Shown piece by piece: positions 1 to 64,000 of a DNA stretch of 64,000 nt; position 1 is the stretch's first letter, and the number at the start of each line of letters is the position of its first letter. Position numbers and translations under genes: made by a program. The DNA comes from Paramacrobiotus metropolitanus (lineage: Eukaryota > Tardigrada > Eutardigrada > Parachela > Macrobiotidae). The stretch is from the NCBI RefSeq assembly GCF_019649055.1, contig NW_026570291.1, positions 496,001-560,000 of the forward strand, written 5' to 3'. Below the pieces are notes generated by a model that was not told where the DNA came from, ran no database searches, and saw nothing but the letters and a program-made list of their open reading frames with translations.

Positions 1-401
1 TTTATTTATTGTATTGCATTTGCAACTTTGCATGTCTTGACTTTAACTGCTGAGCGCTTTGTTTAAAATCATGGTACATAAGCTTTGTTTTAATTTTTTT
101 CAAGTTCCCAGTTTAATTCTATGTTGCTCCGTTTCTGTCCGAAATTTAGCGAAAAGCCTGCATGATTTAGTGCGATAAATTTGGTTTATCTTAACAGACC
201 TGTAACAAGCAGAAGTATACAACTGCGTTTTAATTTTGTTATGTACAACATAGTTTTGTTATGTTGCAGCTGTTATTAGGATTATGCATTCTGTAACTAA
301 TTTTAGTTTTGTTTTCCAGTATTTTTTCCGCTTTTAATGATAGTAGGTGTTTTGAATTTAGAGAAAAGAAATTTCGCAAAAATTATTTAAAATTATTAAA
401 C
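1..401. other. Region before first exon
   Basis: AT-rich sequence without a supported coding exon. It probably holds the promoter and 5' UTR of the phosphatase gene that starts at 402, but no clear TATA box or other site could be assigned. Confidence 0.4.
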
Positions 402-3309
402 ATGACTTGCTGGAAGCGGACTGCGTATGCATTTGCCAGGGTAATATCATTTTTACGTTTTACTGCTTTACTCTCGGTTTCCATAAAACTGTTTACGTCC
501 GGTGATGACTGCAAGAGTTTGATGTTTTGTAACTATTTCGAATTATGTTCTGTGTATTGTTGTTTGCAGGATTTGCTTATTTACATGCCTCGTAAGCTCG
601 TATTATTGTTTTACTCGTACGATGTGGTGTATTTGCGCTGTCGAACGTGATGCGTATCAGCATGTTGTGCATGACTTGTGTAATCTGATTTGCAATTTGC
701 ATTTTATTTTGCAGCCATGATTCCAATGGTTGTCGCACCACATTTGGGGGCATACGAACGCGGCCTATATTGCAACGATCCGGATATTAGGTACGTTTGG
801 TCTGACAACTTCCCCATCGATTGGTCGGTAGACTCGGTAGTAAGCGCTTTCGGGATTGCTTTTGATGCCGTTTGTCGCTACGTTTAGCAAGTTCTCCTTG
901 AATTACTTGAATAAAACTCAATGGAATAATTTATCAGCTGGTTGCTTGACAGCCGATTGGAATTTTTTCGCTGACGGCATGGCATGCCCAGGGGTTTTGT
1001 TTATGTCGATGGGCAAGACTGTTTGACAGCGTGACGAAAATTGTCGTGTACTGGTAGCAGCCGTATGCCGACAAAAGCGGGCAGATTGTTACTAAATCTT
1101 TTATAGCCGTGTTGATTTTATTAATCATGAAGTATACGAGTTACCGAAAAACGATTGTATTTTGTCTTTTTGGTTGTTTAGTTAACTCTCGTCTAATTTA
1201 TTCTGTTATTTTCTGTTCTTTACGAGTAGACATTGCAGTATCGGATTTGCAAAAAATAAAAAAATTGTTACGATTATTCTCAGTAAGATGATTAATTCAA
1301 GTTGGAACTGAAAGTGGAAGCATTCATTCAGTTCGCGGATTAGGTTTTTAGACGCTCTTTACAAGTTTACAGTATTCGAGAAAAAGTCTGATAGATCGGA
1401 ATGACGAGTATGTGGTTGATATGACTCAATGCTCATATCAATCATATACACAACATTCCGATTCTTTTTTATTGTATGCTGCAGTGATGTTAAATTTATT
1501 TACAACAATTCTGCTCCGCAGGTATCCATTTCGGGAAGGAACGGTTAAGCCCTGGTTACTGTATCTCATCTGTCTGCTGCTTCCGTTCGTCGTGGTATGC
1601 ACCAGATTTACAGTTCGTAACTCTACCTGGGCGTATGCTCATTTCTCATGGTTATTGTTTATCGTTGTTGACTTTTGCATAATATATATTGCACGCAAGT
1701 GGCAAGCATGCATAACTGCCATAACAGACGTAGGAGGCGTGCGAAGGCTTTGGCAGTTTGGCAAAACGACAACTTTAAAAACTGCTAATAATATTTGCTA
1801 CTTTCATTAACATTATGATAAAAATATTTTAAATTTTTCGATTAGTCGGTTTTTGATGTTCTTGTCCGAAAAGTCTTTGTGAATGAGTTGGTATAATGCC
1901 ATAATTTTGACTATTGCAATAATGCGCAGTAACGCGGCTGGTACTCCTGGCATTGTCGGATGCTGCATTGATGAGATATTTTTCGTTTTCAGAAGTTAAT
2001 TAATGTGAAGTTGTAATGGTTGTAATGGTGTTAAATAATGGTAATGGTGTTAATGGCTTTTAAAGTTGTAATGGTGTTAAATTTTACCCCTTTTCACTTG
2101 CACTGATAATTGAATCTTTATATTTTTTAGGTAGTGATCGGCGAAATGTGCCATTTCTATGTATCAAAGACAGGCTACGCTCAAATGGAGGTGAAGTATC
2201 GATTATGGCGCAAAGGGCCGCGCGTCCCGCCGGTCCTCATCAGCATAACCCGCATCATTGTCCTCTTTGCATACGGCTTCCTCATTACGAAAAGTGTCAC
2301 GGACATTTGCAAATATGCCGTCGGTCGTCTACGACCCCATTTCTGGGACGTCTGCAATCCCGACCTGGATTTGATTAGACAGGATCTTGGGGGCGCCAGC
2401 TGTGAGAACCATTACATTATCAATCCACACTGCCGCAATGCTCTGAGTACCGATCACAAAGTGCAGTATCGTATCCGGGATATGCGGTTGTCGTTCCTTT
2501 CGGGACATGCTGCCATGGCGTTTTTCAGGTACTGGCTAAAGTACAATACATAACCCTTCATGTAGCTTATCAAATTCGATGGTTCTTTTCGATGTATTTT
2601 ACTAGCCCGAAATATGGGGCTAGGAATTTATTTGGCAAAACAGGACCTTTCACGAAACTTTTCATGCAGTTTTTTGTAATGCTTTTAGTCAGAAACTGTT
2701 AACCGCTGCTTTGTACTGTAAACTAATTGGTTCAGCTCTCGTTTTTCGGCAGCATGTTCTTCTTGATCTTCTACTTGGAATCCCGGCTGCGTTGGATGAA
2801 TCTGCGTTACTGCAAAGCCATCATGCAGTTTGGTCTGTTCTTGATGGCTGCGCTGTGTGGAATGAGCAGGATATCTGACCACAAGGTACTGAACCTTCAG
2901 AAAAACGCGAAAATATTGATTGTTCTGATTCGCCAATTAATTTTCCGTTTTGTCTTACAGCATCATTGGACGGGTGAGTTGTAAAAGGCAGGATCAAAGA
3001 TCGTGGCAGAGTTGATGATTTGTTTATGGAAATCTAATGACTTAGTCTTTTGTAGACGTGTTTGCCGGGACATTACTGGGGTTGGTTGTGTGCGTGATAA
3101 CAGTATTTTTCGTGGGGGGATACTTCAATGACAGTCATTATCTGCGATACAAAGTGGTCAACATGCTGAACAAGATCGACTGGGGACATCGGGAGGGTGC
3201 GCAGTACGCCGGTCTGCTCAGTGAAACCAACGGGATGGACCCGCGGGCGCTGCGTCAAATGAAGCACTTCACGAGACATGATTTCCCGAAACCTACGAAA
3301 ATAGCCTGA
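402..3309 (+). CDS. Lipid phosphate phosphatase (PAP2/LPP family), copy 1
   Basis: Eight exons, all phases closing: 402-440, 570-591, 715-790, 1522-1594, 2131-2528, 2753-2885, 2961-2973, 3056-3309, giving 335 residues. It matches the animal LPP family (integral membrane phosphatases that dephosphorylate phosphatidate, lysophosphatidate and related lipids). Visible landmarks are the extracellular-loop motif YERGLYCND after TM1, catalytic motif C1 (K..GRLRP, exon 5), C2 (LSGHAA, end of exon 5) and C3 (SRISDHKHHWTD, across exons 6-8). So all catalytic residues are kept, including the nucleophilic His and its partner Asp. About six hydrophobic segments fit the family topology. The 13-nt exon 7 carries the HHWTD part of C3. 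The 22-nt exon 2 and the first ATG at 402 are the least certain pieces, because the N-terminus is poorly conserved. A tandem paralogue lies 1.1 kb downstream on the same strand. A short imperfect repeat of a 'gtaatggtgttaa' unit lies in the intron near 2008-2090. Confidence 0.9.
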
Positions 3310-4413
3310 ATAATAATTCGTACGGCCATTTCGGTTCGCATGGACTTTCTCATATGGATTTTGCATGTTCCTTTCATTGAATATTGGATAGGAGTTTAAG
3401 CATTTTTATCGAGAAAGGGGACTGTGGTGGAACTTCGTATTTCGACGCTAACATTTGTAATTATCTCATAAACCGGGAAGAGGGTTTGTTTTCTTGAGGT
3501 ATTTCTTTGTGCGATGTTAATTTTGCAAGTGCGGTCGGTGTCCGTGTTTTCGGGCATGTACAGATGTGTACTGCTCGAATATTTTATAATATTACCTGTA
3601 CAGTGGCTGTACTGTACTTTTTTGTTGTTTTATGTGGTTTTTATGCAGACAACTATCAATTCTTCTCAGTATCTAACAACGTTTATAATTTTTGGTACCT
3701 TATTTCTTTTTAATCTCCTTGCAACGAATTGTGCAAGACAGTGTTTATCTGTACGAGTACCGACTGTACGTGAAACTGTGTTGCCTGTTATCAAAATCGG
3801 TATTTTGGATATTAAAGCTTGCGTGGTGCCGTGACGCCGTCAAGTGTTAGTAGATTAAATTTCTAATGCTTTCATGTTGGTAATTTGTTGTGGTAATTTG
3901 TTTCATAAATACTTATGCAGTGTAGTCCTTAATAGTCATCTAAACACGTAATAAAAATGCTTTTTATAATGTACCGTTAGTGAATAGTCAGGTGTTAGTA
4001 AAGTACAGATACTTATTTTAGGTATTCAAGAATTTTTCAATCAATAGTGAATAGTGCAGTGCTTTCAGTTTAAAAAAAACACGATTTGCAGAAGTTTTGT
4101 TGTCATCCCGACTGTGTATTATATTATGCATTTTTACGTCCCGTTGTTGTGTTTCTAGGTGAATGCATGACAATAACAAACAATGCTGTGTGAAAATCCA
4201 TCGACATTTTACACATTACAATAATTTTTCCCAATAAAGTTTTGCTTCAACCGTCGAACGTATTTCGAGTGGAAATACCACAAGTTTGAACGATGTGAAA
4301 CAGATTTTCGATACCTGAAAATTGCCTTGCTATCGTGAATTTCTACTGCAGAAAATTTATTTGCCCTTTTTTAAAATATTTTAATTCGATTTAGTACAGT
4401 AACTGTTTTGCCA
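3310..4413. other. Intergenic spacer between the two LPP copies
   Basis: No supported exon. Short open frames at 3507-3834 lack family features or splice support. It presumably holds the 3' UTR of copy 1 and the promoter of copy 2. Confidence 0.4.
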
Positions 4414-6502
4414 ATGGAAAATACAGACACAAAATTTGCTCGAGATCTGTTGATATCAAGGACATCTGGCGATGCTCTGATTCCACCCAGCGAGCAACTA
4501 TTCTTAAATATTCCGGATTTCTCGTTACCCCAGGCACACCCAGGCCCAGTAACATTACTCACAACTGCCGATGGGTTTCCGCTTCCTGTCGACCCAGTGG
4601 AAGTCATTGTTACTCCAGTGACACCTGGTAAATTGGATGGCGATCGACTACCACTCCAACCCATCGACAAAGTGAAGGTCGCGGAAACATCCCTGACCAC
4701 TATGCCACCTGAAGAATTCAGTGAACAACTCCGAGTTCGGGATGTATTTTCATTGAAGACCGTTCTGGAATCTGTAGCTCTTCTCATAGGTACTATAAAA
4801 ATTATGAAGGATGTAGTCCCCTTGATATGTGACACTTTAGTCACCTTGCCGTTATCGTGAGTTGAGATGGTGTATTTAACGTACTTAATACTTATCCTGT
4901 ACCACAGTAAACATGAAACTTTTGGGCCTTCGTTTAGCAATTCTGCCTGTCTTCTTTGCACCCTGCCTTCTGCATTTTCGAGGATTTTATTGTGATTGTC
5001 CAACTTTCCGGCCGTTTGAAATGATGAAAAAATGCACATGCCATAACCCGGACATTTCGTAAGTTGATCAAAATGATGACCTTTACATTGATTTTCCATG
5101 TGTTCCTGCTATATCTAAGCACCTCCAACACAGTTTTAGATCCGTAAAAGTCCCGCAGAACTGTTAATAGTTATCAATAACGTGGTGATTGATGTTTTAC
5201 ATTTCAGATATCCTTACACTGAAAGCTCTGTTGACTTGTGGTTGCTGTACCTGTTATGTCTTCTGATTCCTGCGGTTACGGTAAAACGAAAGCTGCATTG
5301 TGTACAATCGTGGTAAATGATTCCTGACTTATTCCGTTTAATTTTTAGATACTGCTAGGAGAATACTGTCATTTCTATGTATCGCGTAACAATTACGGTG
5401 CGATGGAAATCAAATATCGTCTCCTGAAGGACAGACCCGCCATTCCTCCAATGGGCGTCAGTTTAATCCGCATTGCTCTGCTGTTCGTATTCGGGTTCTT
5501 TGTCACGAAGAGCCTGACAGATGTGGCCAAATACTCCATGGGCTTTTTGCGGCCACATTTTCTGGAGGTTTGCCAGCCGGATTTCGGGCGCATCTACATG
5601 GACGGCGGATGTGATCGGTACGTGACGGAACCGCATTGTTGGGCCGACTCGGAAGTGGACTCACTCCGGGTGCAGCAAAAGTACCGGGACTCGCGGCTGG
5701 GCTTCATTTCAGCACACGCTAGCCTGTCATTTTACTGGTACGTTGTGATAAATACGTATATGACATTTACAGAAAAAACGTTATTTTTTGTTACGACGAT
5801 AATTTTGGTGAATTTTTCAGTATGCTGTTTATGGTTTTCTACGCGGAATCACGATTTCGTTGGATGCGGCTGCGGTTCTTGAAGGCCATCGCCCAGTTCA
5901 CCCTGCTGACACTGGCGATCATAATCAGCATCAGTCGCATCACAGATAACATGGTTCGTATTTTCTCGCTTCCTTTCACGGCCTAATTAATTATTTACAC
6001 AACTCTCGTATTTTACTTATTCATGCTGATTATTTTGTTTTCTTTTTAGCACCATTGGCCAGGTATATAACGAGATGGCATTTCAGTTATGCACGACAAA
6101 ACAAATGTGCTGTGCAATTTTGACCTTTTGTTTTTCAGCTGTACTTATGGGTGGTCTGCTTGGTAAGTACCCAGTATTAATTTAACGATAAATTAGCTTT
6201 ATGACGTACGTGTATATTTTATAAACCGGTGGCTATCAATGATAGTATCGTACGTATCGTTGTATTTGTCGAGCTCTTCTTCAGGAGCCGGTGTGTGCTA
6301 TATGACCGTTTTCATGATTGGCGACTTTTTCAACGATCGCTACTTCGTCCGCCGCAAGCTGGCTGATGTGCTGCAGAAAATAGATTGGGATAGCGATGGA
6401 ACCGGCGGCATCCTGTCGCAACTCTTCAGTAATCGGGGCCACCGTCTATTACGCAAATTACGACACACAACCAAGAAGTCGGCTAACCGACATGTCTTGT
6501 AA
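4414..6502 (+). CDS. LPP-like protein, copy 2, probable pseudoenzyme
   Basis: Eight exons with closing phases: 4414-4789, 4908-5058, 5208-5280, 5349-5737, 5821-5953, 6050-6062, 6139-6162, 6285-6502; about 458 residues. From exon 2 onward it parallels copy 1 exon by exon: FRGFYCD, then the YPYTESSVDLWLLYL segment, then C1 (K..GFLRP). Two catalytic positions differ. C2 reads ISAHAS instead of SGH, and C3 reads SRITDNMHHWPA, with the final Asp replaced by Ala across the exon 6/7 junction. By family knowledge the Asp supports the nucleophilic His, so hydrolysis is likely lost or weak; this is inference. The first exon adds about 125 residues, Pro/acidic and predicted cytosolic, that copy 1 lacks. 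The frame is open upstream of 4414 through a TTG at 4408, so an earlier start or 5' exon is possible. Relative to copy 1 the last exon is divided by an extra intron (6163-6284). It may be a regulatory or scaffold LPP-related protein. Confidence 0.85.
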
Positions 6503-9500
6503 AACCGAAATTAAATTTGTACGTAATGATGCGATTCACGCGGTGACGCGAACACCCAAAATCACACAAAATTTGCAATTTATTACAGGCGGCCGATGGC
6601 CGCAACCGTGCAAATGCTGCCGGTGTAAATAATCTGACACTTGTAAAAAAACATCATTAATGTACGAGACATATGGACATGATTAAAAGCTGTTAGAAGA
6701 AATCCTCTAGCGACTGCTCGTGACTGACTGGCTAACGGTCATTCATCAAGATTAGCATTCTTCTCTCTTGTGCATGCACAGATGGCATACGTTAACAAAG
6801 TGGTAATTACTTTTGGAAATGCTGCCCCGCCGGATCAAAGATCAATCAGTAGCTCAGAGCAGAGGGTGCTTGGTGTCTTATTATTAATCTGCGGTTTCAC
6901 TTGCCGTAATGCAGCTAACCTTTCCACCTTTGCCTTGCTGTCGTGTTGCAGTGGTTATTTGACAACGGTCTAACGAAAGCCGTTGGAGTGTGAGTGCCTA
7001 GCCCGAGCAGCCTGTTTTAATTTGATAAACACCTAAAAAGTCATTGTGATTTTTATGTCTTCATTCCCGCACCTTGATATTACGCAACCACTTCCGACGG
7101 TGTATTGGATTAAATTGTCACCTCGCCGCCGGTGAAGGCGCTTGAACGTAAACCATCGAGCGCTCTTGACTTGCAATCCGGATCTGCGTAGATCGCAGGT
7201 TCAAGTGTTTATTTTTGCGACCGTTACGTGTTAATACGGTGCGTTGGTGTTTCTACGACAGGTGCGTAGTAATTTCACTACTTATTTGAATGGGATGCAG
7301 CCTTAACGAAAATTAAGGTTTTGTAAAGATATATTCAAAACAATCAAATAAGTTTTATGATTCTGATTTTGCCCATACTAAGTTGTGAAATAAATGATAT
7401 AAAGCCATTGCATTTAACGAAGCACTCATCACACAAAAATTTACTAATGATTTTCCTGTTGTTTGTAACAAACGTCACTCCACCTGAACATGGACCGAAT
7501 AAAGCCGACTGATGCAACTTTTTAATGCAGTTAACTGTTCAGCAGTCATACTTGCCTACATTCGCCAGATGCCAGTGTGTTACTATGTTTACAATTTTAC
7601 TTGAAACATTTTTTTAAACAAGGGTAATAATTGTAAATTAAGTTTTGTGATTTGTGATTCGTTTTTGTGATTTGTAGTGACTACTGTAAAACTGTAATCC
7701 TCAACTACGTCGGTACAAAGTTAGCATTTAAAGTTCATACACAAAGTACACATCACCGGATAGCCCTGCTGCTGCTTGTCTGAACTTTGGAGAACAGCGT
7801 TCGCATTAATTTACGTTGTATTTTTTGTTGATTGTTGTTTTCTAATGTACATTAGCCATTTTTTCGCCAAACATGCAAACTACTACGCAAATACGTGCAA
7901 GCGCGATTGCAGCTGTAATAATTAACGTTATTTTTAATCAGATGCGTAAGAGCCGGGAAGCGCCTGCGCAGCAAATATGTACAGATACTTAATGTTGTGG
8001 TTCGCTTGTCAAAAACAATCACTTCGCGACCTCAGTTGCGCTTAAAACTGCCAGCGCGTAAACCCTTATCAGATGGTTCGACAAATTTAATTACGATAGA
8101 TTACCAACGGTTCCGCTTGAACAGCAGGAAGACAAGCGGTTGCTAGACCGTGTTCGGCGCAGCGCAAATGGCAGCTGCGGAAAATTGAGTTGATATTCAG
8201 AAATAGCCCCAACGTCAGCCCATTATACTACCGAACACAGTTATTTTTTCTGGGTCCGATCGAGTGTGACGTAGCACGTCCACAAATGGTTGATACATGT
8301 TGTGCGTTTATTTCATTTCCTGTCTTGGTAAAGAAACGCTCCTGTCGGCCGCATGAAAGACAACCGCTCCCATTTGAACAGCGAAGTGGCGAGCTTCGGT
8401 ATTGTACGAGCGCGGTTTCTTTGCTACACTCACTTCCGGTGGTGACGTATCCGGGGTGCAGTTCCATTGTCGAATGGTATGGCTGGCATTGGAACTCCAT
8501 GCGGCTGCATGAACGACTGCGTGTCACAGTTTAGTGGCAATGGAAATGCCATTCAATCGATTGGAAATTTAAGCCATGCAGTCGCTACCCGTGCTGTCGT
8601 CTGCGCAGTGTAAATAGAGTGAGGAGCAAACTTTCTTTTCGTCGCTCAACTTTTCTTCGCGATCATTTTTCTCTGTATTCTGCGTTGTATTCGATCTTCA
8701 TTTGACTCGTGATGGTGATGATTTATTTTCGGTTAATCCGTCCCCATCAGCGTCGTCGCGGGAAGAATGCATAATATTATTTTGGGAACCAGATTCGTTC
8801 CGTAGAGAGTGGCCTGCTTGTGTGTCCGCAACAAGTCTGCTCAGCTTCGCCTGTCGCAGCATACCACACCACACAACACATTCTTGCCTTTATGCACAGG
8901 CTTATCGATGGTTTATTTTCCTCCGATCCTCTTTGACTGCGGAAACATCATCAGAAAAGTCCTTGGATGATGTTTTTAACGATCGCCGCCGTACACGCTT
9001 CCGCATCGCGTCGCTGGTTCGCCAAGACTGTGGATATTTTCCTAATATCGGGAAAAACGCTGACGCGGTGAAAACTTGGATTACCATCCGTTTCTGATAA
9101 ACAGCGTTTTATCACCAATAAATTGGCAGTGCTGCAGGATGGTTTTTATATGACGGAAAATTAGTTGGGGTGGAATATGATGCGCCAGTCAACGGAGACA
9201 TAAATTATTCTTCCAACGATAACGATGTTTGCTGCGCTGATTGCACCGTGAGCTGTGGTTTTAGAAACTCCCTCTCTCTCTCTCGAGTTTTAACGACCAG
9301 CCTCTTATCTGATGCACCAGCGCGACACAGAGCGAAGAACGAGAAGATGTTGAATGTTTTATAAGGAGAGCGACTGCGCTGTTTGACTTTTGAGTGATAA
9401 ATTGGCATCTTGTGCGAGCGTGCCAGATTCCATATCCGATTTTTTTACCGTGCCTTCTGCCATCCTGACGACATGCGGCTAGCCTAGTTTGCCTATTTGG

Positions 9501-9513
9501 GCGTGCTGGAAAA
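6503..9513. other. Long intergenic region, no supported gene
   Basis: About 3 kb with no family-like frame. The open frames at 8190-8534 and 8702-9097 look like random translation and lack splice support. A (CT)n run lies near 9272-9284. The last few hundred bases are probably promoter and 5' UTR of the gene starting at 9514. Confidence 0.4.
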
Positions 9514-12500
9514 ATGGCCGTCTTCTCGAGGATGGGTCTGAACATGTCGCAACCGGAGCAACCGTCGGGAGAAGTCAAATTCTGCGTGTTTGGTTTGATG
9601 CGTAAGTTCGAAGGCTTTTATGAGAATTTTATGATTTTACCGGTTATGAAATCGAGATATTTACGCCTGAGGGGATTTTGCATATCTCGCTTTCAACGCG
9701 CGCCGGACAGATGCAGATTACACGTTCAGGTGCTGCTCCTGCTTATCAGGCCGTAAAATTCTTTAATTCCGTAAACCGGTTTGTATGCAAAAGGGAGAGA
9801 TCGATCTCGTGTTGAGATTAAAAGTGATTTCATTATGGGCGTAGGTCGAGAGAGTTGTCTTGCTAGCACTTATGTTGTAATTTGGGATTAGCGCTGGTGA
9901 AATGTGCGCCGAATAATCACGTTATGACCGTGTACAAATCTTACTGTCTAATCTTTGGATTGGCAATCAAGTTCAGCCCCAGCATGACTCGTTCTGGGGA
10001 TGAATTTATCGATTTACTCATTTCCCAGAAGTAGAAAAAAATCTAGCACTGTTCCTCCGGCGAAATTTCCCATTGCTGTTGTACTCCAGTGTTTACTCTG
10101 TGTGAACGTGATATATTTCCCGTGTGGGCAAATGACATTCGTTTGCCGCGGAAGAAATATCGCAACGACAAGTTTGCAGTGTTTATTTTCTTGACGGTTT
10201 TGTTAAAAAATATATTGCCGCCATTATTTTCCACTCGAAGGCTGCGATAATTATGTTTAATTCGAGCCTGGGAACGCTCGTTGCGAATCCAGGTTACGAC
10301 TGCTTACATAACATGGATATGACTTCCGGTTAAACATTGCGTGCTGCTCACAGTATCATGCGATGCGGCAATATTGCTGTAGCGATTGTAACCATTAGCT
10401 GTTCGTGTTCTTTAGTATTTCCCTTTTGTCGTTTGCAGTTTCCACCGACTCTCCCAAGCTCCTACTGCTCTCCGTGACCTGCGGTGTCCTCTCGGTGACC
10501 CTCCTGAGCACGGCATCGCGGGCGTTGTTAGCCGCCCTGTGGCGACGCTCCCGGCAGTGGCTGATTAAGTTCCTGACCAACGGCGACGCCGACGTCGCGC
10601 TCCCCATGGGCAACGTTAACGCCGTCGTCCCGACGGTGTCCGGTGTCCGTCTGGACACCAACCAGGCCACCAATACGGACCTGTGGGCCTCCTATGAAAT
10701 CATTGATCTCCCGCGCATTCGTCCGCGGATGTGCGATGCGCAGACCTCCCCGCTACATGCCGGTTCGTTGGCCCGCGTGGTGGCCACGGAGGACCGGGCC
10801 TGCTCACCGTGTCCGATGTACGGGGCCGCCTCCGAGGAGGAGGACTTGCTGGTGTTTGAAGCGGAGGTGGATCGTGAGATACGCGAGGGTGAAGAGAGTC
10901 TCGTTAATTTTGATGAGAATCCCGAGCGTGATGAACTGCATGATCGACTGATGTCGCTTGAAAAGGCCTTACAGGTTGGTTATGTAATACTTTTACCGGC
11001 GTGCTTAGCTTAATGGCTTTAATACCGCTTCCAGTATAAAACTTCAAACTACAATTGAATTTAATGGTGTTTACAATACGTTTACCGCTTCCGAATATAA
11101 AACTTCGAACCACGAATCGCTGTAGTATGTAGAGATCTGCTTATGTATAGTATCTTCTGCTTTTTTAAAAATAATTTTTACATTTTGATGCAAGATTGTC
11201 AGCATTTCCGTTGCAGCAGACGTTTTAATCTTTTCGTTATCTTTTGGAAATATTTTATTCGGCTGCTTCGTTTCGTTGTCTGGTTTTTCAGTATCGCGGC
11301 GCATTTCGGTATACTAAGTTTTTATGCTGCTTTCATGATTCGAACGTCGTAAACACAGATTTAATGGCGATTTGATCGTTGCGAGACGTCGTAACATGCG
11401 GCGATAATGAGTTTCCGCTCGTCTGGAATGTTTTCGGAGTGTTGTTGTTAGCAGCGACCTTGGCATAACATTGACCCCGATGGGTGCCTTGCGTGTGGTT
11501 TTTCATTTGGGGGGAAATTTATACCAGACACAGCGGTTCGTTTTCCGGCTAAGCTATCCATAAACCGCTGAGCACTTCAGGGGATTGATGGATAGCTGCT
11601 CGAGTATTTGCATGTCCGAAAGTGAAATCAGCTTGTATTTGCTTGGTAGGGGTTTGGAATTTACGTTGCGTAAGCAGAAAACACCGATTTGTATATTTTC
11701 CTCTTGAAATAACCGCAATCGCGCTACGGGTCGTTAGCGAATTGTTTCACTGCAAAATCCACTTCAACCAAGTATTATTGCTGTTTATTCGGTTGCTTCT
11801 TCGGAATTTTCTCATTATGTAATATTAATTAATCCTGAGGAAAACAGAAAGGAAATATTTACGCGCAGCGCTTAAATAATTTTATTATTGATTGATATTG
11901 TCATAAAATTTGTATCGTCTGCGCCGCTGCAGAGATGAGCGCTATAGCTAATTATATTTTCTCGCTTTCGTGAGTCGGAAAAGTGCAATCAACGCACAAG
12001 GGCTTTCCTCCGCTTTCGCGTTAAATTAATCAATAAATTGATCGGCACAAGCTTTTCACATTACGTATACATCTCGCAGAAAGTAATCCAGGCGGCAACA
12101 GTCTGCTTTTGTGGCCAACGCTGCAGTAGTGTCGATATCTGTTCTTATTCCCAGCGCCGCTGTTTACTTTGATCAACAATACCCCCGTCTGCTTAATAGC
12201 GCTTACATAATGGCTTCGACCTCCTTTTGTTTTGTAGGAGACCCACCGCGAAATGGGCCAGCACATGTCCTCCCTCTCCGAGCTGTCGCAGCGCCACTTT
12301 TGCTCAGCCAACAACCCGCCTTCCCAGCCGGTGTCTTCCGCGTACCAATTCCCACCGACCAGCTACCAGATCCACGCCTGTCATCTCCATCCGCTCCTGA
12401 CATCCTCCGCCGATCCGGCCAACGGCCTCGTCTGGGAGGATGAATTCACCCCGGAGCGCCCGGCATCCGGGACACTGCACCCCGATCTACAGGATCTGGA

Positions 12501-12879
12501 GTTGTGGCAGTCGGATCTGCGATTCTTCTCGGGTCTCTCCGGACACTGCGGGATAGAATCGGCCGAGACGTCACTGCTCAGCGAGACGTCGTTGACCGCC
12601 TCCCCCACGGCGGCGGGGAAGACGCCGCGGGATAGCGGGGTGATGGAGTTGTGGGATGTGGAGAGTGAGGAGGAGCGGAAAGAGAATGTGACGAGTGAGG
12701 AGAGCAGTGTGTGTGTGCGGTGTGCGGGGCGCATGGAGAAGCAGCGGCCGGTGTCAGCGCCGACCCACGGTGATGCGGGGGTGGTGTCTTCCGGGGTGAG
12801 GTGTCTCAGTAGTGGGTGTAGTCCGCTGCATCAGCCGGCAACGGATCGGGTGCCCAAGCGGAAGGTGGGGAAGAAGTAA
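9514..12879 (+). CDS. Unrecognised single-pass membrane protein, GC-rich exons
   Basis: Three exons join in phase: 9514-9601, 10439-10974, 12238-12879, about 421 residues, with introns of 837 and 1263 bases that are long for this window. I do not recognise the family. A hydrophobic segment at about residues 34-60 (LLLLSVTCGVLSVTLL) is followed by basic WRRSRQW, which suggests one N-terminal transmembrane helix with the rest cytosolic. An acidic helical stretch follows (SEEEDLLVFEAEVDREI, residues ~150-200) and then a Ser/Pro-rich, low-order C-terminus with acidic runs, ending in a basic RKVGKK tail. The coding exons are clearly richer in GC than the surrounding introns, which supports their reality. 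A mitochondrial or ER tail protein is one possibility, but nothing in the sequence proves it. The first exon is short and its ATG at 9514 is followed by a strong gtaagt donor. Confidence 0.65.
10975..12237 (+). other. Large intron of the 9514-12879 gene
   Basis: It contains a short direct duplication ('taccgcttcc..ataaaacttc' at about 11024 and 11081) and nothing else I can support. Small open frames here are AT-rich and unlike coding sequence. Confidence 0.4.
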
Positions 12880-13221
12880 TGTTGTTTTGCGGGTGTTTGT
12901 ATTGGTGTTTGTGCATTATCCTCGGTTTGTTATCAGGTTATTTGTACAATTAGTTGAATTAAGTTTATTGTTAGATTGTCCAGTGAGTGCGTTGATTATT
13001 GAGAGGCAGCTATATTTTTATCCGAGATTTATAAGGGTTGGTGTTGGTTGCGTTGATGCCTGTTAAATACTTCTGAAATTCTGATGCACTGGATGAAATA
13101 TTGTGTAATTAATAAACCATGCATGTTTCAGTGGAAATTATTAATAAAAAGGTCAGATCACGTATAGGCTTTATATTGTCCGTATACAATAATTTATTGG
13201 AAGTCGGAATTGCGAGCTGAT

Positions 13222-13878
13222 TCACGAATACGCCGCAAAATACACTACCGCCGGGACTAACAAGGATATGAAGCCGCCATGAAGGATGGATGCTGGATTG
13301 CATAAATCGCTGTTGCAACAGAATCTACTAAAGGTTCCAGGAAGTCCAATAAATACTAGAGGAACACCGGTATCAAGGCACCCAGCGGTCACCTTCTGGG
13401 CTCTCGTCCCGCACTCACGATATACCGATTTAGTTCCAGCTGCAGCGTCTGTAATAACAGAAAACTTTTTTGAAACACAGAGACATGCATTCAACTTGGC
13501 AGCAAGAAAAATTAATATTGTTTATACTCTGCTTTTACTGAAAATTTAAGTATACTAGACAATTACATATACATTTCTAGATATTCTTACAATACGTTCT
13601 AGAACTGTACAGCTGCAGGCAAGTACCTGTAGCCGTCACTAGCCATTTCGCAATACGGTAAAAATAGTCTTGAATAATTTCTACATTATTTGACCTAGTG
13701 TCCATCGCCGCGTGCTCAAAATTAGATAAGTTAATCAATATAAAACTAAAACTTTACTCACTGTCGAGCGTTGATGTACCACATAACTGACAATCAGGTT
13801 TTATTATACATTGAGACAGGTCTTTGGATTCACAAAATCCGTCATAACACTGAATTGTTCCTGCACCTGCGCACAAAA
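13222..13878 (-). CDS. Ly6/uPAR (three-finger) GPI-anchored protein, partial model
   Basis: Two minus-strand exons look real. Exon A (13878-13762) reads IQCYDGFCESKDLSQC and has a consensus acceptor and donor. Exon B (13494-13222) carries the second half of the fold with YRECGT, then the diagnostic CCNSDLCN, then a hydrophobic tail (LLVPAVVYFAAYS) typical of a GPI-attachment signal. This is the layout of Ly6-type extracellular domains: paired cysteines, a terminal CCxxDxCN and a GPI signal. The direct A-to-B junction is out by one base, so a small exon may lie between 13495 and 13761, or one boundary is misplaced. The signal-peptide exon should lie upstream (above 13878) and was not found. 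Ly6 proteins usually bind receptors or act as surface adaptors; the partner here is unknown. Confidence 0.65.
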
Positions 13879-15185
13879 CTGAAAAAGGTCACAGATGGAA
13901 GTATAAAACTGAGGATCTAATTTATATTAGCATGCCATAATAGTTTTGCTAAATGGTTAAATTAAACTACGGACTTCAGGAAGATTCGATGGTTTTTGCG
14001 GATCGTAAAGCAAAGCGCAAACTAAAAGGTCAACGGCTGTATATATTTCTGCATAAAATGCACAAAATGTTTTATGTACATTGTTTTTGGAAGACACTCA
14101 GTAATGTCACTGATAAAATAAGAAATTTGCCAAACATAACAGTTGTTTTTAGTACGACTGAACACAAATTTCTCTGAAGCTTTGGATAATTTCTTAATTC
14201 CAATAAACAACACAATCAATACAGGAAACTACTATTGACGAAAAATGGTCTGTGTAAGGAATATGAGGAATAAACAAACGGTCTGTGTGAGGAAAACGAG
14301 CTCAATTGAATTCTCAATGCGGACTGTGATCAATTAATATCAGACATTCAGGTATTGCTAAATACTCTGTATTTTTATTAATGTTTTAATGAGTACTTGC
14401 GTAAATCTCTGGATTTGAAACCAGTGACTACTTACGCAGTGTGCGTAAGCAGTTTGGTAGCGTGCTGTTCCCAAGGGATGGATGGGCACGCGGCACTCAG
14501 TTCTTATCTATGACAGTACTGTACGTACTGTAGTAACTAAGTTAACCAATAAATACAGTACTGCTGTAGTATCTCTTACGTTAATAGTAACATACATTGG
14601 ACAAACTACAAAAGTTACTACAGTATAACTTCTATTTTACATTTAACTGTACATGCTTCTTTTTACTTCGTACAGCGAACATTCCACGCGTTCCTACGAA
14701 ATTTATACAGCGTCAACACATTGACATTTACCCGTATATTAACGGGAAAGCAGTACACACTCGTGTAAACAGTGAACAGAAAATGTGAACTGCGTACATA
14801 CAGATATACACAATCATATACTGCAATACGCAATCATATAATACTGTAACTTTTTTGACATTAAATAAAACAGCAATAAAACTCACTCAATAATAAACAG
14901 CAATATTAATAATTAATTTTGCTAAAAATGGGTTTATCTGAAGATACACTAGACCGCGGTTGCAGGGTACTGTAACGCCGTCAGTCCAGCGCAGGGGAGT
15001 GTATTCCCGTGACCGATTTTTGGAGGATAATCTGTACTCATGGCGAATATAGTCGGAGTACGATGTTGCAACCCTAGAATTATTTTTTAAGCAGTTCGGC
15101 AGCGCCCAAGGCTCTGTAAAGGTTCTGAAACCCCGCTGCGGGTATCTGCGTAAACAAGGCATCAGCCAGCAGACGGTTCGCGGGT
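13879..15185. other. Intergenic, AT-rich
   Basis: No exon could be supported apart from a possible undetected 5' exon of the minus-strand Ly6 gene. The small open frames here lack conservation or splice context. Confidence 0.35.
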
Positions 15186-16372
15186 ATGGATGTGCCAGTG
15201 CTGTCCAGCACTGAGCTGGTATCAGCCAATGAAATCGAAGAAATGGAACTCCCGACGGTTGCAGTTATTAGCTGGACAGACTCCATGTTGCAAAGGGACA
15301 AAAGTGACTTCTTGTGTAAAGTACCTGCTTGGTTTGCCAAAGCTACAGTAGGTCATTAATTTGCTAATCAAAAGGTCATCAAAATTTTAGATGGATATCG
15401 ATTACCAACATGACAAATTCAACTGGACTGGTGTCGAACAACGCTACGATTTCATGTTTTTCCAAAAAGCAGCACAACTTCTTTTGGACCAATTCCCTGG
15501 TAATCTATAGCTCCTACATACATTACATTGGCAACTTTAAAATCAATTGAGTCTAGTTCGATGATAACAGAAACGCTGTCAGAAATTACAGTATCGCTAT
15601 TTTATGCGTAGACGATGAATGTGCTTCGGATGCCGCAGAAGCAGACGCACGCATGGTACTTTCTGGCGCAAAATTCCAAATTCAATATGTAAAATGGTTA
15701 TTTGATCGGATTTTTGTTTATTTATTTCTAGCTGTACGGATTGCTACATGCTCGCTTCATAATGACCGATGCAGGTTGTGCGGAAATGGTAAAATAAAAG
15801 ACCAAAAGTTGTCTCTTTTACGTATGGAAATAACTTTATTTCATATTGTGTTTTTTGTGATGATTTTTTCAGAAAATTAAGTTTATGCTGCGACACTTTG
15901 GTGTGTGTCCGCGTGTACAGTGCGATAAGCAACCGGTTCTTCCAATCGGAACAGCCGACAATCCCTGTACGCGCCGTGATTTGAAAAATTGTTGTATGCA
16001 AGACCAAATTCTTTTATGTTGGATGTTTTAGGTGTAGATTATGTGAAGATTTACTGTCCGCGTTGTCGAGATATTTACCATCCCTACAAGGACTACACCG
16101 AACGGTTAGATGGAGCGTTTTTCGGCACCGGGTTTCCGCATCATTTTTTCATGGTGTTCCCGGAGTTGCGTCCTCTGCCGTGTGCCCATAGGCCTTTAGA
16201 TATGGCTGTGATGGGCAATGCGAGAAGACATGATAACGGAGATGCACCACCGTGGACGGGGCCACACGCTACAGGGAAAAGGTCATCTCTGATTAGCGAA
16301 GACGTTTTAATTACATCACAGTCACTGTCTTCCACTTGCTTGGACGAACGGATGGATATGGAATTTAAGTAG
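15186..16372 (+). CDS. Divergent casein kinase 2 regulatory (beta) subunit
   Basis: Six exons, phases closing: 15186-15320, 15391-15499, 15611-15654, 15732-15788, 15873-15966, 16032-16372; 259 residues. The N-terminal CK2-beta helix region is clear (ISWTDSML..FLCK, then DYQHDKFNWTG), as is LYGLLHARFIMTD. The zinc ribbon is intact: C-x4-C (CPRVQC), a 22-residue gap, then CPRC, exactly the family spacing. LDGAFFGTGFPHHFFMV follows. CK2 beta forms the dimer core of CK2 holoenzyme through this zinc ribbon and docks the catalytic alpha subunits. After the PELRP segment the family's C-terminal block, which normally contacts CK2 alpha, is replaced by about 65 unrelated residues rich in Ser and charge. 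The sequence is far from the near-invariant animal CK2 beta, so this is probably a diverged paralogue rather than the housekeeping copy. The start codon is the first ATG in frame with conserved sequence. Confidence 0.85.
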
Positions 16373-16640
16373 ATTTTTTTTGCAATAATGCAATTAAATA
16401 ACCTTTAGAGTTCCTAGTACTACTAGTTAAAGATAACTAACACTAAATAGATATTAATTATACTACTAATTAAAAATTCATTAAATTGAACGCTTGCATT
16501 TTGCAGTTTTTCACCGTATTCTAATAAATTATTTGTCGAATAGTTTTCTTCCGGTGAGGTTTGGTATATGTTTGGTATATTTTAATAGTATCAGTAATCA
16601 GTAAATAAATATCACAACAACACAATGACACTCACATAAT

Positions 16641-19600
16641 TCACCGCCCTTCAAGTACACAACAAACCGCAGTCGATTCACAGAATTTCGCCTGCTTTAT
16701 AACCATTCCATCACACACCGTAAAAACTTCCGACTTATCCACACAAATACCGAATCGCCCCTGATTTTCAAAGGGTACGCATACACCGCGCTGTTTGACC
16801 ACACTCGAAGGTATCGTATCCGTACCGTCGCTGTTTAGAATTGTGGCGTCCGCTGCATTCGTCGTTACCTTCGTCGTCTCTTCGAGCTGGACACTGGGTG
16901 TGGTTGTTTTTAACGGCCTTAACGCACTGTGATCGATGTTCGGTAATGGCACCGGGTCAATAGAAATACCCAGAAGGTTCCATAGATCTTGCTTGTCTAA
17001 CGCTTGGGACGGTTTGACGAACATTGTGGACGCTGCTGGCACGGGGACGGCGTTCGCTGCAGGTGGCGTACTTGTCGCATCCGGATTTGCGGTGTTCAAG
17101 AATCGTTTCCGCGATGGGCGGGTAATGGTCTGGGGCGTGGTTGTACTGGGTAAATCGGTGAACTGACGAATTCCTCGAGTTAGACCTGTTGGCATGCTGA
17201 GAAAGGTCAACTGCGATCTCAATGGTGGCAACGCCATTTTCAGAGATGTTGGAGAGTTAGATTGGAAGATATTCGCACTTTTGCTAGTGGTGACAATAAA
17301 AGGCGTTGTGGAGATTATTGTATCTGTCGTGATCAACGGTGACGAAGTCTGCGAAGTGCAAAATGTAACAAATTATGTATTGTACAATACTTGATAATTA
17401 GTTTGAACGGCTAAATTGACTGCAATAATTAACATTAACATGTAAAAAATTAACACGGTTACTGTAAAAAATAATGTCTGTTGTCATTTGGGCAAGTCGT
17501 TATTATGTAATTGTTACCATTCGAAGTTAAGACATACTGGTAAGTCACTGCTTTTAGATGAGTTCGGTGCACTCAAGAAAATTGAATCATATAACTTTCA
17601 AATTCCATAAGAGATCTATTTTGGCAGACAAAAATGAATGCGAAGAATTCGCGATAATATTTTGTCAATTAATTTACGCACAGATGCAAGCTAGAAATAT
17701 CCTTATAATGTTGTTTAGCACTTACGCTTGCCAACGTGGTAGCTTCTGGTTCCGGTGTGGTTATAGGTACCGGCATTGTTGTAGTGCGCATTCTACTCGT
17801 CGAGGATGTTACCGACAATTTTCGAGAGGTGTTCACTCTGCCAGCGGTAGTGATCGGACTGGTTATCTCGGAATTTTCCGTGGTACTCGTATTTGCACTA
17901 GGGAAGGTCACCGTCAAAACTGGTGATTGGATAGGAATATTTTTAGTAATGGTTTTATTCGGTTTGGATGTTTCCGGCTGCAGCACTTCGTGCAAGAGGT
18001 TTTCCATAAGGACACGCAAGTTGGATAGCTTGAGATTCCGGCCTTCTCTGCTTCCAGTTTGATCAGTCTCGTTTACCGGCAGCGATGGGAGTTCTGTCAC
18101 AGAAACCGGCATGGCAGTGGCAAGTTGCGTTGTTCTCATAGTTGTGGTTAGGGCGTTTGTCGCTGGATGCGACGTTGTGCTGTGCCGGCTGTTCCTCGTG
18201 TGTGTTGTGGATGGGGTGGAAATTAACTTGGCTTGCAGTTGTGGAAGGAGTGGCTGTGAGGCATTGGTAACCTTCAGTCGTTTTGGCGGGATAATTTGAA
18301 CAGCGGGAATATTTTCGGTTTGAAGCACATCTTTTAACAAATTCAGCATCATCGTTCGGAGATCAGCAGGAAATTCACGTGCTGTGCGATTTTCGGCTGT
18401 TCCATTCGCGGCGATAATTTGCTGCGCGGTTGCATTCGCAGCTTTTACGATTTCCTGTAGAACAGCCATCATGTATTTTGGTGTGAAAAATTCTGATTAG
18501 AATTTAGTAGAAATTGGAGGAATTTCACAGGGCGCTTAGTACTTTTGGTCTGATGCTACTGCAAATATTTACAAGGCGAACAAGCAGATTAATTAAAATT
18601 TACTAAAGTAAATCCACAGTTCAGAAGTTGCTAATAATCTGAGTAACTATCGATTTACGTAAATAATTTAAGAGGCCCAAAATTTAGTCAATGAACAAGA
18701 ATAAACCTCTAATTCGAAGCACTTCAAACTTTAAGTTACTCTGCCCGTACATTCAGATAATTCAGCAACGTCAACGCACCTTTACTACCTCTCCCGTTTT
18801 TGGGGTGCCCCCTTCAAGCGCTGGTGGCTGCAGTATGAAAGGTGACTGATTCTGAGGAGCCAGCAGCGGATTCGTCATAGACTGTGGCAACGCATTGGCA
18901 ACAGCCGTTTGGACAGCCGCCTCCACTTTCTGTTTGACTTCGGGGCTCACCGTGGTGGTAGCCGGCATAGCGGTAGTCTCCGGAGCCGGAGCCGGCACCG
19001 GTGCCACAGCCGGTACCGATGCGGCTGCCGTCGCAGTTTCCGCAACCGCCGGCGCGGGAGAGGCCTCCGGCTCTCCGCTTGGCACACCATTCGGTGGCGC
19101 CGTGATGACTTCCCCGGCACTGACTTGCGCGGCCGCCGCTGCGGCAATATCATCACTGGATGGGAAGGATATCGTCGTATCAGCGGTGGTGGGCGGGGCT
19201 GTGTGCACGGCGACAGTGGTGACACCGGGAGCCAAGGTGGTGGGCGTTGTTGGTTTCGTGGTCACCGTATGGATGAGCAGGTCACCCAGTTTGGTGAGGG
19301 CGGAAGCCAGTACTGTGGCGTTGATGGTCTTGGGGACATCGACCGCCGCGGTAGCGTTGCCTTTCAGTAAATTCGGTATACCCAGGGCGGACGCTGCGAC
19401 CGCGGCCGATGATAAGCCGGTTGTATTGATTGCCAATGCAGTGGCATTGGCGGCGGCGGCGGCTGCCGCTCCCGGGGCACGGGTTACCGTGGCCTTTGTT
19501 GTCGTGAGTACGGGGACCGTGACCGGTGGCGGTGTCCACCGGCCAGCCACAAAATCTTCATAACGCTCGTAGAAGGTGTCATTTGGCGGTTCGGTTACCA

Positions 19601-20890
19601 AAGTCTAAAAATGAGAAAACTGGTTAATTTTTGTGTACTTACCAGTACTCAGTTTATTTATTGATTATGCTAACAATTTCTAATATTCCGGCCAATCAAT
19701 TTTTTTATATTCATGGGATCCTCTAGTATCGATATCATCGCAGCAATCTGACACAAACGTTTCTCAACTCTATCTATATTCTACGTATCCACCGACAACA
19801 CGAGCAAAACAAAGAGAAACCGATTCGATTAATAAAGAACAGCCAAAGGGTTGACTTGTGATCTTGCAAAAACGTTTCAGAAACGTGCTGAATTATGCAT
19901 CCTAAATTATTCATCCTATGTAATTTTCACCATCTAATTCACTGAATATTTTGGCTGGTAAACTAAGAATAACAATTAAGTTCCTAACCTCGTGCCAAGA
20001 TAGGTTTATGCCATAGCGAATTTCGTAAAGGAATTTACCGCACATGCCTGGTTTTCCTTACCGGAATATAAAAATTATTCCATTTGTAATCACCCCAGGA
20101 CTGTACCGGGTTACTGCTTCCAAAAGCGGCATAAATCACTTGCTGCGGCAAATCTGTTAACAACCAACACCATAAGAAACATTGAGTAGATAGAGCCATA
20201 TATTCTACTCGATCGTACGAGTACTTTCTGATGTTTAAATTAATTATAAATTCTAACTGATTTTCCAGTTGTCGGTATTGTTTACTTAAGTGAACAGAAT
20301 GCATGAATACTAAACAAGAGTTTGTATAATCAGTAGCGAAGACTGTCTGCAAAACACCGTTCCGGTAATTTTGCACGTCCACTCGAAGAAATTTTTTGCA
20401 TGACACGTTCTCTTAAATTACTGTACAGACATTTATCATACAAGCGTAAATTGTTTGTGTGAACGGTGATTATCCAAAAACATTTTTTTTCAGTAATAAT
20501 GCATACATATTAGATTATTTAAAAGAAATGTTCAATCGTTTGTAAAGCAAGTACTTACGTGCCTACAATATGGATCTGTAGGCGAATTTATGCATAATTC
20601 ATATAAATTTTGGTACAGCAACGCAAAAACCACGTACATATTGGCCAGCCGGCAAGTGACTGCGGTACCGTCATCCAGGATGGCACATTAACCGGCGGGG
20701 TATTACCATCGATGGAACGTCCCAAATCATATCCATCGCGATACTGCGCCGTATCGTAATTATTGCCATCATTTAAGCCGTATACGTCAAATGCTCCTTG
20801 GCTGGAAACAAAATTTGCAAACAACTGTAATTCAAAGATAACTGTGTATAACGCAACCGATAGGCGATCCCGCTTAAGTTTTATATTCAT
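16641..20890 (-). CDS. Large secreted Thr/Ser/Ala/Pro-rich protein with C-terminal CLIP-like module
   Basis: Six exons on the minus strand join in phase: 20890-20638, 20575-20559 (17 nt), 20142-20062, 19604-18780, 18454-17726, 17348-16641; about 870 residues. The N-terminus has a signal-like hydrophobic stretch (LYTVIFELQLFANFVSS). A Tyr/Asp/Gly-rich segment of about 100 residues follows, with cysteines from the microexon. The middle is long, disordered and mucin-like: Ala/Thr/Val/Pro repeats in exon 4 and Thr/Ser/Asn with N-glycosylation sequons in exon 5. The last ~50 residues hold six cysteines spaced as in CLIP modules: GVC, FGIC, FTVC, KFC, then VCC. CLIP modules usually precede serine proteases in arthropod immune cascades; no protease is present here. 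A matrix, cuticle or mucus protein is the best guess. It is divergently oriented to a similar plus-strand gene at 22778. Exon 5's acceptor is the least certain boundary. Confidence 0.7.
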
Positions 20891-22777
20891 AGTCCAAACA
20901 AATGATTTTAAACTGACGATGATCTTAATAATTTATCAAAGCATTAAGTCACCCGCTAATAAAAAAAACTTTTAATTGCAACACGATAAACGCTGTTATA
21001 ATGGTTAGTGATTCTTACGTTGGTATGAAATGAAAGTGAACGGCTGGCGATCAGTAGCAATGGACACAGTGACCGCATTACTATCACTCTCACTACCGCC
21101 GTAATAGCGGCAATCAAGTAATTAGTCCATCTTGCTTAAAAGATTTTCGACCGCATTATTGTGCGTGGATCTTTTCGGCAACATACGTTGCGATCGACTT
21201 GAGAAAAGTGAAAACACGTAGATACCGGATCACTGTTTAGAGACTACGGAGATCGCTATGGGTCACTTTGTTTAAGGTGGCGGAATGGATTATTGGCTAC
21301 CGGCGCGCACTGATTCAGACATAAATAAACGGACGAATGAGCCGTGTTCTCTTTGTTATTGACCTTCTTCCGTCTGCATATATGGGTCAAGTTAAAATTG
21401 ATCATAAATTCATGCCAATACGGAGTAATTATTCTAATGGTGTAAACTGTTTTAGTTAATCAAGTGAAGCGATAAAGACGTGTTCGAACTTTCATCAATT
21501 TTCAGCCAAGAGAAATGTGACTTTAATTGCTTATCTTAATTTGTGTTCTAAGGAGTGTATTGTTGTACTGTCAAATTGTTAGTGCGTTACTAATGAGCTT
21601 GAGAATAGCAAACTGGTAACGCTCGGCGTTTAAATATCACATTAAAAGGATAAAATATTAGATGCGCCTTTTATCGCTTAAATTATTTTATTTACTGCAA
21701 TAGTTTTTATACTCACTGTGGTAGTATATGACGACGCATATTATATGACATATTCAAATTAGTTTAGAAACTTACTGTATGCCCCATGTGGACTACAATA
21801 CATTCGGACTCAACACTGCAAAATCGACATAAATCAAACCATTAACCAACCACGCATATAGCAGATTTATTAATAATACCGCAATACAATTTTGATTTAG
21901 TTAATTTGTTGATCGCTTCGTGAAAGGGTTATTCCCACCTTGCAGTAAAATAATAGGACATTGTCTTACGAAGGATAAAAGAATTTCATTTTATGAAAAG
22001 GATCCGCACGTCAACATGCAAGCTGTGAGATGTGCCAGTTTTCGAGAACTTTAAATAAATTATTACCGAACAAAACAGTTATGGTAACATGAATAGCCAG
22101 CGCGCCACTTGTTCACCGGTAAACACTCATTGAGCGCGCAATGTTTTGACGATGGGCTGGCCGAAATTAAAATTCACCACGTGCTCTACGGCGAACGGGG
22201 CCATCCATCAAAAAGCGTGCGAGAAAGCACCTTCGCAGCCGGCGGCCCATTCTAACCAAATTATGCTGCTCCGCGTTAGATAAAATATAAATTTAATAAT
22301 CTTCGTCGTAACTATGCATAAATAAACCGTTACAATGCCGCACGCTGCCATCAAGTGATCAACATGCCTGTCTCTCTACAGGTGACGGGCATTATGTGTC
22401 CGTACGTGAGAGTACCCCATGTTGTCCGCTTCCGATGACAAAAACCCAGCCCGCCCATACAAACGCCGACCCTGGTAAACAATTAGTCATGTTCGTTAAA
22501 TCAGTGGATTAACCGTGTACTAGTTGGCAAATATAGTCATGGAAGGGATTTTCCTATCACTTACGCATGCCGGACACCGACCACATATCAACCGGTAGAA
22601 CTCTCGTCATCTTGTTATTTCGCACCTTCGCAAATGATTAGCAGCTTATTATAAAAGGTCAGCTCATAAATCTTTGAGAAAAGTAATTGACTGACTGTTT
22701 GTTGGGTCTTGAATCTTTGAGAATAATTTATTGACTAGTTGTTGGGTCTTTCAAAAGGTCATTGAATAATCGTATTT
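20891..22777. other. Divergent intergenic region
   Basis: This 1.9-kb spacer separates two head-to-head secreted-protein genes and should contain both promoters. I see no exon, and no repeat or element that I can name. Confidence 0.4.
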
Positions 22778-24107
22778 ATGTATATTCTAACCATGCTCCG
22801 CTTACTGATTGTTGTACTGGTTGTCAGCGCGATAATTGGATCCACGGTGACGGTGAATGCCTCCACAACCAGCCAATTTAACATTGCGGCATTGACGAAT
22901 TTAACCCAGGTGTTGGTTAAAGCGCTGGACACTCTCAATGCACTGAACGATATTGCCAAACCGAGCAACGAGAAGCCGGAAACCACTAATGCCACCACAG
23001 AAGCCACCACGCCGACTACCACCCCGACTACCACGACTACCACTACCACCACCACTACCACCACCACCACTCCCTCGACGACAACCACCCCGAATACGAC
23101 GACTACCACCAAAGCCCCGCTGGCTTTTCTTTTTAACCAGAATAACGGCAGCTACGGCACCGCAAATGAAACACTCAACAAGGCCGAGGTCAATGCAGTG
23201 GTAGCGTTATTGGGACAACTGGGTCTAGGGTCGTTATTGGGCTTAAATACTACGCCGGAACCGCCTATAGCTACCGTTGCAACTGCCACCAAGGAAACGA
23301 ATGTCACAAACTGTAAGTGGAGGCATGCTAACTTGATTACGTTTCAGTATTGAAACACAATTAAAATTTACCGGCACGATTAAATTCAAATAAGCAAAAC
23401 AATACGTCAAATTTATCCACTGGGATATTATATTCGTTACAAGCATTTTTAAGCGGCCAATGTAACCACTGGTTGCAACAAAATAAAAAATAAATGTTTC
23501 ACCAAATAAAAAAGGATTTGACAAAACCAAAACATATTTTTACAATTGACACCACAATAACTCACTTTATGACAGCTGTGCACTGTGGTTTAGTCTGGCC
23601 AAGCTATGCGTTTCCGCTTTCAGAAAGTGAAATTTAATAATTTGATTAAATTTTTGAAAATTCTGAAATTGTTATAGATTCGTTTAAAATGTTTACGATG
23701 CAAAACTGCTATGCTGTTGACGCCGAAACAATTTGCGTATAATCCTCATCGCACATAAAAACATTTAAAATACTTCACCTTTTAGAGAGTTTTCGAAAAT
23801 TCTACCTTAGCCACGTTTTATGGCACGCAAATATGTATTTTGACAAACAGCATGAGTCACTTACGCCCCATTTTTTACAGCAACTGCAAGCAATCATACC
23901 GCCTCGGGAGCCAGTCTCGCGCCCACCCTGGCCACGGCCCTTAATGTCACCACCACCGCAGCACCGGTTTGCGACATGGGCGCCGTCTGCAATATGTACA
24001 AACCCTGTCCCCTGCCGTGTACATGCAGTAATGTGATGAATCCGAAAATGACCGGTCGATGCGTCAAAGGCGTCATACAAAACCCCTACGCTATGTTAGT
24101 TGGCTAA
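22778..24107 (+). CDS. Secreted Thr-rich mucin-like protein with Cys-rich C-terminus
   Basis: Two exons, 22778-23312 and 23881-24107, join in phase; about 253 residues. A signal peptide is evident (MLRLLIVVLVVSAI; ATGs at 22778 and 22793 are both possible starts). Then comes a helical segment, a run of about 35 mostly Thr residues broken by Pro, Ser and Asn (typical O-glycosylation substrate), and LGQLGLGSLLGL. After the intron follows a 90-residue end with eight cysteines in a compact pattern (CDMGAVC, PCPLPCTC, GRC) and the stop at 24105-24107. I do not recognise the cysteine module; it is not the CLIP type of the neighbouring minus-strand gene. Likely a matrix or mucus component. The Thr run is coded by an ACC/ACT-rich simple repeat (about 23016-23113), so its length may vary between alleles. 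Confidence 0.75.
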
Positions 24108-25033
24108 CGACATCGGTATAAAAAGCAAGTAGCAATCCGCGCGACTGTGATACTTCTGATGTTTTGTGTGTTTATATACTCTGCAATTATTTTTCTTGCT
24201 GTCTTTTTTGAATAAAGGCATGCTCGGTGTATAATTTATCAAGATAGTGAGTGCCCTTAACTGTTGCAGAGATTCTGTGTGAATCGCGATCTTTCATAGC
24301 TTGTGGGTGCGAAATGCATCTATTGTAAATACATTTCGGGCAAAAGGTTATCGATAAGAGATATAGCAGTTATCGGATAGCAGCCAATTTGATGAATCAC
24401 TTTGGTCTTTGTAAATATTCCGCTTGTGTCAGTATTTATAATAAACATTACGATTTCTGATTGCGACCGAAAAAGCACATTAATAAATAAAGTTTTTTAA
24501 ATCAAATCATCACATTGTATAATGATTATGTATGACGTCTGACGGCCTTGAGTCTTTGGTTATCGGCATATATTACAGCTGAGACAAACGTTGAATTATT
24601 ATTTTAATTGCAATCAGCTCGAGAAAAATTCACTGATTTATCTAGGATCCAATGTTATCGAGAATTTCGAAGTACTTTTGGTCACAAAGGATACTTAGTA
24701 CATGTAAGTGTCGATGACAGATACCGTATCCATAATATAATAATGATACTAAAAGAAAAAAAATGCCACCGGGCAACAGTAATAATACAGTGAAAATGAG
24801 TATGTGTCAGTCAAATGTAATCGTCTTTTGCCGATCATTTAATTTCATTGAAAGGCATGCTAGATAAAACTTGATGTCTATAACTATAATTTATACATAC
24901 GGTATAAAAAGGTTCATGAGCGTTACTAATTCAACATGAACCAAGACCATGTAATTATGTACCTATGTCGTTATGAAAATAACGAAAACACAAGGATACA
25001 CCATATGGGTGTGCGCATTATGCGTGCTACGAT
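24108..25033. other. Intergenic
   Basis: AT-rich spacer, 3' of both the Thr-rich gene and the minus-strand defensin gene. No gene or named element seen. Confidence 0.4.
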
Positions 25034-25258
25034 TCAGCTATAGTAGCAGTAGCATCTCTGCCATCCTAGACCTCCACATTCCCCTCTTTTGTAGAATCCA
25101 CTTGGCCCTTTGCATTTCTTGCAACGATCGTTGCAGAGGTCACCGCCTCCCACACCCTTGCAGCTGCCTTCAGCTCCGCATTTGGCTTCTGCTTGGTCCT
25201 GGAAAACAGCAAAAACCACAAGTGCAATTATCAGGCACAATCCAAAAGACGCCTTCAT
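25034..25258 (-). CDS. CSab defensin-type antimicrobial peptide precursor, copy 1
   Basis: Uninterrupted frame of 74 residues. Signal peptide (SFGLCLIIALVVFAVF, ending ..AEA before KCG), then a mature region of about 49 residues with eight cysteines. The cysteines show the CxxxC (CNDRC) and CxC (CYC) spacings of the cysteine-stabilised alpha-beta fold, with GGGDLC and GECGGLGW between. Lys/Arg-rich loops give it a positive charge. By family this fold is used for secreted host-defence peptides; ion-channel or signalling roles also exist in relatives, so the activity is inferred. A near-identical copy lies at 29643-29867 on the same strand. The mature part is much more conserved between copies than the signal peptide. 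Confidence 0.85.
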   Translation of the reverse strand: MKASFGLCLIIALVVFAVFQDQAEAKCGAEGSCKGVGGGDLCNDRCKKCKGPSGFYKRGECGGLGWQRCYCYYS

Positions 25259-25368
25259 TCTTGTTTAATACGAAATGCAAACACAATAAACTTAAAGGAG
25301 AACAAATCTTTAAACTTTACCAAAGAATGCGGTTGTAAGTTTAACATTTTGCATGCCTTGCTGAGGGC

Positions 25369-25377
25369 TTTATATAT
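25369..25377 (-). promoter_or_regulatory. TATA-like box of defensin copy 1
   Basis: Read on the minus strand, TATATAAAG lies about 113 bases upstream of the ATG. Defensin copy 2 has TATAAAAAG at nearly the same distance (about 120 bases) with similar flanking bases, so the position is conserved. Confidence 0.5.
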
Positions 25378-26670
25378 TTTTTCAGCCATGTAGTTAACCT
25401 ACATTTGGCACTCGGGTTATATTTCCAGTTCCGGTTTGGTTTACCGGCATAAACATCGCTGTTCCTGTGAAAAAAATTCAACAACCGGTAGTACTATTAT
25501 TTTTTTAAGTGCGTTAATGTCACGCTCGTGGCGTCGACAACCGCTTTTCTGGTACGTGGTCACATATTAACAAGTAAATACGATATTACGCGTAAAATTT
25601 ACCTTCAAAGTTCAAACGATATTACGTCAATTTTATCCGCATTGCGAGTATAGCAGTTCGCTGCCTTGTGACTTGTCACCATATCGATCTGTCCCTAATA
25701 ACACAAGTAGTAGTACCGGGCGTTTATCTGATTTAATTTACATGCCTTCTCCGATTTCTCTGTTAAAAGTAAAGGGCTCAGTTCGTAGTAGCTTATTACA
25801 GAATTACAGTTATTGGAAGCGGATTTCAGTGCATGATTGCAGTAGAAAACAGGCAGTACTGTTGTTGTCTGCGTTTTCTGAAGCGTCCTACGTACATTTA
25901 AGTCACCGGTACAACAGCTTGCAAATTTGGAAGTGTTTCTTAACATTTTGCGGCTGCATGCTGTCTGTGTCCATTCAAGCGTACTTTCCCACTCACACTT
26001 CCGGTATCGACTTTACATATACCGTACTAATATATAGATATAATGCTTAATATACGTAATAGCAGGAACTTTCTATATTCTATATTCTATATTCAATACT
26101 ATAGAAAGTACTTGGTAATAGGTATACCAGCTAATAATTTAAGTTATAAAATTAAATACTGTACATGTGCTATTTCAAAAATTCATGTTCCCACTGAAAA
26201 ACGTTTTTTATTATATTATACATAAACAAGTACAGCAGTAATTTCATACGAAATGCGTTGCAGTGGCGTCTCGTTATCTGCTGGTTTTGGAAAATTCGTA
26301 CGTGATGTTGTGTTAACGCATTTGGCTAGAGGCAGACATTGGTTTCCAAACGAAATTTTTTTGGCTTATTCCTTTAAACTTGGGAAGGGTTATGAAAATA
26401 ACTCGGCCGTTGTATTAGGTACTGCGCTATCGATACTTCTGCACTAAAAAAATGAATTTTTCACAAATTTTCAAACTACCATCGCTTTTACTGCGTATTT
26501 TACAATATATAATCACCGAATCACGTATCATGTACAAGGCGCTGTTTCCAGACGGCGAACATGTTCGCTGAATCCTACCGCAAGCTTCCTTAATCGAAAA
26601 GAACAATTATGTGGCACCATAGAAAGCGCTCTAGGATCCCATGAGTAGGTAGTATTTCTCATCAAAAGTA
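25378..26670. other. Intergenic with a TATTC microsatellite
   Basis: No supported gene. A short (tattc/tctat)n repeat lies at about 26068-26096. The open frame at 25673-26050 has no recognisable features. Confidence 0.4.
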
Positions 26671-27628
26671 CCGGGTGGCCCAACAAAATGGCGGTCTCCG
26701 TTTTTGGTTTGTTTCTCGAGAACCGCTTGTCGCACTCTGAACTAATTCCACTCGTTTAATAGACATTTTCAATACCTACCAAAAACATTGAAACGTTTCA
26801 TTTTATATAGCAGGGATCTCGTTATCAATCATGCCAACTGACACGGTGTCGAAATTTATCGTGGCCCAGCTCGCAAACCTAAAAATTTCACCTCGCTTCT
26901 TTCCCGTTCGACATTTTCAAATATTTTCAAATGTTTTGTAAAGAGAATGAGACCTTCTTTTAATAAAAAAATTATTTGTTGGCATGGTGCATGTGCTGGA
27001 TAAACTATGCGACAAGCAAACTTTTGATTTTCTTGATTTTTTTTACTTTTTTTATTTGGTTTTTGAGGCATTTTCAGTTACAATTTCTGTGTGCATCACA
27101 GGGCGGAACAAAGAAAGCCTGGTCCACTAATAATTGTAGCCAGGTAAATGCCCTTTGGGATACGGGTTAGAATCAGGTCAGCTGTCGAAGCGCTGGTATA
27201 AAAATTGGTTTCGAAAAGCTGGCTTTCGAATTTCACAAGATAGACCTAAGTGGAGTTTCTGGTCTTTTCGTTTGTTTAGGCCTTAGGTTCAGCAGAATGG
27301 CAAAGTTTATACACTAGAAAAACAGGAAACAATCCCTCTATCGAAATCAGTAAAGCGAGACAAAGTAACCCACTTTGCTGGATTACTGCAATTTTTAGTT
27401 TGGAAATGGAGAAACAGAAATTTTCGTTTCTGGGACATCCTCAAAATCTGATCATTTTCAAAAACTATTTCTTGAAAATCTCATACCTTCAATAAACTTT
27501 GATCTAGCTAAACTTTTATATGTGGGAATGTTTGCTCTTTCGAATGAAACCAATGAAGTGACAATAGAACACGGGACGGACCCAGCGCACCCCATTAACA
27601 TAGACCGCCATTTTGTTGGGCCACCCGG
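26671..27628. mobile_element. 958-bp DNA element with perfect 27-bp TIRs and TA target duplication
   Basis: The left end (26671-26697) begins CCGGGTGGCCCAACAAAATG and the right end (27602-27628) is its exact reverse complement over 27 bases. A TA dinucleotide flanks each end (26669-26670 and 27629-27630). TA duplication with short TIRs is the signature of the Tc1/mariner group. No intact transposase is present. A minus-strand frame at 27071-26856 (begins MPQKPNKKSK, contains CRIVYPAHAPCQQ) could be a remnant of a transposase DNA-binding head, but that is speculative. It is best described as a non-autonomous, internally deleted element. The identical ends suggest a recent insertion. Confidence 0.85.
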
Positions 27629-27630
27629 TA

Positions 27631-28115
27631 TTTTTGACGGTACCTCGTGCGCACTTTTGCGTCCGCTGTCAGGCACAGGAATACGTCGCATTGTCTCTGC
27701 AAACTTTTATAAGACAGAATTTCCCGATAATAAAATGTATTGCCTGCATCGACTCCATTTTTGATCTCTGCTGTTTTCTTTTGCGTAACAAGTCCAATCA
27801 CGATTGCACGAGTATTACGCACTGAGCGCAATGCGAACTAATAAAAGGAAGCTCCGATCCCACACCTCACGTGCAACAGATTTACAGAAAAGCGCAATAC
27901 ATCGGCCAGAAGCCGATGCGCGCGTAGGTGTCTCATTCTTAAACGTAAGTATCTCAGTTTATCTAAGGAGAACAATAAGGGTGACAGGAAAGCACCGAAC
28001 ATCATTTTAACCTCTGAATTTGCATGGTAGCTACCAATAGTATCTCACTTTGAGCTAACCGCCAGGATCCTGTCACTTCAGTATCCGAGCATACTGAAAT
28101 AAAGTCGATTGTAAA
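27631..28115. other. Spacer upstream of GPCR 1
   Basis: Nothing beyond probable promoter and 5' UTR of the GPCR gene starting at 28116. Confidence 0.35.
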
Positions 28116-29287
28116 ATGAATAGTACCAACACTACATTCTCAAAGTTACCGTTCGCAACCAAAGGACTACTTCTTACATGGACATCAATTTTGCTGTCGG
28201 TTAGCTATGCCGGTGGATTAAGCAGCATCGTGACGGTGTGCATGATCTTCTCCAAGAGAAACCTACGGACACCTTGTGGATACTTAATTGCACATGGCCT
28301 TATCGCCTGCACCATTCCTTGCTTAATAGGATTTCCGTTGGCTGGGGTTTTCGTGTACTTGAAATATATTCATGGTATAACGGTTTCCCGTCAGTATTGC
28401 GTGTTCATTCTCTGGACACAGCAGACCAGCCGGTTTGCGGCTCAGTGGTTTGAAGTGTGCGTGGTGATTAATCGTTTTGTTGCCATCGGAAAGCCGCATC
28501 TATACCAGAGTATTTCGTCGCGGTTTGTCGTCAACGGTATGATCGTGTTTGTATGGGTTTATTGCGCTGCACTGGTCACTCCGGGATGTTTTGGTTATAC
28601 ATCTCAGTACACAGTCAGTGCTGTTGGGAATTGTGCAGCAGTACCAGCGTTTGGAGTTGTTGGAGCGTTAATAACAACCCTATCGATATACCTCCCCGTT
28701 GGTATTTGTGCCATTCTGTACTTTTTGATTTATTCGCGGATGTTACGAGGGAGACGGGCAGCCGTAGCCAGCAGTGAAACTGGCCCAAATACACCGGCAC
28801 CCAATGTTGCACGCCGGTTAGTGGTGGCCAATATGATGTTTGCGGCGTTTGTCTGGAATGCGGTGTGTATATTGTTCATCCCACTGGCTAGTGTCATCGT
28901 GCCGAATATTTATTCGGTGTATCCCACGCTGATATTATGGTTTGCTGTCGTTTACACTATGGCTCATGGTCTTAACCCGGTAAGCTACGCCCGTCACCAA
29001 GAGCATGAACCATACGAGTATTTTCATATGGTCGCGGTGTACCACGTCATTTCGTGGGCGGAAACTGCGGTAGTTTTAGGCTAAGCGCGTTGTCTTTAAT
29101 TTAGACCATTTTCGCTACCATGAATCGAGAGTACCGGCATGGATATTTGGATATGTGTAAAAGGCTTTGCGGAATCAAGAAGCCGACTAAAGAGATATCA
29201 ACGTTTTCGGGAAGAGTTTTCAGACCAAAGCGAGACCGAGTGACTAGTGGCCACGCCATGCATAGCTTAGCGATGCGTTCACGGTGA
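28116..29287 (+). CDS. Class A (rhodopsin-type) GPCR 1, two exons
   Basis: Exon 1 28116-28979 and exon 2 29105-29287, phase 0, 348 residues. Exon 1 holds an N-glycosylated N-terminus (NSTNTT) and seven hydrophobic segments; the intracellular loop 3 is short and basic (LRGRRAAV). The end of TM3 reads INRFVAIGKP in place of the canonical DRY. Exon 1 ends at LNP followed by a gtaagc donor. Exon 2 supplies the conserved end of TM7 and helix 8: TIFATMNREYRHGYL, giving NPTIF in place of NPxxY and the common MNREYR helix-8 pattern. The 126-base intron (28980-29104) has no early stop, so unspliced reading gives a false 322-residue protein with an odd tail. Ligand unknown; a peptide or orphan chemoreceptor-like receptor is plausible. 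The second GPCR at 54631 is not a close paralogue. Confidence 0.85.
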
Positions 29288-29642
29288 ATGTTCTGGGTTT
29301 GCCATGCTTGGAAATTCCTCTTGTATTAGTACGAGTACTGATACCAAATGCTACGAATCACCGCGTTGTGTTTTACATCAAAGCTGATAAACTGGACGAG
29401 CGTGGGCTGTATTTTCAGTTGTTAGCCATGCTAACAAGAAGCAGCTGTTAAAAAGCTGGATTAGCGTTACATACTTAATCTAGTCTTACATGCAATATCA
29501 TTTTCCTACAATCAGCACATTTGAAGTCCAGAAAATTTGTACGAAAGGGTAGATTCAATGCATAATGTACAAGCTGCACAGATTAGCCTGCACGATTTCG
29601 CAGAAATCAGCTAATCGAATTGGTGCCTTTTGTCCTTCTAAA
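29288..29642. other. Intergenic
   Basis: Convergent 3' space between GPCR 1 and defensin copy 2. Nothing else identified. Confidence 0.4.
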
Positions 29643-29867
29643 TCAACTATAATAACAGTAGCACCTCTGCCATCCTAGTCCTCCACATTCTCCTCGTTTA
29701 TAGTATCCGCTGGTGCCCTTGCATCGCTTGCAGCGGTCATTACACAGGCTCCCGCCGCCAACGCCGCGGCAACTGTCGGCTGCTCCACACTGCGCTTCGG
29801 CTTGCTCTTGCAGCATGGCCAGTAATACGATCACCAGAAGAGCGGACGCTACGAAAGCGGATCTCAT
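29643..29867 (-). CDS. CSab defensin-type antimicrobial peptide precursor, copy 2
   Basis: A 74-residue frame, same length as the copy at 25034. It has its own divergent signal peptide (ALLVIVLLAMLQEQAEA) and an almost identical mature peptide with the same eight cysteines, CNDRC, GECGGLGWQRCYCYYS. Differences in the mature part are few and mostly conservative (for example KKC versus KRC, GFY versus GYY). The two genes have the same orientation and are about 4.4 kb apart, so they arose by tandem duplication. GPCR 1 and the TIR element now lie between them. Secreted host-defence role inferred from fold and charge. Confidence 0.85.
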   Translation of the reverse strand: MRSAFVASALLVIVLLAMLQEQAEAQCGAADSCRGVGGGSLCNDRCKRCKGTSGYYKRGECGGLGWQRCYCYYS

Positions 29868-29983
29868 TTTTCAGATAATTCAATGTAAACAGGGTCGACA
29901 CCTTACACTTCACAATAAATGCGCAAATCAACCTTTCAGTTTGCTCAAAAGTCACAAGCATGGGTTGTGCACCGCCTCAAGGC

Positions 29984-29991
29984 TTTTTATA
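29984..29991 (-). promoter_or_regulatory. TATA-like box of defensin copy 2
   Basis: TATAAAAA on the minus strand, about 120 bases upstream of the ATG, at the same relative place as in copy 1. Confidence 0.5.
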
Positions 29992-31033
29992 CAGGTGTTG
30001 GATTTTTCGTGGGCAAGGTTGCAGATCCGGTGGGATTTCTCCGGACAAACATGTTTGGCGCGAAAGTAAAAACAGCTCATGCGAAATGCTTCCAAATCCC
30101 TTGCACATACGTGTCATTTGGCTTGTCTATAGCACTGCAGAAAAGCTGTCCAATCAGGGCAAAGCCAGGCATAGCCGTCCGTTGCTTACAGCTTCCTTTC
30201 TCGGCAGTCGTTTACGTCGTTCTTGCATACCAGTACATATACGGAAGTCCAATGCAAACAGTCCTTTGTTATTACAGTGCAGTATTGCTTGAGCCAGCAG
30301 GCAAATAAAGAATAACGAATGTCAACACAACGAGTTTCTGTTTTCTACAACGCTTTGATTTATAAAATCCACCGCGTATACAAAACTATTATACTCTTTG
30401 TCCATAACCAGCCCTATTTGTAAACAAAGTCAAAACTTTCCATGAAATTTCCAGATTGATCATTAACATGTTGCCGTTTTCGGTTGCTCCACCATTTTGC
30501 AATTTTAAATGCTAAAAGTAGTATAATGCTGCAGTGGATACCACGCAACGGCTAATTACTGGCATTTTTTCGTTTAAGAACAGTGAGGAAATTTAAATCG
30601 ACCGTAATAGGAGAACCTTGTAGAACGTGATCATAGTACGTTTTTTATACAAACGGAAATCTACCCTCACCCAGGCCGTCACACACGGTGAGCGACTTGA
30701 TACTGATGCCACTCGTCCTGATTTTGGCGAAAGCTACTGAGTACTACGATAACTATGTACACAACAACCATACTTTACAGAAAGTTCACTAGGACACCTG
30801 TTTACCTTTGCTTTCATTGGTAGGGTAGTACTGCAACAAAAGAATCAGCTGGTAGTCCAGTAATTAAATCCGATTTCGAACACATACGATTACTAACCGT
30901 AAGTTCAAGTCCAGACGAAGCTATACAAAGCTATACAGGTGATTGTCGTGTAGCTTACAGACAGTTGCCACTTACCAGATAACACCTTCAACGTACATAA
31001 GCTCACGAACAAGCCTGGTCAAAAAATACCACC
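29992..31033. other. Intergenic
   Basis: No supported exon. It lies between the divergent defensin copy 2 and ionotropic receptor copy A, so it likely carries both promoters. Confidence 0.35.
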
Positions 31034-32884
31034 ATGGATTTAAATGCAAGACTTCATGTGCGATGCAAAGCGCTATCCTTGCTTGTTTGCACGAATATGT
31101 CGCATCCTGGCAACAACAGCAGCACTAATTGGTCAACTGATGCCCAGTGGAATGGCTTCATTACTGCCAGTGTTTCCTATAATCCGCCATGGAACTTTGA
31201 AAGTCCTCCTGGATCTGGATGCTTTTGTGGACTATCCGTTGCCTTACTGGCTGTGGTCGGTCACAAGCTTGGAATTAGGTAATAACATGATGGTACAGTA
31301 TAATATCGTTTCTAACAATAAAATTCTAGATTTGCCTTATTTCCACTAACGCCTCCCTTGACAAAATTTACGACACAAGACAATATCTCATACGATGGCG
31401 CGCCAGCTGAGCTGCTGGCTGGAAAGGTCAACATGAGCATTTGCCCTTTAGCAATCACATGGGCACGAGCTCGGGATTTCCAGCTAATTACGGGATTTCT
31501 GACAAGGGATTACAATATCGCTGTCCATGAGAGATGGCTCCTCGATTCTGCAGTTACCGACAGATCGCTTATCACAACGCTATTCCGCACTGCTTTGATC
31601 GATACTTGGCCGGGGCTAATTTTGTCCGCTACGGGAGTTTTTGTTGCATTTTTCTCCTTGCGTATGTCAAGAGAAGTGGGCAATAGCGATGCCACAAGAA
31701 GCCGATTCATGGGTTTAAGGAAGTTGGTTGCTCACCTCAAGACAGCGAACGCGATCACGAGTATTTTGTCCATTACGGAAATTTTGACCTTTACTTTTTT
31801 CAGTCAAGGTATGCATTCAATTCACCTTGAAGTTCAAACTTTTCAACCTACAGTAGAGCCGTTTAATTTCAGTCGATGTTAAGCGCCCGCGATTTGCCGG
31901 GGCGCAGTTGGCAGTCCTGCAGTGGTTCCTCTATTCCTACTTTGTGATTTGCTTGATGAATGCCCATGTTAGTTCGAGTTTGATGGGCTTGACATTAACT
32001 CCACCGTTTCATACGCTTAATGGGTTTGCAAAGTCTGATTTTGATCCGCTTGTGATGGGCACCACAGCTTCTGTGGATTTCATGGTATGGTTCATGCTAA
32101 TTCATATCCGTTCCGTTCCAAATGGAATTAGGTAATTTAACATCAAGTTAGGTAAGGCGTTAACAACAGCCGCAGAAGCCAGAAAGACAGAAACCGAATC
32201 AGAGAAATTATGTACAGTATATGTGCACTCTGCTAGCAAGATTCTCTTTTTAGAATACCAGCACTTTGAGACCGCTAATTCCACGAACACGCCAGTACGA
32301 TGCAAAAACTTCTCAAGACGTTTTTATTGCGTACGCTGCAAACTTGTCAGCGCATGAGCGAATTGCAATAATCAGCAACAGTGTTCTGGAAACACCGCAG
32401 TTTCAAAAAGCAGGATTCGTTTCAGCAGTGGAATCTTTTTCTCGTAGTTTTGTGGCCCTTTATCAGTTTCCGCGTGGCGCGGAGGTTGGTGTCAAGGTCA
32501 CCAGTGTGTAAGTTCCCAAAGACAAATACGGTAGCCGCATACTGAATAAAATTAAGTAAGAACTTTTTAACGGTTTGTAATAGGCTTTACATTAATTTTA
32601 TTATCTGCAGAGTGACACACATGGCAGAAAACGGTAATCTTCATCACATTGTTAATACGCATTTGAGACTGCTATATTCTGCGCACGGAATGTCGTTCCT
32701 AACAAAATCCCAACCCAGTCGGAAAGGGAACGCTTCAATACGGATGGAAGCGCTATTATCGACCGTGTATACGGTCGGAGTTTTGCTCTTTATCGCAGCA
32801 TTGCTGTTGATAATTGAGATAAAGCTGTCGAAAAGATTGCTTAGGTGTAATGCAGTCAGTTGTCTTATGGTACCTCCTGCGTGA
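31034..32884 (+). CDS. Ionotropic-receptor-like ligand-gated channel, copy A
   Basis: Five exons, phases closing: 31034-31278, 31330-31808, 31873-32084, 32254-32507, 32611-32884; 487 residues. The layout is that of ionotropic glutamate receptor relatives that lack the large amino-terminal domain. There is a short N-terminus with PPWNFESPPGSGCFCG; an S1 lobe with YDGAPAELLAGKVNM and CPLAITWAR (the Arg near residue 128 aligns with the ligand-binding Arg of iGluRs); TM1 at ~173-192 (TWPGLILSATGVFVAFF); a pore-loop region; an M3-like segment (LQWFLYSYFVICLMNAHVSS), then PPFHTLNGF, matching the post-M3 'PF..L' of insect IRs; an S2 lobe; and TM4 (VGVLLFIAALLLIIEI). The SYTANLA motif of true iGluRs is not kept. 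No signal peptide is obvious. Copies B and C share all intron positions and phases. A chemosensory role is inferred from family only. Confidence 0.8.
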
Positions 32885-33990
32885 TCGTTATCAAATCTCA
32901 CCCTGGTTAGTTCTCCTACATCCCACACGATGTTGTCTGTCAGAGTCATATTTCGTAATTTGACTTTGTCATACTCGTAGTATGACTTACGGAGCAAATG
33001 GAATGCTGTAGATGGACACAACAGCTTACCGTTAGTAAATCGTTTGAAAACAAAAACCGTTTGCAAAAAACACCGTTTGCAAAATATCTGCAGAAAAGCG
33101 CCTTTTTGCGACACATTTTCAAGATGCTTTGTTTATATCTGTAGGTGTAACTTTAGCAAAATCGATTTGGGCGGTTTTACAAAATCCGTTGCATACGTAA
33201 GTTGCATACATCCAGGCATTTAAGAATCAGGATTCTATGAAGATCTTCTTAATCTCCATATGGATGAAATCCTTATGAATTCCTGATGAATTCTCCTTAT
33301 GGAAAATGTATAATAAATCTCCGTATGGACGTAATTTAACCAATTAGTAGATACTAGATAACTGCTAGAATTGGAAAATACTATCAACCTGATTTTTAAA
33401 AATTGCTCTAAACGGCTGTTGTCAGCATAATACCGTATGGACACGTCGGCCTAATTGTTCGGAAATCAAACTGCTGACTATCTCCAATAGGATATTTGAC
33501 CATTGTGCTGGTAAATCGACGTTATGATGCTACCCCTCGGTAATTAACTAAGGCAGTACCCAGTGTTAGGGTTATTCATTCTGCATCCCTCGTTTACGAA
33601 ACGTTTGCTGATTGTGTCAACAGAAAGCTACGATGTCAGCTTATCATCACAAACATCGCGCGCAAGTAACTTCAACCATCAAATTGCAGAGTAGAGGGGC
33701 TATACTACATCCCCATAGCGCTCACCGTCAATTTTCGAAACAAAGTCGAATACCTGCTTGACCTTACCCGACGGCGGCATAATTTTTGCGTGAATTCGGT
33801 TTTCTGTGTTAGCTGGTGATTCGTACAAATAAGATCTCGGTTAGGCATTAGCGGGAACGATACTTCAAATTGATACTTCACATTAGTGGTACTTCACATT
33901 GTACTAATGTGAACAAATAACATTAACTACAGATATATTCACCGATGCCACAGGAGAAAAGCTTGTTATGTATAAAACTTCGCAGTGCGC
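32885..33990. other. Intergenic between receptor copies A and B
   Basis: No supported exon. The open frames here are shadows or random. Confidence 0.4.
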
Positions 33991-35802
33991 ATGGATTTTA
34001 ACGAAAGACTGTACGCGCAATGCAAATCACTATCGTTACTCGTCTGCACAATTCTGCCGCAGCAATTTGATTTCGCTGACAGCAACAGCACTCGGTCAAC
34101 CGACGTACGTAAGGATAATGTCATCGATGTGAGCGTCGCCGATAGCCCGCCATGGAACTTTGAAAGTCCACCTGGTTCAGGATGCTTCTGTGGAATATCA
34201 GTGACTCTGTTGACCTTAGTTGGAAAAACGCTTGGATGTAAGTAAAGCCGTTATTATGAAGTTAATCTTATAACGGCGAATGTGAATTATCGGTTTTTCT
34301 TGCAGATTTCGATTGCTGCCAACGTCTTCTTTAATTACTGTTACAACATCACGTAATACGACGTATGATGGAGCTCCGGCTGATCTGCTTATGGGAAAGG
34401 TCAACATGAGTTTGTGTCCGTTAGCAATTACACTATCACGCGCAAAGGATTTTTATCTTGTCAATGGATACCTAACGAGGGATTACAATATAGCCGTTCA
34501 CGAAAGATGGCTCGTGGACTCCGCGTTTGCCGACAAGTCTCTGATCGCAGCGCTCTTTCGGATGGCATTGACCGATACATGGCCGGGATTGCTGGTCTCC
34601 GCAATAAGTGTAATCTTTGCATATTTTGTCGTATGCTTGTCCAGGAAAAAGCATGTTTATAGCGTAAAACCGACAAATCAAAGCTTACGGCTAGTTGAAC
34701 TTGTGCAGTCGATATTGTTTGCCACGGAAGCTTTGGTCTCTAGCTTTTTCAGCCAAGGTGAGCACAGGCTAGAAAATTGCACGACACAAGTTTTCTAGAC
34801 TGCAAGTTTACCTACAAGAAATCTTTTTGTAGTGGATATCAAGCGCCCACGGTTTGCTGGTGCTCAATTGGCGGTTCTGCAGTGGGTTGCTTACTCTTAC
34901 TTTGTAATATGCCTAATGAATGCCTACGTCAGTTCCAGTTTGCTTGGGTCAACACTGACGCTGCCATTTGATACTCTTGTTGGGTTCGCACGATCCGGCT
35001 TCGATCTACTTGTCGTAGACACAACGGCAGTTGTTGGTTTAATGGTAGGGATTAATTGGTGTATCGCGTCGACTGTACTTTTAACTTTTAATTACTGCCA
35101 CTGGCTGAGTATGTTAAAAAATCGCCTTTTCCACAGTTGAGCAGATAAAAAGTAAATTGACAACGTAGTGTAACGTTTCCATGTTTTACATTCATTTAAC
35201 AACTTGTTTGAATCACCAGTTTTTTAGCACATTTCCACTCTGGAGCCGCTGATCCCAAGAACGCACCACTACAATGCAAAAACTTCTTACGATGTGTTTC
35301 TTTCCTATGCCGCAAATGTATCGAAAAGCGAGCGCATCGCAATATTTAGTAACGATGTTCGAGAGGAGTCACCACGATTTCAGAAAGACAGATTTGTTAC
35401 GGCAGTGAACTCTGTCTCTCGCTCTTTTATAGCTATTTATCAACTTCCACATGGAACCGATCTTGCAAGGAAAATTGATCGTGTGTAAGTTTAAGAACTC
35501 TACACCAGAGCTGTAGATAAAACGCATACGTTGTGTACTGTAGTCTGTTCGAGTCTGCAATTTTTTAATTCAGAGTTAAACAACTGGCAGAAAAGGGCAA
35601 CCTTCGGCACATTACTGACATGTATTTTGGCTTGCTGCATTTGGCCCATGGAATGCCTTTCGTTACAAGCCCCGATTCAAACCGGAAAGGTACCACCTCC
35701 ATACGAATGGAAGTGCTACTGTCAAGCGTGTATGTATCTGTGTGTCTGTTCTTGACAGCGGCATTGCTTTTGCTAGTTGAGGTGAAGTGGCGTAAAAACT
35801 GA
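33991..35802 (+). CDS. Ionotropic-receptor-like ligand-gated channel, copy B
   Basis: Five exons: 33991-34241, 34306-34757, 34833-35044, 35228-35484, 35574-35802; 466 residues, all phases closing. It is closest to copy A: same MDFNERL start, WNFESPPGSGCFCG, YDGAPADLLMGKVNM, CPLAITLSR (conserved Arg), TWPGLLVSAISVIFAY (TM1), LQWVAYSYFVICLMNAYVSS (M3), LPFDTLVGFA, S2 lobe and TM4 (LFLTAALLLLVEVKW), with a shorter cytosolic tail than A. For exon 1 the donor must be the second of two overlapping candidates (gtaaag at 34242, not gtaagt at 34238), because only that one keeps the frame. The ATG at 33991 aligns with the start of copy A. A and B form a recent tandem pair. The LRR and eight-TM genes follow downstream. 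Confidence 0.8.
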
Positions 35803-37118
35803 CTGATTGCTGTGCGACTAACTACTTTACGTTCTTTCACTATAAATTACTTTTTTAAGGAATGTTGTTCTTTTGCTTAGTTGCCATTCTGGGTTTTCGT
35901 TTTTCTGCACGATGTAGGCAGTCCTAAAAGCGGGAACATTGAAACTTACTCATACTTAATTTTCTTTTTGTTAGTCATGCAGTGAAGCCAGTGATACCGG
36001 ACACATGCGAATTTGTAGCATAATACGAAAACTAGGACCCTTTTTGAGCGTTTTGAGAGGCCGGTTTAGGGATCAGCCGGAAGCGGTGTTGCAGGCACAT
36101 TTTATGCACTGAACATTTCTGTACTGCAGCCGCGACGATTGGGGAGCATGCGACCAGGACGGACCCTTGCAAGCCGAACCTCTTCTTTATTGGTAGAAAT
36201 GCAAATTGGACAAAGCCAAGCGCCGGGATGTATAGTCCGACGAGCGCCGGAACTATACATAGAGACAACTTTTACTTTTACGAAGGTTCAAAATAGGTAA
36301 TTAGCAGTGTGAAATTGCTTTGGACACAAATATATTCAGTGCATTCTTGGTGGAGACTAGAACAGTACGTTATCAGTAAGTAGGAATATCAGCTACACAC
36401 TGTGCACCGTACAGCTTGATGCAAGAGGGTACAAAGTCAAAGAAATCCATCGCTGAAACGCATTATAACAGGTGCGCTGCTTCTGTTGCACTGCAATTGC
36501 AGGAATCACCGAGATGTTCATACCTAAGTTTTCTATAAACAGGATTAACGGAGCAATATTAATATTACATTTAATCCGGTTGTCTGGGGAATTGTTCCAT
36601 AATCAATGCAACTTCCTGATAATTATTGATAAATGGCATAATAAGCAAACACTCCTGCCTCTGGCATACCGAACTCGTTTAATCGGCAGCAGCAAGGAAG
36701 TAGAGCTGCATTTGTTATTGCCAGTAATTTACACAACCACGGAAATCCGAGAAAGCTACTGTATTTACAGTTAAAATTTGAGGAAATCAGTGCAAAACAG
36801 TGTTACGTACTTACGTGCTACTCTTAAAGCTAGACGGATCGCATTGCGCTCTAACAAATAAGACCATTGTGCAAGGCAAGGCATTTCGCAATTTAAATGT
36901 TGTCGGGCTTTTACTGTACCGCCTCGTTTTGATCCCCACCAAACGAGAAGTGCTGCAATTTTCAAAGTTGCCTGGAAATGGGATACTTTGCTGTCGGTCT
37001 ACTAACATGTTCAGTGCTAATCGGTTGCAATGGTCAGTACTTAGCGCCTGTATGAGTTAGTAATTGCTTAAGAATTACCCTGATCAGTTTCGTAGTTAAT
37101 TTGATCACAGTGAATATT
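35803..37118. other. Intergenic
   Basis: No supported gene. A minus-strand frame at 36032-36268 has a hydrophobic start but no ATG, and spans an imperfect palindrome near 36228-36252. Confidence 0.35.
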
Positions 37119-38011
37119 CACAGGCCAATTCACTCTTTCGCACTTTGATAACACTCCGGTCAGCAGTCAAGAATGCAATCGGCGTCCGAAGAACAGCTGC
37201 TGGATGAGCATTGATCACTGCCTGGATGCCAGTTATTTGCAAGTGTTGAAAGCAAAATCATTGAGTACAATAACAGTTTTGGAATGCCATCCAGAGGCAA
37301 GCGATCAGGTAAGGATCAGTCATATTTCTAATGGCTTACTGTATATCTCCCTTCAAATGCTACTGATAAACGTTATAGGATTTTTTGGATACCGCCATGA
37401 GCATCTCAACAACCAATCCGAATCGAGCTGTAAAAGCATTTGTCAGTGACAAAGACAAATACCAACTCACGCAAGAGATCGTCAGCCCAATCAAAACGCA
37501 GATCATAGAATTATATTTCTATCGCTGTGCTGACCGGTCAGGCACTTTTAAAGTTGGACAACTGGAGCTGCCGAATTTATTACTCCTGCAGTTTTACAAC
37601 TGCGACGAGATGGCCATTGGCAAACGTGACTTTACTCATTTTGGACAGATTCGACGTATTAGTTTTCTGTATTCAACTATAGAATCCATTGAACCGGGAA
37701 CATTCACCAATCTTCCGCAAATAAAGTCCTTGCAACTAGACGCCGGATACAACGGTTTCAACGGGAACGTTGGCGCTCGCAAGATTCATTGTGATTGCGA
37801 TTACACATGGTTGCGAAAATGGTTTGATGTCAATCCGCATCTGCTGGATGATCGCGAGGAAGGCGAGCTGTACATCGTCGGCAACAGGCTAAGTACACCG
37901 GTTCACAACGACTTTATCGCTGTGGATTGTGGCTATCAGAATCTGACCTACACAAAAAAAGACAAGAAAAGTCCCAGCAGCTTTAAATTTTCGTTCGATA
38001 CTTCGTGTTAA
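37119..38011 (+). CDS. Short leucine-rich-repeat protein, 5' end unresolved
   Basis: Two exons join in phase 0: (about 37119)-37308 and 37379-38011. Exon 1 has a cysteine cluster (CNRRP..C..HC) like an LRR N-terminal cap. Exon 2 has a few irregular leucine repeats (LELPNLLLLQFYNC; IRRISFLYSTIESIEPGTF; LPQIKSLQL) and then an LRR C-terminal cap with CDCDYTWLRKWF and a later Cys (DCGYQ). It stops after a short polar tail, with no transmembrane segment, so it may be secreted. The signal-peptide exon should lie upstream of 37119; the acceptor there (ttcacag) is a guess. A decayed copy of part of exon 2 lies at 40960-41109, and both are followed by an eight-TM gene, so LRR plus eight-TM was duplicated as a block. 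Confidence 0.65.
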
Positions 38012-38882
38012 ATTTCATTGAAGTACGCCATTTGATAATCGTTTTAGGAGATATCGATCAAGAGGTTTTGCTACACTGTTTTTGCATCTGTTGGAAGTTT
38101 TCTATATATGGGCACTTTGTTGTTTTAATGACAGTTTGTGTAACTCTTGCTTCTTGAATGTGCATTATGAATTAATGAACAAAAAAAATTCACAAACTCG
38201 CACAACTTGCAACAAAACATTTTTCTCCTTCTTTTCGGAATACACATGGCACTGAAAATTATGTACGTATAGTACCTAACAGTACGTAGTACGTACGTAC
38301 AGATGCTTGAACTCGTATAATGTCAACCAGACAAACACGTGGCGATGTCAATCTTAGCTTTGCTCACGCACAGTGCTAAGAATTAGCACTGAATTCGGCT
38401 TTTATGTTTCGAATTTGCGCGAAATCATATAAGCAATCTGGTGATAAGCCAGGCGATTTGTTGTCCTTCAAGGCATACAACGAATGATTCACCATCTTGT
38501 CTCTCTTAGCCGCCTCGTAGAGATTGTAATCATTATATCATTGTAATAAAGTGGAGAAGTGTGATTCTAGTTAATTTTATCACTGCGATGCGATATATGA
38601 TTAACCAAAAACGGTAAGCGCTTCGCAGTTTAAAATAAAAGCCCAGAATGCGATTAATATTTCTTTACGATTAGTTCTGCTGTGTTCCTGGTTACTGCTT
38701 TCCATGCCATTTACTAACTTTATTGTGGTTCTTTTCCACTCACGCTAATATCGGCGGCTTTTAGATTACATACTTCTAATCACATAATTAGCTGTTTGTT
38801 TCACCGGCTTGACCGGAATCAGGACGCTTTGGCTTAATATTGGATCATTTATTGCTCACCATTTTCTACTAATTTTTTTACC
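38012..38882. other. Spacer, upstream part of the duplicated block
   Basis: Sequence near 38400-38500 (around 'aatttgcgcgaaatc' and 'gattcaccatc') has a recognisable counterpart at about 41500-41620, which marks it as part of the tandem duplication. No gene seen. Confidence 0.45.
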
Positions 38883-40255
38883 ATGTTTTCATTCCGCTTC
38901 ACAAACCAGCTACTGGCAGGCTGCTTTGGCATTCAGTCGATTATCGGTTTGAATTTACTAATTTTGACAATAACAGGTATTAAGCCACCGTAATGCACAA
39001 CGCCATACGCGTGTCCCAGCAATCCAGTACAGTACTTATCGGAATTATCGTTTGTTTTTCTAGCTTTATACGATTACTCCCTACTGCATTACGCAATCTT
39101 CCGATACACTTTTCCAATGGATTTCGCCGTTATTTCATTGGCCTTTCTTACTGCCGCCAAAGGATTTTATGTGCTGCGTTCAAAATCGGGAAATGAATGC
39201 CTTTTGGAAGCACTGTCTTTGTCTAATACTATTCTGGCGAGTATACTTGCCCTACTCCTCGAAAACAAACTGATGGAACTAATATCCCATGTCCGGCATG
39301 TGGACGCTTTCGGCCCTGACCATACATGGAAGTTCTGGGCATGGTGGTGCTTCATCCTGGGATCCGTGGTGATCCTGCAAGCAGCCACGGTTATAGCGAT
39401 TAGTGGGATAAAATTTTACAGGGAACAACAGGAGCTGGTACGGAAAAGCAATATAATCGTTGCGTTTGGCGTAGAATAAATCGCTGCTGCAGTTCGATTA
39501 AAACGCTATATTAAAACGCTATAAGAAAGTATATATCATCTTGATAGCGTTTATCGCTTTGGTTTAATATCGAATAACAAACTTAATTAATTCAGTTTTG
39601 GTGGTCAGGTGATCGACAGGTGGAATACTGAAAAAACCTCTGCCAAAGAACTGACGTTATTGGAATTGTATGCCGCAATACAAATCGCCCTTGGAATCGT
39701 TATGATACTGGTTGATGTTACCGGTAGGTTGACAATAATTCTCAATGCCTCGTGTTCTTGTGTGTCGAACACTTAAGCTTTGAATACATAAGCGCATTAT
39801 GCGATTTATTAGGCGCTGCTTTGGGTCCTGCTGGTGGAACCCTGAAAACGAACCAGATTTACTGGTATGCTTCCATTACCGTGTTTATCATCGGCGGACT
39901 GGTTATGGCTTCTGGGGTACTGGGTGTGGTTGTATCGCGTCAAAGTGTTGCCGTGAAGCGTCAATTTGATGCAATAACTACCATCAACTACGCGGTGATC
40001 GCTTTGAGCAGCTTGGTCTTTGCTCTTTTCGTCATTACCACGGCCATTCTGGTTATGTTCTTTCTCAAGGAAATATACAATAAAGAGTTGTGGCATTTCC
40101 TTACCGAAGTTGGAAGCGCAAAACTGGTGACCCTTTTCGCCATCTTTATACTATCCATTAAAACCAGCCGGTTAACTTCGATGCGTGTGCAGCTATTTAT
40201 TACCTCACTGGATGACATTGAACAAGGAATGCAGAAGCAAAATAATATAATATGA
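38883..40255 (+). CDS. Eight-TM protein of unknown family, copy 1
   Basis: Four exons with closing phases: 38883-38976, 39064-39437, 39609-39723, 39813-40255; about 341 residues. I count eight hydrophobic segments: one in exon 1 (LLAGCFGIQSIIGLNLLIL), three in exon 2, one in exon 3 (AAIQIALGIVMILVDVT) and three in exon 4 (IYWYASITVFIIGGLVM; INYAVIALSSLVFALFVITTAILV; LVTLFAIFILSI). The two halves each look like a four-TM unit, resembling tandem tetraspan folds, but no tetraspanin CCG motif is present. A conserved DAFGPDHTWKFWAWW stretch sits before one TM segment in both copies. Function unknown; localisation in a membrane is clear. Exon 2 can be read past its donor (gtacgg) to a nearby stop, which gives a truncated four-TM alternative. 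Copy 2 at 41958 shares every intron. Confidence 0.75.
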
Positions 40256-40959
40256 TGCCTTGACGGATCTGTTTGTCCAGTCCATAGGTACACGTTATTA
40301 TACCAAAGTCTTTATATGCTTTAATTGCGACTTTTTAAATATAGATACGTTTCATTCTAAGTGTTATTTGACGGGGTGATTTGACTGGTCAACGCCACAT
40401 AATCGCTGTTTAAAGTAGATTTCTAACAAATGTGACCCTTTATGGGATTATCACCATCGCTGCTTAAATAACTGCTTTATGTTTTGGTTTACCTTGGAAA
40501 ATAAAAAACGAATTTGTACGGCCTATGGAAATGGTAGCGTTCTGTCTAACCTGCATGGCTTCTTCCATGACTGTTGGTAACGTATTGTATTTGCTCCATT
40601 TTAGGACTATAGAGTGTTCCCCTCAGATGGTCTGACCATAAGACGAACGGAAAAACGTTTTAGTCATAAAATACATATAAAAACATACACAAATATAATT
40701 GTAAGTTGCTGATACAGAAGAACCCACTCAGCTGATAAAAGAGATGTTTCGCTTATTGAGACGCGAAACGCTTTTCTCTCGCTGCATCTCGATGAGACAC
40801 ATGTAAAAACTTTATAAAGTCGGAACCACAAAATCCGTTTCACGCCTCCTGTAGTTCTACGTCTGTTTAGATGCTCTCCAGCACTCACAACTTCTGTTTC
40901 CTAAATTTGGAGTGACAGGGCATTGAGGCATATACCGGTACCAGTTGCTGTAAGATGTA
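40256..40959. other. Spacer after eight-TM copy 1
   Basis: Nothing supported as a gene; weak similarity to the LRR gene may begin near 40910. Confidence 0.35.
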
Positions 40960-41109
40960 CTCGTACTCAACGTGCTCGAATATAGAACCCGTCGAGTCGA
41001 AATCATACACCAATCTTCTGCAACTAAAAAGCGCTGCAACTGGATGCTCGGCTACAGCGGTTCCAACGTGAACGTCGGTGCTCGCAAGTTCCACTGGGAT
41101 TGCGACTAG
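40960..41109 (+). pseudogene. Relic of the LRR gene
   Basis: It aligns with about 37665-37790 of the LRR gene: 'caccaatcttc', 'gcaact', then a stretch reading LGYSGSNVNVGARKFHWDCD and an immediate stop where the parent reads GYNGFNGNVGARKIHCDCDY. The first cap cysteine is changed to Trp (CDC to WDC), and a stop replaces the Tyr codon. Upstream the frame is broken, and no counterparts of exon 1 or of the remaining C-terminal cap were found. It sits before eight-TM copy 2 exactly where a duplicated LRR gene would be expected. Confidence 0.75.
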
Positions 41110-41199
41110 AAATAAATGACTTGCTCCAATTGATGTACAGTACTATGTACAATTGTACATATATAGAGTTATATACTGCGTCTATCCAAACCTGGACTG

Positions 41200-41300
41200 T
41201 ACTGTAGCCGTCTGTACAAGTGGCACCACAGGGTGTGTTAACGGGGTTTATTAACAGGTAAAAGCACCACGGGGTGTATTAACAGGTAAAAGAAGCACGG
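41200..41300 (+). repeat. Short imperfect tandem repeat
   Basis: About 2.5 units of a 30-40-base motif containing 'caccacggggtgtattaaca' and 'ggtaaaag'. The copies differ by a few bases and one internal expansion. Confidence 0.6.
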
Positions 41301-41957
41301 GCAGCGGGTATATGTGCGAGATGCTTTAATTAGTCAGTGAAACACCCTTTGTGGTGCAACCTAAAGGGATGACTACAGTACAAGGAAGATAAAGGTTCCC
41401 AGGAAATTATCTGTAATTGATCATAATTATCCCGATAACGTCGAGTTCTGGATTCCTCACTTAAAAGTCTTAGAAGTATCGCTAAATTCGACGGATACAT
41501 TTTAAATTTGCGTGAAATCGTGAATTCCAAATGTAGTAGTAAAGGCGATAAACATTTCGGTTTATCGTACTACTTACAGTAACAAAAAGTAAATGATTCA
41601 CCATCACGTTACTCACTGCCAGCTTGCTGATCGCTATCGATAACTCGAACAGCGGTTATCTCTACGATGTGGTCTCTGATTATTTAGAAGTATATGTAAA
41701 AGTTTTACCATTAAATGCCGATTATGCTCATGGTCAGGTCTTTACTTTTGAATTGGTATCTTGCAGAGTTACCGAGCTTTCAGTATTGCCCATGAATTTT
41801 GATAGCGCTTGAATACCGCAGTATTTTCTAATTCGTTTACACAATTCGTTAGCTGGTGTGCCGCATATATGTAAAACTACAGAAGCGTCATTATAAGGGT
41901 GACACAAAAGAATTTACTGTACTTACAGTTAGTGTTCGTTTTATATTAATTCGAACA
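41301..41957. other. Upstream region of eight-TM copy 2
   Basis: It contains the counterpart (about 41500-41620) of sequence upstream of eight-TM copy 1, with a roughly 50-base insertion. No exon is supported. Confidence 0.4.
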
Positions 41958-43359
41958 ATGCTTGCGCGGCCGTCCCTTTCTTACAGCCAGCTGCTGGCGT
42001 GTTGTTTCGGCATTCAGCTGTTTGTTGGATTGGATTTATCAACCTTGATCAGTATAGGTAGCTGACTTGGTTTGGGGTTGAAATAACAACTTGAAGTCAT
42101 CGAGTGTTTTTATCTTTCCAGCTTTGCACGATTATTCCCTGCTGCATTACACAATTTTCCCGTACAGCATTCCAATGGATCTCGCTGTTATTTTATTGGC
42201 TTTTGCAACGGCCACACTAGGATTTTACACACTCCGCTCAAAATCGCGGCACGAAATCATACTGGAATCCCTGTCGTTGTGTAATGCCGTCCTGGCAAGC
42301 ATAGTAGTCCTGCTCCTCGTCCATAAGCTGGTTGAAATGATATCTTACTCCCTGAACATGGATGCTTTTGGCCCTGACCATTCATGGAAGTTTTGGGCCT
42401 GGTGGACGTTTATCCTGTTGTCTGTACTGGTGCTACAAGCCGCCACCGTTGCTGGTATCCGTGGGATAAGGTCATATAGAGAAGAGCACGAACTGGTACG
42501 GAAAAGCTTTGCAATCAGTACTTGGTTCACCGTACTTCTATAGGCAGTTATTACGAGTGATATTCTAACGCAATTTTGTGCAACAAAAGAAAGCGAATGC
42601 TGGATAGTCCTGGTTAATTTTGATTATGATACTACGAGTATAATACTGTACCTTAGAATTCACAAAGAATATTGCTCACAAATGCGGTTTTGATGTCAAG
42701 GTCAGCAGCTGGAATACTGGAGAAACGTTTGCCAGAGAAATGACAGTGCTGAAGCTTTATTCCGCAATAGAAATCATTCTTGGAATAGTTCTTCTTTTGG
42801 TTGATTTTGCAGGTAAATTAACATTTTGTTAATTTTAAACTCATGACAGAAGTCATGGGAAATTTTACCGGGTGACGGCGGGTGTATTATTCTATTTCGG
42901 TTGTTAGGCGGTGTTATGGGCCCCATCGGCGGTGCTCAAATTTACTGGTATGCTTCAATTATTGTGTTTGTTATCGGTGGACTTGTTACATTCTCCGGTG
43001 TCTGGGGTGTGGTTTTATCGCGTCGAAGCGTTGTTGTGAAGCGTCAATTTGACGCAATAACTACCATCAGCTACGCAGTGATTGCATTGACTACCCTGGT
43101 CTTTGCTCTTTTCGCTATTACCACGGCCGTTCTGACTGCGTTATTTGCCAATCAAGTACACTTCAAAGAATTTTGGCATTTCTTTACCGTAACGGGATGC
43201 GCAAAACTACTCACCCTGGTTGTTATCTTTGTAATGTCCATCCGAACCAGCCAGCTGACTTCCGAGCGTGCGCAGTCTTTCTTGGCGGAACTGGATTATA
43301 CCCTAGCGGACACCGTTAACACCACGTCGGAGAAGCAAAGAAATATTATGTGGGCATAA
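41958..43359 (+). CDS. Eight-TM protein of unknown family, copy 2
   Basis: Four exons in phase: 41958-42057, 42122-42495, 42701-42812, 42908-43359; about 345 residues. It has the same architecture and intron phases as copy 1. Exon 2 has exactly the same length (374 nt), and DAFGPDHSWKFWAWW, VKRQFDAITTI and the IYWYAS segment are conserved. TM segments are more conserved than loops and termini. The reading frame is intact throughout, so this copy appears functional even though its LRR neighbour has decayed. Compared with copy 1 it lacks a short TLKTN insertion at the start of exon 4. The intron donor after exon 2 (gtacgg) is identical in both. Role unknown; possible membrane partner or transporter-like protein, no evidence for either. 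Confidence 0.75.
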
Positions 43360-44514
43360 ATACTACACGGGCATCGTTCTGTGCTTAATTATAACTATTT
43401 TTGAAGTCCATACGTATACTTATTCACTCGAAACCTCTTCTCTCTTTTTTTATTGATAGCGGTTCACTATGCGTATGGGCAAATAACGTGTGAAGAAAAG
43501 CCTTGACTACACCAACTCTTAATTCAAATTTCAAGGCATCTATGGCTTCCTTTAAAGATTTCATAATAACACAAATAAAGATATCGAATAGCATTCTTGC
43601 ATTTATGTTCATCACAGCATATAAGTAAACCAGTTCCAAGATGCCGGTCGACTATGAGCGTTATCATTCTACTCATGAGGAATCGCGGATTCTTGCACAT
43701 CTCCAACTCCTACTCCAGGAATGCATATCTCCAACTTTTGTGCTATCCTTGATTTTCTCCGGTTGTGTGAAAAGGGCGGAGTTTTAAAAAACGCACTTTA
43801 ATGAAAGCGTCATGTCACGTATTGAAGCACCGGTTTTATTGGGCTTCTGTGTACTGGCCGAATAGATACTAAATATAATAATCAAGAACACTACAGAATA
43901 TTCCATCCAGTACAGGTCACAAATATGTAAATGTTGCTACGCGCAAGGGCGCGTAGCCACTGCACTACATTACACGTCACTTGCTGTTGCGCCATCGGTC
44001 AGGCAAACACAAACGCACAGAGCGCGAGCGCTGTCCAGCATAAAAGAATAAAATTGTGACCTTTTCCATGGAAAATTACATAAATAACGAACTGGCTTAT
44101 AAGTAACAGCGGTGGGTTTTCTTGGCTGCTTATAGTCGTTTAAATCAGAAATGGTTTGCCTAATTAGGATAACAAAGTGAGCACGCGGTACATTCCATCT
44201 ACACGAGAGGAATTTTTTGAGAATGGAATGGCGATCCATCGTTACTCTGGTGGCGGTGTATCCAGGTAGCCTGATACAGAATTGCAGCTGCTGATCGAAC
44301 ATGTGACACCATCCAAACCGAATGTGCAATCAGCTGTCGAAATGCTGTGAACGGTATACAAACCAGCTGGATTGGACATTTTAGGGTTGGCTCAAAGACC
44401 TGCAGTTATACGAGTAGTAAGGAAACCTAATCGCTTTTGATAGCTTTTTGTCCATATTGAGTTGTGTCGAAGATAAAACGCGACATCAACTCGGAAGTTC
44501 CGCAGGGCAAAACC
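43360..44514. other. Intergenic
   Basis: No supported gene. A small inverted repeat (gctacgcgcaagggcgcgtagc) lies at about 43936-43957. Confidence 0.4.
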
Positions 44515-46548
44515 ATGTCCTTAGAATTCTCCTATCGAGCGTGCGCTTTGTTAAACTTACGAATTTGTAGCGGTTATCCATTGCCCAGCGATAACGCTAC
44601 CAGTAACTTTACTGGTAGTTTTAAAGGTAATTTTACTAGTAACCAGTCAGTTCTGACAGCGAGCGTGTCGGAAAATACCCCCTACACTTTTGAGAGTCCA
44701 CCTGGTTCTGGATGCTTCTGTGGTATATCTATTACGCTTTTGTCCATCCTTGCTCAAAACTATCATTTTCGGTAAGGATATTGGAATTACCTCTTCTGTT
44801 TTTAACTAGTTCAATTAAAATTTGTGATTTTCAGTCTGAAGCTTGTTCCGGATTCTGTAAATGTGGTTTTCGAAACGCAGGACAGATACAAATACTACGG
44901 TGCTCTTGCCGACGTTTTACTGGGAGGAGTGAATATCAGCACCGTACCGCTCTCGATTAACGCACCCCGGAGCCATCATTTTGGTTTAGTACGAAGCTTT
45001 ATCGTGCGCGATTACCAGATTGCCATTCACCAAAGATGGCTAGTGGAATCCGGGATGATTGGAGGTTCCGTGATGCGAGCGCTTTTTCAACAGTCTGCCC
45101 GCGAAGCGTGGCTGGGGTTATTAGTTGCGGGCATCTGCTTATTGGTCGCTTTTCTTGTCACCCATGCAGCCCAAAGAGATAACGCGATGCGCCGTTCCAC
45201 AGCGCCAAAACCGCTTATGCATCATCATGGGATCTGGGCGGTCAAAGCGTTTTTCCGTGCAGTGTTGAATATTACTGGAATTTTCCTCAATCAGCGTATG
45301 TTTACAGTTTACTTTTGAATCAGACTATTCTAGTAAGCACAATGTATTTCTCGCTGATCTCGCTTCACATTTGGAACCTTTAGACCGCTCCTGAAAACTA
45401 AGAAGGCGTTTTACATTTGGCTAACCGATTACCTCTAGTTTTGTACAGTCTGCAGTCTGCACTACATACTCTGTGTAATGTGTTCGATGTTTTACAGAGG
45501 ACTTTAATCATCCGAAAATGTTTATCGGGAGCTACGTAGCTATATTGCTATGGTTGTTTTATTGTTTCTTCGCAAACGAGGCGATGAAGGCTGGTCTGAG
45601 TTCGGGATTGGCCGGTTCCTTGCTAAAGCCGCCTTTTGATACAGTATCTGGTTGTAAGGAAAATGGTTTCCAAATACTGATCCAAGAAGGGACTACACAA
45701 CTTGGCTTGATGGTTAGCACGCTTGACATGCATATAAAGTTTAAATAGCATGCAGTGGTTCAGTTTTTTGTCGCTTTTCATTGGTGGAAAAATATTCCAT
45801 TCTTGTAGAATACAATCATACAGACGTACAAAATGCATACGTACCTACATAGGTACATTCATTCTTGCACCCCAACTTATTGTTAGCATGCACTTGCACG
45901 CCTTGAAATTTCAGCAGGAATTTGTTCTAGAATCGAAGCGAACTGATAGACCTGATGCCGACAGTCCTAAAGTACAATGCCAGTCCGTCCCACGATGTCT
46001 TCCTGGAATATGCAGCTAATGTTTCACAGATTAAGCGAATTGGCATCCTATGCAGTATGAAAGAAATGCCCAACTGCCAAAAAGCCGGTTTTGTTGCGGC
46101 ATTACAACTGGGACTGTTCAACTTTGTTGGTTTGTTTCAAATGCATCCTCAGTCACATCTGGTTTCGAAGTTTTCGGATATGTATGACTCATGCGCAACA
46201 GAAATCAAGAATTCCACTACTCTAGACAACATTACTTGCATACAGTATTTTTTGCTGGTTAGGCTGGAACGGATGGATAAAACAGGAGCACTGAAACGCA
46301 TTATCAATATTCACACCGGTATTGATTTTATGGCTAACAACGTCCCAAGGACCCCGCAAAAGACCCCATCAAGAAAGGACAGAAACAAGCGCGGTCTGCC
46401 GTTGTCAGCATACCGTATCAGCGTACATTACCATCTTGGAATTTGCGGAGCGGCTGCAATTATATTTTTTGTTGAAATAGTTTTTGACAGACTGAAACTT
46501 TTCGCTTCCAGATTAAGTGGTTTTTCGTTTTCGCCGATGCCCTGCTAG
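44515..46548 (+). CDS. Ionotropic-receptor-like ligand-gated channel, copy C
   Basis: Five exons in the same phases as copies A and B: 44515-44771, 44835-45295, 45498-45712, 45931-46181, 46263-46548; 489 residues. It keeps the hallmark FESPPGSGCFCGISIT, an S1 lobe with GALADVLLGGVNI and PLSINAPR (conserved Arg position), TM1 (WLGLLVAGICLLVAFLV), an M3-like segment (VAILLWLFYCFFANEAM), KPPFDTVSG, an S2 lobe with YNASPSHDVFLEYAANV, and TM4 near the C-terminus. It is clearly more diverged than A is from B, with a longer basic cytosolic tail. The fourth intron (46182-46262, 81 bases) is a multiple of three and has no in-frame stop, so retention would add 27 residues containing NST and NIT sequons. 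Confidence 0.8.
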
Positions 46549-46699
46549 TAACCCAGCGCGAAAAACCTGTTTTTTTAAAACTTTTTCCTAAGTCAACTAT
46601 TTTTTATTTTGAAAGTTAGAGTAGATTTGGTGCTAGTTACAACTGAAATCCACTGGTTAAAAAGTAATCTGCAAAAAAAGGAAAGAAAGTACTTCGCTG
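46549..46699. other. Short spacer
   Basis: Downstream of receptor copy C; no feature assigned. Confidence 0.3.
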
Positions 46700-46896
46700 T
46701 TTCTCAACCTGACTTAAATTTTGGTACGTATTTTCTACGTACAAGATTTCTGATAATTACGCCTGTGATTGGCCGGGGATTGGCAGTGATCTGGTGTTTT
46801 TCGCTTCTGATAATCGTAATCCTAGTTGATTTTGTGACCGTGCATCCTTATCCAGCCTATACTGTCGGTAGCTCCCTCGAAGCGGTGAATCGGTAA
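46700..46896 (+). pseudogene. Possible glutamate-receptor M3 fragment
   Basis: The frame around 46770-46895 reads GRGLAVIWCFSLLIIVILVD and then FVTVHPYPAY and SLEAVN. That resembles the M3 segment plus following 'SLE' linker of canonical iGluR/IR proteins, more than it resembles copies A-C. No matching S1, TM1 or S2 exons were found around it, so it is either a relic of another receptor gene or one exon of a gene I could not assemble. The reading frame ends at a stop at 46894-46896. Confidence 0.4.
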
Positions 46897-47631
46897 TTCG
46901 AGTTGAGATGCTTTAATACCGTCAGGAACAGAACAGATAGTAACTAAAAATTTCCCTGAAAATTTAAGTTTTACGAACTGTGCCATATTAAAGTGAACGG
47001 CTGACTTGCGAGTTAAAATTACTAACCTATCTCGTGCACCAAGATGTCAGTACAACTCTGTATAAGTGCACAGTGCGCATTCCGAATGACCTTGCAGCAA
47101 GTATTGTAACCACTAAGTACAAAAAATATTGTTTTTGCAAGTGCGCGTTTGAGGATATTGTAAGTATACCCGACGGATATGTCAATAAGTGCAATAGTAA
47201 GTTCAGAAGGTCAGACATATATTATATTTGTGCTTAATTAACATACGTAGCAAACCGAGCAACAGTACACGTACGATAACTTGAAAGGGGTCAAACGGGT
47301 GAGGTAATGGCAGTTTTGTTGCAGTGTGCAAAATGCTGTTGTTTCACAAGAAAATTACTTATAACGCGGTAGCCAATTGGCGGTCTAGCAAATATTCGAT
47401 TAGTCAATAATTTTCTGATTATCGTAAACGGTAATTGAACTGGTTTTACTTCAAGTCCATATTAGATCCTTTCCAGTTTGCTACCAGTTACCAACATAAA
47501 ATATTTTGTAACCCATTGTGCTGTTTATCAAAAGTGTTAACTGGACCTCTTCCGATGGCTTGTTTGGTCTTTTTATTTCTGTACATCTCACGACCAAAGA
47601 GATAAGATTGCTTCTAGTAATACACACTTCA
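46897..47631. other. Intergenic
   Basis: Convergent 3' region between the receptor array and the minus-strand annexin gene. Nothing else seen. Confidence 0.35.
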
Positions 47632-50600
47632 TCATTTATCCAAAACGATTCCTGACATGAGTCGGAACGGTTTATTATCCAGCAGGGGACGGAGATCGTC
47701 GAGTAAGGTGATGTTATAAAATCCTTGATAGGCCGCTTTTATTTCAACTAAATCAATCTGCGAAAGCGAAGTTGACAAAATTATTATCTTGGATACTGCT
47801 TTGTACTGTATATTAGACCTAGGTGCAAAGCTGAATTAAAGCTTACCTCAGATCGAGATACGATCAAGCGTATTAAATTCCGCACATCATTATTCTGTAT
47901 GTATTCATTGAGGCAGTATGCAAAGAAGCTGACTCGATCCTCCACGCACAATACTAATAAACATAAAATAGACATAAGAGTATACAGTTGGCTTAATTTT
48001 ATATACGCTTCCACTGTTGTGTTTTTAAATTCCAACCTAACAAACGCAAGGCTTCGGCAAATTCTGTGGAAAAGAGTGGTTCTAGCGCGGTAAGAACATC
48101 AATTCCGGCGAACTGTATAAAGAAAAAATCCTTGATAAAAACTTAAATTGGAGAAAAAACTAATGTTCAAAAAGTCTGATTTACTAACCTTGCGAAATGT
48201 TCGAAACGTCTCTCTTAGCTGTTCTCGGCTGCGTGCCGTTAATGTTTGTACAAAGTAGTCAATATCCGGCGAATCGCGGTAAAACTGCTGGTACATTTCC
48301 CGGGCATCGGTTTCCGCTGCCATTCGATCCACATTCCATCCGACCACACGTTTGGCCTACAATACGGCTTTTATCAAACAGTGGAACTCAATAGGCCCCG
48401 TGTTTGGCCGACGCTGGTTGCAATTTCCTTTACCTCTGCCAATTCACACAGTAAGAGCACAACATCGATGTTTCTCGTCAGCTGTTTGGCCAGATCAGCC
48501 GACAGGCGGACTCCATATTCTGTAAAGCGCATAAATCAAGGAACCGCTCTTGAAAAAGCAAAGCGATCTAAAAGCACTAACTTTTTTTATATTGCTGATC
48601 AATAGCTTTGAGCTCCTGTAAGCATAACATCAAAGATTATAAGCGTTATGTAAGGTGCGGTTATGCAACATATCCATCTACCGTAGATATTTTACCTACC
48701 TTGACGGTCTTACTGCAGAGGATCTCCAGTAAGGCAAAGCTGGTCTCGTTTCCGGTTTCGATTAGCTCGTGCAGAAAGGTGGCATCGAATTCATCCGGCC
48801 GCAGAAGGAGAGCGGCCATGAAGTAATCCAGTTCATCCCCGACCGTCTCCATTACATCATCGATCAGGACCTAACCGTTGTGTAAATAGAGCGTGTACGT
48901 GACCTTAACGAGGAGGGCTGATTTGAGGAAGTAAGTGGTACTTACCGCATCAAAGACTTCGGTATACACCGATTTCAGTACTTGACGCTGATGATTGGTC
49001 TTGGAAGAAATTAGATAAATTAATGGAAGATCATTGGTAGCTACGAAAATATTGAACATAAACAGTACGACAATCAGGTTGCTGGCAATGCTGAATCTGG
49101 ATATTTGAAGCATGCTAAAACCATCATTACAAAATACAGACGAACTCAAAATTGTCACGTTCAGTTCAGCTATTTAGGCCTTAGCGAACACAGTTACGTG
49201 ACGGTCAAGCTCTATAATTTTAGCGCTGTCAAGCTGAACTGCCTTATATGTATAATCTTTGCCTGTTTTCTGTTTAGCTTGATTACGATTTTAATAAAAC
49301 TCAACCATTCAGAATGTTTACGAGGGCATAATTTTCAACAGTCTGTCGCTAGCAGGAATATTTGTGCAGGAAATAAATAAAGCAAACTCCAAAAAGCATT
49401 TAGATGTGAAAACACATTTACGTACCGTAATGCTGCATTGCAATCCGAAAATCATGGATATCCCGGTACGGGTCAAAGGTTTTTAAAGGAGAAACGGTGC
49501 CGTGTGTCTGCAAATGATGGCTATATATATATTAATATTGGGCTCTTAGCATACTCGAATAAATTTTGTAAAACCAAGTTATTTCTACAAGGTCATGCGT
49601 TTGAAGATTTCGAATTAATTTGTTTGGCCTTGTTTAGCCAAATGATCACTTACAAAAAATTTGTATTTATTAGGATGGCCAGAACCCTCTCGATCGGATC
49701 CATGGTCGTTGCCGTTACTGCTGTTCTGCGAAGAGGAGCCGCTGGGTCGTGAAAACGGTGCAGTTAAGGTGCCGTTCTGTGTGAGTTTTCCTGGCTTGAG
49801 CGTGGCACCGTTCTCCGTCGGCGTCTTCTTCGGGACATCCTTCTGACGGCCCGCTACCACCCGCTTCATAACGTCAAACAGCGGTAATTCCACTACGGAT
49901 CCAAGGTCATCAAAAAAGTCCCGCTCATATTTGTCGTTATAATACGAAACAATTTCGGCAACATTGGCTTGCTATAAAATATTCGAAATTAAATAGTTTA
50001 TCTTACAGTAAACGTTTGCTGAAACGCAAATCCACTTGCTTCGATCACATTGACGAAAATCCTAACCAACTCTTCCACATTGCCATCGAGAAAGCATTGC
50101 ATCAACTTTTTCGCGAAGACATGTTGCGTGCTACTGATCACGAAGTCTGTAAAAGTTGGAAATATTGCATCTGAGGCTCTGAGCATACATCCATTTTCCC
50201 GACGCGATTCAATAACCATCCATTCTTACCGAACGTTTCCATACAGCCGAGAAAGGCGTGGCTGCACTCCGCTTCAATGGCATCGAGAAAGTTCTCCCCG
50301 GTCACCTGCATCATATAGGTGTATACAGAGTACATGCATGCAAATTCCGTCAATTATATTGTATTATGGCTATTATGCGATTGTTATTTGTTGCTCGGCG
50401 TAAGCGAGGCAGGTTGTCAATGCAGATTTGCTACTCGTACTGCTGCCACCAAGGGGCAGGCTGGCCCTAGCAAAAACGCATCGAGGATTTATTGGTACAG
50501 CAGCTGTATTGATTTGAGCGTCCATATCCAGTGCACTCAGCCGCCGGAAACGTTCAAGTAAAAATGCGTATTAGGCGGATAATTTCCTGTTTGCGTAGGA

Positions 50601-52672
50601 GGCATTCTCATGTCGTCTAACAAGAACTGATTACGAATTCCGCTAGCTATCGTGCCGTCTGCGGACTGTTGACTGGCTAAGATTGTCACAAAGTGGATGG
50701 AAATTGCTTAAGTAAACTGCATTTTCTCGAAAACGATTTCAGAGCTTTTAAGGAAACTTTTGAAAAGATATCATTGGTTTCCGCTATTATACAACGAGTC
50801 ATGCTTAGTCTGCACCAGTACAGAACGGCTCTGCTTTATGACTTATACACAGCCAATTAACGTTGTCCTTCAAAAGAGTTTTTCGGAGTTCAACTGGGGA
50901 AGGTTTTTTCAACCAGAAAGATAATAAAATTCATATTATCTTTCCGGTACATTGTGAATTCTACATTGCAGAATTCATAATTCAAAAATCAATAAACTTT
51001 ATAATGTTGGATTAAACAATAGTATCACTGAAAAATAATCCAGCATTTTTCACATTTCAGGCAGAAAACATTCAACATTTTCTTCGTGTGCTGTAAGTAT
51101 TATTCATTATTGTTTACTTGACCATAGCCTAATTACCGCCTGCAGACCGAATCCGAAAGGGATTTTCGAACCACGATATAAAACGGGCCAACTTCCTACC
51201 GGCTTTTGGAAGCGTTCAAAAGTAAGTCAATTAATCAAGATCCTTACCTCTTCAAAATCATAAATGACATCGCGAATATATGCATGAGAACGTGACTGCA
51301 GTAATTGATGCAGCTTTCCATCACGTGACGTCCAGCGTGTTGTCTTGGGGGCCTGTATATGCGTGAGCTCATTACTAGAGGGATGCATCTGCCTGCCCGC
51401 AGCGATTATCATTCATCTGCTAATTTACGTACTTTGGCTAACAGCAAAGCGTCTTTCCTAATGTTGGTCTCATTGGGGGCGTATCCGTTTTCATTAAATT
51501 CGCCCTAAAAATGTGGGATTCTTCCATAACGATCGTTTTACATGACTTCCAGTCACAACAAACCCACTTTGCATATTCCCAAGAGAAGCGTCTTGACTGC
51601 TTCGTCATCAACTTCTCCTAGCTCTTCCGCAATGGAAATATCTTGACCTTGTGGAAAAAACCAAAATAACCAGTGAAATTACCGGTTTTTTGTGCATATT
51701 ATCGATGAGCTTACTTTTGTTGTATTCAGTGGAAACGATCGCCAATGCCTGATATGAAAAAAATTCCAGTGGATAATTGTTTTGATAATTTATATTGTGT
51801 ATGCAACAGTCTAAGTAGCGCACAGCACTTACGATGTTTGTTCGCAGGCAGAAAAACTCCACTAACTCTCGGTAGTAAGAATTCACATTCTATCGGCAAA
51901 AGATATAAATCAAAAATCAATACGTCGCTGGGCTTTCGTTTGAAAACCGTAAGTTAAATTTTCTCACCTGAAAATACAAGCTTAACTCTTGCACATCGGC
52001 GAGAATTCTGTCCGTTAATAATTCCTTAATGAACACATGGAGCGACGGTTCTGATGAAGCTTGTAATTCTTGCAAAAGATCTCTCCCTGCCAATTCCCGA
52101 TATTCCCGGCAGGTTTCCAACCGTTGTGGCCATTTCATATTGCTCAGCCTTTCCAGTACACCTTCCATTGTCTCTTCTGCAAAATGAAAGATTCGTCGCA
52201 AGAAGGCATGGATATATAATATTCCACATACTGTCAGCATAATTCTGAATATTTTCTCGGATTTGTGCTGCTTCCTGCTTCGCGACGAACGGTTCCAGTT
52301 TTCGCTTAGATTTGGACATTTCAAAGTTTTGGCATGCGTTATATTCCGCAGTAAAAAAATGGTCGGTCGGAAAATGGTCAGAATGAACGTTACTCAAGAG
52401 GATTATGATTGTAAAGCAATAGATTTTTTCGATCGGCCCAAAGAATAATTGGGGAAAAGACTGTTCGTTCACCTACAACTACAAGAACAGATATCGAAGA
52501 TTGAACTATTAGAATTAGGTATGGATGTACTACGTGCTACAACGCTCGATCTCACCTGGCTGCTGGCTCCGTGGTGTGCATGTTGATGTTGATTATCGAT
52601 TGGAATAGGCTGCACGCGCCTAATTCCACCTGTGCATGCACCATCGTTTTGTGCTGCAGCGGAAGGTTGCAT
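47632..52672 (-). CDS. Eight-repeat annexin (annexin A6-like layout) with degenerate calcium loops
   Basis: Nineteen core exons close in phase: 52319(or further)-52232, 52176-51968, 51889-51833, 51748-51715, 51647-51568, 51504-51433, 51388-51248, 50305-50230, 50146-50007, 49971-49654, 49507-49426, 49040-48946, 48870-48700, 48615-48582, 48519-48434, 48356-48189, 48112-48037, 47953-47847, 47757-47632. The core is about 719 residues. An upstream exon at 52672-52556 (MQPSAAAQ.., His-rich) may be the true start. Annexin repeats bind membranes, usually through calcium. Repeats are plain: ELAGRDLLQEL, ELVEFFCLRTN, LHQLLQSRSHAYIRDVI, then a 60-residue Ser/Pro/Gly linker, then THGTVSPLKTFDPYRD (restart of an annexin core), ALLLRPDEFDA with LLEILCSKT, YFVQTLTARSREQLRETF and LIRLIVSRSE. 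Two four-repeat cores give the octad form known from annexin A6. No repeat has the GxGT calcium-loop motif, so calcium binding is doubtful. Confidence 0.88.
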
Positions 52673-54630
52673 TAGGGAAAAATCAATAGATTGTCGTGTT
52701 TACGACTCCGTTTGGCCACCGTAGACAGAAGAGCGCACTGGATCTAAAGGTTTTTTTAGTGCCGGCGACGCCCCGAGCTGGCTCATTTATTACGCAACTT
52801 TCACATAACATACTTTCAGAATCTGAGCTACACAAGACTATACACAAGACTAAGTCCACATCTGTTTACTCATCATTTTGGAATCGGCTGTTTTATTCAC
52901 AGAAAACGCAGCTGTGCATCAAAATGGGACTATGTCTACTCTAAGCCTTTATATTCTGTAGACCAGTGCTCATACCTCTGACATGTTGCACGTTGACTGC
53001 AAAGAACAATAATTTTACTTTTTATTATACGAGTACTGGTTTGCAATCTTGTTTCACTATACTGTACTATACATTTGCGACAGCATTAATACGCTGTCGC
53101 AGATGTATAGTCGCTGTCGCATTTGTTTAGTACATTACATAGTACATTATAAACGTATGGTACATTTTAGAGTACATTATAAGCAATTTTTTTCGTGGGT
53201 TAATACCAAAGTCTTGATTTATGGAAGCTAGATAGTTAAATACTGAAGAATCCGCTGAAATCTAACTTCGATAGTCTGCGCCCTTGTAGGTTCGACAAGT
53301 AAAACTTTCATGCTTCCGACTGCGCGGCGCTACCCTGATCATCAGAGCACGACAGCTTTTCTAAAATTTGAGCAACAAATTCATAAAGCCTTTGTAAACT
53401 AATGTACTGTAGGTGCTAGCGCACGCATTTACTCTTTATTCACCTGTGGTACAAAGTATTATACAATAACTGTAAACCTCACAATTTTTGCAAAATCAAA
53501 ATTTCTTTAAACTTTTCTGCTCCTTCCCTCGTTCCCAAAACTGTACTAAACAGTATGTACGCATTTAAAAACGTAGTAGTTTAAAAAAAAACATGTGTTT
53601 CAGATAAACCATTAATGATTTTATCAAACTTCAGCACTGTGATAGTGTGACATACCGTCACATACGTACAAGTTGACGGTCAACCAGATTTCTAAATCTG
53701 TTACAGTTACAATAAAGATAAAAGGTGGTGCACTAGCTGCAAATTAATTTGTTGTCTGCATTCATGTTGCTTTTCCGCAAGAGCAGCAGTTAGATAAATA
53801 CTGGTATGTAAATAAACAGCCATCAAGTCACGAAATTTTGCTAGTGCAGTGTCATTTTTATCGATTTGCCACGTATAATACCAAGTTGCCCCACAATTCT
53901 AAGCGAAAGTGACCTTGCAAATGTATTTATTAAGTCCCGCAAGCACCTTTCAATGGAATATTTAAGCACGACTAGCGCGCCCGCGCACTCCAGTTTCGCA
54001 CTTTTACCTGCGTGTTTACTGTAGTCACATTTCTCAAAGACCAGATACCCGAGTACGTACAACCATTCAGACCAGATTGTAATCTGTTGACGTTTTGCAA
54101 TTGTCCTGTATGTATGTATGCATTATGAAACCGTTTAAAATTGCATGCATTCGGCCCATATTCTGCAACGCGACAGGTATTATTTCATTAAAAGAATTAC
54201 AAATACGGGTATCGCGGTGTAAGAAGATACGCTTTTCTGGATTTATAAGAAATCCGAATTTGTTCTTTAAGAAGTTTTGCGGACGTTTGGTCATTGTTGG
54301 CTTCATGCTAATTTTACATCGGTTCGAATTCGAAAAGCGATACAACCGCCTCATATTTGCACGTAATATTATCTGAACGCTACTCAGCCGAATGGCTGAC
54401 GACGTAATAACTGAGCAGAATTTTTAGTGCATCAAAAATCCGGTCTTTTGAAATTCGAAAATTGTCCAAGTGGATTGTGGATTCTGCTGTGCTACTGCTG
54501 TCTACAGTAGCGCCTGGACAAGTAGATACCGTGTAGAAGAGAGTGCAGTCGTCGTGGTTTTGTTTGCGGTGATCTTTATTTTTGCCGGTTTTACGGGATA
54601 AAAGCAAAGAGAATAAACAATTCTATCCCG
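52673..54630. other. Intergenic, with hairpin and short repeats
   Basis: No gene. A perfect 9-bp stem hairpin (tgcgacagc / gctgtcgca) lies at about 53077-53102, followed by repeated 'tagtacatta' units to about 53182. A tRNA-like relic on the minus strand is at about 53276-53350. Confidence 0.5.
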
Positions 54631-55641
54631 ATGCCTTGCAACTCTACAAACGTCTCTAGCGACCAGAGTGGATCCTCACCAGATGGTCCACAATGGAACG
54701 GGTCGACTATATTTGAAACCATCGTTGTCGTACTGGCGTTTATTCTAAACACTGCGGTTTTCATGGTCTTTGTGCGATACAGTCATCTGCGGACTTCATT
54801 CACCCTGAACATCATGGCTCTACTGGCATCCAACGTTATTCTCGCTGTCTTCATGTATCCACTGGACATTATCGGAAGCATTTACAGTAGCTGGCCGCTG
54901 AGTGTTACAGCATGCACTTTTTACCTGTACGGAGACTGGGTAGTGTCCGGCGGGATGATGCATATGCATGTCCTGATCACAGTTAATCGGATTTGGGCGA
55001 TGAGGTTTCCTGTATCGTACAAGAATCATCACGGCACCAAACGCGTCAGTTGCCTACTTTTGATGATCACCTGGATTTACGTGCACGCCGTCTGTATGCC
55101 GGGTGTCATGCTGGACGCTTTATATTTCCGCAAGCCGTTTTCCACCGGCTGCAATTTGAATAGCGACGCTCTGGTTGCTTGGATTAACACCGTCCAGATT
55201 CTAATTTATGATTTGCCGGAATTATTCGTTGTTGGCGCGTATCCTTTCCTGCTTCATCAGCAGCTACAACGGCTGCGCAGATCATTAGCACGAAAAAGCA
55301 TAAGGTTGTCCCACGTGTCGCCACAGCCGACAGCCAATTCGCTACCCGTACCAGCCTCACCGACTCATGGCAAAAAGCTGTTACGATCCAAAGAAGTTTC
55401 GAGAGGATTTATGGTTTTGACCGTAATGACAGCCGGTGTGTTTGTTTGTTGGACGCCGTCGCAGATCTATTGGACCATCCATCTAGCTAATCCGAACATT
55501 GCCATGCCAGATTTGTTTTACACTATTGAGTCGGCACTTTTTCTACTGCAGGCGGTCTTGGATCCTGTTATTTTTGTGCTGACCTTTAAAGACTTAAGAG
55601 ATACTGTGCTAAGATTGACCTCGATACTCGCTAACAAGTGA
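54631..55641 (+). CDS. Class A GPCR 2, intronless
   Basis: Single uninterrupted frame of 336 residues beginning MPCNSTNVSS (N-glycosylation sites). Seven TM segments: FETIVVVLAFILNTAVFMVF (TM1), LNIMALLASNVILAVFMYPL (TM2, with an Asn in place of the usual sodium-site Asp), TM3 ending VNRIWAMRFP (DRY replaced by NRI), TM4 with W, a longer basic and Ser/Pro-rich loop 3 (RRSLARKSIRLSH to KKLLRSKEVSRG), TM6 with the FVCWTPSQIYW version of CWxP, and TM7 LDPVIFVLTFKDLRDTV (DPVIF for NPxxY). The Cys of extracellular loops 1 and 2 (TACTF, STGCN) can form the usual disulfide. It ends soon after helix 8 without a long tail. Ligand unknown; insect/tardigrade-type peptide or orphan receptor is a guess. 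Lack of introns suggests a retrocopy origin or simple intron loss. Confidence 0.88.
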   Translation: MPCNSTNVSSDQSGSSPDGPQWNGSTIFETIVVVLAFILNTAVFMVFVRYSHLRTSFTLNIMALLASNVILAVFMYPLDIIGSIYSSWPLSVTACTFYLYGDWVVSGGMMHMHVLITVNRIWAMRFPVSYKNHHGTKRVSCLLLMITWIYVHAVCMPGVMLDALYFRKPFSTGCNLNSDALVAWINTVQILIYDLPELFVVGAYPFLLHQQLQRLRRSLARKSIRLSHVSPQPTANSLPVPASPTHGKKLLRSKEVSRGFMVLTVMTAGVFVCWTPSQIYWTIHLANPNIAMPDLFYTIESALFLLQAVLDPVIFVLTFKDLRDTVLRLTSILANK

Positions 55642-56427
55642 GCCTACCAGCATGGCTTCACGAGGCTGCTTGTAAACTTGCGCATCAGCTCCGAAAGCTC
55701 GAAAGGCGGTAACAATTGAAAAATTCTTTGGAACAAGCCGTTTTGAAACGCGTGCGAAACACAAACTTATACGGCACCTATAACTGTATGAACCTAACGT
55801 GTATACAATACGGAACCAAATGTTTTGTCGCAGCTTACCCCACGTTTTATTTTGGAATGATGCCACCGGCCAAGCAGGATACGAATTTCCACTGTATGTT
55901 CGCTTTCCCATTATTTAGCAGTGCGTGTCTGCATAACTTATTAGTAGCTTATGGCATCGGTAGGACAGCCTTCAGATTTTTAATGATTTTAATGACCTTT
56001 GTTACAAGTCAAGCAAAATTTACTGTTGTGTAAGAAATGTATGGAAACCGGGGTTACTGTACAGACCAATATACCCAGAGCAATAAGGCACTGCGGCAGG
56101 AAACGGGTATGACGAAACTTTTACTTTATAACAGCGTACGGTTCTGGTTGGTTGGACAGTCCGTAGTACAACAGCGCTTGAAGTTGTCACCTCCCGTTTC
56201 AGCTTTGTAATAACTTACAGTTTATACTCCAACACCGCTCGCAGAAAGCTAACGGAGGCCAGTGCTCTGCGAACCGTAATTCGAAATGCCACTGTTGAAA
56301 CTGTCACTGGCAGCAGTTTTGTTATTTTTTTGTTAGCAGCTACTGGAGGCAAGAGGATGACCAGAAAGGAATAATATCAAAACCATAACTTCATTCTGCA
56401 GGTCACTGCCATTATTCGAGCTTATTC
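55642..56427. other. Intergenic
   Basis: No supported gene; the open frame at 55716-56033 has no family features. Confidence 0.35.
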
Positions 56428-57776
56428 TATAACTGGTGGGGGCAGGGTGTAAAAGGTGGCAGTGGCACCTGCCACTGGCATTTGCCACCGGCAGTGGCAT
56501 GTGCCATTTTGCGACTGGCAAGAGGTAAAACATGGCAATTTTCAGAAATGTAGAAATAATCAGAAATCAGTCAGCCATCCAGATAAGTGAATTGTAAAAC
56601 GAAATTGGCGTGTAAAAACTCCTTTGACGGTTTAGCGTACGAGGTTAACCACTTCCTGCCACGACTCAATTGGTAGAGCAAACCTTTATCTCAGCTGTTG
56701 CAGTAAACAACCGACAGAGTCTAATCAGGAACACGAACCAGGAATCCTAATTCGAAGTCCTGCAGGACCAGTACAAGAACGTTCTTACTTCCAACTTCCG
56801 GTCGCAGTTAGTGCGCGGGTCAATAAGATTTAAGGACACTCAGCTGCCAGCCTATGACCTGTACCGCCTCTACCAACGCAATGAGCGCTCTAACGCCGCA
56901 AAATAGACTTATGTAGCACAACAATTTCATAAATTCTTTGTATTGTAATTAGTTTTCATATTTTTTTGTGGTTTTGGATTTTCTGGACTTTGTGACACTT
57001 TTTCGGTATGGCTTCTTAGAGCTTCTTAATTTTTTACCTGGTTTTCTAAGACCGACAAGCAAGCTGAATTTCAACAAAACTGTTTCTGCAAAACGTCGCG
57101 CGACAAAATCGAAGAAAAGTGAATTGCCGGTCAGTATTCTGTCGTACTGCAGATTGTTTTCATCAGTAGTACCTAGTACGTCGTTGAAAAAATATTGCGA
57201 GGCAAATCAGAGGCCGGAAAAGCGCAATATCCTCGAAAACCGCAACTTCCCATGTACAGTATTTCCGGCCCCGGCGAAAGACATGCTGTATAGTCCGCTA
57301 GGATGCATACTCAGTGTTGCGAGTTGCATAAAGTACAGAAAACCGAATAACACAAAAAACTTAAGAAAACATAAGAAAATATATTGAAAAATATGAAACC
57401 ATAAAAAATTAGGAAAATTTATCTATTTTTGAATTTTGGAATTTTAAAAAATTTCGAACATTTAAGAAATAAAGTAATTTAGAGAAACTTTCCTGGTACA
57501 CGAATTTACTTTGCAGCGTTCATAGCGGTGGCAAGCGCGGTACAGGTCGTAGATTAGCCGCAGACTAGTTGGTGTAGAAAGATCTTTATTGAAATCGATT
57601 CCGTTTTATAGATTACTTTTGTCGAAGGCAGACTAATTTCTAGTTGTTTCTGCACTTTTGAAAATTGCCATGTTTTACCCCCTGCCAGTGGCGAAATGCC
57701 ACATGCCACTGCCGGTGGCAACTGCCAGTGGCAGGTGCCACTGCCACCTTTTACACCCTGCCACTGGTGGGATTAT
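56428..57776. mobile_element. Foldback-like element with ~140-bp imperfect inverted arms
   Basis: The left arm (about 56428-56570) and right arm (about 57632-57776) are reverse complements over about 140 bases with scattered mismatches. Both contain nested palindromic copies of a 'tgccactggca' type motif, and the inner halves share 'catggcaattttca'. Such long, internally repetitive arms around 1.0 kb of unique DNA fit a foldback or non-autonomous DNA element. The interior holds no transposase. It has a 139-residue open frame (56968-57387) without recognisable features and a tRNA-like A-box region (about 56657-56760). Target-site duplications were not resolved. Confidence 0.7.
56657..56760 (+). 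other. tRNA-like promoter relic (possible SINE head)
   Basis: 'actcaattggtagagca' is a close match to a tRNA D-arm/A-box, and 'aattcgaagtcctg' about 85 bases later resembles a B-box. No full cloverleaf with a matching acceptor stem can be drawn. A tRNA-derived SINE fragment or pseudo-tRNA is the simplest reading. Confidence 0.35.
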
Positions 57777-58935
57777 ATCAATCAGGATTTTTTTTAAACG
57801 TCGGAAGATGGAAAGGCCGATTGAGAATGCAGCAAGTTGTCTAGAGTGCAAAGACATTGCCCAAGGTTTCAGAATTCAAACAAACATCGAATCATCAGAC
57901 TTTTATCAACGCCATTGCGTAAAAGATTGCATCCATTACAGGCTTTATGAAGGTGAAATGTTACTGTAGTCTGTGTTTATTTTTTATTGTATCAGTAGCG
58001 TTACTAGCGTCACAGTAGCGTGCACACTCTAAGTACAGAAAGAGGGGCAAATTGTGTTGATAATTACTATGCACGAGGTAGCATACAATCGCGTCGGCAG
58101 CGCATTCATTTTCATTTGTCAACTGTCACTCCTGAATAACTGCCCAAACGACAGTGCGTCTAGGGCAGATGAATGCGTTGTCGATAAGGGACCAAAATTA
58201 TGTCTCCCTGCGCTGTTTAGTACGGACTACCAGGAGTACCGCAGTATTCGAAGAATACTCGACTACCATCGTTCAGAACGATGCTTGAGACCGTCCTCAT
58301 GTATCCATGGCTACCCTTTACGTGTCTATACCTGAAATTGCACTTTGTTGTGTTATAAGACGTTTACGCTTATTTGAAGAATTGAGAAATCAGTTCCTGC
58401 AAAGTGCCCTTTAGATTGTCGGCAGTCGGCAGGTTATGTAATGCAATGTGTGCTGATTTCCACCCACAAATTGCACTTATGAAAACCTGTTTTTTCTGTT
58501 GCATAACCGTTTTGGACCCTTCAGAATTCTTTAGCCAGTAAGCAGGCCTGCGCAGCTGCAAAAAGTTATGAATATGTGGATTAACAGTGCACATTTTCAG
58601 TTAAGACTTAATGAGCACCTCTGCATCTGTATTCCACCGAGCCGCTATGTGGCATTGCGCTATGACAGGTATTTGGGACCTTGGGTGTGCAGGAGCGTGT
58701 GGCTGATATTTTTCAATCTGACCGTAAAGTTGTACATGGTTGGCGGATGTCAAGTGTCGCGCGGGCTATCTCCAAGTAAGGTATCAAGAGGTCATTAATA
58801 ACGAATCAACGTTATACAAAATCTTACTTGCTGTAGATTGTATTCTATGTGCTTATTACATTTTGTGTTATCATTCTGTATTTAAACACAGTCAAGTAAA
58901 GGATAGGCAGGCCCAATTCTCTGTTGGCTGCAGTT
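57777..58935. other. Intergenic, possible missing 5' exon of the Ig gene
   Basis: No exon could be supported. A signal-peptide exon for the Ig gene downstream would be expected somewhere here. Confidence 0.35.
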
Positions 58936-59748
58936 GAAAAAATTGCGGCAGCGGTTGCGGAAGCGGAAAGTAAAATGAAAGACGGTATAATTGTTCTGCC
59001 CAGTGATCCCTCACCGCAGAATGAGACGGAAATTCCTAAGGAAAACATCATCAAAGCAGCTGTTGGTGCCACGGCAAGGTTTTCATGTGGACCAAATAAT
59101 CCAGCCGACACTGGAGTATATTCTGAACTTGACCGAATGTTATGGAGGCATAAGAGCGTCATGATTTACCCGAATATGTCATCTGACCCTAATGGTGGCT
59201 CATTCTCTTACAGCCAGACAAAAACAGGGCGTTTTTTCTTTATTCATAACGTTAGCATCAGCAGTGCTGGGAAAGTGGAATGTGGGGTAATTTGTAGAAG
59301 TGGTGCAACTGAGCGGTTCTGTGTGCTTGAAGAATATCAGTTCGTACCAAAGCTACGCGCCCACGACGTATTTCGCAATACAATGCGGAATATATCTACC
59401 GCCTTTCTGTCATTTGCCATGCCGTGTTCCACACGATTTAGTTGCAGCGAAAGTGGCATAGAATTGTATTTTATTTGGAAAATGAATAATTATTTTTTAT
59501 TGGCTCCCAAACAGCATTATCTGCAGTTGATAATAAAACGTCAAGATGGAGTGCCCGGAATGAGTCAAGGCGAGGTGAACATACACTACTCCGATCCGGC
59601 AGAAAAAGATGGTTTCTGTCAAACAACTTTGCAGATGCAGATGAGGGGACTGACTGGCCATCCTCCTGCACACATACAATGTTGGGTACGAGCAGACGAG
59701 CGCAGTCAAGAATGGTTTGTTCAGCATGCTTACGTGAATTTCATTTGA
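58936..59748 (+). CDS. Protein with two Ig-like domains, 5' exon missing
   Basis: One long exon, open from an acceptor at about 58934; first in-frame ATG at 58972; stop before 59749. Domain 1 shows the Ig pattern: Cys strand B (ATARFSCGP), Trp strand C (DRMLWRHKS), RFFFIHNVSISSAGKVECGV (strands E-F with the second Cys and a variant of DxGxYxC). Domain 2 repeats it: FSCSESG, IELYFIWKMN (Trp), then AHIQCWVR. Extra Cys pairs (CGVICRS, RFC) may add a disulfide. The end (HAYVNFI) has no transmembrane helix or GPI signal, so if a signal peptide exists upstream the protein is secreted. The N-terminal Ala/Glu-rich helix (EKIAAAVAEAESK) is unusual. Function unknown; adhesion or immune binding are the common roles of such proteins. 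Confidence 0.65.
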   Translation, partial: EKIAAAVAEAESKMKDGIIVLPSDPSPQNETEIPKENIIKAAVGATARFSCGPNNPADTGVYSELDRMLWRHKSVMIYPNMSSDPNGGSFSYSQTKTGRFFFIHNVSISSAGKVECGVICRSGATERFCVLEEYQFVPKLRAHDVFRNTMRNISTAFLSFAMPCSTRFSCSESGIELYFIWKMNNYFLLAPKQHYLQLIIKRQDGVPGMSQGEVNIHYSDPAEKDGFCQTTLQMQMRGLTGHPPAHIQCWVRADERSQEWFVQHAYVNFI

Positions 59749-60500
59749 TGTGAATGCAGGGATGGCTTGTTAGCACATGTGCCGATCATCTTGTCGATTA
59801 TACTGCAGAAGTATTGATAATTCGAAGTATAGCTGTTCAGCCGCTTTGACAGTATGTGCTCAGTGCACAATACCGCATAACGTTCTACGCTGCCACGACA
59901 TCCGTAGCTGTTCTTATTCTTACTGAATTAGCGAGGTCTTTGTGGCAGTTTCTATCTTATTGTCTAAACTTTAAGGAATTACAGTGCTCGTACCGAAAAC
60001 TTTGCAAGAGGCAAATGATAATTGGTCTGGTAATGCTGTGACAGTCGGAGAAATGCGTTAGTGCGTTTCTCAAATGGCGTTTTACAACAGAAATTGTAAA
60101 AGAAAGGCCACACGATCGTTCAGCACTTCACCTTTGCATTCCACAGCAGTGTAAACTGCAAACAGTGTAACTCTGGCTGTGCTTGTCCACCATTGAGCTA
60201 TTCGCAACTCCTATTAAGAATGAATTCCAACACCACCTTTTGACTACACCCATCCCCTTCGCACACCTCTTGTGGCTATTCTCACCTCTTTATTGCATTT
60301 GTTACACAGTGAGTTATTTACACATAAATGTTTGAATTTTAATTGTGATTTGAAAACTTATAAGGTACGCCTGAATCAGCCTATGTATGCCGGTATAAAA
60401 AAAGGCGAAACAGTCAATCCCTTGCACAAATTAAATGTTCGCGTAAATCGGGAAGATTTCTGGCTCTGACTGTCGGAGTATTATTGCCAGTTTATTGCTA
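59749..60500. other. Intergenic
   Basis: Nothing identified. Confidence 0.35.
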
Positions 60501-60740
60501 CTCACCTTGACGTGACGTAATTCTCGTCTAACTACCAAATAAATTCCAAAAATTTCACCCACTGAAACTGTTGAAGACAAATGAATGCGCAAAGGTAACG
60601 ATGAGCTGTCTATCCCGGAAGCCGTACTGGCTGTAAATCAGTAATGATGTTGGCGGCGAAATAAATAATGATATGGGTCAAATTGGCGGTTGGCGATTGC
60701 GTACAGTATCAGTATCAGCAAAAAGGAACAGCGAGAAATG
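60501..60740 (-). pseudogene. Decayed copy of two guanylate cyclase exons
   Basis: This stretch aligns base by base with 62460-62690 of the receptor guanylate cyclase gene. It shares 'ccttgacgt.acgtaat.ctcgt', the 'gcgcaaaggtaa.gatga' region, 'cc.ggaagc.gta.tg.ctg.aaatca' and the 'cagtatca.c.aaaaagg' start of the next exon. Substitutions and small indels break the frame, and the match ends before the rest of the catalytic domain. It is in the same orientation as the active gene, so it is a leftover of a tandem duplication. Confidence 0.8.
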
Positions 60741-62238
60741 TCCAGGCCGCTGCATCAATGCATTGTACAACTCCTCATTCGTCCAGCCACATCGAATTCA
60801 GCGTTTTTTAGTCTAGAGATGATCCCTCTCCACTGCCGGACAGTGACGAAATCAGCTTAAAGCAAAATCATAAATACGAACGAATTAAAGCAGCTTAAAG
60901 ATTAAAACTGCATACGAACAAACGTGACTTACGCAGCACTTTTGATTGTGTCGAAACTCGAAAGGAATTTCCTTAATATCCGATTTTGCCTTACAAGATA
61001 TCGTACAGATATGTCATGTTTTTTGGCCGGCTTTGTTAGTTGTTTAATGTATTTCGCAATACGTATCACTCCACAATAAATGGAGTTATTCGACAGCCGG
61101 GTCGATCTGTTTCTGACCAGCATCAGAGCCAGAATTCAAGAAACTGTGAAATGAGTCAAACTTTCGAATACAAGATAAACAGCAAAAGTTGTGAATTCTT
61201 CCGTTCATTAGAAATAATGTCCCGAACTGCAGGGCCAACTGAGCCCAACCCATTGGGGCTCAGCTGATCCTACAAGTCGGGTCTGTTGGGGGCTGCAAAA
61301 TACACCAAACAATACATAATTGAATGTATCCTTGTTACAGATTCAAGTATCTGTACAATAGCTAGGAACATCCGGTCTCTCGCTTGCTTTGCAATGTTGG
61401 ACGTGATGCAACTTCAGTGATAACTATGCCCGTGTAGGTTGGTTGAAATCTATGCTGGGAACTGGGTCCTGGGATAAACAAGCTTAATTTGAGCCTATGC
61501 GTACATTTGACGGTGCACTTTGTCGGACTGGGTCCTTTAATCTGCTGGTACAAAATGAAAAGTACTGGATGTAGTTTTTCAAAAAGCCGGTGCCATTTTA
61601 TTATTGTTAGGCATAGACGTTAACATTCTGTTAGCCAAAAGGACAGCAATTGACGAGACAGCGAAGCCTTCGAGCTATTAATTTGCTTTGCAATTAGCGG
61701 TACCTAACAGTAGGTTTGAATTACCTACCTTGCGTACAGTTTCTGTGTGTGGGCTTGTTAAATAATTCGAAGGTTGAATCCGTAACTGTTCAAACTGATC
61801 GCTGAGAACAGCAGTTAACCGTTACCAGATAAACGCAGTAATATAAAGAGATGTTCCCTGTTCAGATTTTATAACGCGGCTCTTTTATATCTACAAATCT
61901 TGCCTTTCTTTCATTTGGCGGACGTGAGTACATTGTGGAAATAGACCTTTCAAGACTTCTGTCTGATTAAAGAACACCAGCACAAACCGATGCTACACTA
62001 CGTGTTCCGTAATGTTATGCAAAATGTAGCCACTGAGGTGGTGAGTCCTCCCGTTTCAGTACTTTAACAGTGATGCTAAGACGTCGTTACTTCTGCAGAA
62101 CATGGAACTGCTTTAAATTAATTTATTGCAGACGCACTCTAAGCGGCTCGCAACAATTAGGCCAGTTACTTAGTTTGACCAGCTGACAGATAGATAAAAT
62201 AAAAAAAGACAACATAATCTGGAGATAAAGCTATATTC
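60741..62238. other. Intergenic
   Basis: 3' flank of the guanylate cyclase gene. A hairpin-forming stretch (tgagcccaacc..ttggggctca) lies at about 61240-61264. No gene seen. Confidence 0.4.
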
Positions 62239-63946
62239 TCATTTTACTTGACCTATATCTAGTAAAGAAAATAGCTGCTCGTCCTCTGTAGCGTCGTAAT
62301 CAGGAAGCACTCCACTGAACTCATCACTGCTTATTAACCAGTAAGTCAGCATGGCGCCCTTTCCCTGTAAAACCAATGGCAAATGGCGATATTATTGTTA
62401 ATTATTTAGATACCTGCGAGCACGCGCAGTACGCGGCGTTATCTGTTTTCAGTGCTATGTATACCTTGACGTCACGTAATCCTCGTTCAACTACCCGATA
62501 AATATTGAATTCTTCTAGTAAAACTTTCGTGGCTTCGGATAACTGAATTCGTAAAGGTAAAGATGAACTTTCCATCCTGGAAGCGGTATTGACTGCAAAT
62601 CAATAAACAAACGATGTTAACAATAACACAAATGATCTGGACTGAATTTCTAACCACATACCAGTATCACCAAAAAGGCAGTAGCGAGGCATTTTCAGAC
62701 CCACTATGCCCGCTATCACAGGTCCGCTGTTGATTCCAATCCGAACTTTGAGCGGCTCCGAAAGTACATCGGAAATCTTGACAGTTACCACTGTGCTAAG
62801 AATGCTTAATGCCAGATTGGCAATTTCCGCTGAATGTTTATTCCCGTTACGGTTTGGAATTCCGGAGACGCACATATAAGCGTCGCCAATTGTTTCCACT
62901 TTGTACACGTCGGAACTTTGTATTATGACGGCATCGAAAGCTGCAAAACACTATTATAGTATTATACGGAGTAAATTTTTATTGACGTTAAATACTCTTA
63001 CCGGAGTAAAGGTCATTCAAAAGTTTGACAACTTCAAAAGGTGTGTGAGCAGAGGCAAAGGTTGTAAAGCCAACAATATCTGAGAAGAAAACCGTGGCAC
63101 TCTCGAAGTATTCAGGCTCCACTAATTCGCCACTGGCTAGCTTCGCAGCCAAAGCAGCCGGAAGCATATTGTTCAGCAATGATTCTAGACTCTTGGTCGT
63201 CTTCTCCAGATCTCGGGTTCGCTCCATGACTTTTTCCTCTAAATTAAATGCATACCGTTCTACCGCCACCATCATCGTGTCCAAGATGCTTTTCTGCTTC
63301 GGATTGGCCATTTTCAGCTGCTTTAAAATCTCGGAAAACGTCGGTCGATTGTGGGGAGTGGTATCCCACGTGGACCAAATCAGCGCTCCGATTTCATCGA
63401 ACTTCATGGCCAGTTCGTTATAGTACGCCGGGCGCAGTTGCTCCGATTTGATTTGCTTCAGTAGCATTTGCGGGGATTTGTAGAGATCCTCACTGAGCGC
63501 TTTCAGTACGGATTCATACGGTTCACAACCGGCGAACGTCTCATACACGACGACACCGTAGCTGTAGACATCGGCGGATTTCTGCATGCCACCGGCGGCG
63601 TAAACTCCGGCAATCCACACCAGGGCTTCCGGAGCGGTCCAGAAGAGCAGTTTGTAGTAGTCATACTGGCTGATCTCTTGATTCTGCTCGTCTTGAAGCG
63701 CGCTGTGCACCCGCTCAAATGCGTAGAATTCAATTTTTTGGGCTTTATGCAGAGATAGTTGTTCCCAGTCGCCAATGACGACGTTCCACCGGGCATCAAT
63801 ATAGCAGCAGCTTGTTGTTAGCTGACCGTGGATAATGTTTTTCTGATGCAGGTGAGCCATGCCTTTCGCGATGTCGTTAATGATCGAGTTGCGAAAGATG
63901 TTGTCCAGGTTGAACTTTGTTGTGCGCAGAATGTCGGTGAGTCTAC
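62239..63946 (-). CDS. Receptor-type guanylate cyclase, C-terminal part (gene continues beyond window end)
   Basis: Four exons on the minus strand, phases closing: 63946-63002, 62940-62662, 62592-62465, 62364-62239 (stop). A further exon ends at 63997, where its last four bases and a gtaagt donor are visible. Order: C-lobe of a kinase-homology domain ([19 protein letters not shown] where active kinases have [19 protein letters not shown]), a coiled-coil signalling helix ([20 protein letters not shown]), and a class III cyclase domain. Catalytic residues are complete: both metal Asp ([16 protein letters not shown]), guanine-selecting Glu (KVETIGD) and Cys (RYCLFGDT), plus Asn/Arg (NTASRME). 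[10 protein letters not shown] precedes a 31-residue tail. It makes cGMP at the membrane in response to an extracellular ligand. Ligand-binding and TM exons lie outside the window. A broken copy of two exons is at 60501-60740. Confidence 0.93.
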
Positions 63947-64000
63947 CTGTAAAGAATCCAACATTTGCTAGTATTTTACAATTGCAGTTTACTTACGTAT

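Follow-up and report, generated by a model that had tools for sequence, protein, structure and literature searches.

The minus strand of the 64,000-nucleotide stretch of DNA that was analysed (the window) carries, from 52319 to 47632, a gene modelled as 19 exons that encode 696 residues and two annexin tetrads; the coordinates of all features below are on this strand. Translation would begin at an ATG in exon 1 (52232-52319; MSKSKRKL...), which also encodes helix A of repeat 1; the 3' boundary of this exon was recovered by spliced alignment. The next seven exons, each placed by both the model and the spliced alignment, encode the remainder of repeat 1 and the beginning of repeat 2 (exon 2, 51968-52176), further parts of repeat 2 (exon 3, 57 nt, 51833-51889; exon 4, 34 nt, 51715-51748) and its end (exon 5, 51568-51647), the start of repeat 3 (exon 6, 51433-51504), its continuation (exon 7, 51248-51352, which also lies in a Pfam stretch) and its end (exon 8, 50230-50305). 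Repeat 4 of core 1 is encoded by exon 9 (50040-50146; 5' boundary by spliced alignment), and core 1 ends in exon 10 (49654-49971), a manual reading into which the annexin VI alignment of core 1 extends. Exon 10 also contains the entire linker (49654-49848), which consists of 65 residues, is basic (pI 10) and is rich in Ser, Asn and Gly. Core 2 starts with repeat 5 in exon 11 (49426-49507; 3' boundary by spliced alignment) and continues, again with both the model and the spliced alignment, through exon 12 (95 nt, 48946-49040; repeat 5), exon 13 (48700-48870; repeats 5-6), exon 14 (34 nt, 48582-48615; repeat 6), exon 15 (48434-48519; end of repeat 6), exon 16 (48189-48356; repeat 7), exon 17 (48037-48112; end of repeat 7, with a weak donor, GTTGGA) and exon 18 (47847-47953; repeat 8). 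Exon 19 (47632-47757; 5' boundary by spliced alignment) supplies the end of repeat 8 and the TGA stop codon (47634-47632), from which an AATAAA polyadenylation-type signal (47572-47577) is separated by 54 nt.

The model contains no frameshift, and all of its splice sites are GT/GC-AG. The sole non-GT sequence among the 18 donors is GCAAGT at the end of exon 9, where the intron is 68 nt; splicing from a GT at 50006 instead would lengthen the exon in frame by 11 residues but shrink this intron to 35 nt. The GC content is 0.46 in the coding sequence versus 0.37 in the introns. The eight repeats, two cores and linker described in the earlier note are upheld, as are its 19 in-frame exons, with a linker of 65 residues by the boundaries used here versus the 60 that it gave; of the several 34-nt and 57-nt exons that it mentioned, two of 34 nt (exons 4 and 14) are present but only one of 57 nt (exon 3). 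A candidate upstream exon of 39 codons (52556-52672) can be joined in frame via an intron at 52555-52473; neither Pfam (at E 1) nor the prokaryotic library NCBIfam holds a match to this extension, and the region 52319-52672 is dispensable for both annexin cores. No tRNA was found by ARAGORN with the bacterial code, and there was no match to Rfam at the gathering score. The genome looks compact and animal-like, and its short genes together with the receptors that it encodes prompted the guess of a tardigrade source, on which the literature searched was silent either way; in PMC9145152, annexin V features only as a stain.

Spliced alignment with annexin references as the sole input recovered 32 of the 36 splice sites of the model, the exceptions including introns 9 and 10, which were modelled by hand and neither of which was recovered. 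The scores were 106.1 for core 1 and 241.9 for core 2; the maximum scores of 100 dinucleotide shuffles each were 39.1 and 39.4, and the values on the opposite strand were 34.3 and 26.3, respectively. When both strands of the window were covered by 64 overlapping pieces of at most 4 kb, the five pieces that scored above 39.4 all came from the minus strand inside 44001-56000, so no second annexin locus is seen within the window. The Pfam Annexin family (PF00191, cut-off 25 bits) matches core 2 with 82.8 bits in four stretches and core 1 with 33.4 bits in a single stretch (residues 184-230, exons 7-8); the three repeats of core 1 that fall below Pfam detection were assigned by alignment to annexins. 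Each core aligns in the repeat order I-IV to six reference cores (two of them truncated in repeat IV), and 22 columns are invariant over both cores and four references. The best match in the PDB is annexin VI, both for the whole chain (E 5.3e-47) and for core 1 alone (E 1e-23). When the unspliced minus strand was translated in three frames, with X in place of stop codons, Pfam gave no more than 11.9 bits, which is below the cut-off, presumably because the exons are short. A search of IMG/VR with the six-core alignment gave 41 pattern matches and a search of a genome contig collection without eukaryotes with core 2 gave 20, none of which was confirmed in either case, and core 2 had no match in the prokaryotic NCBIfam library. 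Judged by sequence, core 2 is an unmistakable annexin and core 1 is a very divergent yet clear one.

Calcium-binding sites

The absence of a GxGT loop from all eight repeats, claimed in the earlier note, is confirmed and extends to G-x-G-T/S, which occurs nowhere in either core; five of the six reference cores retain three G-x-G-T/S loops, and that of annexin A1 retains two. The AB loop of repeat 4 is two residues shorter in both cores. Aromatic residues are present in the AB loops of repeats 1, 2 and 5 (Tyr) and of repeat 3 (Trp), and the K/H/RGD motif is absent from both cores. The charge is -18 (pI 4.8) for core 1 and -12 (pI 5.0) for core 2. Loss of the type II sites alone is compatible with membership of the annexin family, because approximately one third of annexin domains are described as lacking such a site in the accessible part of PMC3588008. 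Dependence on calcium after all, by way of type III or non-canonical sites, could draw on the type III sites that annexins also have according to the same part of that paper (PMC3588008), on the distal acid, which is kept in one of the eight repeats (repeat 3 of core 1), and on acids no more than two columns from the lost one in at least repeats 1, 2 and 4 of core 1 and repeats 1 and 4 of core 2. The AB sites, however, are reported there to be necessary for membrane attachment, B or DE sites being insufficient (PMC3588008), and such dependence is considered improbable.

Relation to annexin A6 and origin of the octad

The earlier description of the protein as annexin A6-like stands for its architecture, which is two tetrads and a linker in one chain, but not for its descent: core 1 is 21.0% identical to the A6 N-core and core 2 is 27.4% identical to the A6 C-core, and the tree neither proves nor rejects their pairing. 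Core 1 is 21.9% identical to A4; core 2 is closest, among the six cores compared, to A1 (30.1%); and the two cores are 20.4% identical to each other. All five inner branches of the tree are open, and the end branch of core 1 amounts to 7.7 changes per column. Grouping core 1 with core 2 costs 2.2 log-likelihood units and is not rejected (AU p 0.37).

A true A6 orthologue, or an heir of a common octad ancestor, that evolved fast and lost its calcium loops would be consistent with the identical order of core, linker and core, with the first rank of annexin VI in the PDB for the entire protein and for core 1 alone, and with the tree, in which grouping core 1 with the A6 N-core gains 1.8 log-likelihood units over the free tree (AU p 0.69) and neither the grouping of core 2 with the A6 C-core (p 0.13) nor that of all four together (p 0.075) is rejected. 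Such descent is nevertheless quite improbable, given that core 2 is closer to A1 than to the A6 C-core, in its best single stretch (122.5 versus 88.9 bits) as well as in identity, that the whole-chain ranking of annexin VI sums two stretches and may owe part of its lead to this, and that novel residues are common to both cores.

Seven introns are common to both cores with equal phase, five of them in the same alignment column, one in an adjacent column and the seventh at the same 17-residue distance to an invariant Gln-Arg in both cores. Vertebrate annexin genes have exons of 95, 114, 91 and 80 nt. Here, 209 equals 95 plus 114 nt and 57 plus 34 equals 91 nt, so some of the common introns look ancestral; the introns common to both cores may be those of the ancestral annexin, and the seven alone were rejected as proof of duplication. 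At the 114 columns where both cores depart from all six references, 16 residues are identical between the cores versus 7.0 expected (P=0.0015 by a shuffle test that ignores the tolerance of each site). Taken together, the common introns and the 16 common novel residues appear to favour an origin in which a single tetrad had diverged before it was duplicated. An octad formed from a tetrad that was already losing its loops, independently of annexin A6, is a tentative reading that falls a little short of even odds; the low identity between the cores, the log-likelihood cost of grouping them and the gain from grouping core 1 with the A6 N-core speak against it.

Unity and integrity of the gene

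The halves of the gene are separated by intron 10, which is 146 nt with a GTAAGT donor and an AG acceptor. Extended upstream, the reading frame of exon 11 runs into a stop after eight codons without passing an ATG, and the first Met is inside the first repeat of core 2. Within its first exon, core 2 thus lacks a start codon that it could use, and one polypeptide is the simplest reading; two genes with a start and stop in 49426-49971, the outcome that the earlier note had set against its own proposal, appear disfavoured. A second AATAAA (49666-49671) lies within exon 10 and could, speculatively, give rise to a short isoform with core 1 only. This signal, the stop reached 12 codons after read-through of the exon 10 donor, and the hand modelling of introns 9 and 10, which spliced alignment missed, would suit two four-repeat annexin genes, or chiefly a core-1-only isoform, misread as one gene; against the shortness and splice signals of intron 10 and the stop and late ATG in the frame of exon 11, this is likewise quite improbable. 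A gene decaying towards a pseudogene, its loops lost under relaxed selection, would fit the strong divergence, chiefly along the end branch of core 1, and the loss of every GxGT loop, but is very improbable in view of 696 stop-free codons (5e-18 by base composition, a figure overstated in that exons were chosen to be open), the intact frame and splice sites, and the 22 invariant columns.

Proposed function and comparison with known annexins

The joint claim that the product is a single-chain octad annexin and calcium-independent is assigned a probability of roughly 0.55 from the sequence. The sequence shows two complete, in-order but divergent tetrads and a basic linker, which one gene would yield as a single chain; its helical discs would still fold, and calcium would no longer trigger membrane docking. 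With less weight, the protein would be a constitutive two-headed scaffold or tether, with disc faces that bind partner proteins, for which the binding of periplakin by annexin A9, given in a reference title in PMC3588008, is a model; the aromatic residues of the AB loops perhaps touch the membrane without calcium. With both cores acidic, a plain calcium-free attachment to anionic lipid is less likely, and the lack of the K/H/RGD motif also weighs against the overall reading. It is the loss of all standard calcium-binding loops that suggests a calcium-independent scaffold or tether instead of a calcium-triggered membrane binder, a role that is possible but slightly on the doubtful side. The most complete version, in which intragenic duplication of a loop-degenerating tetrad, independent of vertebrate A6, led to a two-headed membrane or cytoskeletal tether that is now wholly calcium-independent and acts through aromatic AB loops and partners, is unlikely as a whole.

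Annexins with eight repeats are already known, and so are annexins that lack type II sites; the literature searched contained no report of both in one annexin. In the accessible part of one review (PMC10882027), eight repeats are unique to AnxA6 among the annexins covered, and annexins are described as calcium-regulated membrane-binding modules. Judged by titles and the start of abstracts, the octad-annexin literature that was found concerns annexins of people or model animals. If this is true, the annexin double disc would have been invented a second time, here with the defining trigger of the family removed; such an independent double annexin without standard calcium loops would separate the role of the octad shape from the role of calcium, as a natural loss-of-trigger experiment.

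Annexin A6, the vertebrate octad and best match of solved structure (PDB 1m9i, 1avc), likewise has two tetrads per chain but carries three G-x-G-T/S loops per core, whereas the octad described here has none, and the identity between them is 19.8-27.4%. Annexin A1, the closest compared core to core 2, has one tetrad and keeps two G-x-G-T loops. Annexin A9 and the plant annexins AnxD24 and AnxD1 have four repeats each. Compared by its description in the accessible part of PMC3588008, annexin A9 shares with this octad the loss of the type II sequence from all repeats but is said to carry K/H/RGD motifs in place of the lost sites, in contrast to the eight repeats without K/H/RGD found here. AnxD24 and AnxD1 bind liposomes without calcium via three residues of the convex face, according to the accessible part of PMC12249911, and are likened, also by description, to the present octad with its aromatic residues in some AB loops.

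Gene model and recovery of the annexin cores

As read here, the minus-strand octad annexin gene has 19 exons. Its ATG is at 52319 and its TGA at 47634-47632, and the joined exons encode 696 residues (79.8 kDa). All 18 acceptors are AG and 17 of the 18 donors are GT, the weakest being GTTGGA of exon 17; the introns range from 55 to 942 nt. The remaining donor is a GC (GCAAGT) after exon 9, where use of an alternative GT would lengthen the protein in frame by 11 residues and shrink the intron to 35 nt, so the GC-AG intron of 68 nt is the preferred reading.

Because the splice sites were first chosen by eye, a spliced alignment was written that compares raw DNA with a profile of six known annexin cores (the N-core and C-core of annexin A6, A1, A4, A7 and Hydra B12), built without either core of this gene, and it was run separately on two hand-cut halves, 49600-53000 (the N-terminal tetrad, core 1) and 47400-49660 (the C-terminal tetrad, core 2). 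Introns 1-8 and 11-18 were recovered exactly (32 of 36 splice sites). The alignment missed introns 9 and 10, as its run on the first half stopped inside exon 9 just beyond the GC donor and intron 10 lies between the two halves; their four splice sites come from manual reading and from the annexin VI alignment of core 1, which enters exon 10. The core 1 half scored 106.1 and the core 2 half 241.9, compared to means of 27.2 and 26.4 and maxima of 39.1 and 39.4 for 100 dinucleotide shuffles per half, and 34.3 and 26.3 for the opposite strand. Five of 64 overlapping pieces (up to 4 kb, both strands of the window) scored above 39.4, all at this locus.

Core 2 matches the Pfam Annexin family in four stretches (82.8 bits) and core 1 in one (33.4 bits; cut-off 25). 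Annexin VI is the best PDB match of the whole protein (E 5.3e-47) and also of core 1 alone (whole-chain E 1e-23); the best single stretch shown in the whole-protein search aligns core 2 with annexin A1 (122.5 bits), compared to 88.9 bits for core 2 with the A6 C-core and 75.1 bits with the A6 N-core.

The intron between the two halves is 146 nt long. The frame of exon 11 has a stop eight codons upstream and no ATG before the Met inside repeat 5; therefore, the whole of core 2 could not be translated separately without a further exon. An AATAAA shortly 3' of the final stop fits a gene end. A second AATAAA lies inside the linker exon, exon 10 (49666-49671, minus strand), and read-through of the donor of this exon meets a stop after 12 codons, so a shorter isoform containing only core 1 is possible.

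The window looks eukaryotic because of its multi-exon genes. Adjacent plus-strand frames at 2131-2550 and 5349-5879 have PAP2 domains of the lipid phosphate phosphatase type (Pfam 30.9 and 37.2 bits) and are perhaps a tandem pair. Two long rhodopsin-type GPCR frames (28098-29081 and 54526-55638, plus strand; 7tm_1 43.8 and 61.3 bits) also match, as secondary hits, the chemoreceptor families Srsx and Srx. Three plus-strand frames alike by eye (31322-31879, 34286-34795 and 44806-45315) have a DYNIAVHERWL or DYQIAIHQRWL stretch in common and look like receptor paralogues, with no Pfam match at E 0.01. Two hydrophobic multi-span regions (38994-40252 and 42082-43356, plus strand) are mutually similar by eye, and none of four tested frames had a Pfam match above cut-off. 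Guanylate cyclase and kinase-like domains in adjoining frames at 62603-63992 (minus strand) probably belong to a receptor guanylate cyclase extending past the window end.

Calcium sites

The signature of the type II calcium site is G-x-G-T. The earlier note's claim that no GxGT loop exists in the eight repeats was borne out by a pattern search for G-x-G-T/S, which found none anywhere in either core; the same pattern, which overlooks the repeat-III loop (x-x-G-T) of normal annexins, occurs three times each in A6 N, A6 C, A4, A7 and B12 and twice in A1. By alignment, the AB-loop regions of repeats 1-4 are QNYADKE, NVNSYYR, TTRWTSR and LDGNVEE in core 1 and QHYATND, ETGNETS, YRDSPDID and QNNDVRN in core 2, the repeat-4 loop being two residues shorter in both cores. 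The type II site consists of AB-loop carbonyls and an acidic residue approximately 40 residues further (PMC3588008). At this distal column an acid is kept in one of eight repeats (Glu, core 1 repeat 3), the other three repeats of core 1 having Ser, Val and Val there and the four of core 2 Thr, Gln, Leu and Leu; acids stand nearby in several of the octad repeats. Among references with letters at that column, the acid is missing only in A1 repeat I.

Origin of the two cores

Core 1 is 17.2-21.9% and core 2 22.3-30.1% identical to the six references, and the cores are 20.4% identical to each other. A tree of these eight cores, in which both octad branches are very long, settled none of its five inner branches. 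Holding the two cores as sisters lowered the log-likelihood by 2.2 units (AU p 0.37), holding core 1 with A6 N raised it by 1.8 units relative to the free tree (p 0.69), and holding core 2 with A6 C or all four together gave p 0.13 and p 0.075; none of these was rejected. Intron pairs 3/13, 4/14, 5/15, 7/16 and 8/17 occupy the same alignment columns with equal phase, pair 9/18 adjacent columns with equal phase, and pair 1/11 columns three apart with the same phase, both 17 residues from an invariant Gln-Arg; the places of introns 2 and 6 are confined to core 1 and that of intron 12 to core 2. In 114 columns where both cores are unlike all references, 16 residues are identical versus 7.0 expected by shuffling (P=0.0015), a procedure that takes no account of what each site tolerates; among other residues, both cores have Q-x-Y-A in their first AB loop and share D-D-L where repeat 4 nears its end. 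Some of the shared introns may be ancestral to annexins. The shared intron positions and phases, together with the shared novel residues, make a single diverged tetrad the favoured ancestor of both cores, and an origin of the octad by duplication is put at somewhat below even odds.

Mode of action and comparison with known annexins

Judged from sequence, the combination of octad architecture with calcium independence has a probability of roughly 0.55. The linker is basic (65 residues, pI 10.0) and the flanking cores are acidic (pI 4.8 and 5.0). The protein may be a constitutive two-headed scaffold, in which aromatic residues of some AB loops might contact the membrane without calcium, although the net negative charge is against simple docking to acidic lipid; a scaffold or tether function is put at somewhat below even odds.

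One review describes eight repeats as unique to AnxA6 (PMC10882027), and another puts the number of repeats in annexins at four to ten (PMC12249911), so non-vertebrate octads may be commoner than the earlier note supposed. The literature searched yielded no description of an octad that lacks the type II site in every one of its eight repeats. According to PMC3588008, roughly one in three annexin domains lacks the type II site and annexin A9 has lost it completely. Annexin A9 shares the loss of all type II loops with the octad protein. In two plant annexins, residues of the convex face are reported to contact the membrane without calcium (PMC12249911), and the analogue in the octad protein would be the aromatic residues of its AB loops.
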